Positions 1 through 64,000 of a stretch of DNA of 64,000 nt are shown in pieces. The position numbers were made by a program, and so were the translations under genes. How positions within the stretch are numbered: position 1 is the first letter of the stretch; every line of letters starts with the position of its first letter. The DNA is from an uncultured Rhizobiaceae group bacterium (lineage in GTDB: Bacteria > Pseudomonadota > Alphaproteobacteria > Rhizobiales > Rhizobiaceae). The notes under the pieces are model-generated. The model made no database searches. It was not told where the DNA came from and saw only the letters and a program-made list of their open reading frames with translations. The stretch is taken from positions 185,132-249,131 of the forward strand of contig CALHBJ010000008.1 of assembly GCA_937930845.1 (NCBI GenBank). Direction: 5' to 3'.

Positions 1-612
1 GTCGAGATGAGCGGCTAATTCGCCTGCATCCACACGGCGTAAATCAAAACGTTGGCAGCGGGACAATACCGTGATCGGCACCTTGCGGATTTCCGTTGTG
101 GCGAAAATGAATTTCACATGCTCTGGCGGTTCTTCCAGCGTTTTCAACAGGCCGTTGAATGCCGCCGTCGACAACATGTGCACTTCATCGATGATGTAGA
201 CTTTATAGCGTGCCGATACGGGCTTGTAGCGCACGCTTGCAATGATCTCTCGAATATCGCCGATCCCGGTATGGGATGCCGCATCCATTTCCACCACATC
301 CACGTGATTGCCATCCATGATGGCCCGACAATGGACACCTTCGCTTGTCAGATCGAGCGAAGGCTGATTGATTTCGTCGGTTTCAAAATTAAGCGCGCGG
401 GCAAGAATTCTGGCTGTCGTGGTTTTTCCAACACCTCTCACACCCGTGAGCATATAGGCCTGCGCGATGCGCCCCGTGGCAAACGCATTGGACAAGGTGC
501 GCACCATTGGCTCCTGGCCAATGAGATCTGTAAACGAAGAAGGACGGTATTTGCGCGCCAGGACGCGATATTCGGCATGGCCTTCATCGTGCTGATTTGA
601 CCCGTCACTCAT
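1..612 (-). CDS. dnaX: DNA polymerase III subunit gamma/tau (N-terminal part, cut by window edge)
   Basis: This is the clamp-loader ATPase of the replicative polymerase; it loads the beta clamp on DNA in the cytoplasm. Only the first 204 codons are in the window; the 3' end lies before position 1. Visible motifs are the Walker A box GVGKTT, the Walker B box DEVHML, the sensor stretch LLKTLEEPPEHVKF and the SRC arginine-finger segment SRCQRF. Most of the zinc-module cysteines known from E. coli DnaX are absent, which from memory is usual in Hyphomicrobiales. The ATG at 612 is chosen because the protein then begins just before the conserved VLARKYRP element. The gene runs in the same direction as the SRP RNA upstream of it. 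Confidence 0.96.
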   Translation of the reverse strand, partial: MSDGSNQHDEGHAEYRVLARKYRPSSFTDLIGQEPMVRTLSNAFATGRIAQAYMLTGVRGVGKTTTARILARALNFETDEINQPSLDLTSEGVHCRAIMDGNHVDVVEMDAASHTGIGDIREIIASVRYKPVSARYKVYIIDEVHMLSTAAFNGLLKTLEEPPEHVKFIFATTEIRKVPITVLSRCQRFDLRRVDAGELAAHLD

Positions 613-704
613 ATCGAACCCGCAAGCCACACATTGTGTTTCAAAACCAGCCACCGAATTGGGGCCTGGATGTTTGAAACCGCACCCGTGTTCCCAAGAA
701 CATC

Positions 705-807
705 GGGTGGGAGACTGAAACAACGACCCGCGCCGAACCTCGTTAGGGCTGCTTCGTTCCCGATCTGACCCGGTTGGCGAGTGACACGTCCGTCACCAGT
801 CTCCCAA
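705..807 (-). ncRNA. ffs: Signal recognition particle RNA, small bacterial type (4.5S-like)
   Basis: Read on the minus strand, this segment contains the conserved SRP helix 8 core: GGTCAGATCGGGAACGAAG followed by CAGCCCTAAC, matching the bacterial GGTCAGG-GGAAGGAAGCAGCC pattern. The ends pair perfectly (GGGAGACTG at 797-805 with CAGTCTCCC at 709-717), giving one long hairpin of about 97 nt, and the 3' end continues CCCACCC as in E. coli 4.5S RNA. It lies about 95 bp upstream of dnaX on the same strand. The RNA scaffolds Ffh for co-translational membrane targeting. The exact ends are approximate. Confidence 0.92.
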
Positions 808-878
808 GGACATCATATCATGTGTGCAGCGTGCAAAAGCAAGCGCTGAAAGAGCAAAAAATGTGATACGGATGCGAC

Positions 879-1340
879 ATGACTGAACTGAAAAAAACAT
901 GGCAACTCGACCCGCGCCTTGAGCGGGACAGTATCCTGATCAGGTCCAACGATGCCTGGCAGACACGGCTGGTCAATGACCGCAGATGGCCTTGGCTCAT
1001 ATTGGTGCCTGTGGTGCCCGGCGCAATTGACCTGGAAGATCTGGATCAGCACTTGTGCGACCGGCTTTTTCGTGAAGCGGCTCTGGTCTCGTGTGCCTTA
1101 AAGGCGATGCGGCGTCCGGGATTGCCGGTTATTGAAAAGACCAATATTGCCACCATCGGAAATATGGTGAACCAGTTTCATCTGCACATTGTGGGCCGTC
1201 ATAAGGATGATCCGAACTGGCCAAAGCCTGTCTGGGGTTTTGAGACCGCAATTGCGTATGATACGGGTTCTCAAGAACTGTTTCTGCGCGAATTTAACGC
1301 CGCATGGCAAACCACGGTTTCCCTTGCTTCGCGTTTGTGA
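879..1340 (+). CDS. HIT-family nucleotide-binding protein
   Basis: A 153-residue cytoplasmic protein of the histidine-triad superfamily. The C-terminal half has FHLHIVGR, which corresponds to the HxHxx core; the third triad position is less clear, so it is a divergent member. HIT proteins hydrolyse or transfer nucleoside phosphates; the substrate here is unknown. The gene ends 50 bp before nudC on the same strand, and the two plausibly form a small nucleotide clean-up unit. The ATG at 879 follows a purine-rich stretch. The amino end (LDPRLERDSILI...) resembles the HIT proteins commonly seen upstream of nudC in Hyphomicrobiales. Confidence 0.85.
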   Translation: MTELKKTWQLDPRLERDSILIRSNDAWQTRLVNDRRWPWLILVPVVPGAIDLEDLDQHLCDRLFREAALVSCALKAMRRPGLPVIEKTNIATIGNMVNQFHLHIVGRHKDDPNWPKPVWGFETAIAYDTGSQELFLREFNAAWQTTVSLASRL

Positions 1341-1390
1341 AACCTTGCACCCTGCATAATTAGACCTTCACTGGAACAAGACATTTTTCA

Positions 1391-2371
1391 ATGAGCAAAC
1401 CTTTTCTTCACCCGCAGTTCAAACCGAGTGAACGCAGCGCCAGCCTTGTTTTTGCCGGTGGCAGGCTCGACCGATTGTCTGAACTGCGCAGCGAAACAAG
1501 TGTGGAAGATGCGCTTGCAGAACCTGCCAGCAAGGTTATGGGATTTGCCAGGGGCCGGGTATTGATCGACGTTTCATCAACACAGCCACGTGGCCTTTTT
1601 TCAATCGATGAGTTGCAGGATTTCAGCCCACAATTGGAAAAAGCCATATTGCTGGGCAATGATAATGGTGTCGAACATCTGGCGGTCCCGCTTTCCCTCA
1701 ATCCAGACGAAGAAGATTTCGCCTCTCCTGAGGGATATGCGGTCATCGATTATCGCTCGCTGGCCGTACAAGGCCTTTTAAGCCCGGAACAATTGGGCAT
1801 GGTGGCCTATGGCGGGGCTTTGTTGGCCTGGCACGCAACCCACCGGTTTTGCGCCCGCTGCGGTGCTGCAACCGCGTTGGCAGAAGGGGGTGCCAAGCGC
1901 GTCTGCACCTCTTGCGAAACACAACACTTTCCCCGCACCGACCCTGTTGTGATCATGTTGACCGTTAAGGACGACAAATGCCTTTTGGGCAGATCCCCCC
2001 ATTTTCCACCCGGCATGTATTCGGCACTGGCCGGCTTTGTTGAAGCCGGAGAGACAATTGAAATGGCAGTGCGCCGGGAAACTTTTGAGGAATCCGGCAT
2101 TCGTGTGGGCGCAGTGCGCTATCATGCAACACAGCCCTGGCCGTTTCCCCACACATTGATGATCGGATGTTACAGCGAAGCGCTGGATGACGATATTGAA
2201 CTCGATGAACTGGAACTGGAGGATTGCCGCTGGTTCAACCGGGATGAGGTTTTGACCATTCTGGCAGGCGCTGGGGAAACACATCCCGATGGTACGCCAA
2301 AACTTTTTATGCCACCACCAATGGCCATTGCCCATGCGCTCATTCGCGACTGGGCAGAAGGTAAGGCTTAG
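1391..2371 (+). CDS. nudC: NAD(+) diphosphatase / RNA-decapping Nudix hydrolase NudC
   Basis: The 326-residue protein has the full NudC layout: an N-terminal variable domain (about 1-145), a four-cysteine zinc ribbon (CARCGAA ... CTSC, about 155-180) and a Nudix domain. The Nudix box reads GFVEAGE-x7-RETFEESGI, fitting GX5EX7REUXEEXGU. The family-specific SQPWPFP element is present as TQPWPFP just downstream. Known members split NAD(H) to NMN and AMP and remove NAD caps from RNA. Its stop overlaps the end of the convergent FAD oxidase gene by 4 bp. Confidence 0.94.
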   Translation: MSKPFLHPQFKPSERSASLVFAGGRLDRLSELRSETSVEDALAEPASKVMGFARGRVLIDVSSTQPRGLFSIDELQDFSPQLEKAILLGNDNGVEHLAVPLSLNPDEEDFASPEGYAVIDYRSLAVQGLLSPEQLGMVAYGGALLAWHATHRFCARCGAATALAEGGAKRVCTSCETQHFPRTDPVVIMLTVKDDKCLLGRSPHFPPGMYSALAGFVEAGETIEMAVRRETFEESGIRVGAVRYHATQPWPFPHTLMIGCYSEALDDDIELDELELEDCRWFNRDEVLTILAGAGETHPDGTPKLFMPPPMAIAHALIRDWAEGKA

Positions 2372-3456
2372 CCGCCTATGGCCATTATGGGTGCGGTCCA
2401 CTTGCCTGGCCGGTTCGTTGCGATGAAGTCGGCAAATTCTGAGGCAATCACTGGAGTGCGCAAAAACCCGGAACCGGCATGACCAAGGCTATGATAACAC
2501 GCGGGCTGGTGAGTGGAGCGCCCCAGTGCCAAATCCCCGGAAGGTGTTTTGGTGCGCAGTCCGGCCATGACACCAAGCAAGGGCCAATCGCGAATGTTTG
2601 GAAGAATGGATTCAGCATTGGCGAGAAGCGTTTCGACCACCGTGCCGTCAACTTCCAAGTCTTCTATGCCTCGTTCGTAGGTGGTTCCCACAAGCAACCC
2701 ATTGCCCCGGGGCACCATATTTCCCAACCGATGTTTGATCATGTGGGAAACCGGCGGGGACTGCAGAACCAGATTAACGCCCCGAACTGCACGCAGTTGC
2801 GGCACATCCTGAGGCAATCCGGCCACCGAGTTCGCCCCCATGCCGCAGCATAAAACCAGTTTTCCACCCAAATGCTGAACATCATTATCCGTCAACACAG
2901 CAACACAGTCCTGGCGAAACTCAACTGATTCAACCTGGCAATTTTCTACAATCCCATGCCCGCCATTGACCACAATTGCTGCCAGAGCTTCGCACACGGC
3001 CCCACCATCCACCCAGGATACGTCCGGCAAATGGGCAGCAAGTGCCAAATGCGATGTCAGTTCCGGCTCCAATTGGCGCACCTGCTGGACGCTTAATCGT
3101 GTGACCGGGGAACCCATGCCCTCATGGGCTGCAAGTTCCGCTTCCAGCTTTTGCGCATTTTGAGCCACAGCAACCCGAATTTGCCCTTCTCCGGCATAGG
3201 CAGGGTCGATGCCACTACGTATCTTTAATTCCGCTGCGTAGTTTTGCCATCGCCTTCCAGCCTCCTGCTCCAGCAATCGCAGGGGCGTCTCGCCCGGACG
3301 CGGTTCCAGATAGGAAGTGGCAGCACCGCTGGCGCCTGCGCCCACATTTGCAGCATCGAGTATCTTAACCCGTACCCCTTGATCGGCCAGCGCCACGGCT
3401 AGGGAAAGACCCACGATTCCAGCCCCAACAATAATTACATCGGGATGGGCACTCAC
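2368..3456 (-). CDS. FAD-dependent oxidoreductase of the DAO family, probable MnmC C-terminal-domain counterpart
   Basis: A 362-residue flavoprotein. The Rossmann ADP-binding motif GAGIVG lies at the N-terminus (VIIVGAGIVGLSLA) and a second FAD-binding segment (GHAGSGF) lies near the C-terminus, as in glycine/D-amino-acid oxidases. The start is taken as the GTG at 3456, which overlaps the mnmD stop codon as GTGA; a TTG further up is in frame but has less support. In E. coli the methyltransferase and oxidase halves of tRNA modification enzyme MnmC are fused. The overlap with mnmD suggests a split MnmC here, oxidising cmnm5U34 of tRNA. A ThiO-like or other amino-acid oxidase role is possible from sequence alone. 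Confidence 0.75.
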   Translation of the reverse strand: MSAHPDVIIVGAGIVGLSLAVALADQGVRVKILDAANVGAGASGAATSYLEPRPGETPLRLLEQEAGRRWQNYAAELKIRSGIDPAYAGEGQIRVAVAQNAQKLEAELAAHEGMGSPVTRLSVQQVRQLEPELTSHLALAAHLPDVSWVDGGAVCEALAAIVVNGGHGIVENCQVESVEFRQDCVAVLTDNDVQHLGGKLVLCCGMGANSVAGLPQDVPQLRAVRGVNLVLQSPPVSHMIKHRLGNMVPRGNGLLVGTTYERGIEDLEVDGTVVETLLANAESILPNIRDWPLLGVMAGLRTKTPSGDLALGRSTHQPACYHSLGHAGSGFLRTPVIASEFADFIATNRPGKWTAPIMAIGG

Positions 3457-4127
3457 AGTTTTGTCCCACAAATCATGTCACGTTTGGTGCCGAAGCCCTT
3501 GCATTTGCGCACGTCAAATCCGGCGGCTTCAATATTGCGGCGCACCCACCCGGCGGCGGTATAGCTGGCAAAACTGCCCCCCTCTTGCGTGCGCCTCCCC
3601 ACTTCCTGCATGAGCGGAAGCGACCACATATCGCCATTCTTGGCTGGCGAAAATCCGTCAAAATACCAGGCATCAATCCCGTGGGGAAATTCAACAATTG
3701 CCGTGTCGGCACTCTTTGTGAACACCTGCAACCGGGTCTGACTGTCCAGGACAACGCCCTGCGGCAGGTCATCCCAGTTGGCCAATAATTGCTGGGTCAG
3801 CTCATCCAGCCCGCTCCAGTTTTGAAGTGCCTGTTGAGCAAACTCCTGACTTGGCAACCATCCATCAAGGGATGTGAAGGTCATTGTCTGTTGCGCCGAC
3901 CGGGATTTGCGCCAAAGCGACCATGTTTCAAGAAAATTCAATCCGGTGCCAAATCCCAGTTCGCCAATGGAAAACGCAGGTTTGCCTGTCCAGGCTGCCG
4001 GGAGATCGTTTCCACCAATGAAAACATGACGACACTCTGCCTGCCCGTCATGGCGCGAATGGTAGTGATCATCAAATCGCGGCGAATAGGGCAAACCGCT
4101 CTCATCAAAAATCATATTCTCTGTCAT
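3453..4127 (-). CDS. mnmD: tRNA 5-methylaminomethyl-2-thiouridine methyltransferase MnmD
   Basis: The protein (224 residues from the chosen ATG) matches the methyltransferase half of MnmC: RFDDHYHS near the start, the SAM-binding ELGFGTGLNFL motif, the YFDGFSPAKN segment with the conserved DxFxPxxNP-like active-site region, and the terminal GFGxKRDMICG. It uses S-adenosylmethionine for the last step of mnm5s2U34 synthesis in wobble-modified tRNAs. In-frame ATGs at 4154 and 4163 are also possible starts; none has a clear ribosome-binding site, and 4127 best fits family length. Its stop overlaps the start of the FAD oxidase by 4 bp, so the two are translationally coupled. Confidence 0.88.
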   Translation of the reverse strand: MTENMIFDESGLPYSPRFDDHYHSRHDGQAECRHVFIGGNDLPAAWTGKPAFSIGELGFGTGLNFLETWSLWRKSRSAQQTMTFTSLDGWLPSQEFAQQALQNWSGLDELTQQLLANWDDLPQGVVLDSQTRLQVFTKSADTAIVEFPHGIDAWYFDGFSPAKNGDMWSLPLMQEVGRRTQEGGSFASYTAAGWVRRNIEAAGFDVRKCKGFGTKRDMICGTKL

Positions 4128-4296
4128 GGCAGTATGACCAGGGTCAGGACTCATTGATTTCATTCGTAACAACTGGGTGCATTAGTGATGTGTACATACA
4201 CCGGCATGGGCTTGATATTTCAAATACGAACTGTTGACTTGCACACCACACCTTTATTTGCCCAATGGGGGCCACTTTTTAAACAGGGGAAAATCT

Positions 4297-5145
4297 ATGA
4301 AACTCGTCCGATACGGCAAAGCTGGAGAAGAAAAACCCGGTCTCATTGATGATGAAGGGAACCTCCGCGACCTGTCGCGCAAAATCAAGGATGTTGATGG
4401 TTCGACGCTTAACGACAAAACACTCAAGATGTTGCGCGAATTAAACGTCAAACGCCTCAAGAAAGTCGAAGGTCGTCCGCGTATCGGCCCCTGTGTGGGT
4501 TCAATTGGCAAATTTTTATGCATTGGATTGAACTACTCCGATCACGCGGCTGAAACAGGCGCGTCCATTCCTGAGCACCCGATTTTGTTCTTCAAAGCCA
4601 ATTCTGCGGTGGTTGGGCCAAATGATGCCGTTTCCATGCCACGAAATTCCAAACATACAGACTGGGAGGTTGAGTTGGGTGTCGTGATCGGTCGGAAGGC
4701 AAAATATGTTTCCGAAAAAGACGCTCTTAAATATGTGGCCGGATATTGCGTCATCAACGATGTTTCTGAGCGTCATTTTCAAACCCAACTTACGGGGCAA
4801 TGGACCAAAGGCAAATCCTGCGACACGTTTGGCCCGACCGGCCCGTGGCTGGTGACGCGCGACGAGGTCAAAGACCCGCAATCCCTGGACATGTGGCTGG
4901 ATGTGAACGGTAAGCGTATGCAGACCGGAAATACGTCCACGATGATCTTCACTGTTGCGCAGATTATCGAACACCTGTCATCGCTGATGACCCTGCATCC
5001 CGGCGACGTCATCACCACCGGCACACCTCCTGGCGTTGGAATGGGCATGAAGCCCAAGCCAAAATATCTCAAAGAAGGTGATGTGATGGAGCTTGGCATT
5101 GAAGGGCTGGGCCAGCAGAAGCAAAAGGTTAAACGCGACAAATAA
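4297..5145 (+). CDS. Fumarylacetoacetate hydrolase-family protein
   Basis: A 282-residue enzyme of the FAH superfamily. The start at 4297 follows CAGGGGAAA and gives the usual MKLVRYG N-terminus. The catalytic domain has CIGLNYSDHAAE, then EVELGVVIG with the metal-binding acidic residues, INDVSER, and the GDVITTGTPPGVG loop typical of 2,4-diketo-3-deoxy-sugar-acid hydrolases and related C-C bond hydrolases. Members act on 3-oxo or 2,4-dioxo acids with Mg2+. The neighbouring polyol dehydrogenase suggests a role in a non-phosphorylative sugar or sugar-acid route, but substrate cannot be read from sequence. Confidence 0.88.
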   Translation: MKLVRYGKAGEEKPGLIDDEGNLRDLSRKIKDVDGSTLNDKTLKMLRELNVKRLKKVEGRPRIGPCVGSIGKFLCIGLNYSDHAAETGASIPEHPILFFKANSAVVGPNDAVSMPRNSKHTDWEVELGVVIGRKAKYVSEKDALKYVAGYCVINDVSERHFQTQLTGQWTKGKSCDTFGPTGPWLVTRDEVKDPQSLDMWLDVNGKRMQTGNTSTMIFTVAQIIEHLSSLMTLHPGDVITTGTPPGVGMGMKPKPKYLKEGDVMELGIEGLGQQKQKVKRDK

Positions 5146-5289
5146 GGTCTGGCGCCCGGTGGAACCGCGTTGAGACCCCGGGCAGACCAGGGCAAAGTTA
5201 CGGACGGGGCCACGGGCGAGATTGTGTCCGTGACAACTGCACCCAAAGCGCGTGGTTAAGCCTTTATCTTCATCAAAAAGGGTGACCCC

Positions 5290-6339
5290 ATGAAAGCACT
5301 TGTCCTTGAGAAAAGAGCGGAACTTTCTCTTCGCGAATTCCCGGACATATCCCGTGCCGAAGAAAACCTGGGGCCACGCGATGTGCGTATCAAGCTTCAT
5401 ACGGTGGGTATTTGCGGTTCAGATGTGCATTACTATACCCATGGCCGCATCGGTCCGTTTGTCGTCAATGACCCTATGATACTGGGTCATGAAGCATCAG
5501 GCACCGTGATTGAAACCGGCCCCGATGTGACAACGCTGAAAGTGGGGGACCGGGTTTGTATGGAGCCGGGGATACCTGATCCCAACAGCCGGGCAACACA
5601 ATTGGGCTTGTACAATATTGACCCCGCGGTGCGGTTTTGGGCCACACCCCCCGTGCACGGGATATTGCGCCCCACATGTGTTCACCCCGAATCCTTTACA
5701 TTCAAACTGCCGGAAAATGTTTCATTTGCCGAAGCGGCGATGGTTGAGCCTTTGGCCGTTGGTGTCCATGCGGCAACCAAGGCAAGGGTGAAACCCGGTG
5801 ATGTGGCCGTTGTATTGGGAGCCGGTCCCATTGGCCTGGTCACCGCGCTTTCAGCCCTTGCAGCTGGGTGTGCCCATGTCTTTGTTGCCGACCTGGCGGA
5901 AAAGAAGCTTGAAATTGCAGCCGATCTGAGCGCCGCCATAACGCCGGTCAATGTCGCGAAAACAGACATTGCGGAAGTCGTACTCAAAGCCACCGATGGC
6001 TGGGGAGCGGATATTGTTTTTGAAGCCACGGGATCACCCAAGGCTGCGGCCCATGTGTTTGAACCACTTTGTCCCGGCGGCTGTGTCGTGATGATTGGCG
6101 GCCAAAGCGAACCCATCGCCTATGATTGCGGTGCCGCCATGGTGCGGGAAGCGCGTGTGGAAAATATTTTCCGCTATGCCCATGTTTTCCCGCGCTGCCT
6201 GGGCATGCTCAGTTCCGCAGCCATTGATGTAAAGCCGCTTATCACACGCACCTTCGATTTTGACGACAGCGTACGCGCGTTTGACATTGCCGCCTCAGCA
6301 CCACCATCCGATGTGAAAATGCAAATTAGAATGCCCTGA
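5290..6339 (+). CDS. Zinc-dependent polyol dehydrogenase (xylitol/sorbitol dehydrogenase type)
   Basis: A 349-residue medium-chain dehydrogenase. The N-terminal catalytic domain shows [16 protein letters not shown] and the catalytic zinc ligand pattern C...GHEASG; the coenzyme domain has [11 protein letters not shown]. The structural zinc loop normally carrying four cysteines is replaced here ([19 protein letters not shown]), as in several sorbitol/xylitol dehydrogenases. It probably oxidises a polyol to a ketose with NAD+. It lies 144 bp downstream of the FAH-family gene on the same strand and may share its transcript. D-xylulose reductase is the best guess for the reaction, not a proven one. 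Confidence 0.88.
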
Positions 6340-6424
6340 TTTGAGTGCTGGCTATTGAAAAGATTTATTTAGAGTATATTTTAAATAGAGCTCGACAACA
6401 GGCATTTACAAACGAGGTGTTCCC

Positions 6425-6868
6425 ATGGCCCATGTCCAGGACATTTTGCATATCGCAAAACAGGATCTAAGGCTGATTGAAGAAAATGATGAAATTCGCA
6501 AGGCCTCTGACCTGTTGAGCACATCCCGCAACCGGATGGTCGTTGTGTGTACAAAGGATAAGAAAGTCGCTGGCGTTCTCACAAGGGGAGATATTTTGCG
6601 CGGCGTCTATCAGGAGAATGCCGGGCCCGATACCCATTGTACTGCGCTCATGTGCCAAACCGTTGAAAGCTGCCAGGCGCAGGATGATCTGAACGATGTT
6701 TGGTCAACCATGAGTTCGAAAAACCTCAATGCCATGCCCGTGGTCGATGATGAAGGAACGCCGCTTGGCGTTCTGTCGTCTAAATGCGTGCTTGTGAAAC
6801 TGTTGTCGGAAGCACGCAAACAAGACGAACTCATGCGCCACTATGTGGAAGGCATGGGATATCGCTGA
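6425..6868 (+). CDS. Tandem CBS-domain protein
   Basis: A 147-residue protein made of two CBS motifs and little else (about 15-65 and 75-130; VAGVLTRGDIL and PLGVLSSKCVL are the typical second-strand/helix segments). Such Bateman modules bind adenine nucleotides and sense energy state or act as partners of other enzymes. No catalytic domain is attached. It has its own upstream AT-rich region and follows the polyol dehydrogenase by 85 bp, so it may be separately transcribed. The partner is unknown. Confidence 0.85.
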   Translation: MAHVQDILHIAKQDLRLIEENDEIRKASDLLSTSRNRMVVVCTKDKKVAGVLTRGDILRGVYQENAGPDTHCTALMCQTVESCQAQDDLNDVWSTMSSKNLNAMPVVDDEGTPLGVLSSKCVLVKLLSEARKQDELMRHYVEGMGYR

Positions 6869-7202
6869 CGCGGTGCCGCGTCTCGTTTTCTGAGTGAAAA
6901 TGTGCCGCCTGCCGGGGTTGGCCTGCCACGAACATGAGCAGCATCTGGCGCTGCTCGCCTGATTTTCCAAGCCTACAATCTCGCCATTGCCGCATAGTCC
7001 GGCACTTTGGATATTGGGTTTTCCTGCGATCTGTTTTGTAGGTGGCCTGTGAAACTGGCTCGACCTATAGAGACCTATAGAGCGACCTATAGTTCTACAT
7101 ATGGTTCTATTCAGTTGGTGAATTGCGCATTTCCCCTCAACCTGTTCAGCAGTTGAGGATCACAACTACCAAATGCGCCATTCGATCCAACAGGAGGAAG
7201 CC
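6869..7202. other. Intergenic region with three direct repeats upstream of an AraC-family gene
   Basis: No coding sequence is evident. The region contains three copies of GACCTATAG, described separately, and a good Shine-Dalgarno (AGGAGG at about 7191-7196) for the AraC gene at 7203. Confidence 0.6.
7062..7092. promoter_or_regulatory. Three direct repeats of GACCTATAG
   Basis: The 9-mer GACCTATAG occurs at 7062-7070, 7072-7080 and 7084-7092, with start-to-start spacing of 10 and 12 bp, about one helical turn. It lies 110 bp upstream of the AraC-family start. AraC regulators bind direct half-sites on one face of DNA, so an autoregulatory operator is a reasonable inference, not shown. Confidence 0.45.
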
Positions 7203-8180
7203 ATGACTGAGGCACTGAATTCATCGATCTCGCAACACGAGAGATTTTCGATACCAGCAGACCTGCTGCCTTGTGAATCAACGCAAGAGGCCCCTGGCAA
7301 CCTGGATCGCTATCATGCGGGTAAAAGTGTTGGCCGAAAGAACATCAAAGTTCGTCCGTGCCCTACAAAGACCGCTGATGATGTCATCATGTTCCACCGC
7401 TATGAAAATGAAGTCGTTAATCTGGCGCTGGATAAGACAAAAAATTATCTGATTGTCTGCGCCGGCAGAGCGACCTCCAACCTCATGGACACCGCCTTTC
7501 GGTTTGGTGATGTGATCTATGTTTATCGCGACAGCAGCCTGAACGCGATTTCATTCACCGGCAGTTTTTCAGTTTTGGAAATTGGCGACAGCTTTCAGCC
7601 GTCCATCAAGAATTCTCAAAGTGGCGATTGCGAAGATTCAGTAAAAACAGATTACATTTCCTTTACGTCAAGATGTCTTGCAGAGGCGTGTAAATCGCTT
7701 TGGGAATACGATCCGAATGAAATTGCCGAAGCCCGCAACATGATCCTGTCCATGGCGATGATTGGTGTTGTTGAAGCGCAGCGCAACAGAGACGTTTCCA
7801 AGAAAACCAATGATTCCGAACTGCCAAAGTGGAAACTCAAGAAACTGGAAGAATTTGTCCTGGCGAATATCCACCGCAAACTCAGTAATGAAGAGCTGGC
7901 GGCTAAATGCGGATACTCGCCATTCTATTTCAGCCGGATGCTGAAAAATTCCTGTGGCAAAACACTCCATCAATATGTGATTACAAAACGGGTCGAGCAT
8001 GCCTGCGAGATGCTGCAAAATTCAGATGCGTCGATTTCTGCCATCTCATATGATTGCGGCTTTTCATCGCAATCACACATGACGCAAATGTTCAGATCAC
8101 TGATCGGCGATACGCCCAAAAACTATCGCGAATCGAGACTTGATCAGCACATCGACCATCGCGCCCTGGAAGTCGCATAA
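7203..8180 (+). CDS. AraC-family transcriptional regulator
   Basis: A 325-residue regulator. The C-terminal third carries two helix-turn-helix segments: LSNEELAAKCGYSPFYFSRML and the second with AISYDCGFSSQSHMTQMF, then the family's FRSLIGDTPKNYR end. The N-terminal two thirds (effector or dimer domain) has no motif recognised by eye. The start at 7203 follows an ideal AGGAGG; an in-frame ATG at 7173 lacks one. It precedes the nitrogen-oxide/tetrapyrrole region, but its targets are unknown. Two other AraC proteins in this window, at 23.5 and 30.4 kb, have closely similar C-terminal domains. Confidence 0.92.
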   Translation: MTEALNSSISQHERFSIPADLLPCESTQEAPGNLDRYHAGKSVGRKNIKVRPCPTKTADDVIMFHRYENEVVNLALDKTKNYLIVCAGRATSNLMDTAFRFGDVIYVYRDSSLNAISFTGSFSVLEIGDSFQPSIKNSQSGDCEDSVKTDYISFTSRCLAEACKSLWEYDPNEIAEARNMILSMAMIGVVEAQRNRDVSKKTNDSELPKWKLKKLEEFVLANIHRKLSNEELAAKCGYSPFYFSRMLKNSCGKTLHQYVITKRVEHACEMLQNSDASISAISYDCGFSSQSHMTQMFRSLIGDTPKNYRESRLDQHIDHRALEVA

Positions 8181-8817
8181 GGGGTGATCTCAATTCCGGA
8201 GACTGGCCCCTTCAGGCTGGTCTTTTCGGATATATTAGAAAATTGCTTTTTCAATAATTTAGCCTCTGCTCTTGTCCATTCGCGCCCCAAAACAGATGTC
8301 AGACGCAATCGTTCAGTAATTGAGAAGCAAAGTTGCAGTGCACCGATAACCCCGGCGCTTGATGGAACACCTTGATAGCGCTGCAACGGTACTCAGAGTT
8401 TCATCGAATCATGAAAGTGAACCCACGCCCCGGCCAATTAGAATAAGCATTGTATTGCAAAGACTTGCATGCTGCGGCTTGACTAACCAAGGTCTCCAAA
8501 TTTATTTTGAATATGGGACTGTTAGACTAAATGGGATCTGGGGAGCTTATTGGCACGGCCGCTAAAATCTTGAAAATTGTTATAGAACAGCCACGCAAGG
8601 TGTGGTTGCCTGGGGAAATCAGCTCGTTTAAAAGCCAATTTAAATGATTGATTATGCCAGTTTTTTCAAGAATTTTTAATTGGAAAATGGCTGTTTCCTG
8701 ATAAGAAAAAATGCCAGCATCGCGTATGGTGTGACATAATTCCTTGGTCACTTAATCTGATCGCTTTCTCGATGGTGAGAGAGCGTCAATCGACAAACCA
8801 AGATTGTAGTTAGTTGG
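8181..8817. other. Intergenic region, no gene recognised
   Basis: About 640 bp between the AraC gene and the rhodanese gene. It is AT-rich after 8440. Short reading frames occur on both strands but none has a ribosome-binding site or recognisable motifs. It probably holds the promoter of the rhodanese gene. Confidence 0.5.
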
Positions 8818-9471
8818 ATGAGCATGAATTACAGTAAGAGAACTTTGATATCTCAGTTAAAGATGCTTTTTGCCGTATGTTTGGTGGCAGGATCGGCGCA
8901 ATTTAGCGCCAGTTCAGCTTCTGAAGATTCCTCCGAGATTGAAATCATATCGGAAATCGACAGCGCCGATGTTAATGAGATCGTCAAGACACCCTATGAT
9001 TTGTACCTGTCTGCCAAAGAGGCTTACACGGCTATCGCCAAGAACCCCTCAATTGTATTGATCGATGTTCGCGACCCAGCCGAGATAACCTTTGTTGGCC
9101 ATCCTGAACCCATGGATAGCAATATTCCATCGGCGCTTATTTCCAGAGATTTCGACCCCAATCGCGGCCTTTATCAAATGACGCCCAATGAGAATTTTGT
9201 GGCTGAGGTCAGCCAGTTCATGGAGCGGTCCAATTTACCCAAATCTCATCCGATCATCGTGGCTTGTCGCGAAGGCATCAGAGCTGCGGCGGCTGCAAAA
9301 CTGTTGCACCGGGCCGGCTTTGAAAATGTCTGGAACCAGATCGAGGGTTTTGAAGGCTCTATTGATTTAGATAACGGCAAGCGCAGCGACAAGGATGGCT
9401 GGGTCAATGCTGATCTGCCATTTAGGTACAAGATTAAGCCGAGCGCGGTATGGCAGCCGCTTGAGAACTGA
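8818..9471 (+). CDS. Exported rhodanese-like sulfurtransferase
   Basis: A 217-residue protein with an N-terminal hydrophobic segment (about 11-35) that looks like a signal peptide, then a rhodanese domain. Domain signs are IDVRDPAEI (about 82-90) and the active-site loop ACREGIRAA with the catalytic cysteine at residue 150. Rhodaneses carry sulfur as a persulfide; exported ones are found with c-type cytochromes and sulfur or nitrogen-oxide metabolism. The site is predicted periplasmic. It stands 105 bp upstream of the AerR-like gene, same strand. Substrate and partners are unknown. Confidence 0.85.
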   Translation: MSMNYSKRTLISQLKMLFAVCLVAGSAQFSASSASEDSSEIEIISEIDSADVNEIVKTPYDLYLSAKEAYTAIAKNPSIVLIDVRDPAEITFVGHPEPMDSNIPSALISRDFDPNRGLYQMTPNENFVAEVSQFMERSNLPKSHPIIVACREGIRAAAAAKLLHRAGFENVWNQIEGFEGSIDLDNGKRSDKDGWVNADLPFRYKIKPSAVWQPLEN

Positions 9472-9576
9472 ATTTCAGGGCGCGTATCGATCCATAATCT
9501 TTCCGTACTCTATTTAAAGCTGAAAGATTTAGACCCGCGATATGGAGATACCTGACCAACAAGGTATCGATTAGAG

Positions 9577-10341
9577 ATGAATGAAAAGATTGACCGATAT
9601 CTATATCAGCGGATCGTCCCCGATCTGCTGAACGGTCGCAAAATCTCATCCATCAATGAAAGCGAGACCCACAACACGCGGTCTGTTAACCGATCTCATA
9701 TCCAGGATTTCTCCCGTTTGGTGATGGACACTCAAACGGAACAGGCAAATGAAATCGTGCAGAACTATCTTGATGCAGGGTTTTCTGCTTGCCAGATTGT
9801 TGAGCAATTATTGTGCGAATGCGCGCATGACCTTGGCGAGAGATGGAGTTTGGATGACATTTCGATTGCTGAAGTGTCATTAGGCATGGTCGCGCTTCAC
9901 AAAGTCTTGCGGGATCTGGATGATAGCCTGTCGATGGAATTGGGCCAGAACTCGCCAGATCAATCGATACTGCTCATCACCCTGCCGCAGGACAATCATC
10001 TGTTTGGCGTTGCCGTGCTGGAAAGCTTTTTTAGAAATAGCGGCTGGCATGTTCGTGTGAAGAATGATCATTCGGCCAGTTCCATACTTGATGAAGTTTC
10101 AACGACTTACTATTCAGCCGTTGGCATCTCCGTGAGCCAAAACCGGCATATTGATTTGTGCCGAAATATGATCACCAAGATCCGCCATCGGTCCAAAAAT
10201 CAAGACTCAAAAATTCTGGTTGGGGGATTTCCCTTCACCCGAGACGACGCTTTAGGCGAAAAAGTTGGCGCTGACATTGTTGCCAATAACGCAATGGCAG
10301 CACTGCGGGCTGCAGACTCTTTTTTGTCACAGACTGCTTGA
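9577..10341 (+). CDS. Cobalamin-binding AerR/PpaA-like regulatory protein
   Basis: A 254-residue protein with an all-helical B12-binding cap (about 40-120; GERWSLDDISIAEVSLG) and a Rossmann-type cobalamin domain holding D139-N-H141-L-F-G, the DxHxxG motif in which the histidine ligates cobalt. AerR (Rhodobacter capsulatus) and PpaA (R. sphaeroides) have this layout and act with CrtJ/PpsR as light- and redox-responsive antirepressors. The next gene, 116 bp downstream on the same strand, is a PpsR/CrtJ homologue, which strongly supports the call. No MerR-type DNA-binding domain is fused, so it is not a LitR/CarH protein. No photosynthesis gene is seen in the window. Confidence 0.82.
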   Translation: MNEKIDRYLYQRIVPDLLNGRKISSINESETHNTRSVNRSHIQDFSRLVMDTQTEQANEIVQNYLDAGFSACQIVEQLLCECAHDLGERWSLDDISIAEVSLGMVALHKVLRDLDDSLSMELGQNSPDQSILLITLPQDNHLFGVAVLESFFRNSGWHVRVKNDHSASSILDEVSTTYYSAVGISVSQNRHIDLCRNMITKIRHRSKNQDSKILVGGFPFTRDDALGEKVGADIVANNAMAALRAADSFLSQTA

Positions 10342-10457
10342 TGCCCCTGGGACTTCAGGTCCAGGAATATTGAGCACCGGAATTGACTACATACTCAACT
10401 CTCATGGGGTGGGCTTTGGCCCACGGCTATCAGGCACTCGAGAAGTGGTAGGACAAA

Positions 10458-11843
10458 ATGGAAATTGTAAGCACCGACACAATCTTACCGGGCGCCGATA
10501 TCGGCTTGCTGAACAATATTTTGGGCACAGCCGCTGATATCATTTTGATAGTAGACCAGGTCGGGACGATAAAAGAGGCAAGATTTCAAGGCGAAAGCCG
10601 TTCAGTTTTTGAAGGCCTTGAATGGGAAGGCAAGAATATCCAAGACGTGGTGTCGGTGGGATGCACAAAGAAGGTCAAACGGTTGTTGCAATTGCCGACC
10701 CTTGAACAGCCGCCACGCACGCTGCAAATCAGCCATCCCAGTGCAAATGATACGGATGTGCCGGTCACCTATCGCGCCACCCAACTCAATGCACAAGGTG
10801 ATCTGGTTCTGTTTGGGCAAAGCGAAGCCAAACTGACCGAAATACAAAACCGCTTGTTCAAGTCTCAAATTACCCTTGATCGCGAAATCAGCGATATTCG
10901 GCGCAGGGATGATATCTATAGAAATATCTTCAAGAAAAGCAGGACGCCTCAACTCATTGCCGAGGTGGAAACTCTGCAAGTTGTGGACTTGAACCGAGAG
11001 GCTAAAAATCTGTTTGGCCCCAAGAGTTCTGAGGATAAAAGACCTGTCATCTTCGAATTGTTTTCCGATGACGACAAGTCAATCCTGCACAAGATATTGC
11101 TGTCCTCGGCGGACAATTCCTTGGGTGCCGTGCCAATTAAACTGGGCGATGGGTCAACCGCTGAACTTCGCACATCCTACCATCTGATGGATGGCAAAAA
11201 TCACGTGCTGTTGGAAATCTTCCACGGAGCCGATACGGCGGCACCGGTGGAGCTTCCCCAAACGAGTGGTGATGTTTCAGATCTCATCGAAGTCATGCCC
11301 GATGCCTATGTTGTGCTGGATGAGGACCGAAAAATTACGGCGGCGAATTTGTTGTTTTACAAGCTGTTCAACATTCCAGATAATCACGATCTGAAATTCC
11401 TCAATCTTGAAACATTGTTTTCCGAGTCTGAGGCGGATGCGGGAGATTTGTTCTCAGACCTGCACCGGTCTGGCGTGGCAAAGCGGGAAGCGGCTGCGGT
11501 GACGACCCTTGGTGGCGCGCAAATCATGGTTGAAATTACCGGCCACAAGTTCATTAATGATCAAACTGCCTGCCTTGGATTGTCTTTTCGCAAGATTGTC
11601 GATTTCGATCATGCTGGCGAGGCATCAGCCACAGATTCAGACTTGCCGGACCAGTGGGTTGAATCTCTTGTTCAGACGATGTCGTTGAAAGAGATCGTGC
11701 GACAAACGACGGATTCCATGGAACGTCTGTGCATAGACCAAGCGCTTAAGCTGACGGGGAACAGGCGTGCATCGGCGGCCAAACTTCTTGGTATAAGCCG
11801 TCAGAATTTATACCTGAAAATGAAGTCCTATTCGAAAACATAG
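10458..11843 (+). CDS. ppsR: PpsR/CrtJ-type PAS-domain transcriptional regulator
   Basis: A 461-residue protein with PAS-like domains (about 15-125, 150-255 and 275-380) and a C-terminal Fis-type helix-turn-helix (about 420-458; GNRRASAAKLLGISRQNLY). Cys425 in MERLCIDQAL sits at the position of the redox-active cysteine of CrtJ (Cys420). PpsR/CrtJ is an aerobic repressor that in phototrophs binds TGT-N12-ACA sites upstream of bch, crt, puc and hem genes. Here it sits beside an AerR-like protein, with hemA 7 kb downstream. No clear TGT-N12-ACA pair was found by eye in the hemA, nirK or P460 upstream regions, so the targets remain open. Confidence 0.85.
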   Translation: MEIVSTDTILPGADIGLLNNILGTAADIILIVDQVGTIKEARFQGESRSVFEGLEWEGKNIQDVVSVGCTKKVKRLLQLPTLEQPPRTLQISHPSANDTDVPVTYRATQLNAQGDLVLFGQSEAKLTEIQNRLFKSQITLDREISDIRRRDDIYRNIFKKSRTPQLIAEVETLQVVDLNREAKNLFGPKSSEDKRPVIFELFSDDDKSILHKILLSSADNSLGAVPIKLGDGSTAELRTSYHLMDGKNHVLLEIFHGADTAAPVELPQTSGDVSDLIEVMPDAYVVLDEDRKITAANLLFYKLFNIPDNHDLKFLNLETLFSESEADAGDLFSDLHRSGVAKREAAAVTTLGGAQIMVEITGHKFINDQTACLGLSFRKIVDFDHAGEASATDSDLPDQWVESLVQTMSLKEIVRQTTDSMERLCIDQALKLTGNRRASAAKLLGISRQNLYLKMKSYSKT

Positions 11844-11881
11844 TCGTTAGATCTGATCCCCAACGTCCGAGCAACCGGCTG

Positions 11882-14116
11882 CTATCGTTTAAGGCTGGCC
11901 AAAACGCGGTTTCGGTTTCTTGTCATCGATTTCAACCTGTTGTCGAAACCGGGACGCTCCCGCAGGGCTTTGAATATGGGGGATTTCTTCAACCTGCTGA
12001 GGAAAATCATGTTCCGCCGGTTGGCCTCATCCAGAACTTCAAATGCTTTGTCATAATTGCCGATGATCGAATAATATCCGGCCATGGCGCTGAACTCTTC
12101 GACGATTTTTATGTCGCTAACCGACTTTTTGTCAAAATCCCTGCCAATTCTTTCAATCAGCAATTTCGATTTCGCATCATCTTGCGAGATGAAGAGATCC
12201 AACATGAAGACGACGTCGAGTGTCTGATCAATGGGAATGGCACTTTTACGGGCTGCAACGCTGCTGCTCAGGTCCATTCTGACAAACATTTCGTAGAATT
12301 CCCGGCTTTCGCCCATCAGATAATGAACGTAGGGCGTCGTCCACGAAAAGGGGTCCTGCTTCGTCAATTCGTTTGCGGTGTTGATATCGCCTTTCAAGGC
12401 GGCAACCGTTGCCTTGAGACCGGAATTGCCAATCAGTCCTTCCAATTCATCCAACAAATCGAGATTGTTGTACAAAAGGTAGGTGTTGAACTGCAGATCA
12501 AAACTATCCTTATTCAGCTTCCTTGCTTCGTCTAAATATTTTTGTGCCTCACCATAATTGCCAATGCTCATCTCAAACCTGCCAGCATTGATGAGGGCGC
12601 TGAGATTGTCGGCACTCCAAAGCAGGTTTCGTTTGGTCAGCCGCAGGGCTTCTTTAATGTTACCAAGGGAGAATTGAACCTGAGCGATGTTTAGTACGAT
12701 GTCACTGGAAAGCGGGTTTAGAGAAAGCACTTTTTTGAAGCAGAACAGGGCCTCATACAAATCATAGGTGGTGAAGAGAACTTTTGCCTTCTTGAAATAG
12801 CCCAGGGCAAAATTGGGGTTCTTCTTCACGGCCTTGTCGTAAAGTTTTACAGCTTCATCAGCGTCGGACCGGATTTTGGCCAGATTGCCCTGGGTGATAT
12901 AGGTTTCTGGACTGTCGGGTGAAAGGCTTGATACTTTATCCGCATAAGCGCTCAGATCCCTTATGGCATCTGTCCTGCTTAAACCTGCGACACTGATCGC
13001 GCGATCAATTGCTTCGGAATAATACATATAGCCTGGGGTGAAATTAGGCTCCCTTTTCACCACTTCGGCAAACAAAGTGACGGCTTTTTTCAAATCTTCC
13101 GATTTATTGGAATCCAGTAAAACAAGGCCTTCCTGGTATTTCTGGAATGCAATTTTATCGACCAGAAATTCTGCTTCCTCGAAAGTCGAATTTCCCAGAA
13201 AATTGGCAACTGCAATAGTCACCTTCTTTGCGGTCTCTGATTCAAATATCAGTCGCGATTTATCAGGCGCACCCTGATTGAACGTTTCAGACCAGACGAC
13301 CTTGTCTTCTTTGGTCGAAACAAGATGGGCTTCCACATTATATGCGCCTGATTCAGATGTGACGATCCCATCCAAAAGGTAATCCGCGCCCAAAGCTGTG
13401 GCCAGTCCTTGAGTGGAGAGTTTGGTCTTATCAATCTGGAAGGACGACTGAGCTGATACAACACCCAGGGTTTTAATGCGTGACAATGCGTTGATGGCTT
13501 TGTGGGAGATTGCGCTACCAACCTTTTCGTCCAAATCAACCCCAGTGGTAAATGGCAAGATTGCGACTGTGTAGTTGGAATTCTTCTTTTCCGGCACAAA
13601 TACAATTTTCGGCTTTACCGGTTCGCGATCAAAAAACACATATGCACCGGCCGAAACCATGACCGCGGCAATGGGAACCGCCAGGAATACCGGTTTGAAC
13701 AGAGACCATGTTGCTGATTTCTGCGGCTCCGGGGCACCTAAAACAGGTTGATCAGAGACGACCTCAACATCATTTTCAGGCTCTGGCTCCGGCTCAGCAT
13801 CGGGGACATATTCAACAACTTCGCCGACGAATTTATAGCCCATGTTCGGGAAAGTTTTGATGAGCCGCTGGGACTTGCCATCATCATTGAGCACATTTCT
13901 GGCTGCTCGAATTCGATTGTCGATGACGCTGGGCATGACAATCCTGTCATCCCAAATTTCGCGTTGGATTTCGTCTCTGGTGACAATATTCCCGCTATTA
14001 ACAATCAGCAGTTCGATAAGCCGACATACCTGGGGCTCGACATGGGCCAGCTCGCCGTCGACGAAAAGCTCGCCTCGGTCCACGTCAAATATGAAATTTT
14101 CGAATGTATATTTCAT
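11882..14116 (-). CDS. Membrane-anchored winged-helix regulator with TolB-like and TPR domains
   Basis: A 744-residue protein. Residues about 1-100 form an OmpR/CadC-type winged helix (VEPQVCRLIELL, VIDNRIRAARNVL, MGYKFVGEV). A Pro/Glu-rich linker leads to one membrane segment (about 140-162), a TolB-N-like periplasmic domain (VAILPF, ADYLLDG), then TPR repeats over about 320-600. The DNA-binding part would face the cytoplasm and the TPR part the periplasm, as in CadC-like one-component sensors. It is convergent with ppsR (38 bp between stops). A shorter homologue without TPRs is at 29.3 kb. The signal sensed is unknown. Confidence 0.88.
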   Translation of the reverse strand: MKYTFENFIFDVDRGELFVDGELAHVEPQVCRLIELLIVNSGNIVTRDEIQREIWDDRIVMPSVIDNRIRAARNVLNDDGKSQRLIKTFPNMGYKFVGEVVEYVPDAEPEPEPENDVEVVSDQPVLGAPEPQKSATWSLFKPVFLAVPIAAVMVSAGAYVFFDREPVKPKIVFVPEKKNSNYTVAILPFTTGVDLDEKVGSAISHKAINALSRIKTLGVVSAQSSFQIDKTKLSTQGLATALGADYLLDGIVTSESGAYNVEAHLVSTKEDKVVWSETFNQGAPDKSRLIFESETAKKVTIAVANFLGNSTFEEAEFLVDKIAFQKYQEGLVLLDSNKSEDLKKAVTLFAEVVKREPNFTPGYMYYSEAIDRAISVAGLSRTDAIRDLSAYADKVSSLSPDSPETYITQGNLAKIRSDADEAVKLYDKAVKKNPNFALGYFKKAKVLFTTYDLYEALFCFKKVLSLNPLSSDIVLNIAQVQFSLGNIKEALRLTKRNLLWSADNLSALINAGRFEMSIGNYGEAQKYLDEARKLNKDSFDLQFNTYLLYNNLDLLDELEGLIGNSGLKATVAALKGDINTANELTKQDPFSWTTPYVHYLMGESREFYEMFVRMDLSSSVAARKSAIPIDQTLDVVFMLDLFISQDDAKSKLLIERIGRDFDKKSVSDIKIVEEFSAMAGYYSIIGNYDKAFEVLDEANRRNMIFLSRLKKSPIFKALRERPGFDNRLKSMTRNRNRVLASLKR

Positions 14117-14701
14117 AAAGCCGACTGAATTCTTCCACGGGGTCGTCGAAAGCCTCTATCAATGTCGCGCTCGATCTTTCTCACAAAAACCTTATAATAC
14201 GCGATTAAATAGCACACAATCTAATATTCACCACCCAATCCTCGTAAACAATATATTACGTAAAACATATTTGTCACCTCCCAAACTTAAAATTGAACCC
14301 GCAAATCCCGGCTTGTTTTCGAGGAACGCAAGCTGCGTTCAGTGATCTGCACTGGTTCAAGAAAAAAGCTTTACCCTTCCAAAATTCAGTTTTGACGGCG
14401 GCAAATGCCACCATTGGTAATGCCAGTGCGCCGTGCGTGCCAGCCCGCCCCAAGGCAAAATTAATGTCCCACCACAAAGTCGCTCGAACGCCATGGTGAA
14501 TCCAATTGATATCTGGATACTGCCGGATTTATCGGAATCCCGCCATATCAACCAGCAGGTCAAGTAAACATTAGCCGCAGGAATCTGACACACACGGTGG
14601 TTCCTGATATTATTCACCCGTTTTTTGCCGCGTCATGGGGAAGACTACTGAGCCCCGAACCCGGCCCATTGCGGACCGACCCAATTTTGTAAGGCGAAAT
14701 C
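14117..14701. other. Intergenic region, divergent promoters expected
   Basis: About 585 bp between the winged-helix regulator (leaving leftward) and the P460 gene (leaving rightward). The part at 14180-14300 is AT-rich. No gene or RNA was recognised, and no clear FNR-type TTGAT-N4-ATCAA site was seen. Confidence 0.5.
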
Positions 14702-15283
14702 ATGAGCAAGAATAATTTATTGTGTATGACAACGGCATTGGTCGCGACTGTCGCAGTTTCAATTGTGCTGGTAACCGGCCCAAGCCACAGCCAATCGGCC
14801 AGTGATGGCAATACCGTTAGTTCAACAGGTAACATCAAGCTGCCTGAAGTCGATTTCCGAAAAGAATGGACAGCGCTTGGCGCCTGGGCCGTGGCGGCGG
14901 ATGAAGGTACTGCCGGTTCCAAAGGCATTCACATGGTCTACACGCAACCTGAGACGGTTGATGCCTATCGCAAGACTGGAAAATTTCCTGACGGCGCGAT
15001 CCTGGTCAAAGAATTGCTGGGCGCAACAACCGCGGACATGACCACAGGCACTATCAGCCGGGCCGGTGATATCGAAGGCTGGTTCGTGATGGTCAAGGAT
15101 TCAACCGACAAATTCGAAAAGACCAACCAGCTCTGGGGCAAGGGTTGGGGTTGGGCTTATTTTGACGCCAAAGATCGCGTCAAAACCACCACGGTGAGTT
15201 ACGAGTCCGAATGCCTGGCATGTCATATTCCTGCCAAGGACAATGACTGGATTTATACTGAGGCATATCCCGTCCTCAAGTGA
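14702..15283 (+). CDS. Cytochrome P460-family c-type cytochrome
   Basis: A 193-residue exported haem protein: signal peptide (about 1-31, ending near SHSQ), then a P460 fold with FRKEWTALGAW, HMVYTQPETVDAYRKTG and GWGWAYF, and a C-terminal haem-attachment CLACH. Cytochromes P460 and the related c'-beta proteins oxidise hydroxylamine and/or bind NO in the periplasm. The special lysine-haem cross-link residue cannot be assigned by eye. It lies upstream of msrB, msrA and nirK, all in one direction, which fits a role with nitrogen oxides. A second paralogue is at 37.8 kb. Confidence 0.85.
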   Translation: MSKNNLLCMTTALVATVAVSIVLVTGPSHSQSASDGNTVSSTGNIKLPEVDFRKEWTALGAWAVAADEGTAGSKGIHMVYTQPETVDAYRKTGKFPDGAILVKELLGATTADMTTGTISRAGDIEGWFVMVKDSTDKFEKTNQLWGKGWGWAYFDAKDRVKTTTVSYESECLACHIPAKDNDWIYTEAYPVLK

Positions 15284-15540
15284 GTTCAATCTGCACAACA
15301 CCACGCATTGGCGGGGGCGGTTGAACTAACAACAAGCCCCCGCCCATCGGCCCTGAATTGTTGGATACGCATCAAGACCGCCAAGGCGGATAGCGGCTGT
15401 GTGACTAAAAGATCAAGTTCGCAGGATCACCCGTTCGCCACACATCAGGCAGGGATGCGCCAGGCACTGTTTCGGATCAGCCATTGTCGCGCATGGCGAC
15501 CTCACGCACACCCCTTAAACACCCAAAGAAGGAACATGCT

Positions 15541-15987
15541 GTGACCCAGTACAGGCGCTTAGAAGACACAATCAGCAAGCTTACGCCGGAGCAGTACCGA
15601 GTCACCCAGGAAAATGGGACAGAAGCGCCCGGCACCGGCGAATATCTGGATAATGACGAGCCCGGATTGTATGTGGATATCGTGTCCGGAGAGCCTCTGT
15701 TTGTATCTTCCGACAAATATGAATCCGGCTGCGGATGGCCAAGCTTTACAAAACCTGTTGCCAGAAAATTCGTCTCGGAAGTTCTGGACAAATCACACTC
15801 CATGACCCGTGTGGAGGTTCGCAGCGCCCAGGGTGACAGTCATCTGGGACATGTCTTTACAGACGGTCCAACCGATGCGGGCGGCCTGCGCTATTGCATT
15901 AACTCAGCATCATTGCGCTTTGTGCCGCAAAGCGACATGGAGGCCGAAGGTTACGGCGAATATATCAGCCAGATCGAGGTGGGCTGA
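15541..15987 (+). CDS. msrB: Peptide-methionine (R)-S-oxide reductase
   Basis: A 148-residue MsrB. It repairs the R epimer of methionine sulfoxide in proteins. Signs are [26 protein letters not shown] and the catalytic end [14 protein letters not shown]. The usual CxxC zinc sites are missing: the first position reads [12 protein letters not shown] where zinc-binding forms have a CxxC, so this is a zinc-free type. The GTG at 15541 is preferred since AAGGA lies 6-10 bp upstream; in-frame ATGs exist further up. One base separates it from msrA. No signal peptide with this start, so cytoplasmic. Confidence 0.9.
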
Positions 15988-15988
15988 A

Positions 15989-16540
15989 ATGGCCAGGGAA
16001 AGAGCGATATTCGCAGGTGGCTGTTTTTGGGGCGTGCAGCAACTCATTGATACACTGCCAGGAGTATTGGAAACCAGCGTTGGCTATACGGGCGGCGATG
16101 TTCCCAACGCCACCTATCGCAATCACGGCTCGCACGCCGAAGGTATCGAAATCTGGTTCGACAATGAGCAGACTTCCTACAGAAAGCTGTTGGAATTTTT
16201 CTTTCAGATACATGATCCCACGACTCCGCTTCGCCAGGGTAATGATCACGGCATGTCGTATCGTTCGGGCATTTACCCCGTTGATGAGAACCAGTTTGCC
16301 ATCGCCTTAAATACAATTGCAGATGTGGATGCCTCAGGCCTTTGGCCCGGCAAAGTCGTAACCGAGGTCAAACCGGCTGGTGCGTTCTGGAAAGCTGAAC
16401 CGGAGCATCAGGATTATCTAAAAAAATATCCGCACGGATATACCTGCCACTATGTGCGCCCCGATTGGGTTTTGCCCAAACGAGATGATGCCGATGGTGA
16501 CACGGACATGCACCGTTCAAAACCTGCGATGCAGACATAA
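15989..16540 (+). CDS. msrA: Peptide-methionine (S)-S-oxide reductase
   Basis: A 183-residue MsrA with the catalytic GGCFWG near the N-terminus, SVGYTGG, and the [14 protein letters not shown] substrate-binding region. It reduces the S epimer of methionine sulfoxide. It begins one base after msrB stops, so the two are co-translated. The pair lies between P460 and nirK; methionine oxidation by reactive nitrogen or chlorine species would fit this setting, which is inference. The C-terminal tail after VRPDWVLPK is not conserved. Confidence 0.93.
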
Positions 16541-16715
16541 GAACCTGTTTAGCGGGAATAACGAATTCACCTTACAGCCTGTGTCCCAACCCTTTGGTTG
16601 CAGGCTCTGGTCCACGCGATTTGGGCCGCGCCATCATGTGGCCGGCTCAGTTACAAACCCGGTTGCCATATGAGCGTCCCCTGCTCACGTGCCAGCATAC
16701 AAAGAGGATAGCACA

Positions 16716-18266
16716 ATGGGAAAGTTCAAGATGGACACAGTATCAGTTTGCAAGCCGTTGCTGGCTGCGGTCTTTATGATTGCTGCCAGCGCCGGTGCCG
16801 CTTCGGCACAAGTGGGCGATCCGGATGCAGGCAAGAAAGTGTTTCGAACCTGTGCCGCCTGTCATTCGGTCGCTGAAAGCGGGAAGAGTGGCGTTGGACC
16901 CAATTTGAGAAGCGTATTTGGTCGAGCAGCCGGTTCCCATGAGGGCTATAAATACGGCAAGAGCCTGGCTGAAGCCAATGGCAAGGGGCTGGTTTGGGAT
17001 GAAGAGCAACTGTTTAACTGGCTCAACGGTCCCAAGGACTTTTTGAGGGCATATCTGGACGATCCAAAAGCAAAAAGCAAAATGCCGCTAAAATTGGCCA
17101 ATGAACAAAAACGGCGTGATGTCATTGCGTATCTTAAATCGCTGGGTGGCGACCAGGCGAAAGCAAGTGACGGACAGGCGGAACAGGCAAAAACAGCCGA
17201 GATGTCCCATGGCGACACCCCGTTTGATACGGCGCAAATGAAATCAGCCGATAAGTCGGATGGCACAACCAACCTTGAGCGCGTGCGTCAAAAACTCGTC
17301 AATCCTCCCTTCGTGCCCGAACACGATCAGGTCGCCAAGGGCGGCCCGAAAGTCATCGAAGTTGAATTGGTTGTTGAGGAAAAGAAATGGGTGCTCGATG
17401 GTGACGGTACGCAGATTGTTGCACTGACATTCAACGGCTCCATCCCGGCCCCTTTGATCGTTGCCCATGAGGGTGACTATGTTGAAGTGACGCTGAAGAA
17501 TCCGGCCACCAATGTGATGGAACACAATATCGATCTGCACGCGGCAACCGGCGCATTGGGCGGGGCTGGCGTTACCACCATTAGCCCCGGCGAAGAGGCG
17601 GTTTTGCGGTTTAAAGCAACGAAAACCGGCGTGTTTCTCTATCATTGCGCCCCCGAAGGCTCGATGACGCCCTACCATGTCACCCATGGAATGACCGGCG
17701 CGATTATGATTTTGCCGCGTGACGGGCTCAAGGACGATCAGGGCAAACAGCTGAAATATGATCGTGCATATTATGTTGGTGAAAATGATTTCTATGTTCC
17801 CCGCGACGAGGACGGAAATTTCAAGAAATATGAGACAGCCGGTGAAGACCTGGGCGACTGGATAACCTCCATGAAAACCCTCACACCTTCCCATGTTGTC
17901 TTTAATGGACGGGTTGGTGCATTGACCGGACAAGGCGCCATGAAAGCTAATGTGGGAGAGACGGTTTTGTTCCTCCACGTTCAGGGCAATCGTGATACGC
18001 GGCCTCATCTGATCGGTGGCCATGGCGACTATGTCTGGGAAACCGGCTCATTCGCGTCACCGCCAATGAAGGATCTGGAAACCTGGTTTGTGCGCGGCGG
18101 CTCTGCCGGTGCTGCGCTTTACACTTTTCGCCAGCCTGGTGTGTATGCCTATCTAAATCACAATCTGATTGAGGCCGTTGAACTTGGTGCGGCCGCCCAT
18201 GTGGTGGTTGAGGGCAAATGGAATGATGACCTCATGAAACAGGTTTATATCGGCCCCATTAAGTAG
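16716..18266 (+). CDS. nirK: Copper nitrite reductase with N-terminal cytochrome c domain
   Basis: A 516-residue periplasmic enzyme reducing nitrite to nitric oxide. Residues 1-32 are a signal peptide; about 33-145 form a class I cytochrome c (C46-A-A-C-H50, axial Met123 in SKMPLKL); about 205-516 form the two-cupredoxin NirK core. Copper ligands are visible: type 1 H270, C311, H321, M326; type 2 H275, H310, H482; catalytic D273 and H436. The C311-H321 loop is one residue longer than in Alcaligenes NirK. Known haem fusions are mostly C-terminal, so an N-terminal haem domain is unusual. The start at 16716 has GAGG 8 bp upstream. nirV follows after 14 bp. Confidence 0.95.
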
Positions 18267-18280
18267 GACTGGAATTTCCC

Positions 18281-19012
18281 GTGTTGCAGAAAACCATGCT
18301 GCCGCTGTGTCTTCTGGCGGTGGTCAGTGCCGGAAGCGCTGGCGTCATCTGGGCGAAATCAACGGCGTATTCCCTGTCAGAACAAGACAGACCTCGCTTT
18401 GAGACAGTCAGCCTCCTGGATGGCCGCCAACTGCATGTGGGACGTCATGAAGTAACCATTGGCCAGTGGAATGCCTGTGTTACCGGCGGCGGCTGCGAGC
18501 CGCTGGCCAAGCCGGGCCAATTGAACACGGACCATCCCGTGACCGGGGTGAACTGGTTTGATGTCCAAAATTACCTGGCCTGGTATCAGGCGCAAACCGG
18601 CACCCCGGTACGCCTGCCCAGCCGTCTGGAATGGATGGCACTATCACGCGATCATGCGCCGGTTGAAAAGAAGCCGCTGTTTACCGATCCACGTCTTGCA
18701 TGGGCGGCAAATTATGATCTCACTGCAGGCCCCCGCGACCGCGTGGTAAAACCCGTTGGCACTTTTGGCGTCAACAATGCTGGCTTGTCTGACCTGAAGG
18801 GTAATGTGTGGGAATGGACCGCGACCCAATGCGGTGACGGCGGCGAAGACAATGGTCGCGAAAATTGCCGTTCGGGACGCTATGCGATGGGCGAACATGA
18901 AGCCGTGTTGAGCGATTTCATCCGCGACCCTGGCAATGCCAGTTGTGGTGCGGGTATTCCCCCGGCCAACCTGGGATTCAGGCTGGTTTATTCCTCTCAA
19001 TTTGACAGCTGA
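18281..19012 (+). CDS. nirV: NirV-like formylglycine-generating-enzyme-family protein
   Basis: A 243-residue exported protein of the SUMF1/FGE-sulfatase fold: N-terminal hydrophobic segment (about 5-25), GRHEVTIGQWNACV, HPVTGVNWFDVQNYLAWYQ, RLPSRLEWMAL and the GNVWEWTAT signature, ending with LGFRLVY. NirV is commonly encoded beside nirK and is thought to assist nitrite reductase, but its biochemical role is not settled. It follows nirK by 14 bp on the same strand. The start is a GTG at 18281; the copper-binding cysteines of true FGE are not evident. Confidence 0.87.
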   Translation: MLQKTMLPLCLLAVVSAGSAGVIWAKSTAYSLSEQDRPRFETVSLLDGRQLHVGRHEVTIGQWNACVTGGGCEPLAKPGQLNTDHPVTGVNWFDVQNYLAWYQAQTGTPVRLPSRLEWMALSRDHAPVEKKPLFTDPRLAWAANYDLTAGPRDRVVKPVGTFGVNNAGLSDLKGNVWEWTATQCGDGGEDNGRENCRSGRYAMGEHEAVLSDFIRDPGNASCGAGIPPANLGFRLVYSSQFDS

Positions 19013-19186
19013 ACTGCGCCTTCAACCCAACCATAATTGTTGCGCGCATTTTGGAAGTTTGCACACAACAAGCAGGATTCTGTGATGATTATGGTATTTT
19101 GAAAGAACACCTCCGGTGCCGAACACATAGTTACGGAAGCCGTCGATCGTCGGTCCCGAAAGCTGTGTAACAAGAGGTGATTTCCC

Positions 19187-20404
19187 ATGGATTTTGATAA
19201 TTTCTTCGAGACGGCGCTGACTGGTTTACACGAGGAAGGCAATTACCGCAGCTTTAACGATATCGAACGCCATTGCGGAAACATGCCCCGGGCCAGCCGT
19301 TATTGTTTAGATGGCAAATGCCGCGACATAACTGTCTGGTGTTCCAATGATTATCTTGGCATGGGGCAAAATCCTGCTGTCATAAAAGAAATTCAAGATG
19401 TCACCGAGAGATGTGGTGCCGGCGCCGGTGGTACACGCAACATATCGGGAACCAATCATTACCATGTCCTGTTGGAAGAGCTGCTGGCGGAATTGCATGG
19501 CAAGGAATCGGCCCTTTTGTTCACATCCGGATATGTGTCCAACTGGGCGTCTCTTGGTACGCTTGCTTCAAAAATTCCCGGCCTGATTGTCTATTCCGAC
19601 GAGCTTAACCACGCATCGATGATCGAAGGATTGCGCCATTCAAGATGCGAAAAGCGCATTTGGAAACATAATTCTCCCGATGATCTGAGACAAAAAATGG
19701 CGGCGGATGATCCCAATGCGCCGAAACTGGTTGCTTTTGAAAGCGTCTATTCGATGGATGGCGACATTGCGCCGATTGCCGAGATTTGCGACGTGGCCGA
19801 CGAATTTGGTGCCATGACCTATCTGGATGAGGTCCATGCGGTTGGAATGTATGGTCCCCATGGCGGCGGCATAGCCGAACGTGAAGGCTTGATGGATCGC
19901 ATCACGGTCATTGAAGGAACGCTGGGCAAGGCGTTTGGTATACTTGGCGGCTATATTACCGGCTCAGAGAAATTGTGCGATTTCGTTCGCTCATTTTCTT
20001 CTGGCTTTATTTTTACCACCGCATTGCCGCCGGCCATTGCCGCTGGTGCTGCGGAATCCATCCGGCATCTGATGAACAGCCAGAGCGAGCGGGCACGCCA
20101 TCGAAACCGCGTGGACGAGGTGCGCAGGCAATTGGACAAAGTGGGTATTCCCCACCTGGCCAATCCAAGTCACATCATCCCGGTGATCGTCGGCGATGCC
20201 AAGAAATGCAAATGGATTTCCGACCTCCTGCTTGATCAGTACGGCATCTATGTGCAGCCGATCAATTATCCCACCGTTCCAGTTGGAACCGAGCGATTGC
20301 GAATTACCCCCTCCCCCCTGCATAGCGATGAAGACATACGCCACCTGGTTTCCGCACTAAGCGAGATCTGGTCACAATGTGCCTTGGCGCGCATTGCAGC
20401 TTAA
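19187..20404 (+). CDS. hemA: 5-aminolevulinate synthase
   Basis: A 405-residue PLP enzyme that condenses glycine and succinyl-CoA to 5-aminolevulinate, the first step of tetrapyrrole synthesis in alphaproteobacteria. Motifs: [65 protein letters not shown] and the PLP lysine in EGTLGKAFG. Length is normal. It lies 174 bp after nirV, same direction, with a ribosome-binding site AAGAGGTG. Haem supply for P460 and the cytochrome c-NirK could explain the location, and hemA is a known target of CrtJ and RegA in Rhodobacter. Confidence 0.96.
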
Positions 20405-20671
20405 GCCACAGGATAAATGCAATAAAGAGAACGGTTTAACAGCTATTTCTGCCCGATAGAGGGCTGAACCGAAACACATGGCCAATCCAGTTGGCTGATT
20501 GCATATTGTCGTGAAAAGTGCCCCAAAATTCGGCTGGCACTGCGCCATTCTTGTTGGTTGAATCCGACGGCAATTGCGCAATTTTTTGAAATCTCGCTCA
20601 ATCAAAGATTCATATAATCTGCTTGGTTTAACACGTCGTGTTATGCGTCGAGCAGCTTTTGCTGGAACAAA

Positions 20672-21127
20672 GTGTGGATCGAAAGTTTGAAACTCATTAC
20701 GCCGACTGATGTGGATCTGGCCATAAATGGAATTTCAAAATTGTCTGTGGCATGCCTCATAACGGATAATTCACGCGGTCCCTATGCTTCCAAAATCATC
20801 AGAACCAATGATGCATTTGCTGATATGTGCGGTTATCAAACTGCGGAATTAATCGGAACATCAACAAAAGTGCTCCAGGGCAAGGATACGGATGTTGCGG
20901 GTCTTTGCCAGTTTCGAAACGAGCTGGATTCAATTGGCCACTCCCTGGTTACGGTGGTCAATTATCGGCAGGACGGAACACCCTATGAAGTGACATTGGT
21001 GGGTTCCCGCATCCAGCCTTTGATCAAAACTGATGAGAAACCGGAGGCGGCGTTTGTTTGTTTCGCCTATTACGTGTCCGATGCCAAACTCTGTTTGACG
21101 CAGATCCCCGCCAAGCAACTGAACTGA
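20672..21127 (+). CDS. Single PAS/LOV-like domain protein lacking the photoactive cysteine
   Basis: A 151-residue protein consisting of one PAS domain. The pattern NDAFADMCGY ... VLQGKDTD ... FRNELDS ... VVNYRQDGTPYEV aligns with LOV domains, but the GxNCRFLQG photoadduct motif reads GTSTKVLQG, so the cysteine is replaced. A flavin could still bind: the asparagine of NYRxDG is kept, the second flavin-contacting asparagine is not. It has no output domain. The start is a GTG with a weak upstream signal and is uncertain. It lies 268 bp downstream of hemA. Confidence 0.75.
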   Translation: MWIESLKLITPTDVDLAINGISKLSVACLITDNSRGPYASKIIRTNDAFADMCGYQTAELIGTSTKVLQGKDTDVAGLCQFRNELDSIGHSLVTVVNYRQDGTPYEVTLVGSRIQPLIKTDEKPEAAFVCFAYYVSDAKLCLTQIPAKQLN

Positions 21128-21183
21128 CCCTTTCAACTGGAATTTCAGGCAATCCCCTGTCGGGGACTAATACATGTCGCGCT

Positions 21184-21681
21184 TTAAGCGTGCGAAGACC
21201 GTTCATCATCGTCTTGATTGTCGTAGAGATTGTCGCGCAATACGCGCACGCTTTTGTTCAGTTCAGCAATGGCATTGATATCCAGGCCAGATTTTTCCAA
21301 CAGTGTTTGGGTGATGCAACCGGCCTCGGTGCGCAGGGCACTTCCCCGATCAGTTAGCTTGACCACGACCTGACGCTCATTGTCGGGATTTCGTTTGCGC
21401 AGAATAAAATCGTTAATTTCCAGTCGTTTAAGCAAAGGAGTCAGCGTACTTGATTCCAATTGCAGTTGGGTGGCCAGTTCTCCAACCGATTGAAGATCAC
21501 GCTCCCAAAGCAGGTTCAAGACCAAATACTGGAGATAGGTGATCCCAAATTTGTCCAGCATGGGTTTATAGGTTCGCTGAATTGCAAGACCGGCAGAATA
21601 AACCCCCAGGCAAATGTGATCATCGAGGCTGGGAACAGCCGCTGGCCTGTGTGCTTTATGGGTCACCAAATCAAACTCCAT
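21184..21681 (-). CDS. ohrR: MarR-family regulator, OhrR type
   Basis: A 165-residue winged-helix protein. Cys at about residue 24 in DDHICLGVYSAG matches the peroxide-sensing cysteine of OhrR, and the DNA-binding part (VGELATQLQLESSTLTPLLKRL) and wing (NPDNERQVVVKLTDRG) are typical MarR. OhrR represses ohr until organic hydroperoxides oxidise the cysteine. It is transcribed divergently from ohr over a 214-bp spacer, which fits. The C-terminal tail (QDDDERSSHA) is acidic and not conserved. Confidence 0.92.
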   Translation of the reverse strand: MEFDLVTHKAHRPAAVPSLDDHICLGVYSAGLAIQRTYKPMLDKFGITYLQYLVLNLLWERDLQSVGELATQLQLESSTLTPLLKRLEINDFILRKRNPDNERQVVVKLTDRGSALRTEAGCITQTLLEKSGLDINAIAELNKSVRVLRDNLYDNQDDDERSSHA

Positions 21682-21702
21682 GTAGATTTTTACAATAATA
21701 TA

Positions 21703-21784
21703 TATCGCGATAAATTAATTCTTGACAAGGCACTCCAAAGGGCTAATTGTCTAACTATTATCGCAATAATATTTATTATGCGAT
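21703..21784. promoter_or_regulatory. Candidate OhrR operators in the ohrR-ohr spacer
   Basis: Two inverted repeats share the half-site ATCGC. The first, TATCGCGATA at 21703-21712, is a perfect palindrome 22 bp upstream of ohrR. The second runs from 21760 to 21784 with ATCGCA and TGCGAT arms around an AT-rich centre, about 110 bp upstream of ohr. Placement fits control of both divergent genes; binding is inferred. Confidence 0.45.
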
Positions 21785-21895
21785 TTATCTTGCCTGTTCG
21801 AGCCAGGTTTGCCACGCGCTCGCGCCTGTCGCCGACAATTGCGAGGTGGGTGTACCCGGCTCAAACAGGATCAATCTGGAATGAATGGAGAAAAC

Positions 21896-22324
21896 ATGTC
21901 TGTTAATGTTCTTTACACGACCGAGGCCTTTGCAACCGGCGGCCGGGATGGCCATGCGCAAACTGTTGACGGCAGTTTGAATGTTACGCTGAGCACACCA
22001 AAAGAGCTTGGCGGCGCGGGCGGCAAGGGCAACAATCCCGAACAGCTTTTTGCTGCCGGCTATTCAGCCTGTTTCATTGGGGCAATGAAATTCGTTGCAT
22101 CGCAAGAAGATCATCTCAACGTGCCCGATGATGCACAGGTAAACGCCACCGTGGGCATTGGGCCGCGGGAAGCCGGTGGATTTGGCCTTGAGGTCTCCCT
22201 GGAAATAACGCTTCCGGGAATGGCATTGGAGGCGGCGCAGGAGCTTGCGGAAAAAGCGCACCAGGTCTGCCCCTATTCCAACGCCACCCGCAACAACATT
22301 GATGTGAAGCTTTTGGTCAACTGA
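21896..22324 (+). CDS. ohr: Organic hydroperoxide resistance peroxidase Ohr
   Basis: A 142-residue member of the OsmC/Ohr family with the two catalytic cysteines ([10 protein letters not shown] and [13 protein letters not shown]) and the N-terminal [14 protein letters not shown] typical of Ohr. It reduces organic peroxides using dihydrolipoyl thiols. The start at 21896 follows TGGAG; an in-frame ATG lies further up but only this one fits family length. Divergent from ohrR. Confidence 0.95.
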
Positions 22325-22329
22325 AAAAA

Positions 22330-22364
22330 TGCCTGCAAGCCAATCGCTGAGCGGCTTGCAGGCA
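22330..22364. terminator. Hairpin terminator between ohr and dps
   Basis: A 12-bp perfect stem (22330-22341 TGCCTGCAAGCC with 22353-22364 GGCTTGCAGGCA). On the minus strand it is followed by TTTTTT, so it terminates dps; on the plus strand it lies 6 bp after the ohr stop with only a weak T stretch. It probably serves both convergent genes. Confidence 0.75.
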
Positions 22365-22423
22365 TCTTAGGGTCAAGGTCCAGGCCTTGGGTCTGTTCGA
22401 TCAGTTCTGGAAAATTTTGAGCT

Positions 22424-22891
22424 TTATCTAGGTTCGATCTGCGCACCAACCATCCAGCAGAGCTCGTCTATCTTTCTAGACATGGATGTTAGCAGGTCGA
22501 CGGAACCATCATCTTCCAGTTCGGCGACTGTTCTGACATTTCCTCGCAACAACATTTTCAACTGAAAGAGCGCTTTTGAAAACGCTTCGATATGTTGTTC
22601 GGCTTTGGTGATGTCCACCGGATATTCCGGCAATTGCGACCCTTTGGCGACGAATTTGATCGTGCCTTTTACGTGCCCGCCCAGAGCGGCAATTCGTTCA
22701 GCCAGTTCGTCGGCAAAGCCCGTGAGGGTTGTGAAAATGGAATCGAAAAATTCGTGGAGAGTTAAAAAATTCCTACCCGTTACTGTCCAATGAGCCTGTT
22801 TGGCGTGGCTCGCCAGAGCCAACAGGTCATACAAACGGTCTTGCAGAATGATGCAAATATCATCGTTTGGTGGGGAGAATCTTTTCGGCAT
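22424..22891 (-). CDS. dps: Dps-like ferritin/DNA-protection protein
   Basis: A 155-residue four-helix protein of the Dps family. The ferroxidase signature reads KQAHWTVTGRNFLTLHEFFD and continues with the second-helix DELAERIAALGG. Dps dodecamers oxidise and store iron with hydrogen peroxide and shield DNA. The N-terminal tail is short and lacks a lysine-rich stretch, so DNA binding may be weak. It is convergent with ohr, with a shared hairpin between, and forms a small peroxide-defence locus with ohr/ohrR. Confidence 0.9.
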   Translation of the reverse strand: MPKRFSPPNDDICIILQDRLYDLLALASHAKQAHWTVTGRNFLTLHEFFDSIFTTLTGFADELAERIAALGGHVKGTIKFVAKGSQLPEYPVDITKAEQHIEAFSKALFQLKMLLRGNVRTVAELEDDGSVDLLTSMSRKIDELCWMVGAQIEPR

Positions 22892-23463
22892 GGTTTGTAG
22901 GTATCCAGTTCAGTTAGTTCTTGTATTCCAGCACCGTCATATCCGCACCGGGCCACCGCAATCGCGTTTTATGCGATAGCTGGCAATGCCCGGTAAAAAC
23001 TGACGCGCCCCTATTTGCGTTTAGTGTTACGCTGGGATCCATCATCACGCCTGCGGTGTGAGGTTTATCCCAAATTCTTGCGTAATTTCTTAGACATCCG
23101 TGGGACAGCCGCGACTCGCATCGCGGGCATTCGACGCCCGGTTTTTCGATGGAATTTGGAAAAATCTCCAAATTTGGGAATTCGGATCGTGGGAAAAGGT
23201 GGGAATGCGTCAAATTGCGCCCGCCGCGTGTATTTTGACAATAACTTCGATAACCATCTGTTTTTATATTATTATATAGCCTGTCCTGGTGATATTAAGG
23301 GCCGGACTGGGGAACAAAAATTTCATATTCTTGCGTTTTTTAACTCGAGCCTTGTTGAAGGTAGGGACTTTCATGAACAATTCTGGTAAATCTATTTCAG
23401 CCGGGAAAAGACGCCGCTTGCAGTTTTATGTCTTTTTTCGCCCCTCAGGGAGGAACTTCACAG
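22892..23463. other. Intergenic region between dps and an AraC gene
   Basis: About 570 bp with no convincing gene. A short GC-rich hairpin followed by a T stretch (CGGGC ... GCCCGGTTTTT, about 23124-23146) could be a plus-strand terminator without an obvious upstream gene. 23230-23280 is AT-rich and may hold the AraC promoter. Confidence 0.4.
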
Positions 23464-24309
23464 ATGAATGCCCAGAAACAAATTCCGTGGCCACGAGATG
23501 GCAAGTCTCTCACATATGGTGATTTGACGTTCGGTTACGCCGCACCCGTGGAAAACCTAGAAACCGAATCTGTCTTGCCGTTCAGCATCATCGCATTGCA
23601 CCAAAATTCGTTTACTGCCGATGCCGCACTGGGCTCGCGCAAAGAACAACGGGTTTCGGTCCAGGCCGGCGATTTCTCTTATATTCCAAAAGGTGTTTGG
23701 CAATCCACCCGGGCCAAGAAGTCCGGCGGATATCTCTACCTGGTTTTTGACGATACCCTTCGCAAGAGTTGTGAAGAGCAATTAGGTATCTCCGAGCCGC
23801 TTTTCGATCCAATCGATTTCCATCCGAAGCTGGAGCGCAGCCCTCAATATTCGGCTTTGATCAACGATTTTCTCGGCTCAGACGGCCTTGGAGGGCGTAT
23901 GCGCTCGGAAGCCCTGGCATCGTTGCTGGTGTGCGAGATCCTGCATTTCAGGGGCGCTGAGCATGAAAATGTGCGCATTGGCCTGGGCAAAAGCAAAATT
24001 GCACGGATTACCGAATATATTGATGAGCATACCGAAGAGCAGTTGAGCCTGGCTACGCTTGCACAAATTGCCGGTGTCAGCGTGTTCCACTTCGCCAGGA
24101 TGTTCAAGATCGACACGGGCATGACCCCGCATAAATTCGTCCTGCAGCATCGCGTCAACAAGGCGCGTGAAATGCTCGAAAAAGGCGACAAGGCGGTGGC
24201 TGAGATTGCTTATGATGTGGGCTTCTCGTCCCAAAGCCACATGATATCGAGCTTCAAACGCTATGTGGGCACCAGCCCTGGCAGATATCGCAAAATCATC
24301 AAGCACTGA
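23464..24309 (+). CDS. AraC-family transcriptional regulator
   Basis: A 281-residue regulator: N-terminal cupin-like sensor region (about 1-130; VQAGDFSYIPKGVWQSTR) and C-terminal double helix-turn-helix (QLSLATLAQIAGVSVFHFARM; EIAYDVGFSSQSHMISSF; GTSPGRYRK end). The ATG at 23464 has GGAGG upstream; a shorter spacing favours it over 23428. It ends at a strong terminator and faces the thiolase operon convergently. Targets unknown. Confidence 0.92.
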   Translation: MNAQKQIPWPRDGKSLTYGDLTFGYAAPVENLETESVLPFSIIALHQNSFTADAALGSRKEQRVSVQAGDFSYIPKGVWQSTRAKKSGGYLYLVFDDTLRKSCEEQLGISEPLFDPIDFHPKLERSPQYSALINDFLGSDGLGGRMRSEALASLLVCEILHFRGAEHENVRIGLGKSKIARITEYIDEHTEEQLSLATLAQIAGVSVFHFARMFKIDTGMTPHKFVLQHRVNKAREMLEKGDKAVAEIAYDVGFSSQSHMISSFKRYVGTSPGRYRKIIKH

Positions 24310-24367
24310 CGCAAGTTGCGCTTGATGGCATTGTAGCCATCTCTATTTTAGATTTTTTGAGTTTAAG

Positions 24368-24411
24368 CCTGTGCCCCTCAATCGAAAGCGGTTGAGGGGC
24401 ACAGGTTTTTC
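24368..24411 (+). terminator. Rho-independent terminator after the AraC gene
   Basis: A 14-bp perfect stem (24368-24381 and 24392-24405, CCTGTGCCCCTCAA and its complement) with a 10-nt loop, followed by TTTTTC. It lies about 60 bp after the AraC stop and works only in the plus direction. Confidence 0.92.
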
Positions 24412-24595
24412 TAGAGCGCTTCAAGCTTAGCTAGAATCACTCTAGATTTAAATTTGTGCTCACGCTGTCAGGTTTCGCCTTTCGCTGCGCAGGTGCGGCG
24501 CAATACGCCGGGTCGGCATATGCCTCCCAGAGTTTCCACTTGAGTGAAAAATGCTCTAACAGACCGGATTGGCCACTGCCGGGATGGTCAGGGGT

Positions 24596-25846
24596 TTACG
24601 GACGCCGCAACAGGCAAACCGTGCCTTGGCCGCCATCGGCACATATTGAAACGACTGCCAGGCTTCCGGAAGGATGGTCGGATAATTCCTTACATGCCTG
24701 GCTCAGAATGCGCGCACCGGTTGCCCCAAACGGATGCCCAATTGCCAATGAGCCGCCATTTGGATTGAGCCTGTCAAATGGGAACGTGCCGAGATCCACG
24801 TCGACACCGGCTTTTTCGCGCCGATAATCACCGTCGGAAATCATCTTGATATTGGCCAATACCTGCGCGGCAAAGGCCTCATGAATTTCCCAAAGTGCAA
24901 TGTCATCGAACTTCAATTTGTTGCGGGCCAGCAGTTTGGGAATGGCCCGCGCCGGCGCCATCAAAATACCTTCAACAGAATAATCCATCGCCTCAACTTG
25001 CCAATCGACCAGTTCGGCAGCATGGGCACTATCAATCTTCTCCAGCCCCTCTTCATCACATACCCACAGCGCGCCCGCGCCATCTGTCAGCGGTGATGAA
25101 TTACCAGCGGTCAATGTGCCAGCGTCACTGCGGTCAAACACTGGTTTGAGGGAGGCAAGCTTTTCCAAATTTGAATCGGCTCTGGGAATACTGTCTGCTT
25201 CGAGACCGGAAACGCTCACCAGCAAATCGTCAAAGAAGCCACTCTTTTGAGCCGCAACCGATCGCATATGGCTTTGATAGGCCAGCTCGTCCTGTTCTGC
25301 TCTGGGTATCTCAAAACGCTTGGCGGTGTCTTCGGTATGTTCTCCCATGGAGCGGCCGGATATCCGGTTGGCCCAGCCCTTGATAGGCAGATCAAAACTG
25401 TCGGCCTTGACCTGTTCAATGGCTTTTAGAGCTTCAGCGGGATTCGCCATCGCCAGTCCGGCAATCATCTGGGCCACATCGGGCTTCAGGGCAATGGGAA
25501 CACGGCTCATCACCTCAACACCGCCGACCAAGGCCAGGTGCATGCCACCTCGGCCCATCATGCCGGCTGCCTGAATCGTGCCCATCATGCTTGTCGAACA
25601 TGCCAGTACCGTTGAATAGGCGGGAATGTCGGCATCCATGCCCGCTTCGAGCAGCAATTCCCGGGACAGGTTTGAGATCGTTGGGCTTGGAATCACCTGC
25701 CCCCAGATCATCACATCAGGGCGCGCCTCGCCTGCCATGGCTTCCACAACAGGTTTGGAAATCGAAATGGAATCCAGGCTGGCAAAGTGGGTTCCAGCTT
25801 TAACAAAAGGCGTTCTCTTGCCCGAGGTAATGAAAGTTTTTGCCAT
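24596..25846 (-). CDS. Thiolase-family acetyl-CoA acyltransferase
   Basis: A 416-residue thiolase. The acyl-accepting cysteine is in LACSTSMMG (about residue 83), the histidine in WEIHEAFAAQ, and the substrate loop NPNGGSLAIGHPFGATGAR is intact. The final CxGGGQG motif reads CADGGQG, so the second cysteine is kept with a changed neighbour. Length and the long insertion fit the FadI-like or SCP2-like branch rather than short acetoacetyl-CoA thiolases. It cleaves or forms beta-ketoacyl-CoA in the cytoplasm. It is the last gene of a leftward set led by exported enzymes and follows the alpha/beta hydrolase by 66 bp. Confidence 0.9.
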   Translation of the reverse strand: MAKTFITSGKRTPFVKAGTHFASLDSISISKPVVEAMAGEARPDVMIWGQVIPSPTISNLSRELLLEAGMDADIPAYSTVLACSTSMMGTIQAAGMMGRGGMHLALVGGVEVMSRVPIALKPDVAQMIAGLAMANPAEALKAIEQVKADSFDLPIKGWANRISGRSMGEHTEDTAKRFEIPRAEQDELAYQSHMRSVAAQKSGFFDDLLVSVSGLEADSIPRADSNLEKLASLKPVFDRSDAGTLTAGNSSPLTDGAGALWVCDEEGLEKIDSAHAAELVDWQVEAMDYSVEGILMAPARAIPKLLARNKLKFDDIALWEIHEAFAAQVLANIKMISDGDYRREKAGVDVDLGTFPFDRLNPNGGSLAIGHPFGATGARILSQACKELSDHPSGSLAVVSICADGGQGTVCLLRRP

Positions 25847-25912
25847 CTCAATTCTCTCTTAAATGACTAAGATTGCGGGCGCGGGGTTGCTCCCCCAATC
25901 TTATGTTTCGAA

Positions 25913-26863
25913 TTAGCGAATATTCCGGGCCTTCAAAAAGTCACGTATTTTGGAGGCGATGAGCGGGCCGTCTTCTTCAAGTGCGAAATGGCCGGTATCG
26001 AGAATGTTGTAATCCACGTCCTTGGCATCGCGCTTGAGGCCTTCTGCGCCGGGAACGGGAAAGAATGCGTCATTCTTCGCCCAAACCACCAATACCGGCG
26101 GTTGATTCTTCTTGAGATATTCCTGCCACTGGGGATAAAGCGCCACGTTGTTGCGATAGTCGTAGAACAGGCCCAATTGAACCTTGTCCTGACCAGGCCG
26201 CGACAAAGACTGATGGTCGAGCAACCAGTTGTCCGGCAGGATTCCATCCGGGTTTCTGGTTCCGTGGGTATATTGCCAACGCAAGCCCTCAAGACCAAAG
26301 ACGCTGGCTGCAATTTTCTTCTCAAGCTCGGCGTCGCGCCCTTTCCAAAGCTGCATGATCGGCGCCCATGCCTGTTTGTTCAATCCTTCTTCATAGATGT
26401 TACCGTTCTGGAAAATCAGCGCCGAGATCCGTTCCGGGTGTTTAGCCGCAATGCGCATGCCAACTGGTGCGCCGTAATCTTGCAGGTAGAAAGCGTATTT
26501 GGAAATTTTACGCTGCTGCAGGAAGCGGTCGACGGTATCTGCAATGTTGTCGAAGGAATATTCATAGTCTGAGGCAGCGGGAAAATCGCTGGCGCCGAAA
26601 CCTGGATAGTCCATCGCGATGACATAATGGTCATCACCCAATTCGCGGATCAGATTGCGGTATTGATGGGAGGAGCTTGGAAAACCATGCAGCAAGACAA
26701 CCGCGGACTGCGAGGGTTTGCCCGACTCCCGGTAAAACAATTTCACACCGTCCACCGTTTCAAAGCCAAATCGCACATCAGCTGCATGTAGTTGTGCCGG
26801 CAAAGCCAGCACACTCAGTGCCATTGCGATGAATACGGTTCTCAGACCAAATTTCTTAAACAC
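25913..26863 (-). CDS. Exported alpha/beta-fold hydrolase of the haloalkane dehalogenase/epoxide hydrolase type
   Basis: A 316-residue protein with a signal peptide (about 1-27, cleavage near LHAAD), then an alpha/beta hydrolase: oxyanion segment HGFPSSSHQYR, the nucleophile elbow YLQDYGAPVG in which the nucleophile is Asp, and the catalytic histidine in LDTGHFALEE. An aspartate nucleophile points to haloalkane dehalogenase or epoxide hydrolase chemistry rather than esterase. Substrate is not known. It follows the small cupin gene by 40 bp and probably shares its transcript. Confidence 0.88.
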   Translation of the reverse strand: MFKKFGLRTVFIAMALSVLALPAQLHAADVRFGFETVDGVKLFYRESGKPSQSAVVLLHGFPSSSHQYRNLIRELGDDHYVIAMDYPGFGASDFPAASDYEYSFDNIADTVDRFLQQRKISKYAFYLQDYGAPVGMRIAAKHPERISALIFQNGNIYEEGLNKQAWAPIMQLWKGRDAELEKKIAASVFGLEGLRWQYTHGTRNPDGILPDNWLLDHQSLSRPGQDKVQLGLFYDYRNNVALYPQWQEYLKKNQPPVLVVWAKNDAFFPVPGAEGLKRDAKDVDYNILDTGHFALEEDGPLIASKIRDFLKARNIR

Positions 26864-26903
26864 GGTATTTTCCTTCCTGATTGTCTCAGGTCAAAATTCC
26901 AGG

Positions 26904-27365
26904 TCAGTTGTTGGGTTTGAAATCAAACGAACTGTTGGAATACATAAAAAACTCACACGGGGTGCTGGAGACACATGCGGTTGTGTGAACGCTGCCAGCT
27001 TTGACAGACCAGAAGGATCCGGGCCGAAGCACGGGTGGATTTTCCTCGCCTTCAAATGGATTGGTCATTTCTCCGGATAAAACGACAGCCCTGTAGTCGT
27101 GGGAATGAACGTGGGCCGGGGTTTCGAAATTTGCCGGGAACCGGCCAAAAGTTCCGTGTCGGCCGCTTTCGCGATCACCATAAGCGGGCGCAAATTGAAT
27201 TGCGTCGTTTCCAGGAAATGCCGGGGCAAATTTCTTTGCTTCAACCGGCAGCGCGTTGTCTTTGACCTCCTGGGCGTTGGCGGAAGATTTCGACGTGAGC
27301 ACAATGCTGAATCCGGCCAACAGTGCGACTTTTACAAATGTAGAAACTGCGGAGTGCGTTCTCAT
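26904..27365 (-). CDS. Exported cupin-domain protein
   Basis: A 153-residue protein: signal peptide (about 1-33), then one cupin barrel with ETPAHVHSHDYRAVVLSGE, holding the metal-binding histidine cluster, and a second cupin motif PGSFWSVKAGSVHTT. It resembles the DUF4437-type cupins. It is probably a periplasmic metal-dependent binding protein or enzyme; function unknown. The start at 27365 is preferred (AAGGAA upstream). It leads the cupin-hydrolase-thiolase run. Confidence 0.8.
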   Translation of the reverse strand: MRTHSAVSTFVKVALLAGFSIVLTSKSSANAQEVKDNALPVEAKKFAPAFPGNDAIQFAPAYGDRESGRHGTFGRFPANFETPAHVHSHDYRAVVLSGEMTNPFEGEENPPVLRPGSFWSVKAGSVHTTACVSSTPCEFFMYSNSSFDFKPNN

Positions 27366-27868
27366 ATTCAATTTCCTTTGTGCTGGCTTGGTGTTCTGGC
27401 AAGCAGTGACAGTGATATTACCATCGTCGGTATGCGCGGTTCACCCGTGAGCGTGCGGCTTTCAATATCGTCACCTGGTGACGTTTGGTCCTGCCGGTTC
27501 TGTCTTCTTTGTCGTCGGTCTTGCTTTTCTAATTGATAGAAAAAAGCGCCCGACCCACCACCTGGTTCTTTTGGAAACACAATGCGCGAGAGGAGTGATG
27601 CGCTGTTCGCGTAAGAAAAGAACTGATCAGTGATAGGCCGAGCGTCGAGTTCCATTGTGGAACTCGCAGTTGCTCTGTGCGCTTTAATCTGCTGGATGCG
27701 GCAGGGGGGAGTGTATCGGTGTTGGAGGACAGAAACCAACCTTGCGATACGGGGCCAACTTTGGAGATCGCTTCTTTTCTTACCGGGAGGGAGATGTGAA
27801 AAAAAGTCATCGTATCAAAGTCCAGGAGATTAACGGGGGGGGGGAGAGGCACAGAGATTCGAGAAATT
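27366..27868. other. Intergenic region with a run of ten G
   Basis: About 500 bp between the isochorismatase-like gene and the cupin gene, both leftward. Reading frames exist on the minus strand but lack codon bias, motifs and ribosome-binding sites. A G10 homopolymer lies at 27835-27844, 25 bp past the isochorismatase stop. Confidence 0.5.
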
Positions 27869-28735
27869 TTAGCTCGATGCTTCAATCCGGTTTACGGCAT
27901 CCTTAGTCCACCACACGCCATTGGCGACCATGCGGTAATTGATGAGCGCGGCCAGATAACCATCGCCTTCGGGAACCTTTGCACCGGCGGTTGCATCACG
28001 AACCACAGCCACTTCGTAGCCAAGCTCAAGCATTTCGTAGAGATGCGCCTGGACACACAGATTAGCAGACATGCCGGCCAGGATGACCTTGTCGATTCCA
28101 CGCTTGCGCATCTGCAGATTGAGATCATTTTGCGCAGGGCTGTAAATCTTATGGGGGGAGCAGACGACCGTCTTACCATCATTGATGTATTTCTTGTATT
28201 GAGGCATCCAGTCGGCGCCGGACCCTTCAAAATTTTCTACATTGAGTGCGCTTTTGCGATCAAACATGCGTATCGAATGCATGGTTTTTTCCAAAGTGCC
28301 TTCAAAATTCCATTTGTGGTCGTGGGGGTAATAATAATGGGGTGAAATGAAGGTCGGCATGTCCACAGCTTTGGCCGCGGCGAACAATTTCTCGATGTTG
28401 TCGACGGTTTGCTGTTCGGTGACACTTTCACCAACAACACCCCAGGAGACGCCTTTTTCGGAAAGGAAGTCGATCTGCGGATCCACAACAACCAGCGCCG
28501 TGCGCTCCCTGTCGATTTCCATATCTGCGGTTGGAAGGCCGGGTTTCTCCGGGTCAGCATATAGGGCTTCTGCTTCCAGGGTTGCCGCGGAAGCGGAATC
28601 AAGGAACCCGGCGCCAACTGCCGCAGCCGCCGCAGCCACAGTGACCGTACTGCCGGTCAAAAGCCGCCGCTTTGCTTCATCGACCTTTTCTTTGTCGACA
28701 TTACAACCACAACTTTCTACATGTTTTTTGGTCAT
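27869..28735 (-). CDS. Tat-exported isochorismatase-family hydrolase
   Basis: A 288-residue protein with a twin-arginine signal (about 20-50; KRRLLTGSTV then an Ala-rich stretch). The mature part is a cysteine hydrolase of the isochorismatase/nicotinamidase family: Asp in VVVDPQIDFL, Lys region near RMFDRKSAL, and the nucleophile cysteine in MSANLCVQAHLYE. Such enzymes split amide or vinyl-ether bonds. Folded export via Tat suggests a bound metal or cofactor. The ATG at 28735 is preferred over an upstream codon because it starts the signal peptide. It may act with the cupin and hydrolase downstream. Confidence 0.87.
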   Translation of the reverse strand: MTKKHVESCGCNVDKEKVDEAKRRLLTGSTVTVAAAAAAVGAGFLDSASAATLEAEALYADPEKPGLPTADMEIDRERTALVVVDPQIDFLSEKGVSWGVVGESVTEQQTVDNIEKLFAAAKAVDMPTFISPHYYYPHDHKWNFEGTLEKTMHSIRMFDRKSALNVENFEGSGADWMPQYKKYINDGKTVVCSPHKIYSPAQNDLNLQMRKRGIDKVILAGMSANLCVQAHLYEMLELGYEVAVVRDATAGAKVPEGDGYLAALINYRMVANGVWWTKDAVNRIEASS

Positions 28736-29277
28736 TTTGCAGTTCCCTTCGGTGAATTGAACATGACCAAGTATGGGCAAAGCGGCGACCGGCAGATTTC
28801 AAAATGCCAATTGCTTTGTCAGTATCTTGCTAATTACTCGAGAACATTGAAACCGGCGTCATGTCTGTCGGGTGATGCAATGGGCATCTGTTCAGCGCGA
28901 AACAAAGTTTGGCATTGGCGGATGGCAAACCGGTTTTTGCCTAACCAATAATCCCTGTTTGAGATCAAAGGCAGCATTTGGCCGATGCTTATCTGTCCTG
29001 TCGGGCTGTCCGATACAATCGCTGGTCCGGCAGACCTGTGACAATAAAACGCTTGTCCATACATCTAACCGCAATAATTTGACATTTAAGAAACTTGAAA
29101 GACCAACACGCTGGCTGCTGCTAATTTCAATAAAGTCTTAGTTTTGCGGCAACTTAATTTTGGCCTCACATAAATCTTGTGCAGCGTGTTGGCTGGGTCG
29201 AAATGAACCGGCTTTGTGGGTCGGGAATTCGCTTAGCAATCCTATTAATTAATTGAATCTTGCGGTTGGAGTTTTGT
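28736..29277. other. Divergent intergenic region
   Basis: About 540 bp between the leftward isochorismatase gene and the rightward winged-helix regulator. No gene or RNA was recognised; it presumably holds both promoters. Confidence 0.5.
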
Positions 29278-30276
29278 TTGAACCACGTCGATCAAAACGT
29301 AGCAGACATAAATCAGGCGAAATACATCTTTGATGAATTCGAGTTTGATTGCTTAAAAGGTGAGCTGAGGCATCACGATGAGTTGGTGCGACTTGAGCCA
29401 CAAGTCTGTCAGCTCTTGAACATGTTGATTTCGAAGCATGGCGAGTTTGTTAGCAGGCAGGAAATTCTCGACGAGATCTGGATTGGACGCGCCGTTTCCC
29501 CTCAGGTTGTGGACAATCGCATTCGGGCCGCACGCATGGCGCTGGGTGACGATGGCAAACGACAGCGATATATCAAAACTTACCCAAATCGAGGGTTTCG
29601 GTTTGTGGGCGAAGTTGAGAGCGTCAATCCAGAAAATGTCGCGCATTCCGATCTGACATTTGGTCAGTCCTTCTCGATCGCCCGGCTACTCCGGCGGCGC
29701 GCGATTTTGCTGCCATTCGTTGCTTCTGTTGGTGTGTTAACGGCGTCTTTGATCATTTTTGTCGACCCGCCTATCCTGCGTCCCTCGACCAGCGAATCGA
29801 CAAAAGAGCGTGCCGGCGCAAAACCGGTTGTGGCTGTATTGCCGCTGATTGAAAATCGCGATGACATCGATTCCAAACGATATGGCACACAATTGGCGGG
29901 GGTCATGATTGATACTCTTTCCAGAGTGTCCGACGTTGATGTCATTTCCTCGCTGTCCTCATTTCCGGTGGCCGAACAGTCAACCAATCTCAAGGACGCA
30001 TTGAGCATTCTTCGGGCCGACTTTCTTGTAACAAACATTATCTGGCGGGATGAGGAGGGTGTTAATGCCACCATCCAACTGGTCCGGGCCGATAATGGGG
30101 TGGTGGAATGGTCCAAGAATTTTCCGCAGAACCTGCAAGGCGACAGCGAATCAACGACTGTCAATTCAATTGCCACTGAAGCCCTGATCAATATTTCAAA
30201 CAAATTGGGAATTGAGACCAACGCATTATTTGACCCCTCCAAACCTCTCCTACCGGACTATTTGGCCTTGGATTGA
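29278..30276 (+). CDS. Membrane-anchored winged-helix regulator with TolB-like domain, no TPRs
   Basis: A 332-residue CadC-type protein: winged helix (about 12-110; LEPQVCQLLNMLIS, VVDNRIRAARMAL, GFRFVGEVE), one membrane segment (about 137-156), then a TolB-N-like periplasmic domain (VVAVLPL, ADFLVTNI). It is homologous to the 744-residue regulator at 11.9-14.1 kb but ends before the TPR part. The TTG start at 29278 is chosen because GGAG lies 6 bp upstream. Divergent from the isochorismatase gene, so it may control that group. Convergent with the next AraC. Confidence 0.82.
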   Translation: MNHVDQNVADINQAKYIFDEFEFDCLKGELRHHDELVRLEPQVCQLLNMLISKHGEFVSRQEILDEIWIGRAVSPQVVDNRIRAARMALGDDGKRQRYIKTYPNRGFRFVGEVESVNPENVAHSDLTFGQSFSIARLLRRRAILLPFVASVGVLTASLIIFVDPPILRPSTSESTKERAGAKPVVAVLPLIENRDDIDSKRYGTQLAGVMIDTLSRVSDVDVISSLSSFPVAEQSTNLKDALSILRADFLVTNIIWRDEEGVNATIQLVRADNGVVEWSKNFPQNLQGDSESTTVNSIATEALINISNKLGIETNALFDPSKPLLPDYLALD

Positions 30277-30373
30277 TAAGCTCTGATAAAAAATAAAGGC
30301 CCAATGCTACTTCCTTCAAAAGAACCTTTGAACCAGCTCATCTCTCCCATCGGCGACCTGCACTGCCAAGCAT

Positions 30374-31273
30374 TCAAGAAAGATTGGGGATGACCGGCTG
30401 AGGCACGACCGACGCTGGCATTGCGGGAAAGGACAAATGCTCGTCTCGATAGCATTTGGGTGTCAGGCCAATTGTCTTCTTGAAAATGGCTGTCATGTGG
30501 GACTGGGATGAAAACCCAGTACTCAGGGCGATTTGGCAAATGGGCAGCGATGCCTGTGTCAACATATTGCAGGCAACGGCAATGCGCTTTGCCAAAATAT
30601 ACTGATGGGGCGTCGAACCTGTCCTGGCCTTAAAGAGCCTGCTGAAATGTCCCGGCGACATCTGGCACCGGTCGGCCAGTTCATCCAACAGGATTGTGTC
30701 TTCAATATTTTCCAGGATGTAAGCCTCGACCAACTGCATTTTCCAATGGGGCAATTCCGAGGCGAATCCAGAGTCTGGCGATTGGCATTGGCTCGCAAAT
30801 TCGGCGCGCGCCACGACAGCAAGTGCATGGGCATATTCGCTGATGTCGATATCATCCAATGACAAGTGCCGCTTCGCAGTTATTGCCAGCAGGTGCAGGC
30901 AGGGCGACTTTTGACGGAGAACCGACTCTTTTGATTGAGTGTCTGCGAAGGGCGCGACCAACTCAAATTCATCAGATCCCAACATCTCAATCATCATGAA
31001 ACTGCCGCTGACCACAACTTCGTCAAACCTGCAACCGTCCAGAATGAGGAGGCATTCACCGCTCGCCATCGGGTTTGACAGGATCGATACCTGCACTTCG
31101 CCAAATGCAATGATGAGGAGGTCACACTGCGGTGTGGAGGCGAAGGTCATTGGACCATCATCGTCGGCGCATGCGACCATGCGCGCTCTCATGCCCGACC
31201 CAATGGGTGAAACAGGTGCCTGCCGCAAAGTGCCAAAATGGCGACCCTGGATTTTTTCCACTGGTTGATACAT
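30374..31273 (-). CDS. AraC-family transcriptional regulator
   Basis: A 299-residue regulator with a C-terminal double helix-turn-helix (LDELADRCQMSPGHFSRLF; ICQIALSTGFSSQSHMTAIF; GLTPKCYRDE). The N-terminal half has no motif recognised by eye. The ATG at 31273 is preferred to an upstream TTG. Its C-terminal part is close to those of the AraC proteins at 7.2 and 23.5 kb. It is convergent with the winged-helix regulator. Targets unknown. Confidence 0.9.
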   Translation of the reverse strand: MYQPVEKIQGRHFGTLRQAPVSPIGSGMRARMVACADDDGPMTFASTPQCDLLIIAFGEVQVSILSNPMASGECLLILDGCRFDEVVVSGSFMMIEMLGSDEFELVAPFADTQSKESVLRQKSPCLHLLAITAKRHLSLDDIDISEYAHALAVVARAEFASQCQSPDSGFASELPHWKMQLVEAYILENIEDTILLDELADRCQMSPGHFSRLFKARTGSTPHQYILAKRIAVACNMLTQASLPICQIALSTGFSSQSHMTAIFKKTIGLTPKCYRDEHLSFPAMPASVVPQPVIPNLS

Positions 31274-31459
31274 GGCATGCCCGTCCCAAGTTTGAGAGAT
31301 GCTGTGTGGCAATCTTCATGGAACGATTGGGCAGTCTGCAACTGTGGAAATATCACATTCGCTACATGTGGGCTTTGTAGATATCTGTAGATGGAAAATG
31401 GCGCAAAAGAGCCATTTAGCCACGCCTATTTGCTGGCGATCATCGCGATACAGGAATGT

Positions 31460-32143
31460 CTATGCTGGAATACCGGCATTGGGGATGCAGTCTGGAAAAT
31501 AGAGTCTAAAGGATGCTCCTTTGCGAGGCGCTTTATCACGGGTCAATCGTCCGCCCATTTGGTCAATCAATGCTGCGACCGTTGGCAGTCCGATTCCATG
31601 CTGATGTTCGTTTGCGGAATCGGCTTTTTTGGAATCCTGCATCAAAATGTGCTTCTTGGATGCGTCAAAACCTGGACCATCATCGCTAATTTCTATCACC
31701 AACAATCCGTTGTACTCGCGCGCATTCACATCGACGGTGGTGCCGCTAGATCTGCAAATGGCATCGACAGAATTTTTGATGAGGTTAAACAGGACACGTT
31801 GCAGACGCGCCCGGCAAATTCTAACGGCGAGATCTGACGCGCAATTTATGCGAAACGAGATAGGGTCATCGCGGCGGGTTGAAAACTGGCCAACCACCTC
31901 ATCGAGCACATCGGCCAAAAAAATAGGATTTGTTTTTTTGGCAACACGTGGGCGCATCTCCGCATCAATCGCGGCCCGGCAAAATGCTGTGCAAGCATCG
32001 GCGGCTTTTGAAATGCGTTTCGCCAAGTCAACCGTGCGGTTATCTGCTGAATCTTCAAGAACCTGAGAAGCAATCAAGATGCTTGACATCATGTTGCGAA
32101 TATCATGGCTAAGGCTAGCAACTTCACTGACATGTTTGTTCAT
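31460..32143 (-). CDS. Soluble orphan sensor histidine kinase
   Basis: A 227-residue histidine kinase with an H-box LSHDIRNMMSSI at the N-terminus, an N-box FNLIKNSVDAI, and G-boxes SDDGPGF and HGIGLPTVAALI. It has no membrane segment and no sensor domain. No response regulator gene is adjacent. It might act as a phosphotransfer or accessory kinase; partner unknown. The ATG at 32143 places the H-box about 14 residues in. Confidence 0.85.
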   Translation of the reverse strand: MNKHVSEVASLSHDIRNMMSSILIASQVLEDSADNRTVDLAKRISKAADACTAFCRAAIDAEMRPRVAKKTNPIFLADVLDEVVGQFSTRRDDPISFRINCASDLAVRICRARLQRVLFNLIKNSVDAICRSSGTTVDVNAREYNGLLVIEISDDGPGFDASKKHILMQDSKKADSANEHQHGIGLPTVAALIDQMGGRLTRDKAPRKGASFRLYFPDCIPNAGIPA

Positions 32144-32309
32144 GGCGCAATCCTTCAAGTCGTTATGAGAGGTTCTACTCCGATTTGATGATTGACAGTG
32201 ACTGGTAACGCGCAACCGTTCTATTCAGATTGTGCTTATTTGTCAGAACATTGCTCTTTGTTTAACTTCTGTTCTAACGTCCGGGCCGCCATCAATAAGC
32301 CATTGATTT

Positions 32310-33422
32310 CTAAGCGATGGCCTTGGGCGCATGGGCGGAACTTTCCTGCCTTGTTTGTTCGATGGAATGGGCAACACTGTCGGCCGCTTCCAACGCCCCT
32401 TCCAAATATCCACCAAACCGTGGTGCCACTTCCGTGGAGCCAAACAACAGCCGGCCGTCACAAAGCCCTTGCATGGCACGGGGCAGTTTATAGTCTGGAT
32501 GGGCATAGACAGGCTTGAGATCCAGAGGCGCTGTTGTGTTGGAATCGAGCGCCCAGTCTTTCAGATATAACTGTCTGGGCTTCAATGCCTCAGCACCAAA
32601 CAAACGGCCAAACTGTTGCAGCACCGCATGGCGCAATTTTTGCTCATCGCGGCGTGACTCTGCAGGAATACCAATAAAACCAAACAGCCCATATGGACCG
32701 CCCCTGTGTGGCGAGGCATCATGAATTTCCACCATAGGCCCGGCGCGGCTCATGGCGTCTCCGGACAGGCCGGCGGTTCTCCAAAATGGTTGATCATAGA
32801 CAGCCACCGCTTTTGCCTGGCCGGCCATCCAGGTGGCAATATTGTCCATGGCATGCACAGTTTGCAAAGGCAGTGGCGGCTGGAATTTGATCTTTTGTGT
32901 GGCTACCCTGGGTGGCACACACAAGACAATATGGCCTGCCGTGATCACCTCTTGCCTGCCATCCTGAGTCACAAAAGCCTGAACATGGGCACCATCGAAT
33001 TCAACACGTTCGAGCACCGTCTTGGTTGCCAGTTTATGATTTGGCAATTGCGCGACCATTGCGTCGATCAAGCCTGCAAGCCCGCCAATCAGACGCTTGG
33101 AACCGATCATCATGGAAGCGCCCACGCCGCGATGAACCGTGCCGTTTTCATCTTCATAGGATTGAGCGCCCTCGGCATATTGCTCAAATATCTCAAGCCC
33201 CAGCCTTTCGATAAGCGCGTGAATGCGCGGCTGCCCATCCCAGAACCAGGCCGGGCCCATGTCAAAATATCCCTCACCCACAAGGTGCGTTTTTATGCGC
33301 CCGCCAAAACGATCCCGGGCCTCAATCAGGCGATAGGGAATTGCACGTTCTTCAAGCTGGCTGGCCAGTCTGAGGCCCGCAAGCCCAGCTCCGACAATGA
33401 GAATTTCTGTTGACGATGGCAC
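32310..33422 (-). CDS. FAD-dependent amine oxidase-family protein
   Basis: A 370-residue flavoprotein with the dinucleotide motif GAGLAGLRLA, the amine-oxidase RFGGRIKT segment and a C-terminal FAD-binding stretch (RLLFGSTEVAPRFGGYLEGAL) as in monoamine oxidases. It probably oxidises an amine to an aldehyde/imine with oxygen as acceptor. No signal peptide. It is followed upstream on the same strand by the SDR (3 bp gap), and the cupin lies beyond that, so the three form an operon. Substrate unknown. Confidence 0.87.
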   Translation of the reverse strand: MPSSTEILIVGAGLAGLRLASQLEERAIPYRLIEARDRFGGRIKTHLVGEGYFDMGPAWFWDGQPRIHALIERLGLEIFEQYAEGAQSYEDENGTVHRGVGASMMIGSKRLIGGLAGLIDAMVAQLPNHKLATKTVLERVEFDGAHVQAFVTQDGRQEVITAGHIVLCVPPRVATQKIKFQPPLPLQTVHAMDNIATWMAGQAKAVAVYDQPFWRTAGLSGDAMSRAGPMVEIHDASPHRGGPYGLFGFIGIPAESRRDEQKLRHAVLQQFGRLFGAEALKPRQLYLKDWALDSNTTAPLDLKPVYAHPDYKLPRAMQGLCDGRLLFGSTEVAPRFGGYLEGALEAADSVAHSIEQTRQESSAHAPKAIA

Positions 33423-33425
33423 CGT

Positions 33426-34109
33426 CTAAAAACTTTCAGATTGTGGTCGAAGGTCCATTTCGTGGGTCCAGGTGGAACTGGGTTGATGGGCGGCCTGCCA
33501 GTAGGCTTCGGCAAGTTCCTGGGATTTCATCATTCGTGATGGATCAAGGCTGTGCAGTTCGCGGCTGCGCGGTGTGTCGATGATGCCATCCAAAATCATG
33601 TGAACCACATGAATTCCATGGCCCTGATATTCACGCGCGAGGGATTGGGTAAGTCCGCGCAGGGCAAATTTGGCCGATGCAAAGGCTGAAAATTTTGCGC
33701 CACCGCGCAAGCTGGCCGTGGCTCCAGAAACAATAAAGGCACCTTTTCCCGTCTGGGACATTGGCTCCATCGTGGCCTGGGCAAGAAGGACCGCCGTTTG
33801 AACCATTGACGACCAGGTACGCTGGAAATCGGCTGGTGAAGTCTCGCTAAAAGGCGCGATAACCAATTCGGCTGTGTTATGAATAACGACTTGCGGCGTA
33901 CCGTGTTCTGCCAAAATGCCCGTAAGTGCTGCCGGTGCGCTATCGCTGTCTGACAGGTCCATTTGCACATAAGACCCGACCGTTTGATCGGGCTTTGATC
34001 GCCCGATCCCCACAACGCGGTAGCCGCCCCGTTCAAAACGGGACAGCAGGGCGCTGCCAAGTCCGCTGCCGGCTCCGGCAACCAAGGCCAATGGTTTTTC
34101 AGCAGACAT
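33426..34109 (-). CDS. Atypical short-chain dehydrogenase/reductase, catalytic Tyr replaced by Phe
   Basis: A 227-residue SDR with the NAD(P)-binding motif GAGSGLGSA (11-19) and strand 5 elements, Ser128 in IVSGATAS and Lys147. The YxxxK motif reads F143-ASA-K147, so the catalytic tyrosine is missing; the surrounding AKFALRGLTQSLARE is conserved. This Phe form is recalled as recurrent in one SDR subgroup, not an obvious error. It may bind NAD(P) for another purpose or use different chemistry. The start at 34109 is 2 bp after the cupin gene stops and 3 bp separate it from the amine oxidase. Confidence 0.82.
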   Translation of the reverse strand: MSAEKPLALVAGAGSGLGSALLSRFERGGYRVVGIGRSKPDQTVGSYVQMDLSDSDSAPAALTGILAEHGTPQVVIHNTAELVIAPFSETSPADFQRTWSSMVQTAVLLAQATMEPMSQTGKGAFIVSGATASLRGGAKFSAFASAKFALRGLTQSLAREYQGHGIHVVHMILDGIIDTPRSRELHSLDPSRMMKSQELAEAYWQAAHQPSSTWTHEMDLRPQSESF

Positions 34110-34111
34110 CT

Positions 34112-34789
34112 TTAAACCGCAGGTGGCTTGGCATGGGGAATGTGACGCAACTTGATCCACACCTTTGTCGCATCGGACTGTGAGACAGCATCAATTTTTC
34201 CGCCAACGGGAACACGCAACCAGGAGTGTTTGCGCAGGGTGTCATCGCCCTCGGTGAAGCTGCCATCCAAGACGAGAAACTCTGCGCCTTCAGGCAAGTC
34301 CATCTGGACCTTTGTGCCTTTTGCCCAATTTTCAGTCCGGACCGTTTCTCGATCATCCTGGTAAAGAGGTGTCACCGTCACACCTTCACGGCCCGCTGCC
34401 GTTACAGGCTCGGACTTGTTCATATTGATCATGATCTGCGTGCGATCATCTGGTTCAAACTGCCAAAGCTTTACAAAAATCACACAGCCTTCGTCGGAAC
34501 CGGGTGTGTGGGAGGATGTGGGAGGATTGCGAATGTACGAACCAACCGGGAAGTCGCCATGTTCGTCCTGGAACACGCCTTCCAGAACGATGAATTCTTC
34601 GCCGCCAGTATGCTCATGGGCCGAAAACTTGCTCTTGGGTGCATAGCGAACGATCGTGGTTGCGCGCGCTACTTCCCCGCCTATGCGGTCGAGCATGCGC
34701 CGGTCCACACCTGGAATAGGCGACGCCTGCCATTCAATTTCGTCGGAATGAACAACAACACGTTTACTGAAATCTGCATGGAGTTCCAT
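34112..34789 (-). CDS. ChrR-like double-cupin protein
   Basis: A 225-residue protein with two cupin halves. The first has the metal site SAHEHTGGEEFIVLEG followed by GDFPVGSYIRNPP; the second (about 130-215) has EFLVLDGSFTEGDD. It resembles the cupin part of ChrR anti-sigma factors, but the N-terminal zinc-binding sigma-factor domain is absent and no ECF sigma gene is adjacent. More likely an enzyme or metal-binding accessory. It leads a cupin-SDR-amine oxidase operon. Confidence 0.83.
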   Translation of the reverse strand: MELHADFSKRVVVHSDEIEWQASPIPGVDRRMLDRIGGEVARATTIVRYAPKSKFSAHEHTGGEEFIVLEGVFQDEHGDFPVGSYIRNPPTSSHTPGSDEGCVIFVKLWQFEPDDRTQIMINMNKSEPVTAAGREGVTVTPLYQDDRETVRTENWAKGTKVQMDLPEGAEFLVLDGSFTEGDDTLRKHSWLRVPVGGKIDAVSQSDATKVWIKLRHIPHAKPPAV

Positions 34790-34856
34790 TTTTTTCCCTT
34801 TTCACTTTTTGTACAAATTGAGACCAGCCTTGTGAAAGGCAAGCCAATTGAAAACC

Positions 34857-36239
34857 CTATTCCAACGGTCGTAAGCTGCCCAACATTGTCGGAATCAACT
34901 CACTGACCGTTGGGTGAATGTGAACGGCGCGTTGAATCACCTGATAGGGTGCGTCGGCATACATAACATCAATAATGCCATGGATGGCCTCGTCCCCTTC
35001 AATTCCAAGAATAGACGCGCCTAATATTCTATCGGTTTCAGCATCGATGAACACTTCCATAAAGCCCTGGGTTTCGCTGCGCTCGCGCGCGCGTCCGATC
35101 CGGGTCATCTTCATTTTTCCGACCAATGCCTTGCGCCCGCTGGCGCGCACCTGTGCTTCGCTCATGCCCACACGGCCAAGGGGCGGATCAATGAACAGCC
35201 CGTAAACCGGAATGCGGTCGGTCACTTTTCGCGCCTCATCGTCGAACATATTGGCGGCCAGAATCTCATAATCATTATAGGCGGTATGGGTAAACGCCCC
35301 GCGTCCATTGACATCTCCCATGGCCCAAATGTGAGGCACGTTGGTGCGCAATTCATCGTCAACTTTGATAAAGCCGCGATCGTCAATTTCGATTTCCGTA
35401 GTTTCCAAACCAAGATCATCGGTGTTGGGTCTTCGTCCGACTGCCAGAAGCAAATCGCTGCCGATGATTTTATCCTCATCATGGGGCGGACAGTCTACAG
35501 ATACGCAAACACCTTCAGCGTGTTTGGCCAGTTGAATGCAATCCGATCCCAAACGAAATTCCACACCTTCGGCTTCCAAAATATTCTGAACGGCCTTCGA
35601 TATTTCTTCGCCCTCGCGTGGGATGAGGTTTGGTGATTTTTCAACAACCGTCACCCGGCTGCCAAAGCGGCGGTACATCTGGGCAAATTCCAGGCCGATA
35701 TAACTGCCGCCAACGATGATCAGATGTTCAGGCAGATAATCCACCTCCATCATGCCGGAATTGGTCAGGTACGTAATATCGTTAATGCCTGGCATGTCGG
35801 GGATCGTTGCGCGCCCACCAACGTTCAAAATGATCTTGTCTGCTTCCAGCAGATGGTCATTTACCCGCACATGCCTGGTGCCTTCAAACCGGGCGTGGCC
35901 ATGAATAACAGTGAGATTTTCCATCCCGTCAAGCCATTTGGTAACGCCGTCGCTGGACTGTTTGACAATTGCATCTTTGCGCAATTTGACCTTGGCCATG
36001 TCGACGCGGATATCACCGGAGATTGAAACGCCAAAGTCGTCTGCGCGCTTGGCCATGTATGCGGCCCGCGCGCTTGCAACGAGTGCCTTGGTGGGAATGC
36101 ATCCCACGTTGACGCAGGTGCCACCAAGCAAGTTCCTTTCGATGAGCGCCACTTTCAGGCCCTCGCGTGTCATCCGCCCAGCGAGCGAAGGGCCCGCCTG
36201 ACCAGCGCCAATGATTATGGCATCGAATTTCTTGTCCAT
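34857..36239 (-). CDS. Pyridine nucleotide-disulfide oxidoreductase, mercuric reductase-like
   Basis: A 460-residue flavoprotein of the glutathione reductase/dihydrolipoamide dehydrogenase family. It has GAGQAGPSLA, the redox-active disulfide GGTCVNVGCIPTK, the NAD(P) motif VGGSYIGLEFA, the second FAD motif WAMGDVNG and the C-terminal HPTVSELIPT with the catalytic His. There is no heavy-metal N-terminal domain and no C-terminal vicinal CC, so it is not a true MerA. NAD(P)H-dependent disulfide reduction is likely; the substrate is unknown. The start at 36239 is the ATG of MDKKFDAI. Confidence 0.9.
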   Translation of the reverse strand: MDKKFDAIIIGAGQAGPSLAGRMTREGLKVALIERNLLGGTCVNVGCIPTKALVASARAAYMAKRADDFGVSISGDIRVDMAKVKLRKDAIVKQSSDGVTKWLDGMENLTVIHGHARFEGTRHVRVNDHLLEADKIILNVGGRATIPDMPGINDITYLTNSGMMEVDYLPEHLIIVGGSYIGLEFAQMYRRFGSRVTVVEKSPNLIPREGEEISKAVQNILEAEGVEFRLGSDCIQLAKHAEGVCVSVDCPPHDEDKIIGSDLLLAVGRRPNTDDLGLETTEIEIDDRGFIKVDDELRTNVPHIWAMGDVNGRGAFTHTAYNDYEILAANMFDDEARKVTDRIPVYGLFIDPPLGRVGMSEAQVRASGRKALVGKMKMTRIGRARERSETQGFMEVFIDAETDRILGASILGIEGDEAIHGIIDVMYADAPYQVIQRAVHIHPTVSELIPTMLGSLRPLE

Positions 36240-36576
36240 GCGTACTCCCGTATTGAACCTATATCTCAAATGCTTTTTGAGTCATTGCAAATTGCGCAAT
36301 TCTTGGCGGTGGCTTGGGCTTATGATTTCGTACAGAAGATATTGCTCGGTTAAGTTGTTTTTCCATAGGAATTAGAAGCGCCTTTGCATCTGGCGCACCT
36401 GTTTCATGGACAGGGTGATTGACTGCACCTGCGCCTGAGCGGATCCAATAATGGGTGGTAAAGGCACGATCACATGGGGTTGCAGGCTGGTCTTTCATCA
36501 TTGTTTTTGTGTATCAAATTCTTGCTACTATGACCGTCAGCCCCCCAATATCGGTAAGTTAGGTTGGTTTTCGCAC
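36240..36576. other. Intergenic region, no gene recognised
   Basis: About 340 bp upstream of the flavoprotein gene; no coding or RNA signal was seen. It presumably contains the flavoprotein promoter. Confidence 0.45.
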
Positions 36577-36816
36577 TTAATCAAAGGTTCGCGCCAGGCC
36601 ATTGATGATGCGCTGATCTACCTGGAGTTTGTGGAACGGCATTTTATGTCGGCGAAAGATGGCGCAACACTAAAAGCGGACATCCTCGACAGATATCCCT
36701 CCTATCGTGCCGCTGGGCTCGTGGACATTCAAAATCTCTTTCCCGATCACGTCCGTGTGAATTCGCATTTTGTATCGAACTACCTCTTGCAAATGTATCT
36801 ACCTACTACTAGATAG
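36577..36816 (+). pseudogene. Possible C-terminal remnant of an MBL-fold hydrolase
   Basis: An open stretch with coding-like composition (SRQAIDDALIYLEF, LKADILDRYPSY) recalls the C-terminal helices of metallo-beta-lactamase-fold hydrolases. No histidine motif and no upstream domain is present, and there is no convincing start. If real, it is a fragment. It ends just before the GST gene. Confidence 0.3.
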
Positions 36817-36850
36817 TTATCACTTACTCAGCTACTTAAAAGGTTCCGTT

Positions 36851-37471
36851 ATGAAAATCTATGATACCGAAGGTTTCCCAAACCCAGCCCGCGTGCGCAT
36901 CGCATTGGCCGAAAAAGGAGCCACTGACAAAGTTGAATTCATCCCCGTTGATGTGATGGGTGGCGAGCACCGCACGGATTCTTTTAAAGCCAAAAACCCC
37001 GATGCCGTTGTTCCCTGTCTTGAACTCCAGGACGGTTCCCACATTTCTCAATGTAACGCCATTACCGAATATATTGACGGTACATTTGACGGCCCATCGC
37101 TTACCGGTGAAACCGCACGGGAACGCGCTCAGATTTCAATGATGAACCTGCGCGCCGAAACCGGGTTGCTGAACGCAGTGGCCGCCTATTTCCACCATGC
37201 AACGCCCGGTCTGGGGCCAGATCTGGAAACCTATCAGAACGCAGAATGGGGTGAAAAACAAAAACAGGTGGCGACTGAAACCATGGCATATCTGGATAAT
37301 GTGTTGGCCAAGAATGAATTTCTGGCAGGCGACACCTTTACCATTGCTGACATCACAGCTTTTGCCGGGCTTTCCTTTGCCGACTTTGCCAAGGTTGAAG
37401 TTCCTGCAGGCATGAAGAACTTGCTTGCCTGGCGTGAAAAGGTTGCAGCCCGTCCATCGGTCGCAGGCTAA
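36851..37471 (+). CDS. Glutathione S-transferase family protein
   Basis: A 206-residue GST: thioredoxin-fold N-domain (MKIYDTEGFPNPARVRIAL; DAVVPCLELQDGSHISQCNAI with the cis-proline and SQ glutathione site) and helical C-domain (FLAGDTFTIADITAF). The residue after the first strand is not the usual Ser/Cys/Tyr by eye, so the catalytic group is uncertain. The start at 36851 is the family-typical Met; upstream in-frame codons lie in the remnant region. Stands alone. Confidence 0.92.
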   Translation: MKIYDTEGFPNPARVRIALAEKGATDKVEFIPVDVMGGEHRTDSFKAKNPDAVVPCLELQDGSHISQCNAITEYIDGTFDGPSLTGETARERAQISMMNLRAETGLLNAVAAYFHHATPGLGPDLETYQNAEWGEKQKQVATETMAYLDNVLAKNEFLAGDTFTIADITAFAGLSFADFAKVEVPAGMKNLLAWREKVAARPSVAG

Positions 37472-37812
37472 CGAATACCTGCCATTCACGTGAGAAAGAG
37501 TGCGAATTCTAAGGCGCCGATTGTTATTTGGCCGCGTAGATCAATTCATTTCATTTGGACACACGTGAGTGGCAGGCAACAACCCGTTTTTGGGTTCTCA
37601 ATTCGCGGGCACCCATTTCCGGCACCCAAGTAAGAGCTATGGTCAATCACTGCTGGGGCGGGGTGGCCAGGTATGGGTAAAAATCTGCTCCATGCCCGCT
37701 TTTAAAAAACAAAAAATCACGCTGGCACTGAATGCCACCGTGATGAAAATCGTTTGAAGTCTGGAATTCGTCCTCAATTGGGATGAACCAACCGAGGACG
37801 AAAGCACGTGGC
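37472..37812. other. Intergenic region with hairpin downstream of the second P460
   Basis: About 340 bp between two convergent genes. A 9-bp stem TTCGTCCTC/GAGGACGAA (37767-37775 and 37794-37802) lies 11 bp past the P460 stop; without a T-run it is only a weak terminator candidate. Nothing else was recognised. Confidence 0.45.
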
Positions 37813-38520
37813 TTACTCTGGCAGAGGAAGCGGTGTCAGGATCGGCTTGTAGAATTTCTCAAAAACCATATCCGGGCCAGCGTTATCAATGTGGCACTGT
37901 GCGCAGGAGGCCGCGGGAGCAGCAGCAGCACTTTTCGCATAAGGCGGCGCGTGGTGGCCAAAGTTGAAGTAGCCCCAGTTTTTGGTCTCGCCGAACCGCG
38001 AGGAGTCTTTCACTGCGACGTCCATGCCGTTAACTGCGCCTGGGAAATACCCGCGACCGGAAACTTCATAGCGCGAACCATCGGCTTCATCGCCTTTGGC
38101 CTGGTCAACGAGCTGCAATTCTTTCAGCATCATTGTTCCTTCTGGCCATTTGCCCGTCTCACGATAGGCCTTGAACGCAGAAGGTTGTACGTAAACGTTG
38201 TGATATTCCGGGAAGCCGGCCTTGCCGTTGTTGAGGGCGTTTGGCGTGAATGGCGAACCAAGATAAACCCAAAGTGCGCGGAATTCAGTTGGCTGCAAAA
38301 GCTCGCCCTTATCGTTCCATTTGGGTGTGATGTCGACGCCATAATTGGCGTTTTGTGCCTTGGCAGTGTCGGCTGAGGAAAGAACAAAAGCTCCAACACC
38401 GGCAAGCATAGCGACCGCAGTCACTACAGAGGCCGCACCGCGTGACAAAATGCCTGATTTGGATCGCTCAACTTTGTTATCAAGATGATCGCCAACGTCT
38501 TCTTTAAGATCTTTACTCAT
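37813..38520 (-). CDS. Cytochrome P460-family protein, second paralogue
   Basis: A 235-residue exported c-type cytochrome with a long N-terminal part before the hydrophobic signal (about 28-55), then a P460 domain (TEFRALWVYLGSPF, HNVYVQPSAFKAYRETGKWPEGT) and a haem site CAQCH near residue 208. It differs from the 14.7-kb P460 in its longer N-terminus and C-terminal extension. A role in hydroxylamine or NO chemistry is suggested by the family, not shown. It stands alone on the minus strand. Confidence 0.84.
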   Translation of the reverse strand: MSKDLKEDVGDHLDNKVERSKSGILSRGAASVVTAVAMLAGVGAFVLSSADTAKAQNANYGVDITPKWNDKGELLQPTEFRALWVYLGSPFTPNALNNGKAGFPEYHNVYVQPSAFKAYRETGKWPEGTMMLKELQLVDQAKGDEADGSRYEVSGRGYFPGAVNGMDVAVKDSSRFGETKNWGYFNFGHHAPPYAKSAAAAPAASCAQCHIDNAGPDMVFEKFYKPILTPLPLPE

Positions 38521-39059
38521 GATTGAGTTCCCTTATGTGAATTGGACAGCTTTCAGCGTGTAGATCAAGCAGGTCGTTAGATTTCATAATTATGATGAGC
38601 TTAGTAGAATCTTGCTAAATGTTAGGGCTCTTGTGGCGGCGTGACGAACACGCCCCTTTCCGACATCCCTTCCCCGAAGCGAGTGGCAATCCACGCTGGG
38701 AAAGACGCTGGGGGAAGTGTCAACACGCTGTTATTCATTACGAAAATCAAAAGACATGCATTTCGCCGTGTTGGTCGCACGGCTGACGGCGCTGGGAACA
38801 AAGCCCCGCAGCAACGCCCACATCTTCTTCACATTAGATGAAATTATTCAACTCAATGTGACGTGGCCCGACATCTGCCCGAACACGGTTGAAAATCGCA
38901 CTGGCGTTCTCAGTGCACACGCCCAACGAATTCGCCCAAAAGACCGGAGGAGAGTTGGGTCTTAGGTCATGATTTGGGCAAGGCCATCAAACGTCATATG
39001 CAATTGAGCGATGCCAATAGCATATGGATAGCAAACAATGTCGATGCAGGAATGTAAAA
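38521..39059. other. Intergenic region between P460 and tRNA-Arg
   Basis: About 540 bp; no gene with support was found. It presumably includes the P460 promoter and the end of the tRNA transcript. Confidence 0.45.
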
Positions 39060-39136
39060 TGGTGCACCCGGAGCGATTCGAACGCCCGACCCCCAGATTC
39101 GTAGTCTGGTGCTCTATCCAGCTGAGCTACGGGTGC
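39060..39136 (-). tRNA. tRNA-Arg, anticodon ACG
   Basis: On the minus strand a full cloverleaf can be folded: acceptor GCACCCG/CGGGTGC, D-loop AGCTCAGCTGGATAGAGC, anticodon stem CCAGA/TCTGG with loop CTACGAA giving ACG (reads CGU/CGC/CGA after inosine editing), T-arm GGGCGTTCGAATCGCTCC-like, discriminator A, and encoded CCA. The 3' side of the gene faces position 39060. Confidence 0.96.
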
Positions 39137-39184
39137 GTGTTGACCATCAAGTGCCAACTGGCGGAGTGGTAAAGCCAAGCCCTT

Positions 39185-39459
39185 TCAATTGCAAGCCATG
39201 ATGGGGTCGAAACTGTCGATTTCATGCAGCTTTTGATCGGGCACGAAAAAGCGCGCATCTGTGGGGGAAATCCCCATGTTCTTCACCTTCCTGAAATCGT
39301 CGAGTTGCATCACATCAACTTTCATGCCGTTGGACACACGGCTGTCCAGACCGGTCTGGTCCTGATTGATCAACCGGATGCAGCCCGATGATGCCGCCAG
39401 GCCAATGGGGAGGCCAACACTTTGGCGGCAGGAACAAGGCTTTACAATTTCATTTTGAG
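39185..39459 (-). pseudogene. Truncated L,D-transpeptidase (YkuD) C-terminal fragment
   Basis: The frame after the upstream stop reads ...GLAASSGCIRLINQDQ..., then RVSNGMKVDVM. This matches the C-terminus of the intact L,D-transpeptidase at 56.1 kb (AASSGCIRLINQDV; RVPNGTKVVVM), including the active-site cysteine, and the DNA over about 39361-39407 is very similar to 56201-56247. The N-terminal catalytic part and a start are missing and a stop precedes it, so it is a remnant. About 40 unrelated residues follow. It sits 50 bp from tRNA-Arg, a common place for recombination. Confidence 0.75.
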
Positions 39460-39467
39460 TTCACGTT

Positions 39468-39974
39468 TCAGTTTTGCTCAAATTCGATGGAACCAAGTTT
39501 TGACTGGCCGGTCCCTGAAAGCTGATTGGTTATGGTGAAGCCGCGGCTCTTTTTTTGCCAAATCATCTGCTGCCGAACAGGCTTTTTTGATCCGTCCAAT
39601 GGAGCCTTGAAATCAAGAAATGCTTGATTGGCGAATAGTGTTCCCTCAACGGACGTACTGCCTATTCCAAATGGATTGGACCATCTGCCACTGATGCGTG
39701 TTCCAGACAAGTTAGCACTGACGGTGCCCTTTAATTCGAACTTCTTCCCCGGCACGGCACATTTTCCCGAAACAACCAATCGGCGCCCGGCTGTGACATA
39801 GTGGTTGGTGATGCGACACCGCACTGTCTCACGCGGCCCACCGGGATTGCGTTTGACCCAACCGTTTCCGATCCAACTTCCTTTCATTGAACTTAACAAC
39901 TCGCTGGATAAAGCCGGGGGCGCAGCCCATAGCGCGACAATCATGGTGCAAAAAAACGCAGTGCCCGCTTTCAT
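39468..39974 (-). CDS. Small secreted protein of unknown function
   Basis: A 168-residue protein with a signal peptide (about 1-24, hydrophobic FFCTMIVALWAAPPALS) and a mature beta-rich part with GSWIGNGWVKRNPGGPRETVRCR and repeated Gly/Ser strands, recalling lipocalin-like or DUF-type carriers. No family recognised. It is last in the polyketide-exporter operon, and its ATG overlaps the exporter stop as ATGA, so it is likely functionally linked, for example in carrying a lipid across the periplasm (inference). Confidence 0.75.
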   Translation of the reverse strand: MKAGTAFFCTMIVALWAAPPALSSELLSSMKGSWIGNGWVKRNPGGPRETVRCRITNHYVTAGRRLVVSGKCAVPGKKFELKGTVSANLSGTRISGRWSNPFGIGSTSVEGTLFANQAFLDFKAPLDGSKKPVRQQMIWQKKSRGFTITNQLSGTGQSKLGSIEFEQN

Positions 39975-42184
39975 AGCGCACTCCATTTCAGTTTGATCAG
40001 GGCCGGGAGAATGATGAGGTCTGCGAGCAAAGCCACGATAAAGGTGATCATCAACATTTGCCCAAATAACTGTACCGGCTGAAAGACGCTGAACTGCGTG
40101 ACCAGCAATCCGGCTGAAAGCAAAAGTGTCGTTAGCGTCATCACGCGCCCGGTTTGGCTGATCGTGCTCTCCAACGCATCGTTCAGGCTGCTGCCTTTTT
40201 CACGTTCAAAGCGCAATCGATTGACACAGTGCACACTGTCATTAATGGCAATTCCAAAGGCAACGGTCAGGGCCAGAACGGCGGTGGGCGTCATCAGCCC
40301 TCCACCCATGACATGGAGCGCCGTGGCGGTGAGCAACAGCGGCAGCACATTTGGCACCAGCAGCAGCACGGCAAGACGCCCATTGCGAAACGCCATCGCG
40401 ATCAAAAGGGCCGAAAGGCCACAGGCCAGCAAAAGCCCCTGCCCCAACTGGCGCACGATGCCGATGGCTTCATGACGCATGATTTGTGGAAGCCCAACAA
40501 CGCGACTGGCACCAGCCGCACCGGCGGTCAGTTCCAGTTTGTCATAAGTGCTTAGAGTCTGGTTGTTTTGCATGGGTTCGGGAACAAATGTCAAAACCCG
40601 CGCGATGGTGCCAGAGGGCGATACAAGTTGGCTCAACAGACCTTCTGGCGCGCCCAGCAGTTCTTCGCCAGTTGGCAGGCGTTCCGGTGTACCCAGCCAT
40701 TTTGCAACAGTCGCCATAGAAATGGTCGTATATTCTGGTGCGGCCGCCTGGAGTTCTGCGGTAAGTAGCTGCAACCGTCTCCAACCGGCATCCGTTTCCA
40801 ATCCATTGCTACCGCTGGTGTCAAGCTCGCTCCAAAGCCTGTATGTGCCACCGAATTCAGCAGATATGCGTTTGTTTGCGCTTTGCAGGGGGCTGGTTGA
40901 TGGCAAGTTTCCCTCATAAGGGAACCAGCTTTGGGTTGTTGAATATCCCCACCCGCCCAAGACCATCAGGCCAAGGGAGATAAGTATGATCTGGCGGGTT
41001 TTGGACAAAACCAATTTGCAGGCAAAAGCCAGTACCTTGTCCAACACTGACCGGGCTTGAACAGATTTGCGTGGCACGGTTTTCAACACCTTTGACAACA
41101 CCACAAATGTGACGATCACCGCAAAATAACCCAACATGACTGACAGAGCGCCAGCGATGGCAAATTCGCGAATTTGGGCATTGTCCGAAATGGATACCGC
41201 CAGGAACGCGATAGCGGTTGTCACTGCGCTTAATGCGCAGGCAGGTGCTATCTCGTGCACCGTATTTTCCAGATTACTGGATTGTCCGGGGGGCCGGTCC
41301 CTCAAATGAATCACCAGATGCATGCCATCGGCAACGCCCAAAATGAGCACAAGCAGCGGGAGAATATTGCTGATAACCGTGATGGGATAATCGAGGAGTG
41401 CGAAGACCGACAGGCTGGCAATCGTGGCCATGAGAGCCGGGACAATGACCAGTAAGGTTGCACGCCAATCCCTGAAAATCAGAGCCGAGATCAAGACCAC
41501 CAGCAAAGCGCCCAAAACATTGAGCTTCATCAAATCCTTTTTCAAACCTGCGGCAATTGTTTCAGAGACTGCCGCCTCACCAGTCACTGTGACAGACATG
41601 CCGGTGCGAACGAATGATGCGGTGGCACCTGTTACTTCCTCAAGAAGCTGTGTCACTGCCGCATGCGGCAGTCCGGGCTTTGTGGCTGCGATAAACAAGG
41701 CGGACTCCCTGTTGCGGGATATCAAAGAGCCAAAGCCCTGTGCATGGCTATCAAAGGATTGAAGCCTTTCCTCAATTGCAGCAGGTTCGAGAAGATCAGG
41801 CATAACCGGTTCGCCGGCATTCGAACCCGCGGTTTTTGGAAAGCGCACTGAAAAGGGCGACAGGGTGTTGGCGATATTGTCGATGAATTCCAGATCAAGG
41901 GAAAAACTGCGCATGTTCTCAAGATCGGTTTTTGTGAACCCGCCAGGGCGTTCAAAATAAATAACCACATCGGAGGACTTTCCGCCGAAAGCCTCAATTT
42001 GTTGCTTGTAGTTTTTGGAGTGGACGCTGTTGGACAGCAATACGCGGTTGATGTCATCGTCGAACCGCAATTGCGGCAAGAGCCAAGCGGCGATGCCAAG
42101 AAACAGTGCAAGTATGAGTGTTGCGACACCCGGTTTGCCAACAGCCCACAGCGCAGGCCGTTCTAAACCAAAGCCATGTGTCAC
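39971..42184 (-). CDS. RND/MMPL-family exporter
   Basis: A 737-residue inner-membrane protein with the MMPL layout: N-terminal TM, large periplasmic loop (about 45-220), a six-helix bundle about 220-400, second loop and bundle. Recognisable parts are LLVLILGVADGMHLVIHL and FGIAINDSVHCVNRLRFERE. No MFP or outer-membrane gene is beside it, as for hopanoid/lipid transporters (HpnN type) and Mycobacterium MmpL. It starts at 42184, overlapping the methyltransferase stop by 4 bp, and its own stop overlaps the next gene. Likely exports the product of the type III PKS. Confidence 0.87.
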   Translation of the reverse strand: MTHGFGLERPALWAVGKPGVATLILALFLGIAAWLLPQLRFDDDINRVLLSNSVHSKNYKQQIEAFGGKSSDVVIYFERPGGFTKTDLENMRSFSLDLEFIDNIANTLSPFSVRFPKTAGSNAGEPVMPDLLEPAAIEERLQSFDSHAQGFGSLISRNRESALFIAATKPGLPHAAVTQLLEEVTGATASFVRTGMSVTVTGEAAVSETIAAGLKKDLMKLNVLGALLVVLISALIFRDWRATLLVIVPALMATIASLSVFALLDYPITVISNILPLLVLILGVADGMHLVIHLRDRPPGQSSNLENTVHEIAPACALSAVTTAIAFLAVSISDNAQIREFAIAGALSVMLGYFAVIVTFVVLSKVLKTVPRKSVQARSVLDKVLAFACKLVLSKTRQIILISLGLMVLGGWGYSTTQSWFPYEGNLPSTSPLQSANKRISAEFGGTYRLWSELDTSGSNGLETDAGWRRLQLLTAELQAAAPEYTTISMATVAKWLGTPERLPTGEELLGAPEGLLSQLVSPSGTIARVLTFVPEPMQNNQTLSTYDKLELTAGAAGASRVVGLPQIMRHEAIGIVRQLGQGLLLACGLSALLIAMAFRNGRLAVLLLVPNVLPLLLTATALHVMGGGLMTPTAVLALTVAFGIAINDSVHCVNRLRFEREKGSSLNDALESTISQTGRVMTLTTLLLSAGLLVTQFSVFQPVQLFGQMLMITFIVALLADLIILPALIKLKWSAL

Positions 42185-42693
42185 GAAATGCGTAACGGGC
42201 TTAACGCCCGTTCCTCAATGCGTATGCGCCACATCAGCATCGCGGCATTCAAGGCCGTGAATAAAACAGCCACCCAAATGAGGCCCAGCACCATGGGTGT
42301 GACAATGATTTCGGCCACGACGAGCATATAGTTTGGATGACGAAACCACCTGAACGGACCTGTCAGGACCAATGGTTCATTCAGCACGATAACGCGCGTG
42401 GTCCATCGGCCCCCCAATGAGGTCAATATCCACACCCGAAAACCTTGAAGAATTGCAAAAAGCCCAAGCCATGCCAGCGAAACCGCCTGGTCAAAGCCGA
42501 AAACAACAAGCGCTAATATCCAAAATGTATGAAGGGCGACCATGACCGGATAATGGGACGCCCCATGTTCAACAGCGCCGCGCTCGAGCAAACGCGCTGT
42601 GTTGCGCTTTGCAATAAAGAGTTCTGACAACCGTTGCACAATTACAAAGGCAAGGAACAATACGGCAGTTGTAGAATAATCGGGAATGACCAT
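42181..42693 (-). CDS. Isoprenylcysteine carboxyl methyltransferase-family protein
   Basis: A 170-residue membrane protein with several hydrophobic helices and the ICMT-type SAM-binding motif RHPNYM in GPFRWFRHPNYMLVVAE. Small methyltransferases of this group O-methylate alkylresorcinols in the Streptomyces srs system. Here it sits between the type III polyketide synthase (overlap TAATG at 42693) and the exporter (ATGA overlap), so methylation of a polyketide phenol is a reasonable inference. True prenylcysteine activity is unlikely in a bacterium. Confidence 0.85.
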   Translation of the reverse strand: MVIPDYSTTAVLFLAFVIVQRLSELFIAKRNTARLLERGAVEHGASHYPVMVALHTFWILALVVFGFDQAVSLAWLGLFAILQGFRVWILTSLGGRWTTRVIVLNEPLVLTGPFRWFRHPNYMLVVAEIIVTPMVLGLIWVAVLFTALNAAMLMWRIRIEERALSPLRIS

Positions 42694-43748
42694 TACGACA
42701 CTCTTACAGGTACAAATGATGCCGTGAAACCCGGTCCCAATGCGCAGGCAATCATCTGGCCTTTATGGCCTTGTTCAAGAACACGTTTGAGTACGAAAAG
42801 AGCCGTTGGCGCTGACATATTGCCCAGGTTTCTCAATGTTTCGCGCTCTGCATCCAGACTTTGGGCTTCAAGCTCCAGAGATTTCTCAATGGCTTCGACA
42901 ACTTTGGCACCACCAGGGTGGCACACAAACCGGTCAATCGCAGTTCGGTCCATGCCCATTCTTTCCAAGGCTCTTTCGGTGGCGGCGGCAAAATGCTCTT
43001 CGGCGAATGTGGGGATAGAACGGTCAAAGACGACACCGAGACCAGCCTCATCCACATCCCAGCCCATAATGCCCAGCGTGTCAGCCCAGATTTCCTCCTG
43101 CCCAGCGCCCAGTTCAACATGTGGTAGCTGATTGTCCGACCGGGAAGTTGACAGACAAGCTCCGGCAGCACCATCGCCGAACAAAACCGTTGCAATGATA
43201 TCCGCTTTTTGGAGACGGTCGGACCGAAAGGACAAAGTACAGGCTTCCAACGCAACGATAAGAACGTGAGAGCCGGGCCTGGCTTCCGCCTGAGCCTGGG
43301 CGATTGAAAGACCGGACACCCCCCCGGCGCAGCCCAATCCGAAAACCGGAATTCGGCGCACATCGGTTCGAAACCCCATCTCTTTCCATGCCAGGGCTTC
43401 AATTGTTGGCGTGGCGACACCGGTCGATGAAACCGTCACAATCGTGTCTATCTGTTCTGGCTGCAGTCCGGCACTTTCAAGGCACGCCGTTGCAGTTTCG
43501 ATGAAAAGAGACTTCGACCCTTCCAGATAAACCTGGTTCCGCTCTGGCCACGTCCTGGGGTGTTGAAACCATTCAATGGGAGCCATGGAATAGCGTTTCT
43601 CAACTCCCGAAGTTGTGAACGTTTTTGCCATTCGTTCAAACTGAGAATATCGCGGCCCTAATATTCGACGCGCATTGTCCAACACCAGATCCTGAGGCAG
43701 TTCATGGGGTGGAACCGCGGTTCCTATACCGTTGAGAAAGACTGTCAT
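42693..43748 (-). CDS. Type III polyketide synthase
   Basis: A 351-residue chalcone/stilbene synthase-family enzyme. The catalytic triad is visible: Cys140 in VFGLGCAGG, His277 in FVCHPGGAK and Asn310 in RNLGNMSAPT, with the GFGPG-type end ALGPGFTASF. Such enzymes extend a fatty acyl or other starter with malonyl-CoA to make alkylresorcinols, alkylpyrones or similar phenolics. The ATG at 43748 is preferred over an upstream codon. It is the first gene of a four-gene overlapping operon with methyltransferase, exporter and secreted protein. Confidence 0.93.
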   Translation of the reverse strand: MTVFLNGIGTAVPPHELPQDLVLDNARRILGPRYSQFERMAKTFTTSGVEKRYSMAPIEWFQHPRTWPERNQVYLEGSKSLFIETATACLESAGLQPEQIDTIVTVSSTGVATPTIEALAWKEMGFRTDVRRIPVFGLGCAGGVSGLSIAQAQAEARPGSHVLIVALEACTLSFRSDRLQKADIIATVLFGDGAAGACLSTSRSDNQLPHVELGAGQEEIWADTLGIMGWDVDEAGLGVVFDRSIPTFAEEHFAAATERALERMGMDRTAIDRFVCHPGGAKVVEAIEKSLELEAQSLDAERETLRNLGNMSAPTALFVLKRVLEQGHKGQMIACALGPGFTASFVPVRVS

Positions 43749-44268
43749 TGCAGCTCCGATATCGTTGTTCCAACCAACTACGAACAAAACCGCCATTGGG
43801 ATTCAGTGAGCGTTCACCCGGCGGTGTGGGTATCGGCGCTGCTTTGGTCAATACAATTAATCGTGGTGGTTTGGGAGACAGGCCCGGTGTTGAGACATTT
43901 TCTGCGGCGATGAACACAGTCGGAGAACAGACCCTGGCCAGTTTGTGTCGTGAATTTGGGCTGGCTGATCAGCGCAAAATGCATCCAATTTGGCCTGGTT
44001 TTCGAGCAGGGTTTCAAAATTAATCGCGCCAAAACAAAGAAAAATTCTAACGAATGCGTGAGACCGAAGTGTTCGCGGTTTTTAAGGTTCCTTAGAAGTC
44101 CCGCAATTTTTTTGCGTATCGATCACGAAATCGATCAATAATAATATCTTATTGAGATTATGAGAAACACAAATGTTTCCTTATTGAATTTTCATCCGTT
44201 GTTAGCAGCACGTCACAAGGTTTCCCCTTAGGCGTTCGAAACAAACGTTAACACTCGGAGAATTTGAA
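43749..44268. other. Divergent region upstream of the RTX gene, with paired direct repeats
   Basis: About 520 bp between the leftward PKS operon and the rightward RTX gene, AT-rich near 44140-44220. ATCGATCA occurs twice in direct orientation 12 bp apart (44118-44125 and 44130-44137); a T-rich strand follows. Possible regulator binding, not proven. No gene was recognised. Confidence 0.45.
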
Positions 44269-47200
44269 ATGGCAATAGGTATCTTATCTGCAATCAGAGC
44301 CCGACTTCTCAATAATTCAGATCTTTCTCAAGAAACTGTGCGTGACACCCAGACCGGAGCACTGGCGGTTGGTCAGTCTGCATTCACTGAAAACAGCTTC
44401 ACACGTTCGAACGAAGCCCAGCCCGTTTCAGGCGCTTCAACCCTGCGTTTTGACGAAGAGGTGGAGTTCGAGGTTGAAAACCAAGACGGAGAGGATAGTC
44501 CCGATCAGGTAGGAACCGAACTTGACGATGTGCTAACCGGCAACGCCCAAGATAACGTTCTCAACGGTCTTGGTGGCAACGACCAGCTTTTCGGCCTGGG
44601 TGGCAATGACACGTTGATCGGTGGCGAAGGTGATGACTTTCTCGAAGGTGGTGGCGGAAGCGACATCAATGATGGTGGACCCGGTATTGATACAGCTTCA
44701 TTTGCTGATATCGGCGCGCCTGTGACGGCCAATCTCGCTGAGGGTTTTGCAGATTATCAGGCACCAAACGGCAACCTGATTCAGGACACTTTGACCGACG
44801 TTGAAAACCTGCTCGGCTCTGACAACAACGATACGTTGATCGGCGACGAAGGCGACAACATTATCGAAGGCGGCCGTGGAAGGGACGAAATCGACGGTGC
44901 CGGTGGCAATGATACACTTCTTGGCGGCAGGGGTGGCGATACTCTGATCGGTGGAGAAGGCGATGACTTCCTGCAAGGTGGCGGTGGAAGAGACATCACC
45001 GATGGTGGCGCTGGTTCAGACACCGTTTCATTCGATGACATCGGATCAAGCGTAACCGTCAATCTCTTGGCAGATACCGCTGACTATGTTGCACCCAATG
45101 GCAGGCCGGTTCAGGATTCCGTACTCAATATCGAAAACGTATTGGGCTCTGAGAACATTGACGTCATCATTGGCGACAATGAAGCCAATGTTCTCGATGG
45201 CAATGGCGGCGACGATGTTATCATCGCGCTTGGTGGCGATGACACGCTGATCGGCGGCTTGGGTGACGATGTCCTCGTCGGTGGCGAAGGCATCGATACA
45301 GCCGACTTCTCCGATCAGGACGTTGCAGTTAACGTCACATTGAATGGAGCAGGTGTTGGCACGGCGACCCGCGAAACCGGATTTTCAGTTTCCGTCAACA
45401 ACGCGACAGTTGCGCCGCTTGGATTGAACCCCAACGGTTCCGGTGATTTTTTCACTGAGGCTTTGGAAGGCAACCTCTACTTCAACCTTCACACTTCCGA
45501 CTTCCCAGGTGGCGAGATTCGTGGCCAGCTCGACAATCTTGTCAGCGACGTTACCGAATCCGGTTTCCGCACAATTGTCCTTGACGGACCATTGGATGCT
45601 GCCCAGGAGCCAGGCCCCCTGTCAGACAGTGAAGCCACTGGCACAGGTTCGCTCACAGTTGTTCAAAATCTGGAAACGGGTGAAGTTACCTATTCTTCAG
45701 AATTGTCGGTCTCAGGCCTTTCTGAGGGTGATCTTCAAACTCCGGCTCCCGGCGCTATCAGTGCAATTCACCTGCATAACGCCCCACGTGGTGAGAATGG
45801 CCCCGTTGCCCAGGACACTTTGGTTGATGCTGGCGCAGAAATTGATGCCGCAGAACCAACGGGTGTTTCCGGTCTTGATGTCATCTTTGAAGTTTCCGAA
45901 AGCGATGTTCTCGTTGAAATCGAGAATGTTACCGGCTCCAATGATGGTGACACCATCACGGTTACCGGCAATACCGACAACGTGCTGAACGGCCTTGACG
46001 GCAATGATGTTCTTTCTGCTGGTGGCGGAAATGACACCATCATTGGTGGCGCAGGCAGTGACACTTTGATCGGCGGTCTTGGCGACGACATTCTGGATGG
46101 CGGCGCCGGCAGCGACACGGTGGACTTCTCCGATGCCGATGTGGCGGTCAATGTGACACTGGACGGCAATGGTAACGGTACAGCGACCCGCGAAACCGGG
46201 TTTTCTGTCTCCGTCAACAATGCTCCGGTTGCGCCCCTTGGTTTGAACCCCAACGGTTCGGGCGACTTCGTGACGGAAGCGTTGAATGGCAACCTCTACT
46301 TCAACGTTCACACATCCGACTTCCTGGGTGGTGAAATTCGCGGGCAGCTGGACAGTCTTGTCAGCGATACTACCACCCATGAATACCGCACAATCGTGCT
46401 GGAAGGCACGTTGGACGCTGCCCAGGAACCGGGCCCGCTTTCAGACAGTGAAGCGACCGGCCTTGGTTCTGTTACGATCCTGCAGAATCTGGAGACAGGT
46501 GAGATCACCTATTCCTCAGAATTGTCCGTCACGGGTCTTTCCCAGGCAGACCTGCAAACACCGGCCCCTGGTGTTCTCAGTGCAATTCACCTGCACAACG
46601 CACCTCGCGGTTTCAATGGCCCTGTTGTGCAGGACACATTGGTGGATGCCGGTGCCTTCATCGATGCCAACGACCCCACAGGCGTATCCGGTGCGGACGT
46701 GATCTTTGAAGTTGTTGAAACTGATACGCTTTCCCAGATCGAAAATGTCATCGGTTCCAATGATGGTGATGTGATCACCGCAACCGGTGCGGCCAACAAC
46801 ACCTTCTCAGGTTTGGACGGCAATGACACCCTGCTTGGCGGCGGCGGCAACGATACCCTTCTGGGTGGCGATGGCGACGACTTCCTGCAAGGCGGCGGTG
46901 GCAGCGACATCACCGATGGTGGTGATGGCATTGATACGGCATCCTTTGCCGATATCGGAGCACCGGTTGCAGCCGTTCTGTTGGCTGACACGGCAGTCTA
47001 CAGCGCGCCAAATGGCAATCTGGTTACCGACCAGCTTTTGAACATCGAGAACCTCCTGGGTTCACAGAACAATGATGTGTTGGTTGGTGATTTCAACAAC
47101 AACGAACTGAACGGCGGCGGCGGTAACGATGTTGTCGTTGGACTGAACGGCGAAAACGTCCTCATCGGCGGCGGCGGCAATGACATCCTCATCGGTGGTG

Positions 47201-47715
47201 CTGGTGACGATTTCATCCAGGGCGGCGGCGGAAGCGACGTCACAATCGGCGGCGGCGGTATTGATACCGTATCCTTTGCTGATATTGGCGCACCGGTCAC
47301 GGTTGACCTGAATGCAGAAACCGCAAGTTATCTGGCCCCCAACGGCAATCTGATTGTCGATACGGTCCGCGGTTTTGAAAATGTCGTTGGTTCCGCAAAC
47401 GCCGACACGATCATTGGCGACCAAAACGACAATGTCCTCAATGGCGGTGCAGGTGATGACATTCTCACCGGTGGTGCGGGAGCCGATACGTTCGTCTTCG
47501 AACTGGGCACTGGTTTCGACACCATTACTGACTTTCAAAACGGCATCGACCGCATTGATGTTGGTGACTTTGGACCGGACTTTGATGTCTTGGGCGCTGT
47601 CAACGGTGCACAACAAGATGGTGATGACACAGTGATCACCCTTTCGGAGCAGGACAGCGTTCGTCTGGCCAATTTCGATCTGCAACAGCTCTCTGACGAC
47701 GACTTTGTTGCCTAA
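44269..47715 (+). CDS. Large RTX calcium-binding protein with two permuted CHRD modules
   Basis: A 1148-residue, very acidic protein with few cysteines. Many GGxGxDxxx RTX repeats (about 85-360, 550-620, 840-1110) bind Ca2+ once outside the cell. Two homologous CHRD modules (about 369-540 and 643-811) interrupt the repeats; in each, GNLYFN-HTSD-GGEIRGQL comes before the LDAAQEPG...AIHLHNAPRG half, opposite to the usual order. The C-terminus (GADTFVFELGTGFDTITDFQ ... DDDFVA) resembles type I secretion signals. No signal peptide. A transporter and adaptor follow directly, so secretion by type I is expected. Function may be adhesion, biofilm or matrix; not known. Confidence 0.9.
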   Translation: MAIGILSAIRARLLNNSDLSQETVRDTQTGALAVGQSAFTENSFTRSNEAQPVSGASTLRFDEEVEFEVENQDGEDSPDQVGTELDDVLTGNAQDNVLNGLGGNDQLFGLGGNDTLIGGEGDDFLEGGGGSDINDGGPGIDTASFADIGAPVTANLAEGFADYQAPNGNLIQDTLTDVENLLGSDNNDTLIGDEGDNIIEGGRGRDEIDGAGGNDTLLGGRGGDTLIGGEGDDFLQGGGGRDITDGGAGSDTVSFDDIGSSVTVNLLADTADYVAPNGRPVQDSVLNIENVLGSENIDVIIGDNEANVLDGNGGDDVIIALGGDDTLIGGLGDDVLVGGEGIDTADFSDQDVAVNVTLNGAGVGTATRETGFSVSVNNATVAPLGLNPNGSGDFFTEALEGNLYFNLHTSDFPGGEIRGQLDNLVSDVTESGFRTIVLDGPLDAAQEPGPLSDSEATGTGSLTVVQNLETGEVTYSSELSVSGLSEGDLQTPAPGAISAIHLHNAPRGENGPVAQDTLVDAGAEIDAAEPTGVSGLDVIFEVSESDVLVEIENVTGSNDGDTITVTGNTDNVLNGLDGNDVLSAGGGNDTIIGGAGSDTLIGGLGDDILDGGAGSDTVDFSDADVAVNVTLDGNGNGTATRETGFSVSVNNAPVAPLGLNPNGSGDFVTEALNGNLYFNVHTSDFLGGEIRGQLDSLVSDTTTHEYRTIVLEGTLDAAQEPGPLSDSEATGLGSVTILQNLETGEITYSSELSVTGLSQADLQTPAPGVLSAIHLHNAPRGFNGPVVQDTLVDAGAFIDANDPTGVSGADVIFEVVETDTLSQIENVIGSNDGDVITATGAANNTFSGLDGNDTLLGGGGNDTLLGGDGDDFLQGGGGSDITDGGDGIDTASFADIGAPVAAVLLADTAVYSAPNGNLVTDQLLNIENLLGSQNNDVLVGDFNNNELNGGGGNDVVVGLNGENVLIGGGGNDILIGGAGDDFIQGGGGSDVTIGGGGIDTVSFADIGAPVTVDLNAETASYLAPNGNLIVDTVRGFENVVGSANADTIIGDQNDNVLNGGAGDDILTGGAGADTFVFELGTGFDTITDFQNGIDRIDVGDFGPDFDVLGAVNGAQQDGDDTVITLSEQDSVRLANFDLQQLSDDDFVA

Positions 47716-47725
47716 ATCAACTCAG

Positions 47726-47760
47726 CGGGCGGCGGAATTTTCGCCGCCCGTATCTTCTCC
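47726..47760 (+). terminator. Hairpin between the RTX gene and its transporter genes
   Basis: A 9-bp stem CGGGCGGCG/CGCCGCCCG (47726-47734, 47742-47750) with a 7-nt loop, then TATCTTCTCC. It lies 10 bp after the RTX stop. It may act as a partial terminator so that more substrate than transporter is made, or it may stabilise mRNA. Confidence 0.6.
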
Positions 47761-47796
47761 ATTCATTGCTCCTGATTGAAATTGGAAAGACCTCCC

Positions 47797-49557
47797 ATGC
47801 CCCTCAAGACCTCCCCAGTTGCGCTGGCCATGCGTTCATTGCGCAGCGGCTTTGCCGCAATCGCCTTCTTCTCACTCTTCATCAATCTTCTGATGCTCGC
47901 CGGTCCACTTTATATGCTTCAGGTCTACGACCGCGTATTGACCAGCCAAAGTTCAGAAACACTGGTCGCGCTGACTGTCATATTGGGTGGCGTGTTTATG
48001 GCCACGGGTCTCCTCGAACTGATCCGGGTTCGCATATTAAACCGCCTGGGCGCTCGCTTTGAAACACGCGCAGGTACTGAGATTCTAAGCGCTGTCATGC
48101 GCCGCAGAATTTCAGGGAAAGCCAGACCGGGCGAACTGGTTGCCAATGACATGAGCGCATTTAGGGACTTTCTGTCGGGCAATACGCTCATTGCCTTTTT
48201 TGATGCACCATGGGTGCCGATCTATCTGGCAATCCTGTTCATCATGCATCCCTTGTTGGGCGCGCTTGGTGTTGTGGGCGCATTGATTTTGTTCATCCTT
48301 GCGCTGGTCAACAGTTCTGCCAGCCAGAAACCTTCCAGTGACGCAACCGAGGCAAGGCGTCAATCAGACGCGATGTTCAACTCATGCGACAACAGCGCGG
48401 AATTGGTGCATTCAATGGGAATGACCAGCGACCTGCAAAAGCGCTGGTCTGTTCTTCAACACGCAACAAGCAATTTCAAAACCCGTGCGACGGATCGCGT
48501 GGCTACATTTTCAATTCTCTCCAAGACCATCCGCATGGCACTGCAGTCGGGCATATTGGGGCTTGGTGCTGCATTGGCAATTGCCGGTGAAGTCTCTGCG
48601 GGGGTCATGATTGCCGCCACGATTATTCTGGGCCGGGCGCTTGCTCCAATTGACCAGGCGATTGGCCAATGGCGCATTTTTGTTGCCGCCGTCGGCTCCT
48701 ACCGGAAATTGAAGGGCATACTCAACGACAGCCCCCAACCTGATCAACGCACTTGTTTGCCGAACGCCTATCAGACAGTCAAAGTGAATATTCACCAGGC
48801 AGGCCCCCCAACTGCGGAACGTGCCACTGTTGCCGGGCTCGGCTTCACATTGGAAGCGGGCGATGTGCTTGCCGTCATTGGCTCCAGCGGTTCGGGCAAA
48901 TCCACCCTGGCCCGGCTTTTGACGGGTATTTGGTTTCCACAACGCGGCGGTGTCTCGTTCGATGGCACTGAAACGGATCGATGGAATGCCGAAGAGCTTG
49001 GACGCCAGATTGGGTATCTGCCCCAGGAAGTTGAACTCTTTGACGGATCCATTCGCGAAAATATTTCACGGTTTTCAACACAGGATGATGGCGACGCCGT
49101 TTTAAGCGCCGCCATGGAGGCTGATGTGCATGAGATGATCATGCAATTGCCGGAAGGCTACGAGACACAAATCGGAGCCAATGGCGCATTTCTGTCCGGT
49201 GGTCAGCGCCAGCGCATTGCCCTGGCAAGGGCCCTGTATGGCGCACCGTTCGTGCTGGTGTTGGATGAACCCAATTCCAATCTGGACGCCACGGGAGATA
49301 CCGCGCTTAGGCGGGCAATTCATTCGGCCAAAAAACGCGGCGCAATAATTGTCATGATGACCCATCGCCCCAGCGCCCTGCAGGCGGTGAATAAAGTTCT
49401 GGTTCTGGAGAACGGCGCACAAAAGGCTTTTGGCCCGAAAGATGACGTATTGCGCGCCACTACACGTGCGGTCAGTTCCGTGCCCAACAATCAGACTAAC
49501 GAAACAACCTCCAACGATAACAGCGTTGAACAACCCCAGGAAAGATCAGTACGATGA
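47797..49557 (+). CDS. Type I secretion system ABC transporter (permease-ATPase)
   Basis: A 586-residue half transporter of the PrtD/HlyB type without an N-terminal C39 peptidase domain. Several TM helices (about 20-300) precede the ATPase: Walker A GSSGSGKS, signature LSGGQRQRIALARAL, Walker B VLVLDEPNSNLD, and the H-loop MTHRP. The start at 47797 has GGAAAG upstream. Its stop overlaps the adaptor start as ATGA, and the RTX gene is directly upstream, so this is likely its dedicated exporter in the inner membrane. Confidence 0.93.
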   Translation: MPLKTSPVALAMRSLRSGFAAIAFFSLFINLLMLAGPLYMLQVYDRVLTSQSSETLVALTVILGGVFMATGLLELIRVRILNRLGARFETRAGTEILSAVMRRRISGKARPGELVANDMSAFRDFLSGNTLIAFFDAPWVPIYLAILFIMHPLLGALGVVGALILFILALVNSSASQKPSSDATEARRQSDAMFNSCDNSAELVHSMGMTSDLQKRWSVLQHATSNFKTRATDRVATFSILSKTIRMALQSGILGLGAALAIAGEVSAGVMIAATIILGRALAPIDQAIGQWRIFVAAVGSYRKLKGILNDSPQPDQRTCLPNAYQTVKVNIHQAGPPTAERATVAGLGFTLEAGDVLAVIGSSGSGKSTLARLLTGIWFPQRGGVSFDGTETDRWNAEELGRQIGYLPQEVELFDGSIRENISRFSTQDDGDAVLSAAMEADVHEMIMQLPEGYETQIGANGAFLSGGQRQRIALARALYGAPFVLVLDEPNSNLDATGDTALRRAIHSAKKRGAIIVMMTHRPSALQAVNKVLVLENGAQKAFGPKDDVLRATTRAVSSVPNNQTNETTSNDNSVEQPQERSVR

Positions 49558-50924
49558 GCACATCCCTTGTTCCGGTCGTCAATGGTGAAATCATTGATCC
49601 CAACCAGACTTATGCCCATGGACACACCAAGGGTGGTTCAAGCATCTCGCCCTATATTTTGATGGGATTCCTGTTTCTCCTCACCTTCATCGGTGGCAGT
49701 GGTTACTGGGCCATGACAGCGCGCCTGGATGGTGCAGTCGTTGCCCCCGCTTCATTCGTGGTCGAAGGCAACCGAAAGACGGTTCAACACCTGGAAGGGG
49801 GAATCGTAAAAGATCTCTTGGTTCGGGAGGGTGATTTCGTCACAGCCGACCAGGTTTTGATGCGTCTCGACAGCACTCAAAATGATGTCAATGTGGACGT
49901 GTTAGGCAATCAATTGGCCGAATTATACATTCGTCAAGCTCGTCTGCTTGCCGAATTGCGAGAGGCTGACGATTTCACACAATCCGATATTGAGAATTCA
50001 ATTACGCGGGCCATTGACCCTGCAAAGCGCAGCGCCTTGTTCAACGTTCAAAAAAACCTGTTCGACGCACAAAGCCGTGCCCGCACAGGGGAAGAAGAAA
50101 TTTTGATGCAGCGCATCAAGAGCCTGCGGGAAGAAATCGGCGGGCTGGATGAACAGCGCGCGGCAAATGAACGTCAGCTGGTTATTGCCAGATCGGAACA
50201 GGCTTCCTTTGAAGCTTTGTTGAAGAAGGAACTGACTACTTCCAGTCGGGTCAATAATATCCGCCGGGAGGTGGAAAGACTGCTCGGCTCTGATGCCCAG
50301 TTTGTGACCAGCCAGGCACGTGCAAAAAACCAGATTGGCGAATTGGAACTCCAGCGCTTAAGCCGCAAGAAATTGCGAATCGAAGCGATCACCACGGAAC
50401 TTGCGCTGATTGAAACCCAAATCTCAGGGGTTGAGCCCCAGTATTTTGGGGCTCAGGCTCAGCAAAAACGCATCGCAGTCAAAGCGCCGGTCACTGGTAA
50501 GGTTGTGAATGTGAAGGTCTACACCCAAGGTGGTGTGGTTCGTCCAGGTCAGGACATTTTGGATATTGTACCCGCCGATGAAGAACTGGTGATTGAGGCG
50601 CGGGTGAATACGGATGACATCGAAAAGCTGCGCATTGGTCAGCCAACACGTGTGCGCCTGACTGCATTTGACCAGAACCAGGTTCCGGAGGCCAACGGCC
50701 TGATCATCGGCATATCAGCGGACAGTTTGACGGATGAGAGAACGGGAAAGCCGTATTATGTTGCCAAAGTCAGACTGGACAAGGAGCAGCCCCTGCAAGT
50801 CCAGCAACTGGCTTTCGTTCCGGGAATGCCCGCCGACATATTTGTAAAAACCGGTGAGCGAACAGCTATCAGTTATCTGCTGCAACCGCTTAATGATCGC
50901 CTGAGCCGCACATTCATTGAGTAA
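49554..50924 (+). CDS. HlyD-family periplasmic adaptor of type I secretion
   Basis: A 456-residue membrane-fusion protein: one N-terminal TM (about 32-54), a biotinyl-lipoyl half-motif (EGGIVKDLLVREGDFV), long coiled coil (about 115-290; EILMQRIKSLREEIG), then the second lipoyl part (APVTGKVVNVKVYTQGG) and C-terminal beta domain. It spans the periplasm between the ABC transporter and an outer-membrane TolC-type pore. It overlaps the transporter gene by 4 bp. No TolC gene is in the window, so the outer-membrane part must be elsewhere. Confidence 0.93.
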   Translation: MSTSLVPVVNGEIIDPNQTYAHGHTKGGSSISPYILMGFLFLLTFIGGSGYWAMTARLDGAVVAPASFVVEGNRKTVQHLEGGIVKDLLVREGDFVTADQVLMRLDSTQNDVNVDVLGNQLAELYIRQARLLAELREADDFTQSDIENSITRAIDPAKRSALFNVQKNLFDAQSRARTGEEEILMQRIKSLREEIGGLDEQRAANERQLVIARSEQASFEALLKKELTTSSRVNNIRREVERLLGSDAQFVTSQARAKNQIGELELQRLSRKKLRIEAITTELALIETQISGVEPQYFGAQAQQKRIAVKAPVTGKVVNVKVYTQGGVVRPGQDILDIVPADEELVIEARVNTDDIEKLRIGQPTRVRLTAFDQNQVPEANGLIIGISADSLTDERTGKPYYVAKVRLDKEQPLQVQQLAFVPGMPADIFVKTGERTAISYLLQPLNDRLSRTFIE

Positions 50925-50984
50925 AACCCCGTTGGGCTTCACCCAATGAGGTCACATCAATCACTTTTTTAGACTTAAAGAACC

Positions 50985-51011
50985 GGCAGGCGCCTAATTT
51001 AGGCGCCTGCC
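50985..51011. terminator. Perfect hairpin between two convergent genes
   Basis: An 11-bp perfect stem GGCAGGCGCCT/AGGCGCCTGCC with a 5-nt loop (50996-51000) between the adaptor gene and the NTF2-like gene. T-runs are weak on both sides, but the placement suits a bidirectional terminator. Confidence 0.7.
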
Positions 51012-51021
51012 AATTTCGCAA

Positions 51022-51378
51022 TCAGTAGTGTCTGAACAATTTGGATGTAATTTTCCACGAACCATCCGCCTGTTCGGCCAGGTGAAAGTGGTTGGTGAAA
51101 GACATGCCCAACAAATTTGTTTCAAATAATTCAGCCGTGGCGACCTTATCCGTCACAGTGACTGAACCGATCTCCGCGCCATAGTCGGCACCGACCTCGT
51201 TGGCCTCCAGAGCGCCGTAGAACGGTTCAGGCCCGCCTTGCAATAAGTCTGGCCCAAGCCAACCAGTCATTCTGGCATCAGCATGGAATATTTCCTGAAG
51301 CAGGCTGACATTGCGGGTTCTGGTTCCCTCGACATACGCCTCTACAACAGCGCGGGGTGAACTTGTGTGATTGGACAT
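51022..51378 (-). CDS. NTF2-like (lumazine-binding/SnoaL-type) small protein
   Basis: A 118-residue cone-fold protein: AVVEAYVEGTRTRNVSLLQEIFHADARMTGWLG is the usual helix-strand start and SFTNHFHLAEQADGSWKITSKLF the final strands. This fold covers isomerases, dehydratases and binding proteins; no catalytic residues can be named. AGGAGG-like ribosome-binding site precedes the start. It lies 34 bp downstream of the aldehyde dehydrogenase gene, same strand, so it probably shares a transcript. Confidence 0.85.
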   Translation of the reverse strand: MSNHTSSPRAVVEAYVEGTRTRNVSLLQEIFHADARMTGWLGPDLLQGGPEPFYGALEANEVGADYGAEIGSVTVTDKVATAELFETNLLGMSFTNHFHLAEQADGSWKITSKLFRHY

Positions 51379-51412
51379 GGGTGTGTCCTCCTAATTGTTG
51401 ATCTGCGAATGT

Positions 51413-52822
51413 TTATGAAAAGACGACCTGAACATCGGTGTATTCCTGAAGTCCTTCTTCGCCGAACTCCACACCGATCCCGGATTTCTTGACGCCGCCA
51501 AAAGGCGCATTGGGCTGAATGGCACCATGCTTGTTGATCCAAACTGATCCACATTCCATCTTCAATGCGACTTCCTTGGCTTTTTCGATATCCTTGGACC
51601 AAACAGAGCCGCCCAAACCGTTTTCGGATTTGTTGGCCTGTGCAATCACATCATCCAGATCCGAGTATTTTATGATCGGCAGTGCGGGGCCAAATTGCTC
51701 TTCAGCAACCAGGGGGTCATCATTGTCCAGATCAGCAATGATGGTTGGCGGAAAGAAGAGGCCTTCGCCAGGTTCGCCACCCAGCAAAACACGCCCCTTT
51801 TTTTTGCCCTCGTCCACGAGGCGTTTGACCTTGTCAAACTGCCGCTGATTTTGGACCGGTCCAAGAATGCTCTCTTCAGCCATGCCATCACCAACCGGAA
51901 TGTTTTTGGCGAAATTGACCAATTGCTCGCATACATCGTCATAGACATCTTCATGAACATAAAGCCGCTTCATGGCAGCGCATGTTTGCCCGTTATTGAT
52001 GAACCCGCCCCAGAAAAGACCTTCGGCGATTTGCGCAGGATCGACATCAGGAAGTACGATGCCTGCATCATTGCCGCCCATTTCCAGCGTCAGGCGCTTC
52101 ATGGTTTCGGCTGCGGTGCGCATGATTTTTTCACCTGTGGCACAGGAACCGGTGAATACGATTTTGCGAATATCCGGGTGGGATGACATGGCGGCTCCCA
52201 CGGAGTCGTTGCCATCACTTCCGGTCACGCAGTTCACCACGCCTGCGGGCAGAGCCTCATTCATGATTTCCACCAGGCGGATGGTGGACAAGGGCGTAAA
52301 GGGTGATGGTTTGATCACCACAGTATTGCCGGTGCGCAATGCCGGCATGATGTGCCAAATTGCGATCATGACAGGGAAGTTCCAGGGAGTGATTGACCCC
52401 ACAACCCCAAGCGGTTTGCGATGCAATTCGACCTTGCCTTCGTTGTTGTCCTGCAACACCTTCATGGGCAAAGAAAGTGTGCTGGTGTAGCCTGCCCAAG
52501 CGCCCGCACCGCCCAGTTCCCAACGCGAACCAAGACCGTTGAGAGGTTTGCCCTGCTCCTGGGTGATCAGGGTTGCCAATTCTTCGGAATTTTCAGCAAT
52601 TTTGGCCGTTACGGCTTCGCAAGCCGCCCGCAATTGCGCGTCTGATTGTTTGGACCAGGTCTGAAATGCATGGTCGGCTGCGGCAACTGCGGCGTCAAGA
52701 TCGGCCATACTGGCATCGGGTGCCAGGCCCACCACCTCGCCGGTCGACGGGTTGCGCACTTCGAAAGTGTCCTTGGGGGCAACTTTCTTACCATTGATCA
52801 TCATCGAAAACGTGTCAGCCAC
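51413..52822 (-). CDS. NAD(P)-dependent aldehyde dehydrogenase
   Basis: A 469-residue ALDH with catalytic Cys in NNGQTCAAMKR, general base Glu in LEMGGNDAG, the SITPWNFPV cofactor site and the PFGGVKKSGIG end. It oxidises an aldehyde to an acid; the substrate class cannot be set by eye, though the adjacent FeaR-like regulator hints at aromatic aldehydes. The GTG at 52822 is chosen because GAGGAG lies 8 bp upstream; an upstream in-frame ATG lacks one. Confidence 0.94.
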   Translation of the reverse strand: MADTFSMMINGKKVAPKDTFEVRNPSTGEVVGLAPDASMADLDAAVAAADHAFQTWSKQSDAQLRAACEAVTAKIAENSEELATLITQEQGKPLNGLGSRWELGGAGAWAGYTSTLSLPMKVLQDNNEGKVELHRKPLGVVGSITPWNFPVMIAIWHIMPALRTGNTVVIKPSPFTPLSTIRLVEIMNEALPAGVVNCVTGSDGNDSVGAAMSSHPDIRKIVFTGSCATGEKIMRTAAETMKRLTLEMGGNDAGIVLPDVDPAQIAEGLFWGGFINNGQTCAAMKRLYVHEDVYDDVCEQLVNFAKNIPVGDGMAEESILGPVQNQRQFDKVKRLVDEGKKKGRVLLGGEPGEGLFFPPTIIADLDNDDPLVAEEQFGPALPIIKYSDLDDVIAQANKSENGLGGSVWSKDIEKAKEVALKMECGSVWINKHGAIQPNAPFGGVKKSGIGVEFGEEGLQEYTDVQVVFS

Positions 52823-52929
52823 GGCTTTTCTCCTCGCGTTAAAACACATCCACTGGTGCCAGCAGATGCTCCAAATTTCGCAAGGTTAGGAGGGTGCGAT
52901 AAAACAGTCTTGGCGTAGCGCGCCAATAA

Positions 52930-53874
52930 TTATTGCATTGCGTGACTGAGCTTGAGCTTTTCGCCAGGCGCACAGCCGTAGCGTTCCTTGAACTGTCGGT
53001 AAAATGTGGACAGATCCCGAAACCCGCACTCAAAAGCGGTCGCGGCAACGGAGCGGGTTTCGCCGATCTGCAAGCGGTCCAGCATTTGATCCGCTGCTTC
53101 CAGGCGCATTTGTTGCAAGCGCCTGTGCGGCGTGTCGTTCACCGCGCTAAATGCGCGTTGCAACTGGCGCAGGGATACGCCTGTCAAATCAGCAATCTGC
53201 GCGGGCGAGAAGTTTGGATCGGCATAGTATAAAGACATGAAATGCAATGCTCGATTGACCATTTGCCGGTTGGGATCTGGTTGTCCGGCCTCGCCGAGAC
53301 TGCGGTTCAAAAGAAAGGCCCCTAAAATGCCGTAAAGGGCTTCGGCAACATGTCCTTGTCTTTGTTGTTTGCCGTCTAACAGTTCCATGAGAACGGAGCG
53401 CATTGCCTGTCCCAAAGGATCTTTGCGACCAATGCTGATGCCCCCCTTTATGCGTTTTCCAAAACGGTGGAGCATTTCATCCCGCGGCAAGTGCAGTGAA
53501 ACCTGCATGGACGGGCCATTGTCACAATGGAAGGACGATGCCTGGGTGGAATCGACCAAGAACATATCGCCCGGCTCCATATCCACGATTGTGTCGGCTT
53601 GCGACATACGTGAAACGCCCCGGTCCTGAACAACAAGAAAGAAATGATTGCCAGGGTCTTGCCTGATATTTCTGCCGCGACGGTGAACCGTATTGGCGTT
53701 TTGACCAACAAAGGCAAAATCCAGCCCGGCTTTTGAACGACTGGAAATATGGCCAGCTATTTGATCCAGACTGTTGGTCGGTTCCACATCAAAACAGCCA
53801 CAGATTTGTTTGAGTTCAGCCCCGAACTGTTCCGCAGGCATTTCACACAGGTCATCAAACTTCGCCAGCACCAT
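52930..53874 (-). CDS. AraC-family transcriptional regulator, FeaR-like
   Basis: A 314-residue regulator with an N-terminal cupin-like sensing region (MEPGDMFLVDSTQASSFH) and C-terminal HTHs (FSPAQIADLTGVSLRQLQRAF; VAATAFECGFRDLSTFYRQFKERYG). The layout and length fit the FeaR/AraC_binding_2 group, which control aldehyde dehydrogenase genes for aromatic amines. It lies directly upstream of the ALDH gene on the same strand, about 107 bp apart, suggesting local control. Distinct from the other three AraC proteins here. Confidence 0.9.
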   Translation of the reverse strand: MVLAKFDDLCEMPAEQFGAELKQICGCFDVEPTNSLDQIAGHISSRSKAGLDFAFVGQNANTVHRRGRNIRQDPGNHFFLVVQDRGVSRMSQADTIVDMEPGDMFLVDSTQASSFHCDNGPSMQVSLHLPRDEMLHRFGKRIKGGISIGRKDPLGQAMRSVLMELLDGKQQRQGHVAEALYGILGAFLLNRSLGEAGQPDPNRQMVNRALHFMSLYYADPNFSPAQIADLTGVSLRQLQRAFSAVNDTPHRRLQQMRLEAADQMLDRLQIGETRSVAATAFECGFRDLSTFYRQFKERYGCAPGEKLKLSHAMQ

Positions 53875-54150
53875 GCAATCGCCTCCTGTTAATGATCATT
53901 TCTGTTGCCGTGGCTGACACTAATTTTGCCCGCCAACATATGTTGCGCTGCCAAAGCTTTAAAGGCCATCACGCCAAGAGTGATCAAAAGTGAAGACCGG
54001 TGGTGAGCCCGCCGCAATTCGAACGCCCAGCGGACAGAAACTGAAAAAAGAACCTGTAGCCAACAATCATGAATGACCGCGTTGAATCCAAATTGTATCT
54101 TTCTTCTATCAACAAACCATGCCTGTAGTTTCGATCGGAGGTAAATATTG

Positions 54151-54546
54151 ATGAGACGATTGGGGCTTTGCGCGTTCTTGGTGCTTTCAGCAGATCCGGC
54201 ATTCGCTGAGGTATGTGACAAGGTGCGCCCTGACTGGCACTCATCTGATGGCCCCGTTAGCCAGCTTCAGGAACTATACATTTTCTTCAGCAATCCGCTT
54301 GGGTTATTGCTCATTTCACTGTGTTTTCTTGCTCTTCTCGTAAAGCGAACATGGGTCTGCACATTGGTGATGCTCTTGCTGGTGGCCGTTGCAGGTTTGA
54401 TTGCAGCTCACTGGTTCTGGCCGATCGATGGCATTACTCGTGAAGCAAATCTGGAAGGCTGTATCGCTCCCCCTTTCATCACCAGCCTGGTCATGCTCGT
54501 TCTTGCGATAGTGGTAGGCACATTCGGAAGGAAACGACAACTCTAG
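54151..54546 (+). CDS. Small membrane protein of unknown function
   Basis: A 131-residue protein with a signal peptide (about 1-20) and then three hydrophobic spans (about 44-65, 70-91, 109-126). Cys residues lie near EVCDKVRPDW and EGCIAPPF, which could form a disulfide outside the membrane. No family recognised. GGAGG lies 8 bp upstream of the ATG. Stands alone. Confidence 0.7.
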   Translation: MRRLGLCAFLVLSADPAFAEVCDKVRPDWHSSDGPVSQLQELYIFFSNPLGLLLISLCFLALLVKRTWVCTLVMLLLVAVAGLIAAHWFWPIDGITREANLEGCIAPPFITSLVMLVLAIVVGTFGRKRQL

Positions 54547-54891
54547 CTGCACTTGGTCATTGCGTGCGGGCTATTGAGGCTAAGCGCCAAGGGCTGCTTT
54601 GGACAGGCGCGGGGGGCGGTCTTGATGTTTCTCGCGTGTCGGCAGTAGTCAGCAATTTTCCGCCCTTTTCTGTTCTTTGATTTGGCAGCCCCGGCATCAC
54701 CTGTACCTCTCCAGAATTGAATTTCCCCTTTGTCTTAATGGGCGAAGGCGGCGCGAGTACGCCCTGCTGGTTTGTGAATGCTGAATGAATATCACACTCA
54801 GCTTTTGCTCATGTTGAATGTGGCATTTCTGTGATCGCGGCATCTGGGGCGTTGCCCAAAACTGGATATCCAAACTCAGGAGAGAACAGAA
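54547..54891. other. Intergenic region, no gene recognised
   Basis: About 345 bp before the small basic protein gene. Nothing beyond a probable promoter region was seen. Confidence 0.45.
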
Positions 54892-55338
54892 ATGCAAAAT
54901 ACAAACTCAATCCGAAATTCACTTGCTGCTTCACTCATGGCCGTCACAATGGCCTTCACAGCTGCTGGTGTAGTTACCACATTTTCCGCAACACCGGCGG
55001 AAGCTGGCAAAGTCAAGATCGTCAAAAAGGGCAGTAAACTGGTCCTTAAGGGGATAGGCCGGGTCGGCAAGAAGATGTCCAAATCGAAGGTCAAAGTTAT
55101 CCGAAAAGCAGGTAAGGGGATGTCGAAGGGCTCAAAGAAGGGCACCAGGGGAATTGATCGGGCCAGCCGAGGCGTGAATAAAACCGTACGCAAAACTAAA
55201 CTTGGCAGAAAGCTGGACAATACCAGAAGGCAAGCTCGTGTTTGGAAGACCAAGCAGCTCAATAAGGCATTCCGGAATCAACGTGGGAAAGCTGGGCGTT
55301 TCGCTAAGGAAGCTGTCGATCTGGTAACACCACTCTAG
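54892..55338 (+). CDS. Exported, strongly basic protein of unknown function
   Basis: A 148-residue protein. Residues about 1-38 form a signal peptide (ending TPAEAG). The mature part is almost all Lys/Arg/Gly/Val with repeating KKGSKLVLKGIGRVGKK-type segments and few acidic residues, so its pI is very high. Such proteins may bind polyanions (nucleic acid, LPS, capsule) outside the cytoplasm. No family recognised. Ribosome-binding site AGGAG upstream. Confidence 0.75.
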   Translation: MQNTNSIRNSLAASLMAVTMAFTAAGVVTTFSATPAEAGKVKIVKKGSKLVLKGIGRVGKKMSKSKVKVIRKAGKGMSKGSKKGTRGIDRASRGVNKTVRKTKLGRKLDNTRRQARVWKTKQLNKAFRNQRGKAGRFAKEAVDLVTPL

Positions 55339-55518
55339 GCACCAAGCTGACCCATTCAGCTAAGACCGTGCAGCTAAGACCGTGCTTTTTAGCCGATAGC
55401 GTGATCGCCATTTTCATTGCCGAGGATGGCGGTCACGCACCCATGTTTTGCTCAAGGCTCATATTCCAAACTTAGGGTGCTGGGAATTGCAGCTGTCAAC
55501 GATCCCCATCAGAGCCCA

Positions 55519-56046
55519 TCAGCGAATGGGTTCTTTCCCAGTTGATCGCAGCTCTTTCACAATGTCCACGACACATTCTGATGCCGAAAGCTTGCTGGTA
55601 TCCACTGTAATACAGCTCTCCTCCCAAGGCTCAAATTCACGAGCCATGACTTTTTCCCAATTAGGCACAACCATTCCTTTGATATCACCGATGCGATTTT
55701 CCACCCGTTGGCGATGTATATTTTGATCACTGCAAATCACCTCGATGTTGATGAGATCGGCTTTTGCTTCATTGGCCGCTTCGATCCACATTTTTCGCGT
55801 AATTGCAGCGGGGTTGACGGTGTCTACTATGACATCAAATCCAACCGAGAGATTGTCTTTCGCCAGATATGCAAGAATCAGATAACCTGCATCCTCCGCC
55901 GGGTGAATATTCAAAACACTGTTTTTCATCGCGGCTTCGGCTGAATCTACCCGTAGATAAACCGCACCAATTTCTCTTGCGAGTTCCTTTGCAATGGTCG
56001 TTTTCCCAACGCCAGGAAGACCAGAAAAGGAAATCAATTTTGCCAT
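55519..56046 (-). CDS. P-loop kinase-like protein (AAA_33/zeta-toxin-like fold)
   Basis: A 175-residue protein with a Walker A SGLPGVGKTTIAKELA, then VYLRVDSAE, and a mid part with DVIVDTVNP, typical of small-molecule kinases of the AAA_33 group. No substrate motif is clear. The ATG at 56046 gives the P-loop at residues 8-15 as usual. It follows the L,D-transpeptidase gene on the same strand but a terminator lies between. Confidence 0.8.
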   Translation of the reverse strand: MAKLISFSGLPGVGKTTIAKELAREIGAVYLRVDSAEAAMKNSVLNIHPAEDAGYLILAYLAKDNLSVGFDVIVDTVNPAAITRKMWIEAANEAKADLINIEVICSDQNIHRQRVENRIGDIKGMVVPNWEKVMAREFEPWEESCITVDTSKLSASECVVDIVKELRSTGKEPIR

Positions 56047-56081
56047 TTTGAGAAAGTAACATCTTGGCGATGACGCGGCCA

Positions 56082-56116
56082 AGAAAAAGGGCGCATCCAT
56101 TGTTGGAAACGCCCTT
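56082..56116 (-). terminator. Rho-independent terminator of the L,D-transpeptidase gene
   Basis: On the minus strand a stem AAGGGCG/CGCCCTT (56110-56116 with 56087-56093) is followed by TTTCTT. It lies 28 bp past the L,D-transpeptidase stop. Confidence 0.65.
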
Positions 56117-56143
56117 GATATTCGTATTCGTGAAATCGCTGAA

Positions 56144-57271
56144 TTACATCACAACCACTTTGGTGCCGTTGGGCACGCGCTGGTACAGGTCAATCACGTC
56201 CTGATTGATCAAACGGATACAACCCGATGATGCGGCTGTGCCAATCGACGCCCATTGTGGCGTACCATGCAGGCGATAGAGCGTGTCTTTGCCGTCTTTC
56301 ATGAGGTACAGCGCACGGGCGCCCAATGGGTTTTGCGGCCCGCCGGGCATGCCACCATTGCGAACGCTCCATTTTTCAAGATCCGGGCGGCGTTCAATCA
56401 TTTCATCGGGCGGTGTCCATTTTGGCCATTGCTGTTTCCAGCCAATATGAGCGCTGCCGGACCAGGCGAAACCGGCCTTGCCAACACCAATGCCATATCG
56501 AATGGCTTTGCCACCCGACTGCACCAGATAAAGATAGCGGGAACCTGTATCGACAACGATTGTGCCCGGCCGCTGCTTGGTGCGGTATTTCACTTCCTGT
56601 CGGTACAGGCGCTTGTTCATTTTCGCGACGGGAATGGCGGCAATTGGGAAGGAATTGTCCACCCGTGCGCGGTAATCGCCCACATTCTTAAGTGCCGGGT
56701 CGCTCAAGCTGAACAAGCGCGAACGGCGTGGGGACACATCCTCGTCGGTATCACGGCGCTTCAAAGCGGCCCTTGCACGCTCTTGAGATTCACGTTTTTC
56801 CGCATCGGCGCGGGCACGATCGGCGTCGATCTTGCGGCGTTTGGCAGAGGCAACACGGTCTTTGGCCCGCTCAAAGGAACGTTCGGCCCTGGCAAGACGC
56901 CGTTCGCCGCGCGACACCGCGCGTTTGGCTGAACGCAAACTGCGCTTGTCTGACTTGAGATCCTTCTGCGTCGTCTCACGGCGTTTTTCAGAAAGTTTAC
57001 GGCGTTTCAACACGCGCTCTGCGCGCGCAATGCGGCGCTCAAGCTTGCGCAGATCAGCTTTTGCCCGCTTCACAGCACGCTTATATTCAGACACGGATTT
57101 ACTTGCGGAGGTTTGTTTTGCCGTCGCAGAGGAAATTGAGGGGCCGCCATAACCCGACGTATTGCTGCCGGAGGACACGCAACCGGAAAGCACGAGCATT
57201 GACCCGATAAACACAGCACCAATTGCAGTGCGGGTTGTTTTGGGCAATCCCCGATTGAACAACAAACTCAT
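56144..57271 (-). CDS. L,D-transpeptidase (YkuD domain) lipoprotein with basic coiled coil
   Basis: A 375-residue lipoprotein: lipobox LVLSGC after the signal (about 20-32), a long Lys/Arg/Glu-rich coiled-coil segment (about 60-190) with repeated KRR and RAER patterns, and a YkuD domain (about 225-375) with RYLYLVQSGGKAIRYGIGVG, HGTPQWASIG and the active-site SSGCIRLINQD. It cross-links peptidoglycan (3-3 bonds) or attaches proteins to it in the periplasm. The coiled-coil insert is much longer than in typical family members. The ATG at 57271 is preferred over codons further up. A homologous truncated fragment lies at 39.2-39.5 kb. Confidence 0.9.
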   Translation of the reverse strand: MSLLFNRGLPKTTRTAIGAVFIGSMLVLSGCVSSGSNTSGYGGPSISSATAKQTSASKSVSEYKRAVKRAKADLRKLERRIARAERVLKRRKLSEKRRETTQKDLKSDKRSLRSAKRAVSRGERRLARAERSFERAKDRVASAKRRKIDADRARADAEKRESQERARAALKRRDTDEDVSPRRSRLFSLSDPALKNVGDYRARVDNSFPIAAIPVAKMNKRLYRQEVKYRTKQRPGTIVVDTGSRYLYLVQSGGKAIRYGIGVGKAGFAWSGSAHIGWKQQWPKWTPPDEMIERRPDLEKWSVRNGGMPGGPQNPLGARALYLMKDGKDTLYRLHGTPQWASIGTAASSGCIRLINQDVIDLYQRVPNGTKVVVM

Positions 57272-57535
57272 TTCCCGACGTCTCCTCATAGCCAGCAATT
57301 CAGGGCATCGATTGCTGAATTTGCTGCAGCCCCAGCGTTATTCGCAATTAGGGTTGCCGATCCGTTAACGATTATGGGTTGATGCCTTAACAAGCAGTAA
57401 ACAAATCGGCAATTTGAAACATGCACTAAGCGACCATTAGATAGATATTTTTACCATATGCGGCATTTTTGCATCATTTGACAAAGACGCCCCAAGGCTG
57501 GAATAGTGACAGGAACAAAACATGAATATAGTGCC

Positions 57536-58036
57536 ATGCCAATCGTCAATCTGACTCGGAACAACCCATTTGAAGACGGTCGACAGTCCTTGCGGGCCCT
57601 GGCGGTGCGCAGCGGTATGGAGCGTTATTTCACCGATAGAGCATGGGTTTTCCTGCCCGAACTGACGCTGTCTTCGGGCAGGCGGGCCGACATAATGGCC
57701 TTATCCCCCCAGGGGGAAGTGATCATCGTTGAAATCAAATCATCGCTGGCTGATTTACGGGCGGACACGAAATGGCACGAATATCGCGAAGATTGTGACC
57801 GGTTATGGTTTGCAACACTTGGCGATGTTCCAGCCGATGCTTTTCCGCAGGACACAGGGTTTCTTGTGGCCGATGAATATGGGGCTGAATTGCACCGCGA
57901 TTGCGAGCCCCACAAGCTGAATGCGGCCCGGCGTAAAGCGCTGCACCTGCGGTTTGCCCGCGCCAGTGCCACGCGCCTGGCCCGGTGTTGCGCCCATGCC
58001 GGGCTGAGTTCCTCTGATTTCTCAAACGGAGACTGA
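57536..58036 (+). CDS. mmcB: MmcB-family DNA repair protein
   Basis: A 166-residue nuclease-like protein: RRADIMALSPQGEVIIVEIKSS carries the D-ExK motif of the restriction-endonuclease-like fold, and the C-terminal KLNAARRKALHLRFARASATRL is typical of MmcB. Caulobacter MmcB is induced by DNA damage and needed after mitomycin C. It is convergent with actR; the order mmcB-actR-actS-hrpB is common in Hyphomicrobiales. The ATG at 57536 is chosen since it matches family length; an in-frame GTG upstream is possible. Confidence 0.87.
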   Translation: MPIVNLTRNNPFEDGRQSLRALAVRSGMERYFTDRAWVFLPELTLSSGRRADIMALSPQGEVIIVEIKSSLADLRADTKWHEYREDCDRLWFATLGDVPADAFPQDTGFLVADEYGAELHRDCEPHKLNAARRKALHLRFARASATRLARCCAHAGLSSSDFSNGD

Positions 58037-58048
58037 CGGAACCGCCAC

Positions 58049-58627
58049 TTATCTTGGCGCGCGCTTGGCCAGGATGCGTTGCAAAGTTCTGCGATGCATA
58101 TTCAAGCGCCGCGCCGTTTCAGAAACATTGCGGTCGCACAGTTCATAGACCCGCTGAATGTGTTCCCAGCGCACACGATCTGCGGACATGGGGTTTTCTG
58201 GCGGCGCGGCCTTTTCATTGGGGTCTTGCATCAACGCGGCATAAACATCATCTGCATCGGCGGGCTTTGCCAGATAGTCGATCGCGCCCAATTTCACCGC
58301 AGTCACGGCTGTGGCGATATTGCCGTAACCTGTGAGCACGACAACGCGGGTTTCTGCCCCTTTGTCCTGCAACACGCTGACAACGTCGAGACCATTGCCA
58401 TCTTCCAGACGCATGTCGACTACGGCGAAATCTGGTGTTGCGTTGCGCACCTGCTGCACACCGTCACGAACGGTTTCGCACATTGTGACAAGAAACCCAC
58501 GTGTTTCCATGGCGCGGGCCAGGCGTTGCAGAAATGGACGGTCATCATCAACCAGCAACAGGGTTGGACGCACGTCCTCCATATCATCGGCAGTTGCGGT
58601 TGAATTCATTGCACTGATTTCACTCAC
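58049..58627 (-). CDS. actR: ActR/PrrA/RegA-type redox response regulator
   Basis: A 192-residue regulator: receiver domain (about 22-132; LLLVDDD, phosphorylated Asp in FAVVDMRLEDGNG, KPADADD) and a C-terminal Fis-type HTH (about 150-190; NVSETARRLNMHRRTLQRILAKRAPR) nearly identical in pattern to RegA/PrrA/ActR. It controls respiration, nitrogen and CO2 metabolism, and hem genes in relatives. It is paired with the ActS kinase 140 bp upstream on the same strand. Confidence 0.93.
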   Translation of the reverse strand: MSEISAMNSTATADDMEDVRPTLLLVDDDRPFLQRLARAMETRGFLVTMCETVRDGVQQVRNATPDFAVVDMRLEDGNGLDVVSVLQDKGAETRVVVLTGYGNIATAVTAVKLGAIDYLAKPADADDVYAALMQDPNEKAAPPENPMSADRVRWEHIQRVYELCDRNVSETARRLNMHRRTLQRILAKRAPR

Positions 58628-58767
58628 TTGGATTTCCCCATCACTTTATATGCTTTCCTGATCTAGTGTAAGTAACGGGGTTTCCCACCCATGGGATTGG
58701 TGACGTGCGCAAGAGTCGCACCCTGCATGGCTACACGACGCATATCCAATTCTTTTGCGCACCCGAA

Positions 58768-60069
58768 TTAGTCTAGTGATCGCTGGTCCCACACGACTTG
58801 AACATGGGCCCCGGTTTGCCCGGCTGACGGGGCGGTGCCATTGCCAAATGTCAATTCAGCGCCGCTGCGCTCCAGCAGTGTTTTAGCAATGAAGAGGCCA
58901 AGACCCAGCCCACGCGGCCGCGCACCCTGCGCCGCCTTACGTGCTGTCACGAACGGATCACCAATCTTTCTTTGCAGGGAAGGCGGGAAGCCTGGACCAT
59001 CATCGCTGACCGATATGCTCAGCATTCCGTATTCCCATTCAATCCCCACAATGACCTTTTGGCGGGCAAAGTTGACCGCATTGTCGATCAGGTTTCCAAG
59101 GCCATAATTCACGCCGGGGCTGCGCTGAAGGGTTGGCTCTACCTTGGGATCTCCCTTGTGCATGACTTCAATTTCTGCGCCCAAATCCCGCAAGGGAGCA
59201 ACAACCTCTTCCACCAGCGCCAGGACTCGCTGTTGTTGTATGATCGGTTCGCCTTCACTGGAAAGCGATGCGAGTTTTTGTAAGATATCGCGGCAACGCT
59301 GCGCCTGGGAGCGCAGCAATTTGGCGTCTTCCAGCAGGTCACTGTCCTTAGGCAATGCGTGGATCATTTCCTTCGACACCAATGCAATTGTTGCCAAGGG
59401 AGTTCCCAGTTCATGGGCAGCCGCAGCGGCCAATCCGTCCAGGGCGGTTAAATGTTGCTCGCGCTGCAAAACCATCTCTGTTGCAGCCAGCGCATTGGCA
59501 AGACGGCGGGCTTCCTGGGCCACCCGGTAGGCATAGATGGCCGTGAATGCCAGCGTGCAGATAATAGAAACCCATACCCCGGCAATGAAGAGGAACGGCA
59601 TTTCCAGAGCCTGTTCAGCCTGCCAGGGGAGCGGCAAATGAAAGAATGCCAGTGCCGTGATTATGGCAATCGCGGTACCGCCCAGGATCAACGTGTGATC
59701 GCGGGTCAACGAAGTGGATGACACCACCACGGGTGCCACCAGTAGAATGGCAAACGGATTTTGCAGTCCCCCGGTTAAGAATAACAGCACCCCAAGCTGC
59801 ACCAAATCGAACATCAGCAGACGGAAAATGCCGCTGGCTGCCACCCGGTGGTTGGACTGGTTGGACTGGTTCAGCCACAGGTTAAGTGCTGCAGACAGGG
59901 CCACCAGCAGCAAGCAGGGTGCCCACAGCATCTCAAAGCCAAAACCGAACGCGACCACCAGCACAGCGCCCGCCTGCCCGATCACCGCATACCATCTAAG
60001 CCGCATCAACGTATCCAGGCGGATGAGAACCCGCGCCTTTATCGCTTCTTGCAAGCCATCATCCGCCAT
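58768..60069 (-). CDS. actS: ActS/PrrB/RegB-type redox sensor histidine kinase
   Basis: A 433-residue membrane kinase: six-helix N-terminal sensor with the quinone-binding signature GGLQNPFAILL, then an H-box AAAAHELGTPLATI, N-box NLIDNAVNFA, and G-boxes DDGPGFPP and GLGLGLFIAKTLLER. RegB-type kinases sense the redox state of the ubiquinone pool. The ATG at 60069 removes an unsupported upstream stretch. hrpB ends 90 bp upstream in the same direction. Confidence 0.93.
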   Translation of the reverse strand: MADDGLQEAIKARVLIRLDTLMRLRWYAVIGQAGAVLVVAFGFGFEMLWAPCLLLVALSAALNLWLNQSNQSNHRVAASGIFRLLMFDLVQLGVLLFLTGGLQNPFAILLVAPVVVSSTSLTRDHTLILGGTAIAIITALAFFHLPLPWQAEQALEMPFLFIAGVWVSIICTLAFTAIYAYRVAQEARRLANALAATEMVLQREQHLTALDGLAAAAAHELGTPLATIALVSKEMIHALPKDSDLLEDAKLLRSQAQRCRDILQKLASLSSEGEPIIQQQRVLALVEEVVAPLRDLGAEIEVMHKGDPKVEPTLQRSPGVNYGLGNLIDNAVNFARQKVIVGIEWEYGMLSISVSDDGPGFPPSLQRKIGDPFVTARKAAQGARPRGLGLGLFIAKTLLERSGAELTFGNGTAPSAGQTGAHVQVVWDQRSLD

Positions 60070-60158
60070 TGATCCGTCTCCCCACGCCCAACACGGGCCA
60101 CGCCAAAAGATGTAGTGGCTGGATAGGTATGGGCAAAATGATTTGTTGACGCATCCGC

Positions 60159-62687
60159 TTATTTTCGCGGTTTTACCCGCGATGTGGGCAGGGCGTTTTG
60201 CGGGTCTTCGGGCCAGGGATGTTTTGGATAACGCCCGCGATACTGGGTGCGCACATCTGACCAGGTGCCCTGCCAGAAGCCCACAATATCCCGTGTCAGT
60301 TGAATGGGCCGTCCTGCGGGCGAGAGCAATTCTATCACAAGGGGGCAAGCTCCCTGCAAAATTGCAGGATGGGATTGGAGGCCAAACAATTCCTGGGGGC
60401 GTATGCTCACCGTGGGCATTTCCCGGCAATAATCCACCGGAACCCGTGACCCACTGGGGGCTACATAATGGCTGGGCACACTGTCTTGCAGATGTTTTGC
60501 AGACGGATTGCCCGCACGAAACATCAGCGCATCGCGCAAATGCGATGGTTTTATGGCTGCAAAGGAAGTCACGCCCGTCAGAAACGGGTGGAGCCATTGA
60601 AACACATCTTGCTGCAGGGCTGCATCGCTGACATCGGGTTTGGTTTCCAATCCGTCACTTGCGGCATGCCTGGACAAGAATTCGAGCCTGCCCTGCAATT
60701 GTTTTGCCTCCTCATCCCACGGCAATAATTGCACACCGTGCTCGCGGATTGCATCGCAAAGTGCATCGGGCATTTTGGATGCGTCGATGGGCACTTTTTG
60801 GGGCTTGCTTAATGTCACAGCGCCAAAGCTGCGGCAGCGTGTGCTGGAATAGCTACCGGTTTTGATGTCGAATTGAGTGGATGTCTGATCGAGGATTTCG
60901 TCCTTAAACCGCTCTTCAATCTCAACCTTGGAAATGGCTGCCGCGCTTAAAATGCGCGGGGCGCGGGCTTGTCCAGCCAGATCGGCAATGACGATAAAAT
61001 CCTCATTCGCCAGGGAGTGGATGCCCTCAATCTGCGCGCCGCTGCCATTGGCCATGCGAAACCGGGTATTGCCCTCCCCGTCTGTTGTTGTTTGTTGGGC
61101 AATTCGGTCTGGAAATGCGATGGCGAGCATTTCCCCGGCGCTTGGAGATGCCTGGTTGAGGCTTGCAGGCACATGTGAAAGTGCCTGGCTGGCAATTCGT
61201 TTGGCCAGATCGTAAATCCGGCGCATTTGGGGGCCGGCATCGGCTTCCACCCGGATCAAACGCTCACCAATATCCGGCAATGCACCGCCCAGAAAAGGTT
61301 CCTGAATCAACAAGGCAAGCAGCGCCGCCTTTTGCGCGGGAGCTTTGCCATATTGGGCCGATTGCAACACCATATGGCCCAGATGGGGCGGCAATCCCAG
61401 ACGCCCCAGTTTTTTACCATAGGCAGTGATCTGATGCCCATCGGCCGTTTCATGTAATGCGCCCAGCCGGTGCAATCGTTTCGTGGCGGCCGCAATCGCA
61501 GCCTGCGGTGGTGTGTCCAGCCATTTCAACTGGCTCACGTGGGAAATGCCCCAATCCGCCAGATCCAGAACCAGATCGGTAAGATCTGAATTCAAAATGG
61601 CGGCGGACGATTGTTGCGGCAATGCAGCCGTTTGTTGCTGGTTCCAAAGGCGAATGGCGCGACCGGGACCAAGGCGACCGGCCCGGCCTGCACGCTGATC
61701 AATAGCTGCGCGCGCAGATTTCACGGTTTGCAACCGGGTCACGCCAGACTGGATATCAAACACCGGTACGCGCGACAGGCCGGAATCAATCACGCACTCC
61801 ACCCCATCAATCGTCAGCGATGTTTCCGCGATGGCTGTTGCAAGAATTACCCTAGTTTTGCCTTTGGGAATGGGCTGGATCGCCGCCTGCTGTTGTTTCT
61901 GACCCAGCGAACCGTACAGACAATGTATCTCCACTTCCGGTGGCAGGCGTCCTTCCAGCAAACGTGCAGCGCGCAATATCTCTCCCTGCCCCGGCAAGAA
62001 TGCCAACACGCCGCGGGGCCGGTGTGTCTTGACCGCGTGAACGATACAATCTGCAAGGGCGGGTTCAATACGCTCGCGCGGTTTTAAGGGGCGGTATTCG
62101 ATTTCCACCGGGAAAGAACGCCCGGCGCTTTCGATGATGGGCGCGTCGAGCAATTGTGCCACAGCGCCGGCATTCAATGTTGCCGACATGGGTAACAGTC
62201 TAAGGTCTTCGCGCAGGCCCTGTTGCATATCCAGCGAAAGTGCCAATGCAAGATCGCCGTTGAGACTGCGTTCGTGGAATTCATCGAACAATATGGCCCC
62301 ATAGGCTTCGAGCGCGGGATCGGCGTTTAAAAGCCCCTGAAAAACACCCTCTGTGATCACTTCAATGCGAGTGCCCTTGCCAATTTTTGTATCAAATCGG
62401 GTGCGGTGCCCCACGGTTTCTCCCGGGGCTTGTCCCAGCAGGCTGGACATGCGTGCCGAGGCCCCCATTGCCGCAAGGCGTCTTGGTTCCAGCATGAGAA
62501 TTTTTCGACCTGCCAGCCAATCGCTGTCCAACAGTGCCAGGGGCACAATCGAGGTCTTACCAGCTCCCGGAGGTGCCACCAGCACCGCTGCCGAACGGGT
62601 GCTGAGCGTATCGCGGATCTCCCCCAACACTTTTGAAATGGGAAGAGCGGCGATGTCTGGCCGGTCGAATAATAGAGGATCAATCAC
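60159..62687 (-). CDS. hrpB: ATP-dependent helicase HrpB
   Basis: An 842-residue DEAH-box helicase with PPGAGKT, LEPRRLAA, DEFHERS, SATLN, the helicase C part (LFLPGQGEIL-type FLPGQGEI; DQRAGRAGRLGPG) and the C-terminal HrpB domain ending near PWPEDPQNA. Its cellular role is not firmly known; it is not essential in E. coli. The GTG start at 62687 is used because it yields the expected MIDPLLF-type N-terminus. glpK lies 44 bp upstream, same strand. Confidence 0.93.
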   Translation of the reverse strand: MIDPLLFDRPDIAALPISKVLGEIRDTLSTRSAAVLVAPPGAGKTSIVPLALLDSDWLAGRKILMLEPRRLAAMGASARMSSLLGQAPGETVGHRTRFDTKIGKGTRIEVITEGVFQGLLNADPALEAYGAILFDEFHERSLNGDLALALSLDMQQGLREDLRLLPMSATLNAGAVAQLLDAPIIESAGRSFPVEIEYRPLKPRERIEPALADCIVHAVKTHRPRGVLAFLPGQGEILRAARLLEGRLPPEVEIHCLYGSLGQKQQQAAIQPIPKGKTRVILATAIAETSLTIDGVECVIDSGLSRVPVFDIQSGVTRLQTVKSARAAIDQRAGRAGRLGPGRAIRLWNQQQTAALPQQSSAAILNSDLTDLVLDLADWGISHVSQLKWLDTPPQAAIAAATKRLHRLGALHETADGHQITAYGKKLGRLGLPPHLGHMVLQSAQYGKAPAQKAALLALLIQEPFLGGALPDIGERLIRVEADAGPQMRRIYDLAKRIASQALSHVPASLNQASPSAGEMLAIAFPDRIAQQTTTDGEGNTRFRMANGSGAQIEGIHSLANEDFIVIADLAGQARAPRILSAAAISKVEIEERFKDEILDQTSTQFDIKTGSYSSTRCRSFGAVTLSKPQKVPIDASKMPDALCDAIREHGVQLLPWDEEAKQLQGRLEFLSRHAASDGLETKPDVSDAALQQDVFQWLHPFLTGVTSFAAIKPSHLRDALMFRAGNPSAKHLQDSVPSHYVAPSGSRVPVDYCREMPTVSIRPQELFGLQSHPAILQGACPLVIELLSPAGRPIQLTRDIVGFWQGTWSDVRTQYRGRYPKHPWPEDPQNALPTSRVKPRK

Positions 62688-62731
62688 GTGGACTGTCGCG
62701 CTTAAGCGCAGGTTGGGGCAACAAACTATTC

Positions 62732-64000
62732 TTACCGGGGCTGCGACAGCGTTCGCTGCACAGCGTCCTGCCAACCTGCATAGCGTTCATGGCGCAAGTC
62801 CTCGGCCATGGTCGGTTCAAACCGGCGATCCATTGCCCAGGTTTTGGCAAATTCGTCCTGACCCGGCCAGAAGCCCACATGGGATGCGGCCAACCAGGCT
62901 GCACCCAGCGCCGTGGTCTCCAGAATGATGGGGCGGTCCACCGGTGCGCCTAGAGTGTCGGCAAGGTATTGCATGGTCCAATCACTGGACACCATGCCAC
63001 CATCGACACGCAATACCGTATCATCGCTGGCCGCTGCCCAATCGGCACGCATGGCTTCGAGCAGATCGCGGGTTTGATAACATACTGATTCCAGTGCGGC
63101 GCGGGCGATCTCGTTGGGGCCTGTGGCGCGGGTCATGCCAAACATGGCACCGCGGGCCTCGGAGTCCCAGTAGGGAGCGCCAAGACCCACGAAAGCAGGC
63201 ACCAGATAGACATGGTGCCCTTCATCGGCCTGGGCGGCCAGTTCGCCGGAGACCGCCGCATCATCGATAATTTTCAATCCGTCACGTAACCACTGAACGC
63301 TGGCACCCGCCATGAATATGGAGCCTTCCAAAGCGTAGGTCGTCTCGCCCGCCAGCCGATAGGCGATGGTGGTCAACATACGGTTATTGGAAGTGACCTT
63401 ATCCGCGCCCGTGTTCAACAGGGCAAAACATCCCGTGCCATAGGTTGATTTGAACATGCCCGGCTGAAAGCAAGCATTGCCAATGGTGGCCGCCTGCTGA
63501 TCACCGGCAACGCCGCAAATGGGAATGTCGGCCCCCAAATGTTCTGCTGCGGCTGTGCCAAAATCTGCCGCACAGTCGAGAACTTCCGGCATCATCTTTT
63601 GTGGAACGTCCAGCATGTCGAGCAATGTGGTGTCCCACATATTGTCGCCAATGTTGAACATCATGGTTCTTGCCGCATTAGTGGCGTCGGTGACATGGCG
63701 CGCACCATTGGTGAGCCGCCAGATCAGGAATGTATCAACTGTGCCGAAGATCAATTCGCCTGCATTGGCCTTGTCCCGCGCGCCTTCGACATTTTCCAGC
63801 AACCAATTTACCTTGGTCCCGGAGAAATAGGGATCAAGCAAAAGCCCCGAACGGGCGGTGACTTCCGCTTCTGCACCCTGGCTTTTCAATTGCTTGCAAA
63901 AGTCACCCGTGCGCCGGTCCTGCCAGACGATTGCGGGGTAGATGGCCTTGCCGGTGGCGCGATCCCAAACCAATGTGGTTTCACGCTGATTGGTAATGCC
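62732..64000 (-). CDS. glpK: Glycerol kinase (5' end outside the window)
   Basis: About 422 codons of glycerol kinase are present; the N-terminus lies beyond 64000. Readable parts include [13 protein letters not shown] at the edge, [44 protein letters not shown] and [12 protein letters not shown] with the ATP-binding GG. It phosphorylates glycerol to sn-glycerol 3-phosphate in the cytoplasm. hrpB follows after 44 bp and may be co-transcribed. Confidence 0.96.

Follow-up and report, generated by a model that had tools for sequence, protein, structure and literature searches.

The window analysed here, a stretch of 64,000 nucleotides, encodes the AerR and PpsR proteins, a known regulator pair in a new setting: the pair is retained, changed and re-housed after the loss of photosynthesis. 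It occurs outside phototrophs in three genomes, called orphans below, i.e., the host genome (G000), G011 of the same genus, and G061, the Rhizobiaceae-group MAG that contains L040. The account that we favour as probable starts from a phototrophic ancestor within the genus, from which the pair descends. The lineage would have lost its photosynthesis gene cluster during a phase of rapid change in the pair, and the pair would have become part of a locus that already comprised genes for an AraC regulator, a CadC/TPR regulator, and a rhodanese that is probably exported, where purifying selection would then have kept it. PpsR would still act as a dimeric DNA-binding regulator that responds to the oxidation or reduction of Cys425, corrinoid-loaded AerR would bind the PpsR Q-linker helix and thereby modulate PpsR, and the genes now controlled by the pair would be those of its own locus, above all cadC. 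The features are collected in Table 1.

Table 1. Positions of the genes and sequence elements discussed, numbered from the first letter of the window
Feature	Position	Strand	Remark
Direct repeat GTTCTA..GTTCTA, GTTCTACATATGGTTCTA	7092..7117	+	5' of araC; almost unchanged in three species, in a stretch with 26/30 columns identical
AraC-family regulator	7203..8180	+	Conserved in block; ORF call starts at 7173, start 7203 by homology
Rhodanese, N-terminal hydrophobic segment, motif CREGIR with Cys150	8818..9471	+	105 bp upstream of aerR, same strand
Inverted repeat GATACCT-N8-AGGTATC	9547..9568	+	Just 5' of aerR; partly conserved (by eye)
AerR/PpaA-like B12-binding protein, 254 aa	9577..10341	+	His141 at the position of His145, the lower axial ligand in R. 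capsulatus AerR
PpsR/CrtJ-like regulator, 461 aa; PAS domains, Q-linker helix, Fis-type HTH with Cys425	10458..11843	+
CadC/ToxR-like regulator: winged HTH, hydrophobic segment at 143-161, TPR repeats	11882..14116	-	Conserved in block
cadC promoter-like site GTGACA-16-TATATT	14244..14277	-	In block conserved in three species
Imperfect PpsR-like element TGACAAATATGTTTTACG	14259-14276	-	Inside cadC promoter-like site
P460-msrB-msrA-nirK-nirV-hemA cluster	14702..20404	+	Not beside AerR-PpsR block in G011

The AerR and PpsR proteins

The two genes are full-length, adjacent, and both on the plus strand, and their reading frames, domains, profile matches, and PDB matches agree with the identification made in the sequence-only reading. 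PpsR matches the PpsR-CrtJ profile TIGR02040 over residues 22-458 (E 9.4e-61, 206 bits) and the PDB entry of PpsR, 4hh2 (E 6.9e-20). Like PpsR/CrtJ of purple bacteria, it has colinear PAS domains, a Q-linker helix, and a C-terminal Fis-type HTH that includes the position of the redox cysteine, shares their clade, and has the aerR gene directly upstream. It differs from them in the genome around it, which lacks photosynthesis markers, in the absence of TGT-N12-ACA near the starts of candidate targets, in the changes of the AerR-contact face given below, and in its score, which falls short of the curated TIGR02040 equivalog cut-off of 275.4, as does the PpsR of the phototroph G017 (262.6). The predicted model is moderate (pLDDT 79.4, pTM 0.43). 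Cys425, which had been equated with the redox cysteine Cys420 of CrtJ, is indeed kept; this position holds Cys in the host, in L040, in L041 and in 33 of the 35 others, and G011 has it as well. The available part of PMC9144470 names six conserved Q-linker residues as the AerR-contact face of PpsR. Four of these are kept in the host (Q130, L133, Q137, and R148) and in G011, and three in L040; E144 is changed to D and Y147 to I in all three, and R151 to K in L040 only.

AerR contains the cap and Rossmann domains of AerR-type B12-binding proteins (B12-binding, 3.2e-11; B12-binding_2, 4e-6). The entry closest to it in the PDB by sequence is AerR 7te2 (2e-11), which is also the top structural match of its predicted model (pLDDT 89.8), and the two share the fold, the B12-binding domains, the lower axial His, the Trp cap, and the gene order. 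In AerR, the lower ligand His145, the upper ligand His10 of the long isoform, and the cap residues W94/F101 are named in the accessible text of PMC9144470. Aligned with 7te2, His141 of the host protein takes the place of His145, and it is invariant in 38/38 aligned AerR sequences, so the B12 histidine is kept as had been claimed. In the cap, Trp90 stands for W94, and Ile97 replaces Phe101; this position is also Ile in G011 and is Phe in L040. In contrast to the antirepressor of known structure, the host protein lacks the N-terminal tail that bears the light-dependent upper-ligand His10. It has no long isoform, since its first His is residue 32 and an in-frame stop lies 8 codons upstream. The AerR proteins of G011 and L040 have N-terminal His residues, which may or may not serve as a ligand. 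The host protein thus resembles the short form of AerR, which is reported in the same accessible text to bind cobalamins irrespective of light. The earlier suggestion that redox and light/B12 sensing could both work fits the residues in its redox and B12 part, where His141 and Cys425 are kept, and is weakened in its light part, where His10 has no counterpart and Phe101 has become Ile97. Judged from these residues, redox and B12 look likelier than light as the input to the pair, because the light-switch histidine has no counterpart.

Absence of photosynthesis genes and rarity of orphan pairs

The host genome (3.76 Mb, 16 contigs) is listed as 100% complete, and neither reaction-centre genes (Photo_RC) nor bchN were found anywhere in it, which speaks against the earlier option that photosynthesis genes lie elsewhere in the genome. 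PpsR is thus not encoded in a phototroph's photosynthesis gene cluster here. The window itself had been described as free of photosynthesis genes, and this holds: a tblastn search (E 1e-8) with 11 reference proteins, encoded in the photosynthesis-cluster region of the relative G012, gave no match within it. Of these references, the one labelled 'bchF?' is bchN, and those labelled bchN and bchB are taken to be bchB and bchH, which leaves the results obtained with them unaffected. A photosynthesis cluster, or a placement of the proteins outside the PpsR/AerR clades, had been named as the outcomes that would contradict the proposed reuse of the pair; Photo_RC and bchN are absent from the genome and both proteins lie within their clades. 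The other two orphans also lack matches to Photo_RC and bchN, i.e., G011, which is listed as 100% complete, and G061, which has no listed completeness or genus and has a PpsR (L040) 47% identical to that of the host.

It is most improbable that the organism has photosynthesis genes which the assembly lacks. The 16 contigs and the genome-wide coverage of two marker families would leave room for such a gap; against it, the host genome and G011, both listed as complete, are alike in lacking Photo_RC and bchN, and in G012 and G013, phototrophs of the genus, ppsR lies less than 4 kb from bchN, the marker that is absent here.

Five genomes of the genus have both Photo_RC and bchN (G007, G008, G010, G012, and G013). 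Among the host genome and 60 relatives, 16/61 encode a full-length PpsR, and all 14 genomes with Photo_RC/pufLM are among these 16, the exceptions being G000 and G011. Full-length here means a TIGR02040 score above 190 bits; at E 0.001 the profile matches 44/61 genomes, with 45.5 as the next score below the 16. In a sample of 385 genomes of the class (own included), PpsR was found in 27 (E 1e-25) and Photo_RC in 25, all among those 27, which leaves G000 and G209 (84% complete). A profile search of genome contigs yielded 565 relatives; the 80 best were retained, and the genomes of 50 of them were checked. Photo_RC is present in 44 of these 50 and absent from six. Five of the six (L044, L086, L087, L088, and L112) were rejected as orphans: they are probably incomplete MAGs of phototrophs, because a bchG homologue directly follows ppsR and further photosynthesis-cluster genes are on four of the five ppsR contigs. 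L040 is the single remaining orphan among the 50. In the genomes sampled, PpsR is almost a marker of phototrophy, and ppsR alone should not serve to call a genome phototrophic.

We found no report of a PpsR-AerR pair retained in a non-phototroph among the open-licence papers listed. According to the accessible text of PMC3679898, two strains near the OM60/NOR5 clade that lack pufLMC also lack ppsR. The part available of PMC3338782 describes a Citromicrobium strain that lost its photosynthesis cluster, without the word ppsR occurring in it, and ppsR is treated as a photosynthesis-cluster gene in the available parts of PMC6052148 and PMC6739100. A close comparison is HP1 (Rru_A0625) of Rhodospirillum rubrum, an AerR-family protein that likewise adjoins ppsR and affects nitrogen fixation and stress genes beyond photosynthesis, according to the available part of PMC10734443. 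HP1 belongs to a phototroph and lacks the B12 motif, whereas the host AerR keeps the motif and photosynthesis is lost. A non-phototrophic clade with AerR-PpsR under selection, together with close phototrophic relatives that have the ordinary pair, offers a test of a switch without its original target. It allows testing how a regulator is rewired after the loss of its pathway and whether B12 sensing by AerR has a use outside photosynthesis.

Descent, selection, and the conserved gene block

In the PpsR tree, the orphans are a single clade, which joins the five same-genus phototroph PpsR proteins (99 SH-aLRT). In the AerR tree, orphans and same-genus phototrophs group with a support of 95 and the orphans lie inside the genus group; in the joint tree of 36 pairs, the grouping has 100/99 and the orphans stand beside the genus phototrophs, which are their sister group (91/80). 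The orphan stem of the joint tree amounts to 2.65 changes per column. The orphan rows were flagged for this long stem and for an unusual amino-acid make-up in the PpsR, AerR, and joint trees, so some contribution of a long-branch effect to the grouping is conceivable; other long rows of the family in the joint tree (L012 and L013) did not attract the orphans. It could be argued that the pair was acquired horizontally from another lineage, as it lies outside any photosynthesis cluster and the other genes of its block also occur in another family (G054). We consider this quite improbable, because AerR and PpsR both group with the same-genus phototroph pairs; a transfer within the genus would be compatible with that grouping.

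Between the host and G011, AerR is 64% and PpsR 66% identical, with pN of 0.21 in both and pS of 0.66 (AerR) and 0.70 (PpsR), while the comparisons with L040 give pN of 0.28-0.32 and pS of 0.66-0.73; the ratios of dN to dS are rough because dS is near saturation. None of the AerR and PpsR frames of the host, G011, and L040 contains a stop codon. The pair is under purifying selection after the long stem, and unconstrained drift would not leave this pattern of pN and pS. The pattern fits a loss of the photosynthesis cluster accompanied by fast change and followed by slower change. That the pair is instead a decaying relic of the lost cluster without a present function is very improbable. The long stem, the lower TIGR02040 family score, and the lack of operator enrichment in orphan genomes would suit such a relic, but no frame is interrupted in any of the three divergent species, pN amounts to about 0.3 to 0.45 of pS while synonymous sites are nearly saturated, the motif residues are kept, and all three orphans have the same gene block.

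This block consists of the AraC, rhodanese, AerR, PpsR, and CadC/TPR genes, which are together in the host, G011, and L040. The first four share one strand in each; cadC lies downstream and convergent in the host and G011, whereas in L040 it lies upstream and has the same orientation as the others. The block rhodanese is probably exported or anchored, as predicted from its sequence. CadC/ToxR-type membrane regulators with TPR domains have a winged HTH, a hydrophobic segment, and a TPR region. The host CadC has all three, and it differs from them in being encoded with AraC, a rhodanese, and, in orphans, AerR-PpsR. The repeat upstream of araC is possibly a regulator site. In G054, a genome of another family without a full-length PpsR or Photo_RC, the rhodanese (55%), CadC/TPR (41%), and AraC (31%) genes are side by side, so the AraC-rhodanese-CadC module exists without the pair. 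The pair thus seems to have joined a pre-existing three-gene module in the orphan clade, an order of events that we infer. CadC matches at E 1e-60 were obtained in 2/297 genomes of the order (own and G054; at most three candidates scored per listed genome), and G011 was not among the matches.

Two observations on the surroundings of the block may be added. A ferredoxin-type reductase gene and a cytochrome b-type gene (by eye) adjoin the block in G011 (L036, 12013-14857) and are absent beside the blocks of the host and L040. At 29260-31312 of the window, a second protein with a CadC-type DNA-binding domain is encoded beside a second AraC regulator, a combination that recalls the CadC and AraC of the block.

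Candidate targets of the pair

The neighbours of the pair are P460, msrBA, nirK-nirV, and hemA, as first described, with the msrBA labels assigned by eye. In G011, the cluster of these genes is conserved on a contig other than that of the AerR-PpsR block, near a CBS-domain gene, which is also found upstream of the host block, and near a second rhodanese (L167, 10031-10627) about 50% identical to the block rhodanese. In G061, the nirK contig begins just before msrB and keeps the gene order through hemA, PAS, MarR, OsmC, ferritin-like (Dps), and AraC; the ppsR contig ends 251 bp past the gene, and the contig ends gave no informative match. In G054, hemA, nirK, nirV, and two P460 genes are kept together. 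Full-length cytochrome-fused NirK was found in G000, G011, G061, G054, and G006 and partial matches in G004 and G008 among 17 genomes searched.

The pair could control this neighbouring cluster, directly or through CadC or AraC, which we regard as unlikely. The cluster begins 2.9 kb downstream in the host genome, cytochrome-fused nirK is present in 3/3 orphan genomes and full-length in only one (G006) of the 13 other same-genus genomes searched, and CrtJ of R. capsulatus is reported in the available part of PMC5362033 to act also on cbb3 oxidase genes. The co-occurrence counts as one event, however, because the orphans are one clade; G054 and G006 have nirK-nirV without PpsR; and block and cluster are on different contigs in G011. 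The scan for TGT-N12-ACA that had been proposed for nirK, hemA, and P460 gave no site within 900 bases upstream of any of them in the window, and no conserved PpsR-type site precedes msrB or hemA in the three orphan species. Hence nirK, P460, and hemA are unsupported as direct PpsR targets. The idea that the pair was reused for nitrite reduction or haem supply therefore survives as reuse, in keeping with the conserved block and purifying selection, but not in its direct targets; since orphan PpsR and nirK co-occur in the clade, an indirect link is possible.

The region at 14702-38520 of the window holds likely oxidative/nitrosative stress genes, i.e., two P460 genes, msrBA, nirK-nirV, and 5-aminolevulinate synthase, along with genes for a PAS protein, MarR, OsmC, ferritin-like (Dps), AraC, cupins including the ChrR type, and GST; their order is partly conserved in G061 and partly in G054.

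TGT-N12-ACA occurs seven times in the window against 13.8 expected. In the genus phototrophs G012 and G013, aerR and the bchG homologue are closely preceded by such sites, which suggests that the motif holds for the genus. The extended operator TGTCNA-N6-TNGACA has 9, 5, 7, and 7 sites in the phototrophs G012, G013, G010, and G008 (controls 4, 3, 2, and 3) and is not enriched in the orphans G000, G011, and G061, with 2, 3, and 1 sites (controls 4, 4, and 4). The phototroph excess is modest, because counts vary in genomes without full-length PpsR, with 2 (control 4) in G001, 5 (1) in G002, 6 (3) in G003, 1 (0) in G004, 3 (5) in G006, and 6 (5) in G009.

The locus itself and cadC are the best candidates for targets. 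Eight orthologous promoter regions were compared in the three orphan species (cadC, araC, rhodanese, aerR, ppsR, msrB, hemA, and the PAS gene), and a conserved positive PpsR-type score was obtained only at cadC, with a mean of 8.5 and a next best of -1.7, for a scoring motif of 12 sites hand-chosen from phototroph hits and with cadC picked out of the eight regions. Column shuffles reached the cadC score in 0/300 cases and those of the other seven regions in 128 to 284 of 300. The conserved segment reads TGACAAAT-N3-TTTTACG. The element lacks both defining triplets, with TGA and ACG instead of TGT and ACA, and its likeness to a PpsR site may partly reflect the promoter itself, because it overlaps the -35 hexamer, which is itself like half a PpsR site. 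We regard it as a candidate PpsR site on the strength of this sequence likeness. As a regulon-wide motif the element was rejected: exact matches in G000, G011, and G061 occur only at cadC, and the other hits carry three mismatches and are no commoner than those of a reversed-pattern control.

Extending the favoured account of regulation of the own locus, we tentatively propose, as a possible but rather doubtful elaboration, that the switch was rewired onto the membrane CadC/TPR regulator and the exported rhodanese. It would signal the redox and corrinoid status of the cytoplasm to an envelope programme for stress from sulphur or nitrogen oxides, and the cadC operator would be a PpsR site whose sequence has diverged from TGT-N12-ACA.

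Across the window, promoter-like sites numbered 16 versus 10.2, terminator-like sites were no more frequent than in shuffles, and a search with Rfam at gathering scores gave no riboswitch. A long repeat-rich protein (RTX-like by eye) is encoded at 44269-50924, followed by an apparent type I secretion ABC transporter and a membrane fusion protein (by eye), and the minus strand carries a Small SRP RNA at 707-804.
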